From positions 1 to 35,853 of the IMG/VR virus record IMGVR_UViG_3300021368_000900: a stretch of DNA of 35,853 bases; one strand, given 5' to 3'. Positions 1 through 35,853 of the stretch are shown here, one piece after another (position 1 is the stretch's first letter; each line of letters opens with the position of its first letter). Both the position numbers and the translations under genes were made by a program. The notes below the pieces were generated by a model. It was not told the origin of the DNA, did not search any database, and saw only the letters and a program-made list of their open reading frames with translations. The stretch is from a virus.

Positions 1-567
1 TTCAATGTCCACATATCAGGCCGCAAAGGTCCAGCCGGTATCAAAGACGCACTTAAACGTCTCTCGCCAGAAGCAAGAAACTGTATTACTATCGAAAACG
101 ACGAAAACAAATGGGGACTCGAACACAGTCTTGAGCTTGCAGACGATCTCGCTTTGGTGCTAGATATACACCATCATTGGTGTAGAGAAGGAGAATATAT
201 TGAACCTGAAGACGATCGTTTTCAACGTATTATTGATAGCTGGCGTGGTGTTCGTCCTGTCATCCACTATTCTGTATCTAAAGAAGAACTATTGGCTGAG
301 CATGACCCAAGCACACGACCAGCCATGGACGAACTCATCACAATGGGCTTTACCAAAGCAAAGCTAAGAGCGCACTCAGACTATATGTGGAACGATGCTG
401 TCAACGACTGGGCATTAGAGTTTTTGCCATATGCTGATATCATGGTAGAATCCAAATGTAAGAACCTTGCTAGTATTGAGTTACATAAATATAACACAAG
501 GAGCCAAAATGAGTTACTTACAAAAAATGTACGCCCGGTCCCAGAAGAATACTGCGCCCACATCTAA
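1..567 (+). CDS. uvsE: UV damage endonuclease (UvsE/UVDE family), C-terminal part
   Basis: The reading frame is open from the first base, so the N-terminus lies outside the window and 188 residues are visible. UVDE enzymes are TIM-barrel metal-dependent nucleases that nick DNA 5' of UV photoproducts. The visible part carries the family's metal-site signatures: an ENDENKWG segment (a metal-binding Glu in the family), then LDIHHHW about 25 residues later, a HSDY segment, and a final ADIMVESKCKNLA segment resembling the family's C-terminal MVE-K motif. The gene probably repairs UV damage to phage DNA in sunlit water. Its last 59 bases overlap the next gene, and a late-promoter motif lies within its 3' end. 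The family call is by remembered motif pattern. Confidence 0.85.
   Translation, partial: FNVHISGRKGPAGIKDALKRLSPEARNCITIENDENKWGLEHSLELADDLALVLDIHHHWCREGEYIEPEDDRFQRIIDSWRGVRPVIHYSVSKEELLAEHDPSTRPAMDELITMGFTKAKLRAHSDYMWNDAVNDWALEFLPYADIMVESKCKNLASIELHKYNTRSQNELLTKNVRPVPEEYCAHI
484..491 (+). promoter_or_regulatory. T4-type late promoter motif CATAAATA
   Basis: CATAAATA resembles the T4 late promoter TATAAATA. It ends 17 bases before the ATG at 509, leaving room for a short leader with the AAGGAG ribosome site at 498-503. It lies inside the uvsE coding end, so it would start late transcripts for the small genes downstream. Confidence 0.5.
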
Positions 568-760
568 AAAAAATCCTAATAGGGTTTTAGGAGGACTAAG
601 GGGACAGGGTGTAGATACTATGACTGTATTAGGCGAGGACGGCAGCGAACATACTATTCCTTCTCAAAAATATGTAGAAGGACTTGAACAAAAATTACGT
701 TCAACAGAAGTCAGACTTAATAAAGTTGAACAACAGTTAAGGAGATTGAACCGTGATTAA
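509..760 (+). CDS. Hypothetical 83-residue protein with C-terminal coiled coil
   Basis: No family was recognised. The start at 509 is chosen because AAGGAG sits at 498-503; an in-frame upstream ATG at 467 has no such site and lies deeper in uvsE. The N-terminal half is basic and polar (Lys, Asn, Arg), and the middle reads TMTVLGEDGSEHTIPSQKYV. The last 30 residues form a heptad-like charged helix (EQKLRSTEVRLNKVEQQLRR) suggesting a coiled coil and oligomerisation. It overlaps uvsE by 59 bases and the next small gene by 8 bases, so translation is probably coupled. Function unknown. Confidence 0.75.
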   Translation: MSYLQKMYARSQKNTAPTSKKNPNRVLGGLRGQGVDTMTVLGEDGSEHTIPSQKYVEGLEQKLRSTEVRLNKVEQQLRRLNRD

Positions 761-911
761 AAAATGGATTGACACACGTATTAAAGAACGTACTACTTGG
801 GATGGTGCGGTATTGATAATTGCAGGTTTAGCTATGCTACTAGCACCAACAAACTTGATTGGACTTGGTTGTATTGCTTATGGTGCTTGGACTATATGGA
901 AAACTGAGTAA
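753..911 (+). CDS. Small membrane protein (52 residues), GTG start
   Basis: The frame opens with GTG at 753, preceded by TTAAGGAG at about 736-743, and ends in TAA at 909-911, which overlaps the next ATG by one base. The product begins with a basic amphipathic stretch (IKKWIDTRIKERTTW) followed by a hydrophobic segment from about residue 18 to 47, enough for one or two membrane passes, and ends WTIWKTE. Codon structure, a good ribosome site and tight packing between neighbours support a real gene. Function unknown; a membrane-associated accessory protein is the most that can be said. Confidence 0.7.
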   Translation: MIKKWIDTRIKERTTWDGAVLIIAGLAMLLAPTNLIGLGCIAYGAWTIWKTE

Positions 912-1219
912 TGGTATTATCCGTAACTGAAAAAGCTAAGAACTATTTACAAAATATGGCAATATCTAAAGGAAGCCACTATATTTCATTACAAGTTAAG
1001 GGGGGCGGCTGTTCAGGATTTCAATATGATTGGAGTTTTACAGACGACACTGAGGGTGGCAAACTTATAGAGGATATTTTGGTTGTAGATACACTTTCTG
1101 AAATGTTCTTATTTGGATGTGTTGTAGATTATGTAGAAGAGCTTGGCGGATCTTATCTAAAGGTAGTTAATCCAAATGCTACTGCAAGTTGCGGATGCGG
1201 AGAAAGTTTCGCAGTATAA
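911..1219 (+). CDS. HesB/IscA-type iron-sulfur cluster carrier protein
   Basis: This 102-residue protein has the full A-type carrier architecture: GGGCSGF at residues 31-37 and CGCGESF at 94-100, giving the three conserved cysteines C34, C94 and C96 with the usual wide spacing. A-type carriers (IscA, ErpA, HesB) accept Fe-S clusters from a scaffold and pass them to apo-proteins in the cytoplasm. The ATG overlaps the previous stop codon (TAATG), implying coupled translation. The phage also encodes a ferredoxin at 19154, so cluster supply to phage Fe-S proteins is a reasonable but unproven role. Sequence alone does not separate IscA from ErpA or HesB. Confidence 0.92.
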   Translation: MVLSVTEKAKNYLQNMAISKGSHYISLQVKGGGCSGFQYDWSFTDDTEGGKLIEDILVVDTLSEMFLFGCVVDYVEELGGSYLKVVNPNATASCGCGESFAV

Positions 1220-1253
1220 TTTAGGATACTGGCAAAAACTTATTGCCTAAATT
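1218..1253. terminator. Hairpin between convergent genes
   Basis: AATTTAGG (1218-1225) and CCTAAATT (1246-1253) form a perfect 8-bp stem around a 20-base loop. It lies exactly where the plus-strand HesB gene and the minus-strand zinc-ribbon gene meet, overlapping both stop regions. It is AT-rich and the loop is long, so it is only a plausible bidirectional terminator. Confidence 0.45.
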
Positions 1254-1534
1254 TTACTAATATCTATATCACTAGAAACAGATATATTCCATATCTGCTT
1301 TTTTTGCACACCTTTTTTCTGAGCAAATTTCTTACTATCGCACTCAGAGCATACATGAAAATAATTATTAGAAATACGCTTTGGATCCATTGATCCTCTA
1401 CTACGTTCAAATGTCTTACTACACGCATCGCAACGTAATATTATCATTTTAACGTCTCTATAATACTTGTGTACAACACCTTTTTTGCTAGGTCTTTCAT
1501 AAATTTTCTTTAATATGTATTCTTTGATAAACAT
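1247..1534 (-). CDS. Zinc-ribbon protein, conserved hypothetical
   Basis: On the minus strand the frame has two CxxC pairs, C35/C38 (CDAC) and C62/C65 (CSEC), counted from the Met at 1534, typical of a structural zinc ribbon. Basic segments flank it (KKIYERPSKKGVVHKYYRD before, KKFAQKKGVQKKQIW after), suggesting nucleic-acid binding. An upstream in-frame Met at 1585 would add 17 hydrophobic residues and run into the promoter region of the facing gene, so the 95-residue start is preferred; neither start has a strong ribosome site. From memory, similar small zinc-ribbon proteins occur in marine T4-like phages without assigned function. A transcription regulator is possible, but this is a guess. 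Confidence 0.75.
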   Translation of the reverse strand: MFIKEYILKKIYERPSKKGVVHKYYRDVKMIILRCDACSKTFERSRGSMDPKRISNNYFHVCSECDSKKFAQKKGVQKKQIWNISVSSDIDISKI

Positions 1535-1567
1535 AATAGTATTTACATTAAGATTATAAAATGATAC

Positions 1568-1575
1568 GATAAATA
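1568..1575 (+). promoter_or_regulatory. T4-type late promoter motif GATAAATA
   Basis: GATAAATA lies 27 bases before the ATG of the giant fibre gene at 1603, in the divergent gap with the minus-strand zinc-ribbon gene. A start about six bases downstream would give a leader containing the CAGGAGT ribosome site. It is probably the main late promoter of the first adhesion block. Confidence 0.7.
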
Positions 1576-1602
1576 TGTATAACAAGCCTCAGGAGTAAGA
1601 GA

Positions 1603-4600
1603 ATGACTAGACAAGTTGTGAACATTGGTGTAGAAGGTAATGACGGAACAGGCGATAGTATCCGTGAAGCATTTAAAAAATCCAATGAAAACTTTCAAGA
1701 ATTATATGCTGTTTTTGGACAAGGTGGACAGATTGGCTTTTCAAGTTTAAGCGATACACCCAATACCTTAACAGATAGTAATGGTAATGGAAATTTAGTA
1801 CCTATTACAGCAGCAGATGGTAGTGCAGTTGAATTAAGGAAACTAGTCGGACAAGGTGTAACAATTGATTACACATCTAATCCTGATGAAATTAAAATAG
1901 TAAACTTAGGGGCAGCCGTTGAAAATGATCTTACTCCTTCATTAGGCGGCGACTTAGATGGCTTAAATTTATTTGCTATTGGTAGAATAGTAGTATCAGA
2001 CGCAGCAGCTACTAGGTTTAATAACTCCCATAATTTAGTCGGAACAGCCAATGCTATTACAATAGATGATTTGGTTACAGACAAAAAATACAATGATAAA
2101 AATTATGCACCTAATGGTGTAAAGACAGGAAAGCCTATACCTGCAAGAGATGAGCCGGCTGATGCAACAGAGTATACTTTAACAATTACAGCAGTTAATG
2201 GTGTAGATTGTACTATTGCTAATCATGGACTAACCAAAGGTAATGATGGTGATCCGTATGTTTTTGCTGGAACAAGTGCTAATGATTTAGTAGACGGCAC
2301 AACATACTATATCAAGAAAAAAGATAACAATGTTATTACATTACATCCTACCGAAGCGTCTGCGCTTGCAGGAAATGCAGCATTGCAAGGTGCTACAGGG
2401 ACTATAACCAATGGTAATTATAACACTGACCTTAGTGGATTTTATTTAGAGACTGAAGCATTACCTAGAAAACACGCTGTAAAACGCAGCGGTGATACAA
2501 TGACTGGTGATTTGTTTTTAAATGATCACCCTGGTACATTCAAGGGAATTGACACAGGCAACAAAGAAGATTTCCAAGCTGCAACAAAGTATTATGTTGA
2601 TAATACAAGTTTTGCTAGTGTAACAAATATATATGTTAGCACCCAAGGTGACGATGTACAGGCTAATAGAGCTTTTGACAAAAAAGGACGTTCACCAGCA
2701 GCAGCTTTTAGATCTATTAACAAAGCAGCAGAGCTTGCAGAAGAACTTATGGCTACTGCAAGAGTAGAACCAGGTCCATATTTACAAACTGTAACTTACG
2801 GCAATACTCCTAGCACAGCAGGAACACCTGCTCCTATTACTGCAAAAGGTTTTACAAATGGTTCAGGTTATACGACACTTATACAATTAATGACTGATAA
2901 TAGACAGTTTATTGTAGAAGATACGATTGCTTATGTCAATACAACGTTTCCTAATTTTTCCTATGACGAAGCAACTTGTGCAAGAGATGTAGGGCTTATA
3001 ATCGATAGTATTAAACTTGACCTTGCAGCTGGTGCAACAACAAACTTCCTAACTATACAGGCTGGTTTAAGATATTTTAGTAATGTTAGTGGACGTAAGG
3101 CTATTAGCACACAGTTAACAGAAACTATTGCCGCAATACAACACGCAAAGAACATTACTAACACAATTTTACAAAATCAAACTGTTACAGCACAACCAAG
3201 TAATCCAGAAACACAAGTAATGGCTGCTCAGGCTGCAAATGTTACAGCTCGAACAGCAGCTATTGCACGATTTGATAAGATTGTAGAAATTATCGACGGA
3301 GACCAACAAGGAAATGATCCAGGACTTGCATCAACAGGTCCAGTTGTAGAAGGTAGCACTTATTCTTTTGTAGTAGATAATGGAGGATTTGGTAATTTAG
3401 ATCAATCTGATCCTACTAACATAGATATGCGTCCAGGTAAAGTTATTAGAGGACAAAGCTCTGGTGCGCTAGGACGAATTGTAGAAGTTACAAATGCAGC
3501 AAGCGAAGATACTGTCAAAGTTCAGTTGTTAGAACCTATTGAATACGAAATAGGCGAAACGCTTGAATATGGAAACTTTATTAAAAAGGCACAAATTTCT
3601 ATTAGGGTAGAATCAGGAATATATGAAGAACATTATCCAATTAAGATTCCTCAAAATGTTAGTATTAAAGGTGACGAATTTAGACGAGTAATAATTAGAC
3701 CTGCAGAGGGTATGTCGCAAAGTAAATGGGCAAACTTGTATTTTTATAGAGATGCAACTTTTGACGGTTTAACTATTGCAAGTCAAGGTACAGTAGATCC
3801 AATTACAGGTGGTTACTATGGACGTCATTACCTACTAGATCCTACTAGTGATATTAACATAAGCACGTTTGGTAAGAAAAATCCAGGCGCATTTGAAGAT
3901 GCAAGTGCTCTTATCCGTAAAAACAAAGAGTTTATTGTTGAAGAAGTAATTGCCTATATAAACGATACGTATCCTACATTAGTTTACAATACTACAAAAT
4001 GCCGTAGAGACACAGGTTATATAGTAGATGGTATAGTTAAGGATTTACTTGATGGCGGTCGTAAAAATTCTTTACGTAATCAAGGTGCTTACTACGCAGG
4101 AGCAGTCAGTGGGCAAGAAACAGAAACTGAAGATGCAATACAACACATTAGCACATTAGCTGCAAATATACTAGCAAATGATAGTGCTAACCCTTATACA
4201 GCATTACAAACAGTTGAGTCACAAATTTTTGATTCCAATCTTACAGCAGAAACAGCATCACAAACTTGGTTAGATGCACTTGTAGATTGTGTAGCGTTTG
4301 CATTTGACACAGACTATAAACCAGCAAAAGATAATAATCAACTTGATGTTTTCTTAATGAACGATGCAAGTATACTTAGAAATGTTAGTTGTCAAGAACA
4401 CGGCGGCTTTATGAATGTGCTTGATCCCGAAGGACAAGTTTTAACAAAATCTCCATATATCCAAACTGCATCTAGTTTTTCACAAGGTATAAACGATCAA
4501 GCATTTAGAGGCGGTATGTTTATTGATGCTTGGGTGGGTAATATTCCTATGGTTGTTTATTCTGATCCAAGCAGTACACCATTTAGACTTTATGTAGCAA

Positions 4601-7600
4601 GCGTAGGCGGCACTGGACTGTTTACTCGTAAGCCTCAAACACCTGCTCCTTTCTATATAGATGGTATAAGATATACAGTAAATGCAGTTGAAAGTTACGA
4701 CCAAGCAGCAGGTACAGCAGTGCTATTGTTAGATCCTACTTCAGGCGAAGGCAACGGCTTCACTGAAACTATTCCGGCCTTTAGTGATCCAGATCCTCAA
4801 GATCCTACACAGCGTACAGGCGGTTATGAACTTTATGTTCAAACTGCTGGTAACAGAAGTATGTTGTCAAACGACAATACTCAAGTAAATGATGATGGAT
4901 ACGGTACTATTGCAACTAACGGTGGTTTATCAGAACTTGTATCACAGTTTACGTATTATTGCCATACAGCATATTTTGCTAATAATGGTGGTCAAATTAG
5001 ATCACTTAACGGATCAAATGCATATGGTGAATATGGACTTGTTGCAGCAGGTGCTGACCCTAACGAAATTCCGGATGATGTGGGGTTAATTAGTAACTTT
5101 GTTCAATCAGCAAAAATATATGACGATGGAGGAACCTATGATCATCCATTAGATCAGTTATATTGCTATGTTACTGGATGTTTACAAACACCACAAGCAA
5201 GAGGCGAAATTGAAATCAATCATGGTGGTCTCATAGGGTTAACACGTTACGAAATTACAACAGTTCAGGACATTACAGCTACTGATCCTTTGGTGGTAGG
5301 AACTGTAGCAGCCGGAAGGCTTAATAAAGTATATAAAGTTAACTTTAGCACTTCTGGTCAGTCAGGTAGAAGTGACACAGGATTAAAAGCAGTGCTTGCA
5401 AATGATCAAGCAGTTACTTTACGCTGTAATCAAAACTTCTTATTTGACGGACTAAGAGAAACACAACCTATCAGACCTTCAACAGCATTGAAGTTTACTG
5501 AACTTAGTCCAATTGTATATAGAACTATTTCGTTTGAAACTGTAGATGCTACAGGTGCTAATTTGCCAAACAATGATGAGTCAACTCTTACAATAGACCA
5601 AACTTATGATTACATTAGATTAGCTGTAAAACAAAGCGAGATTGTAAATGCAAACGCAGATGGCGATCCAGGTACAATGGGTGCTGCTACTGGCGACACA
5701 ATGCTTGCAATTGAAACGTTGAGCTCACAAGACGATATTGACAGGCTTAACAACAACACAATAACTGATGCAGCAGCTCAGCCTACTCTACAAGCAGGTG
5801 AAGTAAGACAAGCACCTCACATATTTGGTTGGGAAGGACAAACTTATGAAGTCTATGAATATGTACAGAGAACTGGATTTGCTACTGTTAAGATTAGAAG
5901 ATATGCTGACCAAGCAACTACACAAACAGGAGCAACAGGGTTAGGTGCTTCACTACAATTTGCTAACTTTGATGTAACACTAAGAGCAGGTTTACAAGGT
6001 AAAGTTGATAGTGCATTGACTACAGAAGTTACTCCTGCGAAAATAACATTTAAGATTTCTACCTGTAGAGCAACAGGACACGATTTCCTAGATATTGGTA
6101 CAGGAAGCTACAATGATAGTAATTATCCTAACGTTGTGTTAGGTGAACCGATTGTACAAAGTAACCAAGATAGAGAAGTTGATGAACGAACAGAAGGTAG
6201 ATGTTTCTATGTATCAACAGACCAAGATGGTTTTTTCCGTGTAGGTAGATTCTTTACAGTTGACCAAGGTACTGGACGAGTAACATTTAGTGCGCAAATT
6301 GCATTAAGTAACTTAGATGGTATTGGATTTAAACGAGGAGTTGCAATTACAGCATTCCTTACAGATACTTCTATGGCAGATAATGCTACTGACGCAGTTC
6401 CTACACAGAGTGCTGTGGTAGGATATGTAAATAGACGTTTAGGATTTACAGCAGATGGTACAGCAGTTTCTAATCCTCTAAGTACATTCATTGGATATTT
6501 AAAACTAAATGGCGGTCAAATGACAGGTCCGATTAATATGACAGCTAATCATATTATTAATATCCCTGACATTCAGCCTGATTATAACGATGATAGTGTA
6601 GCAGTTAACAAAGCATATGTTGATGCTAATTTAGAAGCAAACAATGAATTAACTGAACTGCGTAATATGGAAATTGTAAATCCAACAGCAGGCGATTTAC
6701 TTGTTGCAAGTGGATATTACAGAATTATTGTAGACAACACAGTTGACGGAGACTGGGAAAACCATATAGGCGAAACACTAACAACAAGTAGTGGTTCAAC
6801 AGGTACATTAATAGATGCAGTTGATACACTCATTAGAGGTGATGCAAGAACAATACTTACATATGATTTGACTAGTGCAACACAATTCCCAAATACAGAT
6901 ACTGTTAGTTATAGTGGGGGCGTTAATGCACAAATTATAAGTCCTGGTGGTATACCAGTAGACGAATATGTAAGCTGCCATCCTGATACTACAAACGGCG
7001 ATATTTCAGTATCGGTTACTAGAAACGGACCAGCAGCGCCAGGACCAGATAGTTATGTTTCGCTTAATATTGGAAATGGTAAAATTTCAAATGTCCATAT
7101 TGCAGCAAATGCAGCAATAGACCAATCAAAACTCAACATGAATATTGCTACAGCACGTAATGTAGCTCCGTCAGGAACTGCTGCTCAAATACAAGCTGCA
7201 AGCGGATTAGCAAGTTTTGATGATTCACAGTTTGATGTAACGGCAGGTTGGGCTTCAATACAAGATGCAGGAATCACAAAAGCAAAAATTGAAAATATAG
7301 CAAGCGGAGTAGCACTAGGTAGATTGAGTGCAAATTCAGGCGCAGTTGAAGAAGTTACTTTTGCAGACATTGTTTCAAATGGTATAGATTCTACAACAAC
7401 AGGTCAAGCAAATAAAATTGTTAAGACCACAGCAACAGGTGCAATAGTAGCTGGGGCTGAAATAAATGCACAGGAAGTTCAAATAAACTCTGTAAAACTT
7501 GCAGATGCTCCAACAGGAACAACTAGCCATGTTCTATATAGTCCAGCAGGCACAGCAGCCTTAACATTAGACGGCTCTACTGTAACTGTTGGAGGTAACA

Positions 7601-8079
7601 TAGAAACTACAAATGTGAACGCAAATATAGGTGCATCTAACAGTAAATTTAATACAGTGTATGCAACTACATTTGACGGAACAGCAACGACTGCAAGATA
7701 TGCTGACTTGGCTGAGAACTATCTTGCAGACGACGATTATGAAGTAGGAACTGTTGTTGCGTTTGGTGGAGAATACGAAGTTACAGTAACACAAACAAAA
7801 GGCGATCATAGAGTAGCAGGTGTTGTTTCAACAAATCCAGCACACTTAATGAACAGCGAATTGGAAGGTGACAATGTTAAACCAATTGCACTACAAGGTC
7901 GTGTTCCTTGTAAGGTAATAGGAAAAGTTGAAAAAGGTGATATGCTAGTTACAAGTGCTATAGCAGGATACGCAATGGTTAATAATACGCCGGGTATTGG
8001 ACAAGTTATTGGCAAGGCTGTAGGAATAAAAACAGACGACGGAAAAGGAATAGTAGAAGTTGTGGTAGGTAGAGTATAA
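1603..8079 (+). CDS. Giant tail-fibre/adhesin protein (2158 residues)
   Basis: The N-terminus carries an NIG-x-NDGTGD-REAF-K-N-NF module (residues 6-32) shared with other proteins here and probably docking the fibre to the virion. Residues about 300-340 contain GDTMTGDLFL and ATKYYVDN, typical of phage fibre repeats. From about 342 to 720 the pattern (YVSTQGDD, SIRVESGIYEEHYPI, NVSIKGDEFRRVIIRP) suggests a right-handed beta-helix. Two related segments of about 90 residues occur at 433-525 and 774-859. A second fibre repeat (GGQMTGPINM, VNKAYVD) lies near 1640-1670. The last 130 residues (ARYADLAENY, RVAGVVSTNP, ALQGRVPCKVIG) form a separate domain that loosely resembles self-cleaving fibre-tip domains. 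The gene is rich in Thr, Asn, Gly and Ala, has the CAGGAG ribosome site and a late promoter upstream, and its stop overlaps the subtilase start. Confidence 0.88.
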   Translation: MTRQVVNIGVEGNDGTGDSIREAFKKSNENFQELYAVFGQGGQIGFSSLSDTPNTLTDSNGNGNLVPITAADGSAVELRKLVGQGVTIDYTSNPDEIKIVNLGAAVENDLTPSLGGDLDGLNLFAIGRIVVSDAAATRFNNSHNLVGTANAITIDDLVTDKKYNDKNYAPNGVKTGKPIPARDEPADATEYTLTITAVNGVDCTIANHGLTKGNDGDPYVFAGTSANDLVDGTTYYIKKKDNNVITLHPTEASALAGNAALQGATGTITNGNYNTDLSGFYLETEALPRKHAVKRSGDTMTGDLFLNDHPGTFKGIDTGNKEDFQAATKYYVDNTSFASVTNIYVSTQGDDVQANRAFDKKGRSPAAAFRSINKAAELAEELMATARVEPGPYLQTVTYGNTPSTAGTPAPITAKGFTNGSGYTTLIQLMTDNRQFIVEDTIAYVNTTFPNFSYDEATCARDVGLIIDSIKLDLAAGATTNFLTIQAGLRYFSNVSGRKAISTQLTETIAAIQHAKNITNTILQNQTVTAQPSNPETQVMAAQAANVTARTAAIARFDKIVEIIDGDQQGNDPGLASTGPVVEGSTYSFVVDNGGFGNLDQSDPTNIDMRPGKVIRGQSSGALGRIVEVTNAASEDTVKVQLLEPIEYEIGETLEYGNFIKKAQISIRVESGIYEEHYPIKIPQNVSIKGDEFRRVIIRPAEGMSQSKWANLYFYRDATFDGLTIASQGTVDPITGGYYGRHYLLDPTSDINISTFGKKNPGAFEDASALIRKNKEFIVEEVIAYINDTYPTLVYNTTKCRRDTGYIVDGIVKDLLDGGRKNSLRNQGAYYAGAVSGQETETEDAIQHISTLAANILANDSANPYTALQTVESQIFDSNLTAETASQTWLDALVDCVAFAFDTDYKPAKDNNQLDVFLMNDASILRNVSCQEHGGFMNVLDPEGQVLTKSPYIQTASSFSQGINDQAFRGGMFIDAWVGNIPMVVYSDPSSTPFRLYVASVGGTGLFTRKPQTPAPFYIDGIRYTVNAVESYDQAAGTAVLLLDPTSGEGNGFTETIPAFSDPDPQDPTQRTGGYELYVQTAGNRSMLSNDNTQVNDDGYGTIATNGGLSELVSQFTYYCHTAYFANNGGQIRSLNGSNAYGEYGLVAAGADPNEIPDDVGLISNFVQSAKIYDDGGTYDHPLDQLYCYVTGCLQTPQARGEIEINHGGLIGLTRYEITTVQDITATDPLVVGTVAAGRLNKVYKVNFSTSGQSGRSDTGLKAVLANDQAVTLRCNQNFLFDGLRETQPIRPSTALKFTELSPIVYRTISFETVDATGANLPNNDESTLTIDQTYDYIRLAVKQSEIVNANADGDPGTMGAATGDTMLAIETLSSQDDIDRLNNNTITDAAAQPTLQAGEVRQAPHIFGWEGQTYEVYEYVQRTGFATVKIRRYADQATTQTGATGLGASLQFANFDVTLRAGLQGKVDSALTTEVTPAKITFKISTCRATGHDFLDIGTGSYNDSNYPNVVLGEPIVQSNQDREVDERTEGRCFYVSTDQDGFFRVGRFFTVDQGTGRVTFSAQIALSNLDGIGFKRGVAITAFLTDTSMADNATDAVPTQSAVVGYVNRRLGFTADGTAVSNPLSTFIGYLKLNGGQMTGPINMTANHIINIPDIQPDYNDDSVAVNKAYVDANLEANNELTELRNMEIVNPTAGDLLVASGYYRIIVDNTVDGDWENHIGETLTTSSGSTGTLIDAVDTLIRGDARTILTYDLTSATQFPNTDTVSYSGGVNAQIISPGGIPVDEYVSCHPDTTNGDISVSVTRNGPAAPGPDSYVSLNIGNGKISNVHIAANAAIDQSKLNMNIATARNVAPSGTAAQIQAASGLASFDDSQFDVTAGWASIQDAGITKAKIENIASGVALGRLSANSGAVEEVTFADIVSNGIDSTTTGQANKIVKTTATGAIVAGAEINAQEVQINSVKLADAPTGTTSHVLYSPAGTAALTLDGSTVTVGGNIETTNVNANIGASNSKFNTVYATTFDGTATTARYADLAENYLADDDYEVGTVVAFGGEYEVTVTQTKGDHRVAGVVSTNPAHLMNSELEGDNVKPIALQGRVPCKVIGKVEKGDMLVTSAIAGYAMVNNTPGIGQVIGKAVGIKTDDGKGIVEVVVGRV
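2899..3177 (+). repeat. Internal protein duplication in giant fibre, copy 1
   Basis: This segment encodes residues 433-525, starting NRQFIVEDTIAYVNTTFP, with a C-x-RD-x-G-x-I-x-D core and ending near an AIQHAKNIT helix. It aligns in order with 3922-4179 (NKEFIVEEVIAYINDTYP, CRRDTGYIVDG, AIQHISTLA). Divergence is high at the DNA level, so the duplication is old. Confidence 0.75.
3922..4179 (+). repeat. Internal protein duplication in giant fibre, copy 2
   Basis: This segment encodes residues 774-859, the partner of 2899-3177. The shared pattern is FIVE(D/E)-IAY(V/I)N-T(F/Y)P, then a CxRD-G-I-D core, then Y-x(4)-VSG and an AIQH helix. Confidence 0.75.
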
Positions 8080-9647
8080 TGGAAAGAGAATACGCAGTAG
8101 CAGTTAACAGAGGTGTTGACTTAGATGCATTTAACGACGATATGATTGCATCAACAGGTGCAGGTGCTATTCCAAATAGATCTGTAGATATTGCTGATCC
8201 AAGATTAGGATCTAAACGAATTACACATTATGCATTGACAGACGAAGAAGCAGCAGCACTACGTAACGATCCAAGAGTTTATGCAGTTGAAATTCCGCCA
8301 GATCAACGTGATGACATTGTAATTGGGTTGAATGCTACACAAACAGGAAATTTTAATAAAACCACATCCGATACTGGTGCATTTAAAAACTGGGGATTAT
8401 TAAGGTGTAACAATCTTACTAATGTTTATGGAACAAGTAATACAGCACCATCAACTGATTATAATTATATCCTAGACGGAACAGGAGTAGATGTAGTAAT
8501 ACAAGATAGCGGAATACAACAAGGACATCCTGAATGGGAAGATGCTGATGGCAACTCTAGATTAGTTTTGCTTGATTGGGGTAGTTATTTTCCAGGATCT
8601 ATGAGTGGTAATCATTATAGAGATTATCATGGACATGGAACTCACTGTGCAGGTATTGCAGCAGGAAAAACTTTTGGTTGGGCAAAAGGTGCAGCAATAT
8701 ATTCTCAAAAACTATCTGGATTAGAAGGCACAGGAGATAGCGGAACTGGTATAAGTATATCAAATGCATTTGATGCAATTAGAGGATGGCACAATGCAAA
8801 GAAATCATCAAGACCTGCTACAATAGTTAATATGAGCTGGGGATATAGTTCATTAATTACAGATGTTGACAACGGAGTTTACAGAGGTACTGCATGGAAC
8901 TACAATTCAGATTATGGTAATGATAATGCTATGTGGGCTGCAACAGGAGTACCTCCATATGGCAGAGCACGGTTAGGATACTATACTTTAAATGCAAGGG
9001 TATCAACTGTAGATGCAGAAATACAAGAAATGATAGATGATGGTATTCATGTTGTAATTGCTAGTGGCAATGCCTACACAAAAATAGATGTGCCAACAGG
9101 AGATGATTACGATAATACTGTATCTAATGACGGAAACACTTATTACTATCATAGAGGTAGTTCACCGTATGATGATGAAGCATTTATAGTAGGAAGCATA
9201 GATAGTAATGACCAGTCTGGAGCAGATAAAACAAGTACCTTTACAAATAGAGGACCAGGAGTTAATATATGGGCACCTGGATCAAATATAATGAGTGCTA
9301 GTAGTCAAACAAATGCTATTGGCGGATCCACATATAACGAAGATAGTAGTTACAAACAAACAAACATAAGCGGAACATCAATGGCTGCTCCACAAGTTTG
9401 CGGGGTTGGGGCGTTATATCTACAAATAAACAAAAACGCAACACCAGCGCAACTGAAACAAATGATGCTAGATGATAGTCAGAGTGTTTTACATACAACT
9501 AACAGTGATACTGATTACAGCTCGTACACTACAAGTTTAATGGGAGCGCCTAATAAGATGTTATATAATAAATTTAATGCAGCGCAGGACGGCACAGCAA
9601 AGAACGGCATGATTGTTAGAAATACAGCAATCAAGTTAAGAAAATAA
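8079..9647 (+). CDS. Subtilisin-family (S8) serine protease, virion-associated candidate
   Basis: This 522-residue protein has a complete subtilase active site: Asp143 in IQDSGIQQGHP, His186 in HGHGTHCAG, oxyanion Asn331 in VIASGNA, and nucleophile Ser434 in SGTSMAAPQVCG. Residues 1 to about 80 (with ALTDEEAAALRNDPRVYAVE) resemble an I9-type propeptide that would keep the enzyme inactive until cleaved. There is no signal peptide, so it is not secreted by the usual route. The ATG overlaps the stop of the giant fibre gene (TAATG), so the two are translationally coupled, and more fibre genes follow. This suggests virion-associated processing of a fibre or digestion of a host surface protein; both are inference. 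The last 40 residues are unlike the core fold and may anchor it. Confidence 0.92.
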   Translation: MEREYAVAVNRGVDLDAFNDDMIASTGAGAIPNRSVDIADPRLGSKRITHYALTDEEAAALRNDPRVYAVEIPPDQRDDIVIGLNATQTGNFNKTTSDTGAFKNWGLLRCNNLTNVYGTSNTAPSTDYNYILDGTGVDVVIQDSGIQQGHPEWEDADGNSRLVLLDWGSYFPGSMSGNHYRDYHGHGTHCAGIAAGKTFGWAKGAAIYSQKLSGLEGTGDSGTGISISNAFDAIRGWHNAKKSSRPATIVNMSWGYSSLITDVDNGVYRGTAWNYNSDYGNDNAMWAATGVPPYGRARLGYYTLNARVSTVDAEIQEMIDDGIHVVIASGNAYTKIDVPTGDDYDNTVSNDGNTYYYHRGSSPYDDEAFIVGSIDSNDQSGADKTSTFTNRGPGVNIWAPGSNIMSASSQTNAIGGSTYNEDSSYKQTNISGTSMAAPQVCGVGALYLQINKNATPAQLKQMMLDDSQSVLHTTNSDTDYSSYTTSLMGAPNKMLYNKFNAAQDGTAKNGMIVRNTAIKLRK

Positions 9648-9650
9648 ATA
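9643..9650 (+). promoter_or_regulatory. T4-type late promoter motif AATAAATA
   Basis: AATAAATA overlaps the subtilase stop codon and ends 20 bases before the fibre gene ATG at 9671. The leader would hold a weak GGGAT ribosome site. Confidence 0.65.
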
Positions 9651-9670
9651 TATAAAAGTTGGGATAAAAA

Positions 9671-11488
9671 ATGTCAAATAGATTTCCTTTAGTACTAAAC
9701 AACAATCAAATACAAGAAATACCAAACGGTGATAACCTTGATTTGACTGGCAATGATATAGTTAACGTAGACAATATTGCTGTTATCTCAACATTAACAG
9801 TAAACGGTAACAATATTACTGCTGATTATAACGATTTAAGTAACCGTCCTACTATACCAACAGATATAAGTCAACTTACAGATACACAAAGCCTACTTAC
9901 TGGCGGTCCAGCAAGCGTTTCTTGGACTACCATAACAGGAACCCCAACCACTCTTGCAGGCTATGGCATTACAGATGGGTTTAGTGGAGCATATGCAGAT
10001 TTATCAGGTCAACCAACTGCACTAAGCCAATTTACAAACGATACTAATTTTATTACACTTGCTGACGTTACAGGAGGCGTTTCAGTAAATCCTACAGGAG
10101 ACTTGCAAGGTAGTGTGTTTGGTGATGATTCGACACTCTTGGTGGACGGTACTAACAGCAATATTCCTAAAGCAAATATTCAAGACAGTACAAACTGGGA
10201 CACAGCGTATAGCTGGGGAGATCATAGTGTTGCAGGATATATTACAAGTTATACAGAAACAGATACTTTAGATTCAGTAATAAGTAGAGGCGCAGTTACA
10301 ACAACTACAGCAGTGATTCCTTTCTTTTATGCAGACCAGGCAGCATTTCCTAATGCTACAACATATCACGGTGCCATAGCTCATAGTCATTCAGACGAAG
10401 CAATGTTTTTTGCTCATGGCGGAAACTGGATAGAACTAGCAAATAAGGGCTCTGTGCCTACAACGCTTTTAGACCTTAATATTTCAGATGGAACAGCTAA
10501 CCAAGTTCTTTCTACAGACGGAGCAGGGAATTTTGCTTTTATAGATCAAGAAGGATCTAGTGTTACTCCTCCATTACAGCAGGTAACTAATGCCGGCGCA
10601 ATTACAGCAGATGAAGTAACATTTAGCGGAGGCATTATTGTTGATGCTATAGCACCAAGTGTGGGTGTAGGTCCAACAGTACACACAGGTAACTTTGATA
10701 TACAAGGGTCATTAAGTTTGACAGGAGATGTAGATGCACCAGGTGGTACTATTACAGCTGACGTTTTTGCATCAAATGGCACAGGTACTCCTACTATAGA
10801 AAGCACAACAAATATTAACTTAGATGCTGGAAATACAATATCGTTCCAGATATCAAGCTCTCAAGTATCATCAGTAACGTCTGCAGGATTTGTTGGACCG
10901 TTAACAGGTGACGTAACAGGTAACGTTACTGGTAATGTTACAGGAACTTTAGACGGTGAAGTAAAAGGTAGTGTATTTGCTGACAATTCAACACTATTAG
11001 TAGATGGTGTTAACGGAACTATCCCATACAGTGTAATTTCAGGCACTGGTAATGAAGCATATGACACCTTTGCTACATCAACAACGTACAATCCGGGCGG
11101 AGCAGTTACACATGGTTCTTATATTCGTAACGAAGCAGATACTGCGGATGTAGCCGCAAGTGTTACAGTAACTCCAGGATTTTCAAAAATAAAAGTAGAA
11201 TTAGATGCAAGTATTGCAAATCTTACAGACGCTACAACAGAAATGCTAATTGCACTAGAAAGAACAGTAGATGGGTTAAATCCTACCACTGTTAAAATCT
11301 TTTTGTTTCCTGTAGCTAACACATTCTATGGTTCACAGCATTTTCTATATGTTGACACACACGGTGCAAGTTCAGGAAGTACAGTTGAATATAAATTAAA
11401 AGTTGACATGAGTTCATATTCAAATGAAAGTGCTAGAGTTCAATATGGAATATGCGGTGACACACTTTATATTAAAGAAATAGCATAA
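9671..11488 (+). CDS. Tail-fibre-like structural protein (605 residues)
   Basis: The protein is low in charge and rich in Thr, Gly, Asn, Asp and Val. It carries fibre-type repeats: DLSNRPTIPTDISQLTD near residue 58, YADLSGQPTALSQFTND near 108, and ETDTLDSVISRGAVTTT near 198. GSVFGDDSTLLVDG is repeated later as GSVFADNSTLLVDG. A VTGN-type short repeat lies at about 414-424. Such segments occur in phage side fibres, where they form trimeric beta structures. The last 140 residues look like a globular beta-rich tip (VTVTPGFSKIKVELDASI, then QHFLYVDTHGASSG). It follows the protease and has its own late promoter. Which receptor it binds, if any, cannot be read from sequence. Confidence 0.82.
   Translation: MSNRFPLVLNNNQIQEIPNGDNLDLTGNDIVNVDNIAVISTLTVNGNNITADYNDLSNRPTIPTDISQLTDTQSLLTGGPASVSWTTITGTPTTLAGYGITDGFSGAYADLSGQPTALSQFTNDTNFITLADVTGGVSVNPTGDLQGSVFGDDSTLLVDGTNSNIPKANIQDSTNWDTAYSWGDHSVAGYITSYTETDTLDSVISRGAVTTTTAVIPFFYADQAAFPNATTYHGAIAHSHSDEAMFFAHGGNWIELANKGSVPTTLLDLNISDGTANQVLSTDGAGNFAFIDQEGSSVTPPLQQVTNAGAITADEVTFSGGIIVDAIAPSVGVGPTVHTGNFDIQGSLSLTGDVDAPGGTITADVFASNGTGTPTIESTTNINLDAGNTISFQISSSQVSSVTSAGFVGPLTGDVTGNVTGNVTGTLDGEVKGSVFADNSTLLVDGVNGTIPYSVISGTGNEAYDTFATSTTYNPGGAVTHGSYIRNEADTADVAASVTVTPGFSKIKVELDASIANLTDATTEMLIALERTVDGLNPTTVKIFLFPVANTFYGSQHFLYVDTHGASSGSTVEYKLKVDMSSYSNESARVQYGICGDTLYIKEIA
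10109..10168 (+). repeat. Fibre repeat unit copy 1
   Basis: Encodes GSVFGDDSTLLVDGTNSNIP; the partner copy is at 10967-11026. Both lie in frame within the 605-residue fibre gene. Confidence 0.8.
10907..10951 (+). repeat. Short tandem V-T-G-N repeat
   Basis: Three near-copies of a 12-base unit (GTAACAGGTAAC-like) encode GDVTGNVTGNVTGTL just before the second GSVF unit. Such short repeats can vary in copy number by slippage. Confidence 0.7.
10967..11026 (+). repeat. Fibre repeat unit copy 2
   Basis: Encodes GSVFADNSTLLVDGVNGTIP, matching 14 of 20 residues of the copy at 10109-10168. Confidence 0.8.
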
Positions 11489-11497
11489 GGAAAAACA

Positions 11498-12238
11498 ATG
11501 GCAGTACAATTAATAAACATAGGCGACTTTGCAAATGACGGAACAGGAGATGATCTCAGAGAAGCGTTTGCAAAAGTGAATGCAAATTTTGAAATGCTTG
11601 ACTTAAGAAATGACGAGCAAACAACTGCTAGTAATCTTGGCACAGGATCAAGCATATTTAAAGAACGTGTTGGATACGATTTACAATTTAAGAAACTTAA
11701 AGCAAGTGCAAGCGGAAGAATTACTTTAGAAGAAACTATAAGTGACGAGATAGAGTTTGATGCTGTAGGCGGAGAAATGCGTTTTGTGACTAATAGCGGT
11801 ACACACCTAGTAGAAGATAGTTTAGCTTCGAACATTATACATATGAAAGGTGTGCCTTATCCAGTTGAAATAGACCCAGCACAAAGTGATCAAGTTTATA
11901 CTAGTTATGAAGATGGTGAAATTAAATTTAGAATAAATCCTAAACTTAAAGCAGATAACACGCCTACACTTGGTGGAAATCTAAACGCAAACTTCAATGA
12001 TATTATAAATGGCGGTACAGTTACAGCAACTGAATTTAACGGTCCAATTAACGGATTGGTTTTTGGTATAGATATTAGAACGTCAGCTGCATTCCAACAA
12101 GAAGGTGTTATGGACTTTGGCGGAATAACAGAAACAGTAACAAATATGTTTGATTGGATCGTATCTGGATCTGATATTGACTTTGGAAGTTTTACATATC
12201 CTGACTACAGAACATTTGATGCTGGCACAATCATTTAG
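11498..12238 (+). CDS. Structural protein with N-terminal NDGTGD module (246 residues)
   Basis: The first 35 residues (NIGDFANDGTGDDLREAF, then K-N-NFEMLD) are the clearest copy of the docking-like module also seen in the giant fibre and in the gene at 30169. The rest has fibre-like features: RFVTNSGTHLVEDS, TPTLGGNLNANFNDIING, TATEFNGPINGLVFG. The C-terminus is acidic and aromatic (DFGSFTYPDYRTFDAGTI). It is shorter than a normal fibre, so it may be an adaptor or a short baseplate fibre. Ribosome site AAGGAAA precedes the ATG. It sits between two large structural genes read the same way. Confidence 0.8.
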   Translation: MAVQLINIGDFANDGTGDDLREAFAKVNANFEMLDLRNDEQTTASNLGTGSSIFKERVGYDLQFKKLKASASGRITLEETISDEIEFDAVGGEMRFVTNSGTHLVEDSLASNIIHMKGVPYPVEIDPAQSDQVYTSYEDGEIKFRINPKLKADNTPTLGGNLNANFNDIINGGTVTATEFNGPINGLVFGIDIRTSAAFQQEGVMDFGGITETVTNMFDWIVSGSDIDFGSFTYPDYRTFDAGTII

Positions 12239-12246
12239 GAGCTATA

Positions 12247-14763
12247 ATGCACTATTGGACGCAACCTACAGGTACTAAACTAGGCACATTTGAAGAAAGG
12301 AATACATTAAGTATACCTTTGCCGGTAACCAATGACGTGACAGCTGTATCTAAAATAAGCGGACAAATGCCTCCAGGATTACGTATAGACGGATTTAGAA
12401 TAGTCGGAACACCTTATGAAGTTGCAAGAACTACAGATTTTACATTTTGTTTGCGAGCTGTTGAAGGTGTGACAGACTTTGAAGATAGATCTTACACAAT
12501 TACAATAAATGGATCAGATGATCCTGTGTGGGTGACACAAGAAGGGTTGCTTCCTATAGGACTTGCAAAACAATATTTTATTTTAGATAGCCAACCAGTA
12601 GATTTTCATTTACAAGTAATTGATCCTGATATTCCTACAGGGGAAAGACTAACTTTTTGGATTGAAGACGGCGACGGAGTGTTACCTCCGGGAATAAGAT
12701 TATTACCAGAAGGACAACTAGTTGGTGTAGTTGAACCTTTATTAGCTTTAGATAAAGATGCTGGAGATGGAGGCTATGATTCGCAACCATTTGGACCTTA
12801 CCCATACGACTTCAGTGTATTAAGCCATAATGGATACAGCAGCTTCTATTACGATGTAGAATTTTACGACTTTAGTATTCCTACAAGAGTACCAAGAAAA
12901 TTAAATAGGTATTATGAATTTGAAGTAAGTGTAAGCGACGGTGATAGTTTAGTAAAACGCAAATTCCAAATCTATCTTGTTGGTGACGATTTCCTAAGAG
13001 CAGACAACACTATTATGCAAGTTGCTACAGGTTTGTTTAGTGCAGACAACACATATGTAAGAACACCTATATGGCTTACTCCTGCTGATTTAGGTTTCAG
13101 GAGAGCAAATAATTATTTGACTTTGTTCTTTGAAACTATTGATCCGCAATACGTAGCAGGAAATATAGGGTATGAATTGCTTCCTACTAATCCAGATGGT
13201 TCACATAGTTTGTTGCCTCCAGGATTACAACTTGATAGTGTAGATGGCGAAGTAGCAGGTCGTGTTCCTTATCAACCGGCTGTAACTAAAGAGTACAAAT
13301 TTACACTTAGAGCAATTAGACAAGGAACACCTGAAAATCCTACGTTTAAAGATAAAACATTTACAATTAAAATATTAGGTGAAATCGAAAGTGTTATTAC
13401 TTGGGGCAGTGATCCTGATTTAGGAAAAATAGATGCAAATGCTATAAGCCATAAAAAGATAATAGCAAATACAACGTTGCCTGGTAATACAGTATTTTTT
13501 ACGCTGAAGAGCGGAAGTTTGCCTCCAGGATTAACATTAGATCCTAGAGGCGAAATAATAGGTAAAGTTAATCAATTTAGTACAGCTAACATTCCTGGAT
13601 TGATTATTTTTGATAGCAACGCAACAAGTTTTGATAAAAACACAACTACATTCGATAAAAAGTATACATTTACTGTTGAGGCTAGAGATAAACTAAACTA
13701 CAGTGCAATTACTAGAACATTTACTTTAATGGTAGATGATCCGAATGATAAACTTTATTCAAACCTATATTTAAAACCTATGTTGAAGCAATCTCAAAGA
13801 GAGTTATTCGAAACTTTCATTAACAATGGCGATATATTTGACAACACAAAAATTTACAGATCTAATGATCCAAACTTTGGTGTACAGCGTGATGTAAAAG
13901 TGTTGTTATATGCAGGCATAGAAACAAAAGAAATAGACAAATATGTATCAGCAGCAGGAACAAATCACAAAAGGAAAAGTTACTACTTTGGTGATGTCAA
14001 AAGTGCTATAGGTAGAATGCCGGGAACTGATGATGATATATATGAAGCTGTATATGTAGAAATAGTCGATCCAGACGATAATACATCTTATGAAACTAGA
14101 CGCAGTTTTTCAACATTTGTTCAAAATAAAATAACAGCTGATAGTATAGAATATGCACCTGTAGATGATAGCAGCGGTATAGGACGCGGTGATCCAATTT
14201 TAAAAATAACTAATAGACAAGGGTTGACAAGGACTATAGATGTAGAAAATGGCGGAATGGAAGTTTTACAAAGATCAGGAACTGTGGTAAATGATCCAGT
14301 AACTGGACAGACACTTACAGTAGAAGGTCGTAATGGTGACAGTGTAGTAAATATTGTAGACGAAGATAAAGCACCGTTTAGATTTAGACCAAATGGTACA
14401 ACAGTTAAGGCAGATGCTAATTTTGTTAAAGTAAGCGATACAAACCGTAGAGATTTTTATATCAGTAATATTACTAATATGAGAAAGAATATTAGAGAAA
14501 TAGGAGATACTGATAATAATTTCCTACCTCTTTGGATGAGAACATCACAACCGGGAAGAATTGCGTATCTTGGATACACTCCTGCGCTGGTGCTTGCATA
14601 CTGTAAAGTTGGCGAAGCAAAAAACATCATTGCAGCCATAAAGAATAGCAAGTTTGATTTCAAAGACATAAATTTAGAAGTAGATAGATATTTAATAGAT
14701 AGCACAACCAATACTAGAGACGAACAGTTCATTCTGTTTACTAGTAATATATCAAATGTATAG
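12247..14763 (+). CDS. Large structural protein with Ig-like (He_PIG-type) repeats (838 residues)
   Basis: Four repeats carry the signature PPG(L/I)-x-(3-6)-G-x-(I/V)-x-G seen in putative-Ig/cadherin-like domains: near residues 42-55 (MPPGLRIDGFRIVGTP), 147-161 (LPPGIRLLPEGQLVGVV), 324-339 (LPPGLQLDSVDGEVAGRV) and 426-440 (LPPGLTLDPRGEIIGKV). Each is followed by a strand of the YTFTLRA type. Residues 500-838 have no such repeats and are more charged (QSQRELFETFINNGDIFDN, KRKSYYFGDVKSAIGRMPG), suggesting a baseplate-binding or assembly domain. The start is set by AGGAG at 12237-12241. Ig-like folds on phage virions often bind carbohydrate weakly. Exact virion location is unknown. Confidence 0.82.
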   Translation: MHYWTQPTGTKLGTFEERNTLSIPLPVTNDVTAVSKISGQMPPGLRIDGFRIVGTPYEVARTTDFTFCLRAVEGVTDFEDRSYTITINGSDDPVWVTQEGLLPIGLAKQYFILDSQPVDFHLQVIDPDIPTGERLTFWIEDGDGVLPPGIRLLPEGQLVGVVEPLLALDKDAGDGGYDSQPFGPYPYDFSVLSHNGYSSFYYDVEFYDFSIPTRVPRKLNRYYEFEVSVSDGDSLVKRKFQIYLVGDDFLRADNTIMQVATGLFSADNTYVRTPIWLTPADLGFRRANNYLTLFFETIDPQYVAGNIGYELLPTNPDGSHSLLPPGLQLDSVDGEVAGRVPYQPAVTKEYKFTLRAIRQGTPENPTFKDKTFTIKILGEIESVITWGSDPDLGKIDANAISHKKIIANTTLPGNTVFFTLKSGSLPPGLTLDPRGEIIGKVNQFSTANIPGLIIFDSNATSFDKNTTTFDKKYTFTVEARDKLNYSAITRTFTLMVDDPNDKLYSNLYLKPMLKQSQRELFETFINNGDIFDNTKIYRSNDPNFGVQRDVKVLLYAGIETKEIDKYVSAAGTNHKRKSYYFGDVKSAIGRMPGTDDDIYEAVYVEIVDPDDNTSYETRRSFSTFVQNKITADSIEYAPVDDSSGIGRGDPILKITNRQGLTRTIDVENGGMEVLQRSGTVVNDPVTGQTLTVEGRNGDSVVNIVDEDKAPFRFRPNGTTVKADANFVKVSDTNRRDFYISNITNMRKNIREIGDTDNNFLPLWMRTSQPGRIAYLGYTPALVLAYCKVGEAKNIIAAIKNSKFDFKDINLEVDRYLIDSTTNTRDEQFILFTSNISNV

Positions 14764-14770
14764 ATAAATA
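14763..14770 (+). promoter_or_regulatory. T4-type late promoter motif GATAAATA
   Basis: GATAAATA starts directly after or overlapping the previous stop codon and ends 19 bases before the GTG start at 14790. AAGGAG at 14776-14781 would lie at the start of the leader. Confidence 0.7.
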
Positions 14771-14789
14771 GTTGTAAGGAGTATGCAAA

Positions 14790-15383
14790 GTGAGTGATAC
14801 AAGTAATATAACACCTGGCAGTGTTGACACAGATTATCCTGTCGCAGGACAAGATAACGACACACAAGGATTTAGAGAAAATTTTACTGCCATTAAGGAC
14901 AGTTTGACAGGTGCTGCGGGCTACATTGCAGACTTACAAGATAATACAGCAAAAACAAATGCTGCAAATAATTTTCAAGGTAACAATATACTAAATGCAA
15001 ATCTTGTACAAATATCTCACGAAGCACAGGTTGGTGCAGTTGCAAATACAGCAACAACAAAAGTACTAGACTATGAAGAAGCATCTTACTATAATCTTAC
15101 ATTTGAAGTAAACACAACAGTGCAAATTAGAAATCTACTAGGTTCTAGTTCTGATACAAAATTTAGCAAAATGGTTGTTATTGTAAGAATGGCAGGCAGC
15201 GGTGCTAATCCTGTACTGTCTTGGGATGTAGGAGCAGGAAAAACATTATTAAATGACGGAAATTCCCTTTGGACTACATTTGAACTAAATGATGATAGCA
15301 CAAATCCTCATATAATGGTAGAATTCACAAGTTGGGATAATTTAAATATTTACGGAAGAGTAATAGGACGTTTTAACACATAA
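14790..15383 (+). CDS. Virion structural protein, tail-fibre-associated (197 residues)
   Basis: Translation starts at GTG 14790, eight bases after AAGGAG. Residues 14-45 (DTDYPVAGQDNDTQGFRENF, then TAIKDSL) are a divergent form of the N-terminal module of the neighbouring fibres, with D-N-D-T-Q-G-F-R-NF in place of NDGTGD-REAF-NF. A short helix (LQDNTAKTNAANNFQGNNI) follows and then a compact beta-rich domain ending NIYGRVIGRFNT. I recall similar proteins from marine T4-like phages, annotated as structural. The stop overlaps the next ATG (TAATG). Confidence 0.78.
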   Translation: MSDTSNITPGSVDTDYPVAGQDNDTQGFRENFTAIKDSLTGAAGYIADLQDNTAKTNAANNFQGNNILNANLVQISHEAQVGAVANTATTKVLDYEEASYYNLTFEVNTTVQIRNLLGSSSDTKFSKMVVIVRMAGSGANPVLSWDVGAGKTLLNDGNSLWTTFELNDDSTNPHIMVEFTSWDNLNIYGRVIGRFNT

Positions 15384-15616
15384 TGTTTAGCCCTTTTCAA
15401 AAAGACTTATCAGAATATACAATACCAGAACTAGAAAATAAAATCCAAGAACTATCAAAAAAGTATTGGATTTCTAATAATCCAGATGTGCAAGCACAAA
15501 TTGCAACATTTTTAGACATTTATAAGGTTGAACTACAAGTAAGGTTAGCCAAAGAAGCACAGAAAAATGCAACAGCTGGCGATGATTCTCTTGACAATTT
15601 AATAAATGTATCGTAA
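15383..15616 (+). CDS. Hypothetical small helical protein (77 residues)
   Basis: Not recognised as a named family. It is predicted almost all helix: YTIPELENKIQELSKKYW, then NPDVQAQIATFLDIYKVEL and a polar tail. The start overlaps the preceding structural gene stop (TAATG), so it is probably co-expressed late, and its size suggests a small assembly or adaptor protein. A sigma-70-like promoter for the next gene lies inside its 3' end. Confidence 0.75.
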   Translation: MFSPFQKDLSEYTIPELENKIQELSKKYWISNNPDVQAQIATFLDIYKVELQVRLAKEAQKNATAGDDSLDNLINVS

Positions 15617-15619
15617 AAT
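15591..15619 (+). promoter_or_regulatory. Sigma-70-type promoter TTGACA-17-TAAAAT
   Basis: TTGACA at 15591-15596, a 17-base spacer and TAAAAT at 15614-15619 give 11 of 12 consensus bases. The expected start, about seven bases on, falls at the ATG at 15626, so the transcript would be leaderless or nearly so. It marks the switch from late structural genes to probably early or middle genes. Confidence 0.75.
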
Positions 15620-15625
15620 ACACAT

Positions 15626-16147
15626 ATGCTAATGAAAACAGATGATTTAGGTTTACCCAGATTCTCTAACCGTGATTTAATCGATATGATCTATAGTGGT
15701 CATGCGGATAAAGTTCATGTGGTACTATGTGATCCTAGTGATGATGTAGATAAATTTAACAATGCAATGGAAGAACAAGGTATGAGTCCATTGCAAAAGT
15801 ATATCCCATTAGATGTAGATCAAAAGACTTTTGACGGTGTATGTCAAAGTGAATGGTTTATGCCTGATGAATATAAAGCCATTGATGTACAAAGTTGGGT
15901 TCTTAATAAATGCAAAACTGATAAAGAAATAGCAAGAGTAAGCAATGAACTTGTAGAGTTTAAAAAACGTGACATGAACAACTTGCTACGCTATATGATA
16001 TATCTTGTAGACTTTATGCGTGAGAACAACATTGTATGGGGTGTAGGACGTGGATCAAGTGTAGCAAGCTATGTGCTGTATTTGATTGGTGTACATAGAA
16101 TAAACTCAATCCAGTTTGACCTGGATTGGCGTGAGTTCTTAAGATAA
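15626..16147 (+). CDS. Orphan DnaE (DNA polymerase III alpha)-like fragment, 173 residues
   Basis: Residues 100-173 follow the C-family polymerase pattern in order: EIARVSNELVEF (cf. ERV-EL), a helix LLRYMIYLVDFMRENNI (cf. YFLIVxDFI-AK-GI), VGRGSSVASYVLYLIGVHRI (cf. GRGSGAGSLVAYALGIT-ID) and FDLDWREFLR (cf. FDLLFERFLN). In full polymerases this is followed by a PDxDxD catalytic motif and the rest of the enzyme; here the frame stops exactly before it. Residues 1-99 do not look like a PHP domain. It therefore cannot polymerise DNA alone. It might bind nucleotide or DNA, or compete with host PolIII; both are speculation. There is no ribosome site; a sigma-70 promoter abuts the ATG. Confidence 0.75.
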   Translation: MLMKTDDLGLPRFSNRDLIDMIYSGHADKVHVVLCDPSDDVDKFNNAMEEQGMSPLQKYIPLDVDQKTFDGVCQSEWFMPDEYKAIDVQSWVLNKCKTDKEIARVSNELVEFKKRDMNNLLRYMIYLVDFMRENNIVWGVGRGSSVASYVLYLIGVHRINSIQFDLDWREFLR

Positions 16148-16169
16148 GTAATGATATAAGGAGACTGTT

Positions 16170-16586
16170 ATGGCTATGAAAAACAAACAAGCAGTCCATA
16201 GAACAGCCAAAGGTAAAGTTGTTGATATGGATATGTTGCGTCAACGAAACGAATTAACACCAGCCGTTGGCAATGCAAAAGTAAATGCTCGAGGTGACGA
16301 ACTAGGTCCAGGTGGCAAAATTATTAGAGGTAGAGCAGAAATTATTCGAGACTACTATGAAGATAACCCAGCACCTGTTGCTGACGAAGCTCGTACACCT
16401 TCTAAAGCATCTGCACCTGTAGCAGAAGAAGAAAAGCCTGCTACAAAAACAACTCGTTCAAGTAGAGCACAAAAGAAAGTAGAAGAAACAGAAAATTTAC
16501 CTACTGCTGCTGAATTAGCAGAATTTGATGACGACGAATGGGTAGAAGATGAAAATGGAGACTTTGTAAAAAAAGGTGATGTATGA
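16170..16586 (+). CDS. Conserved hypothetical protein with acidic, Ala/Pro/Lys-rich tail (138 residues)
   Basis: The first 70 residues are ordered and basic (KQAVHRTAKGKVVDMDMLRQ, NELTPAVGNAKVNARGDELG, then PGGKIIRGRAEIIRDYYE). The remainder is low-complexity Ala/Pro/Glu/Lys ending in an acidic DDDEWVEDENGDFVKKGD. From memory the N-terminal motif recurs in marine T4-like phages with no known function. AAGGAG at 16158-16163 sets the start. It overlaps the co-chaperonin gene by ATGA, so the two are expressed together; it may be a partner or substrate of the folding machinery, but nothing in the sequence proves that. Confidence 0.8.
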   Translation: MAMKNKQAVHRTAKGKVVDMDMLRQRNELTPAVGNAKVNARGDELGPGGKIIRGRAEIIRDYYEDNPAPVADEARTPSKASAPVAEEEKPATKTTRSSRAQKKVEETENLPTAAELAEFDDDEWVEDENGDFVKKGDV

Positions 16587-16987
16587 GTATTAACTTAAAC
16601 ACAATAAACAGCGATGTACGTGCTATTGGAAAACGTGTCATTGTTTCTAATATGCACTTTGGTGAACAAAAAACAAAAAGTGGTTTAATTTTAAGAGACG
16701 ATGATGGCACCACAAGGGGTATCTATCCACGCTGGGGTCAAGTTTATGCAAAAGGTCCTGAAAATAAGGATCCGTATGAAGTTGGACACTGGATTTTGAT
16801 CGAACACGGTCGATGGACTCGTGGTGTAAAAATCGAAAACGAAAAAGGCGAATTTGAAATTCGTATGGTTGACCAAGAAAACATCTTAGCATTTAGCGAA
16901 GAAAAACCTGACGAAGTTCAAATTGGAGCTGAATATTCAGACGGTCCAGCAGAAATTAGACCAGAAGCGTTCGGAGCAGGTGCTTAA
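16583..16987 (+). CDS. GroES/gp31-type co-chaperonin
   Basis: The 134-residue protein has a GroES-like order of motifs: VRAIGKRVIVSNMHF (first strand), a mobile-loop position EQKTKSGLILRDDDGTTRG, WGQVYAKGPEN (cf. G-V-AVGPG), and YEVGHWILIEHGRW (cf. VKVGDxVLFxxY). T4 gp31 replaces host GroES as the lid of GroEL and is needed to fold the major capsid protein; this gene probably does the same. It is longer than GroES (about 95), with an acidic C-terminal tail of about 30 residues. The ATG overlaps the upstream stop (ATGA), and the stop TAATG overlaps mazG. The family is clear by pattern; interaction with GroEL is inferred. Confidence 0.85.
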   Translation: MSINLNTINSDVRAIGKRVIVSNMHFGEQKTKSGLILRDDDGTTRGIYPRWGQVYAKGPENKDPYEVGHWILIEHGRWTRGVKIENEKGEFEIRMVDQENILAFSEEKPDEVQIGAEYSDGPAEIRPEAFGAGA

Positions 16988-17346
16988 TGACAAATCCATT
17001 TAAAGATATTGACACGTTTGGTTCTGCGTGTGATCAAGAACCTAGTGAAGCAAACTACAAAATGTACCTCAGTTTGATCAAAGAAGAATACGAAGAACTA
17101 CAAGAAGCAGTTGAAGCAAATGATACTGTGGAACAACTTGATGCACTTATTGATATTCTTGTTGTTACTATGGGTGCTATTCGTGCAGGCGGCTTTGACG
17201 GCGAAGGTGCGTGGAAAGAAGTAATGGATACAAACTTTGCAAAGATTGATCCCGACACAGGCAAAGTTCGTAAACGTGAAGATGGCAAGGTGCTGAAGCC
17301 ACAAGGATGGAAGGCTCCAGAACTTGCACAATTTATAGGAGACTAA
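16987..17346 (+). CDS. mazG: MazG-like nucleotide pyrophosphohydrolase
   Basis: This 119-residue protein has the all-alpha NTP-PPase metal site: EExxE at residues 33-37 (KEEYEEL) and, after about 15 residues, D52 and D56 in LDALIDILVV. The C-terminal KVLKPQGWKAPELAQF is typical of the PRA-PH/MazG-like phage subgroup. These enzymes hydrolyse NTPs or dNTPs to monophosphates plus pyrophosphate; in phages the proposed roles are shaping the dNTP pool or lowering host alarmone. The substrate cannot be read here. Start and stop overlap or abut neighbours (TAATG in, one base before the next ATG), so it is part of the operon from the co-chaperonin to the Bax-inhibitor gene. Confidence 0.88.
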   Translation: MTNPFKDIDTFGSACDQEPSEANYKMYLSLIKEEYEELQEAVEANDTVEQLDALIDILVVTMGAIRAGGFDGEGAWKEVMDTNFAKIDPDTGKVRKREDGKVLKPQGWKAPELAQFIGD

Positions 17347-17347
17347 T

Positions 17348-18022
17348 ATGAGTATAGAAGCATTACGACAGCAAAAAGTTTATGACGAAGGATTGCGTAA
17401 CTTTATGCTTAATATGTTTAATCATACTTCAGCAGGACTTGCAGTAAGTGGACTAACAGCATATCTAACTTTTGCTACTGGACTAATCTATGCATTAGGT
17501 CCTGTTATGTGGCTATTTGCATTTGCTCCTTTAGGTATGATTTTATTTTACAGTTTTGCAGGACAAAATTGGAGTGTAGGAACATTAACAAATTTTTACT
17601 ACGCATTTACAGTTGTAATGGGTGTAAGTCTTGCACCTATTTTTGCAGTTTATACTGATGTAAGTATAGCAAAAGTATTTTTCATAACTGCTGCAACTTT
17701 TGCTGGAGCAAGTTTGTATGGCTATACAACTAACAAAGACCTAACAAGTATGGGTACTTTCCTAATGATAGGATTGATTGGTATCATTATTGCAATGGTA
17801 GTTAATTTGTTCCTTGCCAGCAGTGCTGTTGCATTTGCTGTAAGCGTTATCGGTGTGATAATTTTTACAGGATTGACTGCATATGATATTCAAATGGCTA
17901 AACGGATTTATCTTGCCCATGGCAATGACCCACGTTACGGCATCCAATTTGCAATTAGCTTATATCTAAACTTTATTAATCTATTCCAAATGTTATTACA
18001 TTTAATTGGCAATAGAGAATAA
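17348..18022 (+). CDS. Bax inhibitor-1 / YccA-family integral membrane protein
   Basis: The 224-residue protein has about seven hydrophobic segments (about 28-48, 52-70, 78-100, 107-127, 138-158, 160-180 and 198-218). It carries BI-1 family signatures: LYGYTTNKDLTSMGTFLMIG, IIFTGLTAYDIQMAKRIY with the conserved Asp, and SLYLNFINLFQMLLHLIG at the C-terminus. BI-1 proteins act as calcium/proton leak channels in some systems and, in bacteria (YccA), inhibit the membrane protease FtsH. The copy looks full length and close to alphaproteobacterial ones, so it was probably taken from a host. A role in protecting the infected cell membrane or a phage protein from proteolysis is inference. The start is set by TAGGAG eight bases upstream. 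Confidence 0.93.
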   Translation: MSIEALRQQKVYDEGLRNFMLNMFNHTSAGLAVSGLTAYLTFATGLIYALGPVMWLFAFAPLGMILFYSFAGQNWSVGTLTNFYYAFTVVMGVSLAPIFAVYTDVSIAKVFFITAATFAGASLYGYTTNKDLTSMGTFLMIGLIGIIIAMVVNLFLASSAVAFAVSVIGVIIFTGLTAYDIQMAKRIYLAHGNDPRYGIQFAISLYLNFINLFQMLLHLIGNRE

Positions 18023-18030
18023 AAAAACAC

Positions 18031-18059
18031 TTGACTCCTTACTGTTTTTACGCTATAAT
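18031..18059 (+). promoter_or_regulatory. Sigma-70-type promoter TTGACT-17-TATAAT
   Basis: TTGACT at 18031-18036, exactly 17 bases, then TATAAT at 18054-18059, giving 11 of 12 consensus bases. It lies in the 62-base gap before the small membrane gene at 18085, whose AAGGAG site is at 18072-18077. It would drive the replication genes (gp44, ferredoxin, oxygenase, thyX) with host RNA polymerase. Confidence 0.85.
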
Positions 18060-18084
18060 GTAAAGAATAGTAAGGAGTTTTCTT

Positions 18085-18243
18085 ATGAAAATAGACAGAC
18101 AATCTAGTGGCATAGGTACTACAGGACTAACCGGTATTGCACTTATGACACTACACATCACTGGTTATCTCACAGGATGGGCATGGCCAATATTATATGT
18201 ATTTTTAATTGTTGCAGGAATAGGTCAGGAAAACCGTAAATGA
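18085..18243 (+). CDS. Small membrane protein (52 residues)
   Basis: ATG at 18085 has AAGGAG about seven bases upstream, and the TGA at 18241-18243 overlaps the gp44 ATG (ATGA), so this is a real gene although very short. The N-terminus is polar (MKIDRQSSGIGTTG); two hydrophobic stretches follow (about 15-29 and 34-46) with Trp residues between (GWAWP), ending GQENRK. It looks like a two-pass inner-membrane hairpin. Being first gene after a host-type promoter suggests early expression and coupling of gp44 translation to it. Function unknown. Confidence 0.75.
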   Translation: MKIDRQSSGIGTTGLTGIALMTLHITGYLTGWAWPILYVFLIVAGIGQENRK

Positions 18244-19154
18244 AAGAACTATGGGTAGAGAAGTATCGTCCAAAGACAGTGGACGGCTATGTATTTAGAG
18301 ATGAAGCACAACGTAAGCAAGTACAAACTTGGATAAAAGATAAAACCATTCCGCATTTGCTGTTTAGTGGCAATGCCGGGATTGGTAAAACTACTCTTGC
18401 TAAATTACTTTTTAACGAACTTGATGTAAATGACTTAGACGTACTAGAAATTAACGCATCTCGAACAAACTCAGTAGACGATGTTCGTGATAAAATTGTA
18501 AACTTTGTACAGATGATCCCATTCGGGGACTTTAAGGTTGTATTATTAGATGAAGCTGACTACTTATCTCCAAACGCTCAAGCGGCATTGCGCGGTGTTA
18601 TGGAAGAGTATCATACTACTGCTCGTTTCATTCTTACTTGTAATTATCCAAATCGTATTATACCCGCTTTGCATAGTAGGTGTCAAGGTTTCCACATTGC
18701 TAAAATTGACCAAACTGAATTTACAGCTAGAGTTGCTGAAATCCTTATTACCGAAGGTGTTAATCCAGATTTGGATACGCTCGATACCTATGTAAAAGCA
18801 ACATATCCTGACTTGCGTAAATGTATTAACACTGTACAGATGAACTCAGTTGATGGTGTACTAAACAAACCTAATGAAGGTGATACAGGCGAGAGCGACT
18901 GGAAACTGGATATGGTAGAATTATTTAAAGCCGGTAAAATTGAGCAAGCACGTAAATTGCTTTGTGGCACTATCCGTCCAGAAGAAATGGAAGAAGTATA
19001 TCGCTGGTTGTATGATAATTTAGAATTGTTTGGAGATTCAGAAAAGCAAGATCAAGCAGTTCTAATCATTAAACAAGGGTTAGTGGATCACACCCTAGTA
19101 GTTGATCCTGAAATTAACTTAGCGGCAACGCTAATTAGACTAGCGAGGTTATAG
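18240..19154 (+). CDS. 44: Sliding-clamp loader ATPase subunit gp44
   Basis: This 304-residue AAA+ protein (T4 gp44 is about 319) begins with the RFC-type [15 protein letters not shown] box. It has Walker [10 protein letters not shown] at residues 44-52, Walker [10 protein letters not shown] with D104/E105, sensor 1 LTCNY at about 132-136 and the SRC motif at 146-148, whose Arg acts on the neighbouring subunit's ATP. In T4, gp44 with gp62 loads the gp45 clamp for DNA replication and for late transcription, so it links to the ATAAATA promoters here. The gp62 and gp45 genes are not in the window. It is coupled by ATGA to the small membrane gene, and its TAG overlaps the ferredoxin GTG. Confidence 0.95.
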
Positions 19155-19495
19155 TGACTTATATAGTAAATGATTCGTGTATTAATTGTAAGCATATGGA
19201 CTGTGTAGAGGTTTGCCCTGTAGACTGCTTTTACGAAGGTGAAAATATGCTTGTAATTAATCCTGCAGAATGTATTGACTGTGGTGTATGTGAGCCGGAA
19301 TGTCCTGCAGATGCTATTTTTCCAGACACACACGAAAACGGAAAAGATTGGGTAGAGTTTAATCAAAAGTATTCAGAGCTTTGGCCTGTCATTACAAAAG
19401 TGCGGCATGAGGATGTTCCTAAAGATGCTGTAGAATGGCACGGCGTAGAAGGTAAAATGAAATATTTTTCTGAAGCACCTGGAAAAGGTGACTAA
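19154..19495 (+). CDS. fdxA: 7Fe ferredoxin, FdxA type ([3Fe-4S][4Fe-4S])
   Basis: The 113-residue protein keeps all nine cysteines of Azotobacter FdI-type ferredoxins: C9, C12, C17, C21, C25, C40, C43, C46 and C50. By homology C9, C17 and C50 hold the 3Fe cluster and C21, C40, C43 and C46 the 4Fe cluster. The motif [19 protein letters not shown] is nearly identical to bacterial FdxA, and the C-terminal extension ([13 protein letters not shown]) is present, so it is full length. It should carry low-potential electrons in the cytoplasm. Translation starts at GTG overlapping the gp44 stop, and the stop overlaps the next ATG (TAATG). No dedicated reductase is visible nearby; the electron acceptor is unknown, with the oxygenase next door and host enzymes as candidates. 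Confidence 0.95.
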
Positions 19496-20028
19496 TGGAT
19501 TACAAGTGGTATGATTTTAATGCCTTGATAACACGCAATGAGCGTAATGCAATGGCAGATGATGTCCGTGAACTTATCAAAGCAGGACGCTTCTGGCACA
19601 ATAGCCCAAAGTATCAAACAAATGATCAAATATTTGGGCAGCCAGGGACACATTGGTCAAAATTAAAAATGAGTTTTGTTTGGAGTTGCTTTGCCTTTTT
19701 AGGTAGAGAGGTACAAATTAAAGGTGTACAAAGTTGGAGTTTTATGACTAGCTTAAAATACCCCGAACCACGTGATGCACTTTGGCATCACCATCACCAT
19801 AACAAAGCAGTAGAAAGTTTAAGCGGAGTATACTATGTCAAAGTACCGGTCAATAAAAAAGAGTGCGGTACAGAGTTTGCTCCTAATGGACCCGAAGCAC
19901 CTGAAAGACTCCAATTGCCTCCTAAAGAAGGACAATGGATAATATATAATAGTAAAGAATGGCACCGTCCAGGTGAATTAAAAAGCGACAAGGATAGATT
20001 TATTGTTGCTGCCGACATGATGTATTAG
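19495..20028 (+). CDS. 2OG-Fe(II) oxygenase-like protein (177 residues)
   Basis: The C-terminal half matches a jelly-roll dioxygenase pattern: WHHHHHNKAVESLSGVYYVK (residues 97-116, first metal His in the HHHHH run at 98-102), GTEFAPNG at about 125-132, a LPPKEGQWIIYNSKEWHRPG segment with His157 as distal metal ligand, and DRFIVAADM with Arg168 as the likely 2-oxoglutarate-binding residue. Such phage proteins resemble prolyl-hydroxylase-like 2OG oxygenases, which hydroxylate proteins or nucleic acids. The first 90 residues are unlike the family core. The substrate cannot be read. The gene is coupled to the ferredoxin by TAATG. An alternative is a non-catalytic cupin. The family call rests on motif order, not alignment. 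Confidence 0.65.
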   Translation: MDYKWYDFNALITRNERNAMADDVRELIKAGRFWHNSPKYQTNDQIFGQPGTHWSKLKMSFVWSCFAFLGREVQIKGVQSWSFMTSLKYPEPRDALWHHHHHNKAVESLSGVYYVKVPVNKKECGTEFAPNGPEAPERLQLPPKEGQWIIYNSKEWHRPGELKSDKDRFIVAADMMY

Positions 20029-20037
20029 GAGAAAACA

Positions 20038-20706
20038 TTGAACGTTAGACTTGTAAGTTACACAACACCAACCGAAGAGTTTGTTAAAGAAGGCATGGAA
20101 AACAAAGATTTATTAGATCTTGTTGCGTTTTGTGCTAGAGTATCAAATCCGTCAAATCAAATGAATAGTGAAACAAGTGAGAAACTTGTAAAGTATTTGA
20201 TTAAACACGCACACTGGAGCCCATTAGAAATGGTTAACGTGTGTATGGAAATTGAAACCACACGTGATATTGCACACCAAATTGTGCGTCACCGTTCATT
20301 TGCATTCCAAGAGTTTAGTCAACGTTACGCTAATCCCTCAGAAATGGGAGATATGTTTGTCATTCGTGAAGCAAGACTACAGGATGAAAAGAATAGGCAA
20401 AATTCAATCGAAACTGAAGATACAACTCTACAGGATAGATGGGAAGAGATGCAACAAAATGTTATGTATGCCGCAGGCACAGCATACAAATGGGCTATTG
20501 AAAATGGGATTGCAAAAGAACAAGCAAGGGCTGTTCTACCAGAAGGCTGCACAAAAACAAGACTGTATATGAACGGCACTCTGCGAAGTTGGGTACACTA
20601 TATTGAACTCCGCGGTGCTAATGGTACACAAAAAGAACATATGGAAATTGCGCATAAATGTGCAAAAGTTATTGCTGAAGTGTTTCCGTTGGTGGAAAAA
20701 ATTTGA
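20038..20706 (+). CDS. thyX: Flavin-dependent thymidylate synthase ThyX
   Basis: The 222-residue protein has the ThyX signature RHRSFAFQEFSQRY at residues 84-97, matching RHR-x7-S, with supporting KYLIKHAHWSPLEM (52-65) and the C-terminal ARAVLPEGCTKTRLYMNGTL and LRSWVHYIELR segments. ThyX methylates dUMP to dTMP using methylene-tetrahydrofolate and FAD/NADPH, supplying dTMP for an AT-rich genome. The start is TTG at 20038, set by TTAGGAG at about 20026-20032 and by the N-terminal MNVRLVSYT that fits the family; no nearer ATG is plausible. The stop overlaps the next gene's TTG. Confidence 0.95.
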   Translation: MNVRLVSYTTPTEEFVKEGMENKDLLDLVAFCARVSNPSNQMNSETSEKLVKYLIKHAHWSPLEMVNVCMEIETTRDIAHQIVRHRSFAFQEFSQRYANPSEMGDMFVIREARLQDEKNRQNSIETEDTTLQDRWEEMQQNVMYAAGTAYKWAIENGIAKEQARAVLPEGCTKTRLYMNGTLRSWVHYIELRGANGTQKEHMEIAHKCAKVIAEVFPLVEKI

Positions 20707-20927
20707 AGCATATAAGTGCTATTATGGGAAAGCCTCAACAGGATGTTAGTGAACACTTTGCCTTGTTGCCTGTGCGTATGAGTAGTGGAAAACGTGTCTG
20801 GTTAGAAAAGTACATCGCTGTCAATAAGTATTACGACAACGAAATGTCTCATCCTTTAAAAAGTAATTCTTGGACTTTTAAATATACAAAGAATGAATGG
20901 CTAGTTAAGAAACTGAAAGGGGCTTAA
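20703..20927 (+). CDS. Hypothetical basic protein (74 residues)
   Basis: Not recognised. The frame opens with TTG at 20703 overlapping the ThyX stop (TTGA), with a weak GGTGG site upstream; an internal ATG at 20724 (MGKPQQDVSE) is a possible alternative start. The product is basic and aromatic (GKRVWLEKYIAVNKYYDNEM, WTFKYTKNEWLVKKLKGA), fitting a small beta-sheet fold. Its stop codon lies in the loop of a strong hairpin, marking the end of the plus-strand operon from the 18031 promoter. Confidence 0.7.
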   Translation: MKHISAIMGKPQQDVSEHFALLPVRMSSGKRVWLEKYIAVNKYYDNEMSHPLKSNSWTFKYTKNEWLVKKLKGA

Positions 20928-20935
20928 CGCCCCTT
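20917..20935. terminator. Strong hairpin, bidirectional terminator candidate
   Basis: AAGGGGC (20917-20923), loop TTAAC, then GCCCCTT (20929-20935) is a perfect 7-bp GC-rich stem. It sits in the 11-base gap between the convergent 20703 gene and phoH and overlaps the former's stop codon. There is no long T run, so efficiency is uncertain. Confidence 0.8.
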
Positions 20936-20938
20936 CCA

Positions 20939-21655
20939 TTATTCGTCTCCGTAAACTTGGAGGACTTCTTTTACTGCGTCATGTCTTTCTATATCTCCTT
21001 GTCCGAAATGGACTATGTCCAAGTGAGTCGTGCTAGATGTTTCTAATAGTTTTGTAAAGTCTATTAAACCATTATCCTTTAGCCTATCTGCCTGTGCTAA
21101 GTCACCCGTTACTGCCATCATTGATCCCTCGCCAAGTCTGGTCAATAACATTTTCATTTGATTAGGTGTAGCATTCTGCATTTCGTCTGCTAAAATAAAG
21201 CTATGCTTGAATGTACGGCCTCTCATATAAGCAAGAGGAGCAATTTCGATAATGCCCTCTTCTATCATGCCTTCTATTTCTCTAGCGTTAAAATATTCTC
21301 TTAACACATCAAAAATAGGTCTAGTCCATGGTGCCATTTTTTGTTCTAGTGTTCCTGGTAGAAACCCTAGATCTTCATCAACGGACACTGCTGGTCTAGT
21401 GACAATAATCTTATCGATTGTGCCTTGTTTGAAAAGTTTTACAGCTACTTGCACTGCTAACAAAGTTTTACCTGTACCAGCTGGTCCGATTCCAAAGACT
21501 ATATCTTTGTCAGTATCGAGCAGTTTTAGTACATATTGTTCTTGATTTCTGTTACGTGGAAGTATTGTTACGGTTTGTTTTTTTTGGAAAGTGTTAATAT
21601 TGACAACATTGTCATATTTATTGTGCTGCCTTGCGGCCTTTCTTTTAGCTCCCAT
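20939..21655 (-). CDS. phoH: PhoH-like ATPase
   Basis: This 238-residue P-loop protein on the minus strand has Walker A GPAGTGKT at residues 57-64, the PhoH motif VTRPAVSVDEDLGFLPGTLE at about 85-104, Walker B FILADEMQN with D157/E158, and AVTGDLAQAD near 181-190 as sensor region. PhoH-family proteins are nucleotide-binding and are common in marine phages; proposed roles include RNA handling (helicase-like) and phosphate stress, none settled. The ribosome site AAGGAGG lies nine bases before the ATG on the minus strand. It is one of only two genes on this strand, with a shared hairpin downstream and a paired hairpin upstream. Confidence 0.95.
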   Translation of the reverse strand: MGAKRKAARQHNKYDNVVNINTFQKKQTVTILPRNRNQEQYVLKLLDTDKDIVFGIGPAGTGKTLLAVQVAVKLFKQGTIDKIIVTRPAVSVDEDLGFLPGTLEQKMAPWTRPIFDVLREYFNAREIEGMIEEGIIEIAPLAYMRGRTFKHSFILADEMQNATPNQMKMLLTRLGEGSMMAVTGDLAQADRLKDNGLIDFTKLLETSSTTHLDIVHFGQGDIERHDAVKEVLQVYGDE

Positions 21656-21690
21656 TAAGTCCTCCTTATTGGAATAGGAAGTAGAGCTTT

Positions 21691-21710
21691 GCCCGTTCGG
21701 GCTGTTGCCC
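21691..21710. other. Two mutually exclusive short hairpins upstream of phoH
   Basis: The order GCCC (21691-21694), GTTC, GGGC (21699-21702), TGTT, GCCC (21707-21710) lets the central GGGC pair with either flank, giving two competing 4-bp stem-loops. It lies in the divergent gap, 36 bases from the phoH start and 29 bases before the late promoter at 21739. It could be an RNA leader switch or part of a terminator; it may also be chance. Confidence 0.35.
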
Positions 21711-21738
21711 TACAAATGTATTTAGCATCGATGGATTG

Positions 21739-21746
21739 GATAAATA
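21739..21746 (+). promoter_or_regulatory. T4-type late promoter motif GATAAATA
   Basis: GATAAATA ends 23 bases before the ATG at 21770. The predicted transcript start near 21752 excludes longer upstream starts of that frame (21689, 21716, 21731) and favours 21770, where GATAGGA serves as ribosome site. Confidence 0.7.
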
Positions 21747-21769
21747 ACATAGTAGATAGGATTTATGAT

Positions 21770-22285
21770 ATGAAAGACGTTTTAGATATTGTAAAAAATA
21801 TAGAATCAATATATGAATCAGATACATCGTTTAATGTTTTGAAGGACTTTGAAAGAGTCATTGACGAACTAGATTTGTATGTATATGAGAACTGGTCAGA
21901 GGGTGAATTAGCTATGGGACCAGACATTGATCGGCATTGGGTTACTTGCCAGTTTATGTGGCCAAGAGAAAAAATGCCAGATCCAATGGGAGCAAAGCGT
22001 CTGTTAGATTATGACTGTAAAGTACGTATGGGGAAAGATAATATTCTAGTACCTCGTAAAATACGCAAAGAAGAAGATATTCGTCCAGGTACAAAAAAAG
22101 GTAAACTTGACCGTAAGCCAATTTGGGTAGTTGAAATTAAAATGCCTACATCATTAATTGGTGAAGTTTATGGCGGGTATAATCAAATAAATCCTAAGCC
22201 AGCAGATTCTGCTCCACAAGAAGCAGATGTTCAAGCTAATGCAGATGCAGCAACAGATACGCCAGCACCTGAAGGAGCAGTGTAA
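21770..22285 (+). CDS. Hypothetical protein (171 residues), late-expressed
   Basis: No family recognised. The start at 21770 is chosen because the late promoter at 21739-21746 and the ribosome site GATAGGA at 21756-21762 both lie upstream of it. The N-terminal 45 residues are acidic helix (MKDVLDIVKNIESIYESD, VLKDFERVIDELDLYVYEN). A charged core follows (DRHWVTCQFMWPREKMP, KIRKEEDIRPGTKKGK, WVVEIKMPTSLIGEVYGGYN). The last 30 residues are a low-complexity Ala/Pro/Glu tail. Its stop overlaps the next ATG (TAATG). Its place before an unknown gene and the lysis cassette, under a late promoter, suggests a structural or late role. Confidence 0.75.
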   Translation: MKDVLDIVKNIESIYESDTSFNVLKDFERVIDELDLYVYENWSEGELAMGPDIDRHWVTCQFMWPREKMPDPMGAKRLLDYDCKVRMGKDNILVPRKIRKEEDIRPGTKKGKLDRKPIWVVEIKMPTSLIGEVYGGYNQINPKPADSAPQEADVQANADAATDTPAPEGAV

Positions 22286-22989
22286 TGGGTCTACAAAAAG
22301 ATGACTTGATACACCTTGTAGATGATGTTTTTGAAGTGGACAGTTTTTCTTCTAAAATGGGAGAAGATAAGGATATTGTTACTGTAAGTTTTAGTGTTCA
22401 TGAAAGAGAAGCAGCTAAAGATCTAATGAACTTTTGTGAAAAAGGCTATCCTTTTGTGTTAGACGCAGATGTAAGCACAGGCGAACAATCGGACGGCACA
22501 TACAAAGTCTTTATTGAAATAGAAAGAAATAGAGATGTTCCAGAACAAATTGCAGAAATGGTATATGGTATCCAAGACCTTGCTGGACTAGAAAAATTAA
22601 GATTTAGATATTATAAGAGCTTTAAAAGCGAAGAAGCAACATTAGAAAATTTAGGCGTTATTCCATTAGATAACGACACTTATGAAAAAGCAATACAAGA
22701 ATCAAAAGTTAATAATTACACTAAGTTTTTTGATCAAAGTATGTTAGAGTCAGTACATATGAAAGCAAACAAAATAGTTGTAAAAAAAGCATATGCTGAG
22801 CCTCTAGTTTTTGAATTTATTAAATTTGTGAATAGTAATAAATTATTTATGACAGAAGCATTTAACATAGATGCTTATCCTGAAATACTCTTTTTAACTA
22901 AGTATATCGGCGACTACAATATAAGTAAGTATGGAGACGAATTAGTCTTCGAAAATCAGGGCAAAGCCCTTGTAGTCAAAAGGACATAG
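22285..22989 (+). CDS. Hypothetical protein (234 residues)
   Basis: No family recognised. The protein is acidic and mixed alpha/beta: DDLIHLVDDVFEVDSFSS, VTVSFSVHEREAAKDLMNFC, TYKVFIEIERNRDVPEQIAE, then a second half with KIVVKKAYAEPLVFEFIKFV. The first 100 residues read like a small ferredoxin-like strand-helix fold, but this is only an impression. It is coupled by TAATG to the gene before and ends one base before the endolysin ATG, so it belongs to the late operon. Unlike neighbours it has no signal peptide or membrane segment. Confidence 0.75.
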   Translation: MGLQKDDLIHLVDDVFEVDSFSSKMGEDKDIVTVSFSVHEREAAKDLMNFCEKGYPFVLDADVSTGEQSDGTYKVFIEIERNRDVPEQIAEMVYGIQDLAGLEKLRFRYYKSFKSEEATLENLGVIPLDNDTYEKAIQESKVNNYTKFFDQSMLESVHMKANKIVVKKAYAEPLVFEFIKFVNSNKLFMTEAFNIDAYPEILFLTKYIGDYNISKYGDELVFENQGKALVVKRT

Positions 22990-22990
22990 T

Positions 22991-23848
22991 ATGGCAAAAG
23001 AACATTTTAAGTTTGACTTCGAGCCGTGGATGGCAGAGGAGTTAATCCATAGAGATGATTGGGAGGATTGGTATGAAGCAATGTGCGAAATCCTTCCTCT
23101 ATGGGAAGTAGATACAATCGAACGTGTAGCAATGTTTGTTGCACAATGTGGACATGAAAGCGGTGGCTTTAGAGTATTAAGTGAAAACTTAAACTATAGT
23201 GCAAAAGCTCTTAACACTATATTCCCTAAATACTTTAAAAGAGCAGGAAGGGATGCAAATGAGTATCACAGACAGCCTGAAAAAATTGCAAACGTTATTT
23301 ACGCAAATAGAATGGACAACGGTGACACCGATTCCGGTGACGGCTGGATGTTTAGAGGCGGAGGTATTCTTCAGCTTACCGGACGTTACAACTACACAAA
23401 GTTCGGCAAAGAAGTAGATATGTCACCTGAAGAAGCAGTAGACTATGTACGTACCAAAAAAGGTGCGCTCGACTCAGCGTGTTGGTTCTGGGACACAAAT
23501 GGCATTAATAGGTACTGTGATGATATGGATGTTGTAGGTGCAACAAAGCGTATTAACGGTGGCACTATTGGTTTAGACGATCGTAAGAAACACTATCTTC
23601 ATGCAATGGATGTATTAGGCGGCGATTACGAAGAACCTGAAGAGCAAGAACTTAACTTAAATCAAACTATACGTAAAGGCAGCAGAGGGCCATTAGTTGC
23701 AGAGGTACAAGAAAAACTTGATATTTCTCCAGCAGACGGTATCTTTGGTCCAGGCACAGAGCGCATTGTAAAAGAATGGCAAAGTGCAAATGGACTTGTT
23801 GCTGACGGCATAGTAGGACCCAAGACATTGGGAAAATTACTAGGGTAG
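22991..23848 (+). CDS. Endolysin: GH19 lysozyme/chitinase-type domain plus PG-binding domain
   Basis: The 285-residue enzyme has a GH19 catalytic domain (residues about 30-212): AQCGHESGGFRVLSENLNYS with catalytic Glu56 and likely second acid Glu65, FPKYFKRAG, YANRMDNGDTDSGDGWMFRG, GGGILQLTGRYNYTKFG, and INGGTIGLDDR near 188-198. A linker EEPEEQELN leads to a C-terminal peptidoglycan-binding domain of the PGRP/PG_binding_1 type (KGSRGPLVAEVQEKL, DGIFGPGTERIVKEWQ, DGIVGPKT, about 229-285). It should cut the glycan strands of peptidoglycan to lyse the cell. No signal peptide, so it needs a holin. An in-frame start with AAAAGGA upstream is used. Confidence 0.93.
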   Translation: MAKEHFKFDFEPWMAEELIHRDDWEDWYEAMCEILPLWEVDTIERVAMFVAQCGHESGGFRVLSENLNYSAKALNTIFPKYFKRAGRDANEYHRQPEKIANVIYANRMDNGDTDSGDGWMFRGGGILQLTGRYNYTKFGKEVDMSPEEAVDYVRTKKGALDSACWFWDTNGINRYCDDMDVVGATKRINGGTIGLDDRKKHYLHAMDVLGGDYEEPEEQELNLNQTIRKGSRGPLVAEVQEKLDISPADGIFGPGTERIVKEWQSANGLVADGIVGPKTLGKLLG

Positions 23849-23853
23849 GTGGT

Positions 23854-24351
23854 ATGGGTGCCAAATTAGCAATCGTATTTTTCTTTTTAATGGCAGGCAT
23901 GGCAGCTGCTGGTGCGTGGTATTATAATGACACACAAGAGCGTATTGCAATTCTGCAGGAAAATAATGCTAAGTTAGAGACAGCCGTACAAACCAATGAA
24001 CAAGCTCTTGTAGCACAACAGGCTGCATTTCAAAGTATGCAAATAGAAAATGCAAGATTACAAACTGAATGGAAAGCAATAAGTGATCGTAATAGAGCTT
24101 TAGAAGATAGACTGTCGCGACATGATATAGGAGCCGCGGCAGTTGCTAAACCAGGGCTTACTGAAAAAGTATTAAACGGTGCAACTTCAAATGTGCAGCG
24201 TTGTTTAGAAATAATGAGTGGGGCGGAACTGACAGATAAAGAAAAGTCAGCAACAAAGCCAAGTGAAATTAATCCTGAATGTTGGAGAACAGCAAATCCT
24301 AACTTTGATCCTAACATTCAAAGCGATGCTTGGAAAAGGAAGAATTTATGA
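23854..24351 (+). CDS. Inner-membrane spanin-like protein (i-spanin/Rz candidate)
   Basis: The 165-residue protein starts with one hydrophobic segment (about 5-24, AIVFFFLMAGMAAAGAWYY) followed directly by a long coiled coil (about 28-90: ERIAILQENNAKLETAVQTN and onward to RALEDRLSRH). This is the layout of Rz-type i-spanins, which span the periplasm and fuse inner and outer membranes after peptidoglycan loss. The C-terminus is polar with Cys at about 115 and 141. It overlaps the next lipoprotein gene by ATGA, the usual Rz/Rz1 neighbourhood, and follows the endolysin. Spanins are poorly conserved, so the call rests on topology and context. A plain coiled-coil membrane protein cannot be excluded. 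Confidence 0.65.
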   Translation: MGAKLAIVFFFLMAGMAAAGAWYYNDTQERIAILQENNAKLETAVQTNEQALVAQQAAFQSMQIENARLQTEWKAISDRNRALEDRLSRHDIGAAAVAKPGLTEKVLNGATSNVQRCLEIMSGAELTDKEKSATKPSEINPECWRTANPNFDPNIQSDAWKRKNL

Positions 24352-24800
24352 AACTCATAACAATTTTAGTTGCGACACTATTATTAGTAGGATGCACATC
24401 AACTCCGAGACAAATAGAAATAAGTGCCAAGCCAATTGATAAGCCAGCACTAGTTTTACCTCCTGTAGAACAACTACGTCTAAAGGACGTAGAATGGATT
24501 GTAATTAACAAAGAAAATGCTGAAGAAGTTTTTGCCAAATTAATTAAGGACAAAAAAGACCCTGCTTTAATTGCATTGACAGATGACGGTTATGAAAAAC
24601 TATCGTTAAACATGAGTGATATAATGGTGTTATTACAACAGCAAAAAGAAATAATTGCTGCCTATCAAAACTACTACGAACAATCCGAAAAAGCATTAGA
24701 AGATGCCAATCAACAAATTGAAAATGCACAAGTAGAAGTTGAAGCAGAAAATAGCAGACCTGCAGAATCTACATTAGATAAGCTAAACCCATTTAAATAA
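24348..24800 (+). CDS. Lipoprotein, outer-membrane spanin-like (o-spanin candidate)
   Basis: The start is ATG 24348, after AAAGGAAGA, overlapping the i-spanin stop; an upstream in-frame start at 24330 adds six residues and breaks the signal peptide. The product is 150 residues: MKLITILVATLLLVGC shows a basic n-region, hydrophobic core and lipobox LLVG|C16, so it is probably acylated and sorted to the outer membrane. A polar periplasmic part follows, with a coiled coil near 95-140 (LLQQQKEIIAAYQNYYEQSE, ALEDANQQIENAQVEVEAEN). Paired with the i-spanin-like gene it would complete a membrane-fusion complex. It is longer than classic Rz1, which is a caution. Confidence 0.62.
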   Translation: MKLITILVATLLLVGCTSTPRQIEISAKPIDKPALVLPPVEQLRLKDVEWIVINKENAEEVFAKLIKDKKDPALIALTDDGYEKLSLNMSDIMVLLQQQKEIIAAYQNYYEQSEKALEDANQQIENAQVEVEAENSRPAESTLDKLNPFK

Positions 24801-24803
24801 ATA
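24796..24803 (+). promoter_or_regulatory. T4-type late promoter motif AATAAATA, leaderless geometry
   Basis: AATAAATA overlaps the stop codon of the lipoprotein gene and ends only five bases before the ATG at 24809. With the usual six-base offset the transcript would begin at or next to the A of the start codon; no ribosome site is present. Confidence 0.55.
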
Positions 24804-24808
24804 TCTGT

Positions 24809-25285
24809 ATGCTTAGGAAATTTCTTCCGGCCATCCTTGTGGCACTATCTGCTTGTCAGACAATAAATGCCTCGCCTCTTGATAGAGCAAAAGGTTTTAT
24901 AGGATTGACTGAAACAAAAGACAGACAAGAAATAAAACAACTTGTAGGTGTAGATCCAGTGCGTACTGAATGGTGTGCAGCATTTGTTAATGCAATGTTG
25001 AATAATGCAGGAATTCCTGGTAGTGAAAGTGTATCGGAATATCCTTTAATGGCGAGAAGTTTTTTAGATTGGGGCGAAGAAGTACATTATACAAAAATAC
25101 AGTACGGAGACATAGTAGTATTTCCAAGAGGAAATGAAGGATGGAAAGGGCACGTAGGGTTTTATGTAGGCACGTACCCACCTTCGGGCGAATGGATAAT
25201 ACTAGGTGGCAATCAAAATAACCAAGTAAAATACAGTTTATATTATCCCGGTCGTGCGATAAGTATTAGGCGTCATATAGAATAA
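24809..25285 (+). CDS. Exported CHAP/NlpC-like (TIGR02594-type) peptidoglycan peptidase, possibly lipoprotein
   Basis: The 158-residue product has a signal peptide (MLRKFLPAILVALSAC) with a lipobox-like LSA|C16; cleavage after residue 21 by the ordinary peptidase is the alternative. The mature part has a cysteine-peptidase layout: Cys56 in RTEWCAAFVNAML, then YGDIVVFPRG, His115 in GHVGFYVG and Asn135 in LGGNQNNQV. This matches the TIGR02594/CHAP-like group, which cut peptidoglycan stem peptides or amide bonds. Having both this and the GH19 endolysin gives two cleavage specificities, one exported independently of the holin. There is no ribosome site; a late promoter ends five bases before the ATG. 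The substrate is inferred. Confidence 0.82.
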   Translation: MLRKFLPAILVALSACQTINASPLDRAKGFIGLTETKDRQEIKQLVGVDPVRTEWCAAFVNAMLNNAGIPGSESVSEYPLMARSFLDWGEEVHYTKIQYGDIVVFPRGNEGWKGHVGFYVGTYPPSGEWIILGGNQNNQVKYSLYYPGRAISIRRHIE

Positions 25286-25288
25286 ATA
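25281..25288 (+). promoter_or_regulatory. T4-type late promoter motif AATAAATA
   Basis: AATAAATA overlaps the previous stop codon and ends 20 bases before the ATG at 25309; the leader holds TAGGAGGG as a strong ribosome site. Confidence 0.7.
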
Positions 25289-25308
25289 CAACATAGTAGG
25301 AGGGTACT

Positions 25309-25605
25309 ATGTGGGAAATGATTGAACGTATGGCAAGCGATAGACTGTGGATTTACACAGCACTTGCAGGTTCACTGTTTGGTGCGGCATTTTTGTTTTG
25401 GTTTAAAGACACAAGAATGGCAACATGGGCAGTAAGTAAATTTGATGCAACATTAGAATATCTAGCAATACGTTGGGGATGGACCTGGCTACAAAACGAT
25501 CCAAATGCTTGGCGTGTAAAGTATCCTAAAATAACATCAAAAATAGATGAAATAGAAAAACGTTTAGAGAAATTGGAGGGCAAAAATGCCAAGAAGAAAA
25601 CTTGA
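25309..25605 (+). CDS. Single-pass membrane protein with C-terminal helix (98 residues)
   Basis: One transmembrane segment lies at about 13-32 (LWIYTALAGSLFGAAFLFWF); the rest is cytoplasmic or periplasmic, with aromatic-rich YLAIRWGWTWLQNDPNAW and a charged coiled coil at the end (SKIDEIEKRLEKLEGKNAKKK). It is expressed from its own late promoter with GGAGGG, in the lysis cassette and overlapping the holin candidate by 20 bases. It may be a holin partner, an antiholin or a further spanin-like factor; no family signature decides between these. Confidence 0.7.
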   Translation: MWEMIERMASDRLWIYTALAGSLFGAAFLFWFKDTRMATWAVSKFDATLEYLAIRWGWTWLQNDPNAWRVKYPKITSKIDEIEKRLEKLEGKNAKKKT

Positions 25606-25951
25606 AGACTTAGATGTTCCAGCAGAAAAGCATGACGCAGAAGTAGTAGTTCCAGCAAGTTCAGAAGGTGCTACTAAAAAAGTGAAGCTAGATTTAGAAG
25701 TAGATACAAGTGTTAAAGACCTAGGACCTAATCCTTATGCAAAAATAATACATTTAGCTAAAGCAGTAGATGCTTGGAGAATTTTCCCTCGTATTTTTAT
25801 TACTGTTTACATAATATTACTTTACAAATGTGTTATTTGGTATATGGACTTACCAGACCCGACTATGGAGCAATCAGGACTAATAAGTGTAGTAGTCGGT
25901 GCAGGTGCTGCTTGGTTCGGACTATACGCCGGAACTAGCAAGAAAGGCTAA
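25586..25951 (+). CDS. Holin candidate, two-TM protein (121 residues)
   Basis: The N-terminal 55 residues are hydrophilic and charged, followed by two hydrophobic segments at about 68-86 (RIFITVYIILLYKCVIWY) and 97-116 (GLISVVVGAGAAWFGLYAG), separated by an acidic turn (MDLPDPTMEQS), and a basic tail TSKKG. This resembles small phage holins that form lesions in the inner membrane and release the endolysin. Context supports it: GH19 endolysin and spanin-like genes lie just upstream. The start has GGAGG at 25575-25579. Holins have few conserved residues, so this is topology plus context. Confidence 0.6.
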   Translation: MPRRKLEDLDVPAEKHDAEVVVPASSEGATKKVKLDLEVDTSVKDLGPNPYAKIIHLAKAVDAWRIFPRIFITVYIILLYKCVIWYMDLPDPTMEQSGLISVVVGAGAAWFGLYAGTSKKG

Positions 25952-25971
25952 TATAACACGCTAAGTACAGT

Positions 25972-26781
25972 ATGGACCATTATAGTGTACTTGGCGTAAA
26001 TAGAACAGCCTCTGACAAAGAAATAAAACAAGCATATAGAAAACTTGCTATGGAGCATCATCCTGATCGTACAGGTGGTGACGATACCAAATTTAAACAA
26101 ATAAACGAAGCATACGATGTTTTAAAAGATCCACAAAAAAAAGCAGCGTATGATAATCCACAAGCACAGTTCAATTCAAATGCCTTTAGTGATAATTTTG
26201 GAAATTTTAATGATATATTTTCCAATATGTTCGGAGGAGGATTTCAACAAAGACACGGACCAAGAAACAAGGATATTTCTATACCAGTAAAACTTAGTCT
26301 AGAAGAAGTATTCAGTGGAAAAAATTTAAGACTAAGATATAAAACAACAAGAGGTATAGAAGAGGCTGAGGTTACTATTCCCCCTTACATCCAAAACGGT
26401 CAAACTGTTCAGTTTAGAGGATTAGGAGATAACGCAGTATCTGATTTTCCTAGAGGCAATTTAAATGTCCTAGTAAATTACATAAGACATCATTATTGGA
26501 ACATTGATGGTCCCCATTTAAAAGCTAAAGAAACAATTCCATTAATTAGTTTATTAAAAGGCACACACATATTTGTAAAATCGTTAGAAGGCAGTGATAT
26601 AAAAGTTAATATTCCAAGAGGCACAAAACCTGGAACCACATTAAGTATAACAGGACACGGGTTACCACTTAACAATAGACAACGTGGAAATGCGTATATT
26701 AAAATAGACACTGTGATGCCAAAGTTAACCGAAATGCAATTACTACAATTAGAAAACATTTTTGGTTACCAGTCCAATTGA
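25972..26781 (+). CDS. DnaJ-family co-chaperone (Hsp40, zinc-finger-less CbpA type)
   Basis: The 269-residue protein starts with a J-domain (1-62: YSVLGVNRTASDKEIKQAYR, HPD at 30-32, INEAYDVLKDPQKKAAYD) that would stimulate DnaK ATPase. A Gly/Phe/Asn linker (about 63-95, ending MFGGGFQQ) and a two-part C-terminal substrate-binding domain follow (DISIPVKLSLEEVFSGKNLR, TIPPYIQNGQTVQFRGLGDN, then VNIPRGTKPGTTLSITGHGL). It lacks the four CxxCxGxG zinc repeats, so it is class II, like CbpA, and lacks the final dimerisation end of full DnaJ. It shares its neighbourhood with clpA and probably recruits host DnaK to phage proteins. No clear ribosome site precedes the ATG. Confidence 0.93.
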   Translation: MDHYSVLGVNRTASDKEIKQAYRKLAMEHHPDRTGGDDTKFKQINEAYDVLKDPQKKAAYDNPQAQFNSNAFSDNFGNFNDIFSNMFGGGFQQRHGPRNKDISIPVKLSLEEVFSGKNLRLRYKTTRGIEEAEVTIPPYIQNGQTVQFRGLGDNAVSDFPRGNLNVLVNYIRHHYWNIDGPHLKAKETIPLISLLKGTHIFVKSLEGSDIKVNIPRGTKPGTTLSITGHGLPLNNRQRGNAYIKIDTVMPKLTEMQLLQLENIFGYQSN

Positions 26782-26806
26782 CATTACAACAATTTTATGT
26801 TAAAGT
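26778..26806 (+). promoter_or_regulatory. Sigma-70-type promoter TTGACA-17-TAAAGT
   Basis: A perfect -35 TTGACA (overlapping the dnaJ stop codon) and exactly 17 bases lead to TAAAGT (4 of 6 matches). It precedes the clpA TTG start at 26837 by 30 bases with CAGGAGC as ribosome site. Confidence 0.65.
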
Positions 26807-26836
26807 AAATACAATAATAAAACAGGAGCATTTATT

Positions 26837-29089
26837 TTGGTAGAGCCAAGTAACGAACTACAAGCAGTATTTGATAAAGCAATTAAAGACGCACAAAAAT
26901 TGAGACACGAATATGTAACAGTAGAACATCTATTGTTCAGTATGCTTTGCGAAAAGAATTTTGCACAACTTTTAATAGGGTTCGGTGCAGAAGTAGATTT
27001 TATCAAATCTAGTTTAGAACATCATCTTAAGAATGCAGAAGAAATTAAAATTATCGAAGATGGTGAGCCAAAGAAATTCAAACCTAAAAAAACACAAACT
27101 GTAGAACGTATCTTAAATCGTGCGTTTACACAAGTTTTATTCAACGGTCGTAATACTATTCAGCTTCAGGATGTTATGAGTAGTATACTTGCAGAAAAGA
27201 AAACACCTGCTTGCTACTACTTAAATAAAGGCGGAGTTGATAAAGAAGCATTTAACGAATATGTAAGTAATGAAGTTGCAGAAGAAGCAGAAGATTCAGA
27301 AACTAATAGCCAAGCACAAAAGGCTCTACGTGCATTTACTACTGATCTAAATGCTCAAGTTAAAAAAGGAAAAATTGATCCAGTAATCGGACGTTCTGAA
27401 GAACTAGACAGTATTGCACTTGCTCTAGGACGCAGAAATAAGAATAACGTCTTACTTGTAGGTGACCCTGGAGTTGGTAAAACTGCTATTGCAGAAGGCT
27501 TATCATGGAATATTGTAAATGGCAATGTTCCGCCTTTCTTAGCAGAATATGAAGTATATAATTTAGACATCGGCGCAATGCTTGCAGGCTCCAAGTACCG
27601 AGGTGATTTTGAGGAGCGGTTTAAATTAGTGCTTCATGCACTTACAAAGAAAGACAAAGCCATCATGTTTGTAGATGAAGCTCACATGATGAACGGTGCA
27701 GGTGCTGGCGGAGGTAATAGCTCAAACGATTTAGCAAATATGCTGAAGCCAGCTCTCACTAAAGGCAATCTTAAAGTTGTTGCATCAACAACTTGGGAAG
27801 AATACAGAAAATACTTTGAATCAGATAGAGCATTAATGCGTAGATTCCAAAGAGTTACAGTTGAAGAGCCTAGTGAATCCGTAACTAAAGATATTCTAAA
27901 CGGCATCAAACAATACTACGAAGAATATCATAATGCAACAATTACCGAAGAAGCTATTGATGCTAGTATTAAACTTAGTGTAAAATATCAGCCAGACAAA
28001 AAACTTCCTGACAAAGCAATTGATCTAATTGATGCTGCTTGTTCTAGATTTAATTTGATCGAGTTTGAAGGTGACAAAATTGTAAGCGAAAAGAACATTC
28101 AATTTGAGCTTGCAAAGTATGTTAAATTGCCACCTGAACAGGTTGCTGAAAAAGAAACAGAAAATCTTGCTAATTTAGAAAAGAATATGAAGTCTGTTGT
28201 TTATGGACAAGATGAAGCTATCGAAAATATTGTTGACAAAATCCTTGTTGCCCAAGCAGGGCTAAAAGCACCAACAAGCCCGATTGGTTCATTTGTGTTT
28301 ATGGGGCCAACAGGTACTGGTAAAACAGAAACTGCAAAACAACTTGCTTCACATTTAGGAGTAGAGCTTGTAAGATTTGATATGAGTGAATATCAAGAAA
28401 AACACTCTGTCGCAAAACTTATTGGTTCGCCTCCAGGCTATGTTGGGCATGAAGAAACTAGTGGATTATTAATTGAAAAACTACAAGAAAATCCTAACTG
28501 TGTGTTATTGCTAGACGAAATTGAAAAAGCTCACCCAGACGTGTCTCAGATCCTTTTGCAGATTATGGACAACGGAAAAGTAACAAGCTCAAATGGCAAG
28601 GAAGCAGATGCTAGAAATAGTGTTCTTATATTAACAACTAATTTAGGTGCTAAGGAAGCTGAAAAGAATACTATCGGGTTTGGCAATGATAATGATAACG
28701 AGTATGATGATAAAGAACTTAAGAACTTTTTTGCTCCTGAGTTCCGTAACAGATTAGATGCTACAATTACATTTGCAAAACTTGGTAAAGAAACAATGAT
28801 GAAAATTGTTGGCAAGTTCTTGTTAGAATTAAAAACAATGGTCAAAGATAAAAATGTTAAAATTACCATTTCCGATGATGCATTAGACTACCTTGTAGAA
28901 AAAGGCTTTGATCCTAAAATGGGAGCAAGACCTTTACAACGTGTTATTGACAAGGAAATTAAACGTCCTCTATCAAGAGAATTACTTTTTGGAAATCTTA
29001 AAGATGGGGGTGTAGTAGAAATTGTGCATGATGCAGATGAAAATACTATATCTTTAAGAACCGGAGAGATTTTAGTTGAAGAAGTTTAA
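26837..29089 (+). CDS. clpA: ClpA-type AAA+ unfoldase with IGF loop
   Basis: This 750-residue Hsp100 protein has an N-domain (about 1-145), first AAA module with Walker A GDPGVGKT (209-216) and Walker B D280/E281 in MFVDEAH, and second module with Walker A GPTGTGKT (490-497) and Walker B D560/E561 in LLLDEIEKAH. Pore loops GSKYRGDFEERF and GSPPGYVGHEE are present. There is no long coiled-coil middle domain, so it is ClpA-like, not ClpB-like. IGF at 613-615 (KNTIGFGNDND) is at the ClpP-docking loop position. It could therefore couple to host ClpP and degrade chosen proteins; the phage shows no clpP. The start is TTG (CAGGAGC upstream), under a sigma-70-like promoter. Confidence 0.95.
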   Translation: MVEPSNELQAVFDKAIKDAQKLRHEYVTVEHLLFSMLCEKNFAQLLIGFGAEVDFIKSSLEHHLKNAEEIKIIEDGEPKKFKPKKTQTVERILNRAFTQVLFNGRNTIQLQDVMSSILAEKKTPACYYLNKGGVDKEAFNEYVSNEVAEEAEDSETNSQAQKALRAFTTDLNAQVKKGKIDPVIGRSEELDSIALALGRRNKNNVLLVGDPGVGKTAIAEGLSWNIVNGNVPPFLAEYEVYNLDIGAMLAGSKYRGDFEERFKLVLHALTKKDKAIMFVDEAHMMNGAGAGGGNSSNDLANMLKPALTKGNLKVVASTTWEEYRKYFESDRALMRRFQRVTVEEPSESVTKDILNGIKQYYEEYHNATITEEAIDASIKLSVKYQPDKKLPDKAIDLIDAACSRFNLIEFEGDKIVSEKNIQFELAKYVKLPPEQVAEKETENLANLEKNMKSVVYGQDEAIENIVDKILVAQAGLKAPTSPIGSFVFMGPTGTGKTETAKQLASHLGVELVRFDMSEYQEKHSVAKLIGSPPGYVGHEETSGLLIEKLQENPNCVLLLDEIEKAHPDVSQILLQIMDNGKVTSSNGKEADARNSVLILTTNLGAKEAEKNTIGFGNDNDNEYDDKELKNFFAPEFRNRLDATITFAKLGKETMMKIVGKFLLELKTMVKDKNVKITISDDALDYLVEKGFDPKMGARPLQRVIDKEIKRPLSRELLFGNLKDGGVVEIVHDADENTISLRTGEILVEEV

Positions 29090-29747
29090 TTCACCTAAAA
29101 AATATTATGAGAAATATTGGTATAAACTAGAATTTTTTAATAGCATAGCGCATATTTTTAGAGATAAAAATTTTGCCTATGCTAGATCTATGCTAGAAAG
29201 TATTCAACACGAATATGATAAGGGAACTGAACTTATACTGCGAAAAGCATATATAGAAATTCCAGTAAGTATGGAAGACTTTTTGGATGCAAAATACCTT
29301 TTACAAAAACTAAGCCAAACTAAAACAGATTACATGATTAGAATAGAAATGGGATCTATTAGTTTATATGCCAATAGTCCTAAGTTTTTATTTGGCATAT
29401 CTGACAAACTTTATAAAGAATGCAAATACTACAGCCCAAGTGATAATTTAAAAGACCTAATAAACGAAATCCCAAGAGTAGCTATATTAAAAAGACCTAC
29501 TGATTTTAAGTATAGAGTTACTTTAAAAAACAGAGTAAGTACAGATTTTGCAGCATGGATTGATGCAAATAGGGATAAAATTAAAATAGGTACTCGTGCA
29601 TATGAATATATTAAAACATCAGGGTTTTGTCATGGTTACTATTTTTATGTAAAAAGTCCAAAAGTACTATCTTTATTAAATATTTTCATAGGTAACAATA
29701 TCCGTAAAATTGAAGAAGTAGTTGTTGACCCTACTATTGATAAATAG
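29076..29747 (+). CDS. Hypothetical basic protein (223 residues), TTG start
   Basis: Not recognised. It overlaps the end of clpA by 14 bases in another frame, starting at TTG (MKKFNSPKKYYEKYWYKLEF) with GGAGAG upstream at about 29062-29067. It is rich in Lys, Tyr and Phe, with aromatic helices in the N-terminal half, RVAILKRPTDFKYRVTLKNR in the middle, and a C-terminal YIKTSGFCHGYYFYVKSPKV. It may bind nucleic acid, given its high positive charge. The coupling to clpA suggests possible co-function as an adaptor, but this is only from position. A late promoter lies in its last bases. Confidence 0.72.
   Translation: MKKFNSPKKYYEKYWYKLEFFNSIAHIFRDKNFAYARSMLESIQHEYDKGTELILRKAYIEIPVSMEDFLDAKYLLQKLSQTKTDYMIRIEMGSISLYANSPKFLFGISDKLYKECKYYSPSDNLKDLINEIPRVAILKRPTDFKYRVTLKNRVSTDFAAWIDANRDKIKIGTRAYEYIKTSGFCHGYYFYVKSPKVLSLLNIFIGNNIRKIEEVVVDPTIDK
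29739..29746 (+). promoter_or_regulatory. T4-type late promoter motif GATAAATA, leaderless geometry
   Basis: GATAAATA ends five bases before the ATG at 29752, the same spacing as at 24796-24803. No ribosome site lies between them, so the transcript would be leaderless. Confidence 0.6.
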
Positions 29748-29751
29748 TAGT

Positions 29752-30159
29752 ATGCCGAGTAATAGTATAGATATTTTAACACAGAACACACATCCAGATG
29801 ATAGCACTGTTACGACAGTAACTGGTGACCAATATCGCGGGGATGGGTATTACGGCCGCTCAGACGGTCTACACACCATGCAAGCAAATCTTAACGGATT
29901 TGTAGGCAAGATTGAGATTCAAGCAACACTAGCTGTTAACCCTACAGCAGATGACTGGTTTACTGTAGAGCTAGGTACTGGTGGATTATCTGTAGATACC
30001 ACAGGACTTATTTCAGAAGAAAACATAACTTTTATAGAATACACTGATGCAACTACAAATACTAAAACATACAACTTTACCGGCAATTATGTATGGATTA
30101 GAGCTTATGTATCTAATTGGACTACAGGTACAGTAAATTATATCAAGTTAAATCATTAA
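29752..30159 (+). CDS. Virion structural protein candidate (135 residues)
   Basis: The start at 29752 (MPSNSIDILTQNTHPDD) is set by the late promoter just upstream; a frame start at 29722 would precede the transcript. It is beta-rich and acidic, with GDGYYGRSDGLHTMQANLNG, FVGKIEIQATLAVNPTADDW and NYVWIRAYVSNW. I recall proteins of this pattern (GxYG-DG-HT, GFVGxIxIxxTLA-P-DW) in marine T4-like phages among structural genes. It opens the second adhesion block and is followed within ten bases by a fibre gene. Its exact place in the virion is not known. Confidence 0.75.
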   Translation: MPSNSIDILTQNTHPDDSTVTTVTGDQYRGDGYYGRSDGLHTMQANLNGFVGKIEIQATLAVNPTADDWFTVELGTGGLSVDTTGLISEENITFIEYTDATTNTKTYNFTGNYVWIRAYVSNWTTGTVNYIKLNH

Positions 30160-30168
30160 GGTGGGCAA

Positions 30169-31455
30169 ATGGCAAAGCAAACAATTAACATTGGATCAGC
30201 AGAACTAGCAGGGGACGGTGAAAGCCTTCGTTCAGCGTTTGACAAAATCAATGACAACTTTGATGAATTGTATATATCAAGCGGCGGCGGTATTGCACTT
30301 ACAGATCTAAGTATATCTACAAATCCTGCAGGCACAGCAGCTCTTTCGTACAATAACACTACAGGTGTATTTACATATACTCCGCCCGATTTAAGTTCAT
30401 TTAGTACATTTGACGGAGACTATGATAGTTTAACAAACAAGCCAACAATACCAGCAGCAGGCATTGCCTTAGGTGATTTAAGTGTAGGTGCTGAAGATCC
30501 TGCTTCAGGCGATGGCGGTATTTCTTATGATAATACAACTGGAGTTTTTACTTATGCTCCCCCAGATCTATCACAATATCAGCCAGTAGGCAACTTGAAT
30601 GCAGACATTGATGCTCATTTAAACACAAGCACTGCAACTAGTAACGAAGTATTAAGTTGGGACGGCTCAGATTATGCATGGGTTGCACAATCATCAGGTT
30701 CAAGTTTAAATAATATTCAAGACGAAACTTATGGTGTAAGTGTAACTGGCAAAATAGCTGTAACCACTATAGATATTGGTACAGGAGGCATAAATGCTCA
30801 ACCTGGCGGAACATATGATTTACAAGGTACAACAATTCATTTTGGTAGTGCAACTATCGCTGGCGGAAGTGCATTTAATCCTGTAATTAATAATCATCTA
30901 TGGTCAGGTAGCACAGCACCAACAGACGGATATGTTCTAAGTTGGGACGCTAGTGCTCTTTCAGGTAATGGAGATTATTCCTGGGTAGCACAATCTGCTG
31001 ACACTTTACAAGATGTAACAACTAGGGGTGCAACCACTACAGACCTTATTGATTTCCAAGCTGGTATGACTGTTGGAGGCGCAGACTTACATATACTTAA
31101 TCACGGCATATTAGAACAATTAGTACAGGTTAACAATCCGACAGGTGTTGTAACATATGACTGTAATGCAACAAATGTTTGGTGGAACATTCAACCAGCA
31201 GCAGATTGGACAGCAAACTTTATTAATATAAATGTACCACTAGATAGTGCAAGAAACGTAACACTAGCAATCATACAAGAGTCACAGCCTTTTATTCCTT
31301 CAGCAGTACAAATCATGGGAGCCCCACAGACTATAAGATGGCAAGGCGGAACTCCGCCAACAGGTACAGCAAATGGTGTTGACGTTGTAAGTTTTAGTAT
31401 TATCGTAATTGGTGCAACTTATCATATACTCGGACAACTAGTGGACTTTTCATAA
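30169..31455 (+). CDS. Tail-fibre-like protein with NIG-type N-terminal module (428 residues)
   Basis: The N-terminus (residues 6-34: INIGSAELAGDGESLRSAFD, then K-N-DNFDEL) is the third copy of the docking-like module. Two 38-40-residue repeats lie at 41-78 and 98-137 (GIAL-DLS...GVFTY-PPDLS). VLSW-x-YAWVAQS recurs as VLSW-x-YSWVAQS, and TLQDVTTRGATTTD is a typical fibre collar motif. The C-terminal 100 residues are a globular beta domain (NVWWNIQPAADWTANFININ, VDVVSFSIIVIGATYHILGQ). It uses GTGGG as ribosome site and its stop overlaps the next ATG (TAATG). It is probably a second, shorter fibre with different binding from the giant one. Confidence 0.82.
   Translation: MAKQTINIGSAELAGDGESLRSAFDKINDNFDELYISSGGGIALTDLSISTNPAGTAALSYNNTTGVFTYTPPDLSSFSTFDGDYDSLTNKPTIPAAGIALGDLSVGAEDPASGDGGISYDNTTGVFTYAPPDLSQYQPVGNLNADIDAHLNTSTATSNEVLSWDGSDYAWVAQSSGSSLNNIQDETYGVSVTGKIAVTTIDIGTGGINAQPGGTYDLQGTTIHFGSATIAGGSAFNPVINNHLWSGSTAPTDGYVLSWDASALSGNGDYSWVAQSADTLQDVTTRGATTTDLIDFQAGMTVGGADLHILNHGILEQLVQVNNPTGVVTYDCNATNVWWNIQPAADWTANFININVPLDSARNVTLAIIQESQPFIPSAVQIMGAPQTIRWQGGTPPTGTANGVDVVSFSIIVIGATYHILGQLVDFS
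30289..30402 (+). repeat. Fibre repeat unit A, copy 1
   Basis: Encodes residues 41-78 of the fibre (GIALTDLSISTNPAG ... YNNTTGVFTYTPPDLSSF). Partner at 30460-30579. Confidence 0.85.
30460..30579 (+). repeat. Fibre repeat unit A, copy 2
   Basis: Encodes residues 98-137 (GIALGDLSVGAEDP ... YDNTTGVFTYAPPDLSQY), with a two-residue insertion relative to copy 1. Confidence 0.85.
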
Positions 31456-32198
31456 TGGCTTTTGGTAGTTTTACGCATAGTTTTAGGGCCGGACGTAGAC
31501 CTGCTGTAAACCTAGAAGATGCACTTTCTATTACAACTACAGGCTTAGGTGGACCGATTTCATTAGGTGTTAACAGTGGTAGTAGCACACCGGGATTACT
31601 TTATCATAGTAAAACTGAATTTTATGCAAATGAATTTTCGGGTAACTGGGCGTGGGACAAATGGGATAACCCAAGTTCTTCAGCAGAATATTCAGGACTT
31701 TCTTTTGCTTTTCCTAACGGAACTTATATGCCTGGTAAAATAGTTGATCCATATATACAGCCTAGTGCCTGGATAATGGTGTACGATATAGATATTACTG
31801 TAGGTAGCTTTACTTATCCTACAATTACAGCAGACACCCGCTGGCGTTCTACTGAAAGTCAACCAACAGCAGGAGCAACAACTACTAGCAGTAATCATGT
31901 ATACTTTGCAATGGAAGGACAGTTTGCACCTAGTAATTCAATAGACTTTACAGACTTTGGCAACCTCGGACAAACAGAAGCCTTTCCAGGTACGATTACA
32001 CAAGTAGAGTTTACTATCAAAGACACATCAAGTGATGCAACCGATTGGAATGCAGCGTGGGAACATAAAGAAACTAGATTTAGAGTTACACGAGGTGACA
32101 GACTAACAAGTGAAGATAGAAACCGTCGAAATAGCGGATCTGTAACAGGTGACATAGACGCATGGACCATCACTGTAGAATACTTAGGAACAGTATAG
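31455..32198 (+). CDS. Structural protein candidate (247 residues)
   Basis: No family recognised. It starts MAFGSFTHSFRAGRRPAVNL with a basic patch, then is aromatic and beta-rich (WAWDKWDNPSSSAEYSGLSF, SAWIMVYDIDITVGSFTYPT). The C-terminal part has TRWRSTESQPTAGATTTSSN and an EFTIKDTSSDATDWNAAWEH core, ending in a strand WTITVEYLGTV. The ATG overlaps the fibre stop (TAATG), so it may be a fibre chaperone, tip or attachment protein. Its last bases precede a late promoter at 32201. Confidence 0.72.
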   Translation: MAFGSFTHSFRAGRRPAVNLEDALSITTTGLGGPISLGVNSGSSTPGLLYHSKTEFYANEFSGNWAWDKWDNPSSSAEYSGLSFAFPNGTYMPGKIVDPYIQPSAWIMVYDIDITVGSFTYPTITADTRWRSTESQPTAGATTTSSNHVYFAMEGQFAPSNSIDFTDFGNLGQTEAFPGTITQVEFTIKDTSSDATDWNAAWEHKETRFRVTRGDRLTSEDRNRRNSGSVTGDIDAWTITVEYLGTV

Positions 32199-32200
32199 TA

Positions 32201-32208
32201 GATAAATA
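32201..32208 (+). promoter_or_regulatory. T4-type late promoter motif GATAAATA
   Basis: GATAAATA lies directly after the 247-residue gene stop and ends 17 bases before ATG 32226; AAAGGAAAC in the leader is the ribosome site. Confidence 0.7.
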
Positions 32209-32225
32209 CTAAAAAGGAAACAATT

Positions 32226-32792
32226 ATGGAACATTTTGTAAGAGTTGTAATGGAAAAACAAGATGAAATAAATGGAATGATAAATGAAAGTATCTTTCCA
32301 GGCATGGAACTTTTAGAATCAGAACAAGGTGCAACTGTAATTCATATTCCTTTAGCAAGAGAATTAACAGAATCTGAAGCAGATGAATATGCTGATAGAT
32401 TAGTTGCGTTTATGACTGAGTCAGGATATGATGATTTTGATATTGAAATTTCTACTAATGAAGAAATGCTTGATGAAGAAACATATGACGGTAATGACTT
32501 CTTCGAAGAGTACGGCGTAATGTGGTACAACGAAGATGAAGAAATGGACGAAGCAGAATATCAAGGCCGTAAAGTAAAACTTGGTAAACCAATGCAGGGC
32601 GATGTCAAAAAGTTTAAAGTTTATGTTAGAGATCCAAAGACTAAGAATGTTAAGAAAGTAAACTTTGGTGATCCTAACATGAAGATTAAGAAATCTAATC
32701 CTGCTCGTAGACGTTCATTCCGTGCTAGACACAACTGTGATAATCCAGGTCCAAGAACAAAAGCAAGATACTGGAGTTGTAGAAAATGGTAA
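32226..32792 (+). CDS. Acidic protein with basic Cys/Trp C-terminal tail (188 residues)
   Basis: The first 110 residues are strongly acidic (EADEYADRLVAFMTESGYDD, EETYDGNDFFEEYGVMWYNE). After EAEYQGRKVKLGKPMQGDVK the charge flips to basic, ending with NPARRRSFRARHNCDNPGP (Cys171) and TKARYWSCRKW (Cys185). I recall this C-terminal motif (FGDPNM-I, RHNCD, ARYWSC-W) from many marine T4-like phage proteins of unknown role. Residues 18-22 read MINES, fitting an [LI]-x-E-[small] prohead-protease site. It is late-expressed from 32201 and overlaps the next gene by seven bases. Packaging into the head or DNA binding through the tail are inferences. Confidence 0.8.
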   Translation: MEHFVRVVMEKQDEINGMINESIFPGMELLESEQGATVIHIPLARELTESEADEYADRLVAFMTESGYDDFDIEISTNEEMLDEETYDGNDFFEEYGVMWYNEDEEMDEAEYQGRKVKLGKPMQGDVKKFKVYVRDPKTKNVKKVNFGDPNMKIKKSNPARRRSFRARHNCDNPGPRTKARYWSCRKW

Positions 32793-33112
32793 AGATACTA
32801 GAATTTACATCACATCAGGATCAAATGCCTTTTGATGTTGTAGATGATGTTCAACAGTATATGAAAAACGATCCAATGTTTTACCGCAAGGTTTATTATC
32901 CAACAATGTGTAAAATGCAGGACGAGTTAAAAAGTCAAAACAATGCTAAAGATTTAATAGGACCTATGGTAGAACTTGCTACTAAAGGTTATGTAGAATG
33001 TTACAAAATTAATAAATTACCTGAAGACTTGTTGACAACTGAAGATTATGATGATATAATCAATCGTATATACGAGGATGAAATAGAAGCACTGAGAAAA
33101 GGTGATTACTAA
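32786..33112 (+). CDS. Conserved hypothetical acidic protein (108 residues)
   Basis: The protein contains VQQYMKNDPMFYRKVYYPTM, a pattern (NDP-FYRK-YP) that I recall in marine T4-like phages, followed by CKMQDELKSQNNAKDLIGPM and an acidic C-terminal helix DYDDIINRIYEDEIEALRKG. It is probably all helical. It starts inside the previous gene (seven-base overlap) and its stop overlaps the next ATG (TAATG). A consensus sigma-70 promoter lies inside it. Function unknown; no enzyme motif is visible. Confidence 0.8.
   Translation: MVKILEFTSHQDQMPFDVVDDVQQYMKNDPMFYRKVYYPTMCKMQDELKSQNNAKDLIGPMVELATKGYVECYKINKLPEDLLTTEDYDDIINRIYEDEIEALRKGDY
33032..33060 (+). promoter_or_regulatory. Fully consensus sigma-70 promoter TTGACA-17-TATAAT inside a gene
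   Basis: TTGACA at 33032-33037, exactly 17 bases, then TATAAT at 33055-33060: all 12 bases match. It lies in the coding end of the 108-residue gene and about 52 bases before ATG 33112, so transcription could start near 33067 for the nucleotidyltransferase gene. Confidence 0.7.
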
Positions 33113-34182
33113 TGCTACTAAGGGAACTGTTTGAACAATCAGCAAATGGCGTTGTAGCAATTATGCCTGGCGGGTTTCATCCGTTCCATCCTGGACATAA
33201 AAGTTTGTATGACTGGGCAGTTAAAGAGTTTGGAAAAGCTAATGTATACGTAGCTGCTACAAACGATACTAGTTCAAGACCATTTCCTTTCGATGTAAAG
33301 AAAAAACTTGCTGCAATGGCAGGCGTTCCAGAACAAAGATTTATACAAGTAAAATCACCGTTTAATGCTAAGAGTTATTTAGATATATTAGATGATTCTA
33401 AAGCACTAGTGTTTATCCGTAGCGAAAAAGATAAAACATCCCAACCTTTACCTGATCAAATAAAAAAGAATGGCGAACCAGGATACCTAAGAAGTTATAA
33501 GAATAAAGATTTAGAACCTAGTGAAGTAGCAGGATACATGGCATATGGTCCAACAATTAACTTCAATTTTTCAGGTATGCAGATAAAAAGTGCAAGCGAA
33601 CTAAGAGCTACTTGGCCTGAAATGTCAGATGAAGATAAGTTAAAGGCTGCACAACAAATGTATGGTAAGGGTGCCGAAACAGCAGTGCAATTATTAAATC
33701 AAGCACTAAGCGAACAGACCGAAGCATCTAAACCCAAGCTAATCAAGCCAAGAGATCCAAATGCACAAACTATGCAAGATTTGCGTAAGAGCGGTGCAAT
33801 GGGTGCGCACAAAGACAAAAAAAGACTTGCTAAACAAGGATACCAAAAGCATAAAGGTAGAACAGACGAACTTGATGTTTTTAAATCCAAAAGCACAGCA
33901 CCTAGTATTAAAGAACAGGATCCAAACAAACTTAAGGTATTAGACTGGATTGCTAATAGACAGGATAACAAAGAACACTTCTTAAGTTTTTACCGCAAAG
34001 GTGCTGCATGGAGTGGCAAACTTATTTGGATTATGCCAGATCAGGCAAAGAAGTTTATGCGTAAAGTAGAAGATAATGAAGAATATCTACCACAAGTAAA
34101 ACAGGCATTGACAAATATTGCACAAGCTAGTAAACTGTTTGATAACTTAGGAATAAAATATCAAATCAGGAATGCAGACTAA
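33112..34182 (+). CDS. Nucleotidyltransferase (NMNAT/cytidylyltransferase-like) with basic extension
   Basis: Residues 14-30 (VVAIMPGGFHPFHPGHK) hold the HxGH motif of the nucleotidyltransferase superfamily at H26-P-G-H29, following a G-F-P-type strand. NFSGMQIKSASELRATWP near 150-168 resembles the second (ISSTxxR) motif. Such enzymes join a nucleotide triphosphate to NMN, phosphocholine or similar with release of pyrophosphate; NMN adenylation would feed NAD synthesis. A basic middle (MGAHKDKKRLAKQGYQKHKG) and a C-terminal domain of about 90 residues are additions. The N-terminal MLLRELFEQS resembles a capsid-targeting/prohead-protease site. It may start from the sigma-70 promoter at 33032. 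Substrate not determined. Confidence 0.82.
   Translation: MLLRELFEQSANGVVAIMPGGFHPFHPGHKSLYDWAVKEFGKANVYVAATNDTSSRPFPFDVKKKLAAMAGVPEQRFIQVKSPFNAKSYLDILDDSKALVFIRSEKDKTSQPLPDQIKKNGEPGYLRSYKNKDLEPSEVAGYMAYGPTINFNFSGMQIKSASELRATWPEMSDEDKLKAAQQMYGKGAETAVQLLNQALSEQTEASKPKLIKPRDPNAQTMQDLRKSGAMGAHKDKKRLAKQGYQKHKGRTDELDVFKSKSTAPSIKEQDPNKLKVLDWIANRQDNKEHFLSFYRKGAAWSGKLIWIMPDQAKKFMRKVEDNEEYLPQVKQALTNIAQASKLFDNLGIKYQIRNAD
34108..34136 (+). promoter_or_regulatory. Weak sigma-70-like promoter TTGACA-17-TAAACT
   Basis: TTGACA, exactly 17 bases and TAAACT (4 of 6). It lies in coding DNA 45 bases before ATG 34182 and could equally be chance. Confidence 0.3.
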
Positions 34183-34400
34183 TGGATTTAGATACTTTAA
34201 AAAGACTAGCAGGTATAAATGAATTCAAAGGATACTCAGAATATCACATTGACGAAAACCCTTCCGAGACAGCTGCTGAATTAAAAAAGAAAGAAAAAAG
34301 ATTAAATTTAAAACCAGGAGATAAAGACTGGTTCAAATTATGGTTTTCAAAACCATATATGACAGGAGTTCCTCAATTCAGGGGACGCAAGAAAAAATGA
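34182..34400 (+). CDS. Hypothetical basic protein (72 residues)
   Basis: No family recognised. It starts MDLDTLKRLAGINEFKGYSE, then a Lys-rich helix (TAAELKKKEKRLNLKPGDKD) and WFKLWFSKPYMTGVPQF with a basic end RGRKKK. The ATG overlaps the previous stop (TAATG) and its stop overlaps the HAD gene ATG (ATGA). LKRLAGINE has an I-N-E piece that could be a prohead-protease site. High charge suggests DNA binding or packaging, not shown. Confidence 0.72.
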   Translation: MDLDTLKRLAGINEFKGYSEYHIDENPSETAAELKKKEKRLNLKPGDKDWFKLWFSKPYMTGVPQFRGRKKK

Positions 34401-35662
34401 AAATTGAACATTTAGATGAAGCAGTTGGAAGAATAGTAAAAGGTGTTAATACAACACACGATGTTGGTGTTAATCAAACTTCTATCGAAGCAGCTAAGTT
34501 TGGAAACAAAGTAGATAAAGACGGAAAGCCTCCTACGCTGAGTAGCAAAGTAAAAGGCAAATCAACAAATGTTCTTTTTAATCTAGGACTTGCAGAAGGG
34601 TATAAATTACAACTTGAAAGAGATAAAGAAATGCTTGTCCTTAACATTACTAATACTGATACAGGTAGGCGTACAGAAGTAAGAGGAAAGTTAGGATATG
34701 AAAGTGGTAACTATGATCCTAATGATGATTTACATCAGCTATTAGACACAATTGGCAAAAGTGCAAATGTTGCAGAACTAATTAATGGCGAAGTAGTTAC
34801 TATTAATCCAAAACACCCTGATGCTGAAAAAGCAAAAACAGCAACTGATAAAGCATATCATGAAAATTACTCCGCATATGAACTAGCACTAATGGAAGGT
34901 GGACACGAAGTTCCACAACGTCCTCAAAAAAGAATGAGCGCAATAATGCAAGAGCTTGCTGCCTATGACTTATCCGAAGCATTAGGCGAATTAGATCCAA
35001 GCACAGAGATTTACGTCGATATGGACGGAGTGCTTGCAGACTTTTTTGGAGAATGGGCAAAAGTTGCAGGTAAGAAAAATTTTAGAGATATTAAAGATCC
35101 ACAAGCTGCTTTAAAGAAAATTAAAACTGTAGATGATTTTTGGTTGAAACTGCCTATGTTGCCTCAAGCTAAAGAATTGCTTATGTTAATAAAGCAAGTT
35201 AAAGGCAGTTATAATATTTGTTCTAGTCCATTAGCAGATGACCCTAGATCAGAGCCACACAAGAAACAATGGATCAAAAAGCATCTTAGTTTCTTCCCTC
35301 CAAAAAATATATACATAACTCATAATAAACCACAATATGCAAAAAACGAAAATGGTACTCCTAATATATTAATTGACGACTACGGCGTAAACATAAATGC
35401 ATGGGAATCTGCAGGCGGTATAGGATTTAAGTACAAAGACCATAAATTCGAACGCACAGCAAAAGCAATTAAACAAGCAGTAGGCGAAAACTTTGCTGAC
35501 GGTAAGAAAAAAGGCAAAAGCAGACCAGGGCGTGTAAAACGTTCAGGTGCTAGTTGCAACGGTAGTGTTACAGATTTACGAAAGAGAGCTAAGAATAGCT
35601 CAGGTGAGAAAGCGAGGATGTATCATTGGTGCGCAAATATGAAGGGCGGGAAGAAAAAGTAG
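34397..35662 (+). CDS. HAD-family 5'(3')-deoxyribonucleotidase-like protein with extra N- and C-terminal regions (421 residues)
   Basis: The start is ATG 34397 (MKIEHLDEAV), overlapping the previous TGA; a longer frame start at 34340 would lie inside that gene without a ribosome site. Residues about 205-370 are a HAD phosphatase: EIYVDMDGVLADFFGEW (nucleophile D208, acid D210), then YNICSSPLADDPRSEPHKKQ and NILIDDYGVNINAWESAGG with the final Asp pair. The NT5C group dephosphorylates deoxynucleotides. About 200 residues in front (VNTTHDVGVNQTSIEAAKFG, FNLGLAEGYKLQLERDKEML) and a basic C-terminal tail (RPGRVKRSGASCNGS, KARMYHWCANMKGG) are unrelated to HAD. LDEAV and LSEAL fit prohead-protease sites. 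It may be packaged or salvage nucleotides; the enzyme class is the firm part. Confidence 0.8.
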   Translation: MKIEHLDEAVGRIVKGVNTTHDVGVNQTSIEAAKFGNKVDKDGKPPTLSSKVKGKSTNVLFNLGLAEGYKLQLERDKEMLVLNITNTDTGRRTEVRGKLGYESGNYDPNDDLHQLLDTIGKSANVAELINGEVVTINPKHPDAEKAKTATDKAYHENYSAYELALMEGGHEVPQRPQKRMSAIMQELAAYDLSEALGELDPSTEIYVDMDGVLADFFGEWAKVAGKKNFRDIKDPQAALKKIKTVDDFWLKLPMLPQAKELLMLIKQVKGSYNICSSPLADDPRSEPHKKQWIKKHLSFFPPKNIYITHNKPQYAKNENGTPNILIDDYGVNINAWESAGGIGFKYKDHKFERTAKAIKQAVGENFADGKKKGKSRPGRVKRSGASCNGSVTDLRKRAKNSSGEKARMYHWCANMKGGKKK

Positions 35663-35853
35663 TAGAACTATATCCAGACGGGTATAGCAAAACGTGGAGA
35701 GAACACGAAGATAACAGTATAGATGATATTGAATGGGCACACTATGTTGCCAAATTAAAAGAACACGAAGCTCGACGGGCAAGCGCAAATGAACGTGAAG
35801 AATATTGGAAAACATATAAAAAGTATAAAAAACAATTACGAAGATTAGATCCA
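35629..35853 (+). CDS. Hypothetical protein, N-terminal part (runs off the window)
   Basis: The frame opens at GTG 35629 (a TTG at 35626 is also possible) within the HAD gene's end and stays open to the last base for 75 codons. The GAGGA site at 35614-35618 supports this start. The product is highly charged: VELYPDGYSKTWREHEDNSI, DIEWAHYVAKLKEHEARRAS, then EREEYWKTYKKYKKQLRRL. It looks like a helical, perhaps coiled-coil, protein. No family recognised. Confidence 0.6.
   Translation, partial: MRKYEGREEKVVELYPDGYSKTWREHEDNSIDDIEWAHYVAKLKEHEARRASANEREEYWKTYKKYKKQLRRLDP

Follow-up and report, generated by a model that had tools for sequence, protein, structure and literature searches.

Closest described systems

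Clp-type genes have been recorded in large phages before. The Atu_ph07 paper already listed ClpA (gp292), DnaJ (gp293), a Clp proteolytic subunit (gp676) and ClpS (gp708) (PMC6102473), and ClpP, ClpS, ClpA and DnaJ were noted in jumbo-phage groups by Iyer et al., with ClpP or ClpS present in some (PMC7824862). ClpA is a core gene of the moraphages, for which DnaJ and DnaK have also been discussed (PMC12619734). DnaJ is common among the phages of these two papers. A literature search for the term "phage-encoded ClpP" returned no match.

The DNA analyzed here (the window) is a 35.9-kb piece of the genome of a large, marine-type bacterial virus, and the best explanation of its gene content is a phage related to the large phages PA5oct and Atu_ph07. 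In Atu_ph07, as in the window, dnaJ immediately precedes clpA in the same orientation; ClpP and ClpS are encoded elsewhere in the 490-kb genome of this phage. Identity to the window proteins is about 41% for ClpA and 37% for DnaJ, and Atu_ph07 also has ClpX, which was not found in most of the aquatic relatives. The Pseudomonas phage PA5oct (Wroclawvirus, MK797984) shares the window's order of DNA polymerase III fragment, GroES-like gene, clamp loader and PhoH (minus strand), continuing with two virion-type genes, DnaJ, ClpA and a virion gene. Its ClpA is 41% identical to the window's and likewise keeps the IGF tripeptide, while its ClpP, encoded 12.6 kb upstream of clpA, is of a type with an insertion in the handle region. 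Unlike in the window, PhoH and dnaJ of PA5oct are not separated by lysis genes, and its DnaJ is shorter and divergent. In the Sinorhizobium phage Phosso, which encodes ClpP and ClpS as well, the order is dnaJ, peptide deformylase, clpA, whereas a gap of just 55 nt separates dnaJ from clpA in the window. Thus, all three cultured phages carry the dnaJ-clpA pair together with ClpP. To these records our analysis adds that dnaJ and clpA are tightly linked in about 85 records, where clpP lies in relatives with respect to the window, and that the phage ClpPs appear to share an origin.

The dnaJ-clpA pair

The features of the locus and its surroundings are as follows.

16583..16987, plus strand: candidate GroES/gp31-like co-chaperonin gene, in the same relative place in PA5oct
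20939..21655, minus strand: PhoH, a conserved opposite-strand landmark upstream of the block, also present in PA5oct
22991..25951, plus strand: lysis-type cassette, directly upstream of dnaJ
from 22991, plus strand: endolysin, member of the cassette
from 24330, plus strand: Rz-like spanin, member of the cassette
from 24809, plus strand: CHAP protein, member of the cassette
from 25309 and from 25586, plus strand: small membrane-type proteins, the one at 25586 holin-like by eye
25972..26781, plus strand: dnaJ, class II (type B) J-domain co-chaperone, 269 aa
26778..26806, plus strand: weak promoter-like TTGACA-17-TAAAGT between dnaJ and clpA
26837..29089, plus strand: clpA, HSP100 unfoldase, 750 aa, TTG start
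27461..27484, plus strand: D1 Walker A of ClpA, GDPGVGKT, residues 209-216
28304..28327, plus strand: D2 Walker A of ClpA, GPTGTGKT, residues 490-497
28673..28681, plus strand: IGF tripeptide of the ClpP-docking loop of ClpA, residues 613-615
29076..29747, plus strand: fast-evolving gene overlapping the end of clpA
29722-30159, plus strand: virion-type protein, downstream of clpA
30169-31455, plus strand: tail-fibre/baseplate-type protein, downstream of clpA

The window DnaJ matched the DnaJ domain families PF00226 (E=8e-25) and PF01556 (E=3e-26), and its layout comprises a J domain spanning residues 2-61 (HPD at 30-32), a G/F-rich stretch and a C-terminal substrate-binding domain (103-250). 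Since HPD and the C-terminal domain are present and the CxxCxGxG zinc motif was not found in the protein, it is a class II (type B) DnaJ. Of 74 aligned homologues, 71 have an intact HPD, the remaining three being gapped at the site. Some moraphages encode DnaK (PMC12619734), whereas no DnaK was detected in the 43 related records tested here; therefore, this DnaJ, if Hsp70-dependent, would be limited to the DnaK of the host.

The ClpA of the window has an N domain, D1, D2 and D2-small, without the middle domain of ClpB, and Walker B motifs at 276 and 556. It resembles E. coli ClpA in domain layout, in its Walker motifs and in the docking tripeptide, and chains of the E. coli protein were among the top matches of a structural search. 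The gene has a TTG start, and M1, E3 and P4 are invariant in homologues. The protein matched PHROG phrog_4871 with 831 bits across residues 5-740, and Pfam, PHROGs and PDB alignments over these residues identify it as a ClpA-type unfoldase of the phage branch. Since its best NCBIfam match, TIGR02639 (ClpA), scored 862.7 bits, below the 993-bit equivalog cutoff, we filed it as a phage ClpA-like protein and not as the housekeeping equivalog. The original prediction of a class II DnaJ beside a full ClpA-type unfoldase was thus borne out, with both ORFs in place and their domains intact.

The IGF tripeptide had also been proposed to occupy the ClpP-docking position, and this was confirmed by its alignment with IGL of E. 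coli ClpA. Among the 82 ClpA homologues that reach the site, 79 have IGF and three VGF, and the flanking loop is variable; a motif kept in 82/82 while its flanks vary is not there by chance. In an AlphaFold model of ClpA, the tripeptide fell within an unstructured, low-confidence loop (pLDDT about 50) between two helices, as would be expected of a flexible docking loop. Since confidence in the model as a whole is middling (pLDDT 75.6, pTM 0.43), it lends weak support to the predicted exposure of this loop.

To assess linkage, we compared 82 loci (80 related IMG/VR loci, Atu_ph07 and Phosso). Results showed that dnaJ lies upstream of clpA in 73 of them and that the other nine hold at most 432 bp before clpA. 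In an independent, ClpP-seeded search, 11 records had a full-length ClpA and dnaJ preceded clpA in all 11. Hence, the pair is conserved together in every relative in which its order could be seen, and the original prediction withstands its own refuting condition of a pair that does not occur jointly. A peptide deformylase was found in 21 of 43 records; it is encoded between dnaJ and clpA in Phosso and, by position, in the other records compared (e.g., G001, G003, G007 and G012).

The fast-evolving gene that overlaps the end of clpA follows clpA in 74 of the 82 loci. No family match was obtained for its window protein, which resembles uncharacterized phage proteins, including one from Atu_ph07, and is predicted to adopt an alpha/beta fold with a ferredoxin-like part (model pLDDT 93). 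We considered an adaptor role for this protein and rejected it, since no solved structure was clearly related (Foldseek E 4e-3 at best; highest Z 5.5, for 70 residues).

Gene setting and expression

From position 21689, the plus strand carries virion-type genes, endolysin, spanin, the CHAP protein, small membrane-type genes, dnaJ and clpA and, after clpA, the fast-evolving gene followed by virion and tail-fibre genes. Since virion, lysis and tail-fibre genes surround the pair, gene order alone suggests that it is expressed late, which counts against an early role in taking over the host; the description of the pair as a "takeover" module was therefore unsupported. The T4-type late promoter TATAAATA had no site on either strand of the whole window, where 5.1 ± 2.25 were expected. 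It had further been proposed that clpA is under its own host-type promoter. A TTGACA-17-TAAAGT element is indeed present, but promoter-like sites in the region were no more frequent than chance (44 observed vs 39.6 ± 6.7 in shuffles), so the element is no evidence of a promoter by itself. Similarly, the gene at 16583, predicted to be GroES-like, received moderate support from phrog_3188 (GroES; E=4e-5) and matched phrog_931 (head morphogenesis) with E=5e-14, but its score against Pfam Cpn10 was 18.4 bits, under the cutoff of 21.1.

The position of the pair among lysis and structural genes would also suit a system devoted to folding, in which ClpA and DnaJ, together with the GroES-like protein, help to fold and remodel proteins for tail-fibre or virion assembly and proteolysis is secondary. 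Translocase or virion-assembly roles have been proposed for phage ClpA (Iyer et al., PMC7824862), and in PA5oct structural proteins marked ESI-MS/MS in the record come after the pair. We regard this explanation as rather unlikely, since retention of the docking motif in every homologue despite variable flanks, together with co-encoded ClpP and ClpS, points to maintained proteolysis. Alternatively, the system might serve counter-defence, by degrading or remodeling host immune proteins or through a DnaJ that blocks chaperone-dependent sensing of the phage. Host DnaJ is reported to mediate phage sensing by bNACHT25 (PMC12169576), and a counter-defence role was proposed for phage heat-shock proteins by the authors of the moraphage paper (PMC12619734). 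However, conservation of the genes across very different hosts and their virion/lysis setting do not suggest a host-specific target, making counter-defence quite unlikely.

ClpP in related phages

The original prediction rested on the observation that no ClpP gene is visible. This is correct for the window itself, a 35.9-kb fragment in which PF00574 had no match. However, a full-length ClpP (PF00574, E 1e-64 to 1e-82) was found in 10 of 20 long relatives with the pair, and its detection followed the amount of sequence held upstream of clpA: all eight relatives with at least 50 kb encode ClpP, as do two of five with 40-50 kb and none of seven with less. Since clpP sits 30.7-57.7 kb upstream of clpA in relatives and the window holds just 26.8 kb there, the absence is with high probability an artefact of the fragment. 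Fragment ends can thus produce false gene absences. Gene order in G007 and G012, the long relatives nearest to the window, is colinear with it. The counterpart of the window's first gene is at G007:36402-36932, with clpP at G007:47589-48134; in G012 the two are at G012:34006-34536 and G012:47538-48083. In G007 and G012, clpP is thus 10.7 and 13.0 kb past the left end of the window, respectively. We infer that the window phage also encodes clpP, about 11-13 kb to the left of the window; this placement is drawn from relatives 75-77% identical in ClpA. In more distant large records (e.g., G056, G062 and G066), clpP has a different location, either downstream or at a long distance. One long record, G002 (175.7 kb), carries the pair and 48 kb upstream of clpA, yet has no ClpP, so loss of ClpP, or a more distant gene, is possible in some members.

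The catalytic triad S97/H122/D171 was intact in 90/90 phage ClpPs, and the unfoldase-docking pocket was conserved at L48, Y62 (Y/F), F82 (F/Y) and L114, positions based on the pocket of E. coli ClpP. In both triad and pockets the ClpPs of the relatives resemble E. coli ClpP, and by sequence they are near-canonical. In a ClpP tree, 68 phage and 39 bacterial rows fell on opposite sides of a single branch (support 100/96), the phage proteins thus forming one clade apart from the sampled bacterial ClpPs. Since the bacterial ClpPs were sampled by similarity to one phage ClpP, the tree shows no recent capture among the sampled genomes; it is consistent with, but no proof of, a single origin of the phage ClpPs. 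The nearest cellular ClpPs found came from mixed phyla, at 59-67% identity, and a SAR11-type host was unsupported.

L086-L090 and PA5oct (L284:3350-4021) carry a second type of ClpP, in which MIHQ is replaced by MIHR. This type has an insertion of about 10 residues in the handle region, behind the catalytic His, and keeps the triad; the insertion may alter assembly of the ClpP ring. The ClpP of G009 (L085) shares a long branch with the Atu_ph07 and Phosso proteins even though the ClpA of this record has 65% identity to that of the window, a hint that ClpP was swapped.

These data bear on the central proposal of the original prediction, namely that a phage without ClpP uses its ClpA, supplied with substrates by DnaJ and host DnaK, to turn host ClpP on host proteins. 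Considering that the pockets of phage and bacterial ClpPs are alike, docking on host ClpP is chemically plausible, and the conserved IGF motif, the missing ClpP of the window and G002 are all compatible with it. However, such redirection supposes a phage lineage that lacks ClpP, and this lineage has a full-length ClpP of its own in every relative with enough upstream sequence, G002 being the one long record without it; moreover, the closest colinear relatives place clpP just beyond the window. Use of host ClpP is accordingly unlikely, and we rejected it as the main reading on the distribution of ClpP among relatives. A phage that hijacks host ClpP is thereby replaced by large phages that are predicted to bring their own ATP-dependent protease, apparently an old and deeply conserved one.

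The phage ClpPs of the relatives might instead be head-maturation proteases unconnected with ClpA. RefSeq labels the ClpPs of Atu_ph07 and PA5oct "head maturation protease", and that of PA5oct is marked as detected by ESI-MS/MS in MK797984. We consider this very improbable. A separate S77-type prohead protease was found in 7 of 22 records, six of which, including Atu_ph07 and Phosso, also have ClpP, which argues against ClpP as the head protease. In addition, Phosso has a second, divergent ClpP-like protein, and the near-canonical phage ClpPs retain their unfoldase-contact positions.

The reading that we prefer, and hold to be probable on sequence evidence, is that the window shows, in this pair, one part of a predicted phage-encoded ClpAP-type system in a large phage related to PA5oct and Atu_ph07, with a DnaJ that uses host DnaK, acting late. 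The phage would supply its own ClpP from the position given above, and its ClpA would dock through IGF mainly onto that ClpP. DnaJ and host DnaK may keep phage or host proteins that tend to aggregate in an unfolded state for ClpA, or may aid folding. Since the genes around the pair are virion and lysis genes, the system is proposed to work late, in quality control or selective protein removal around virion assembly. The best reading of its history is vertical inheritance of a ClpAP(S) system with the phage lineage. As the same genes occur in the cultured phages PA5oct, Atu_ph07 and Phosso, the substrates of phage ClpAP are directly testable.

ClpS and other components

Of 43 records, 7 encode ClpS, and only one record of 126 kb or longer is without it; in the independent ClpP-based set, ClpS was present in 7 of 12. 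No ClpS was found among the window ORFs scanned. ClpX scored above cutoff in just 4 of 22 records (Atu_ph07, Phosso, G066 and G074). Together, peptide deformylase, ClpS, ClpA, ClpP and DnaJ could conceivably form a self-sufficient N-degron-type pathway, independent of host Clp proteins, for selective turnover in late infection, an idea that we put forward as doubtful. Leu/Phe-tRNA-protein transferase (Aat), sought as support for such a pathway, was not detected in 22 records, so the Aat step would have to be supplied by the host.

Other genes of the window

A membrane protein of the Bax inhibitor-1/YccA family is encoded at 17348-18022 on the plus strand (PF01027, E=8e-52). It matched NCBIfam YccA (FtsH modulator) with E=5e-15, had no PHROG match and occurs in just six records of the phage collection, with 68-70% identity in G007 and G012; it is possibly a candidate phage-encoded regulator of host FtsH. 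At 15626-16147 (plus strand), a stand-alone 173-aa protein matches just part of DNA polymerase III alpha (PF07733) and is 77-79% identical in close relatives and 48% in PA5oct. The tail-fibre region includes a subtilisin-like peptidase at 8079-9647 (plus strand; PF00082, E=5e-31). Accessory metabolic-type genes encode an Fe-S biosynthesis protein (911-1219), a ferredoxin (19154-19495), a 2OG-Fe(II) oxygenase (19495-20028) and ThyX (20038-20706).
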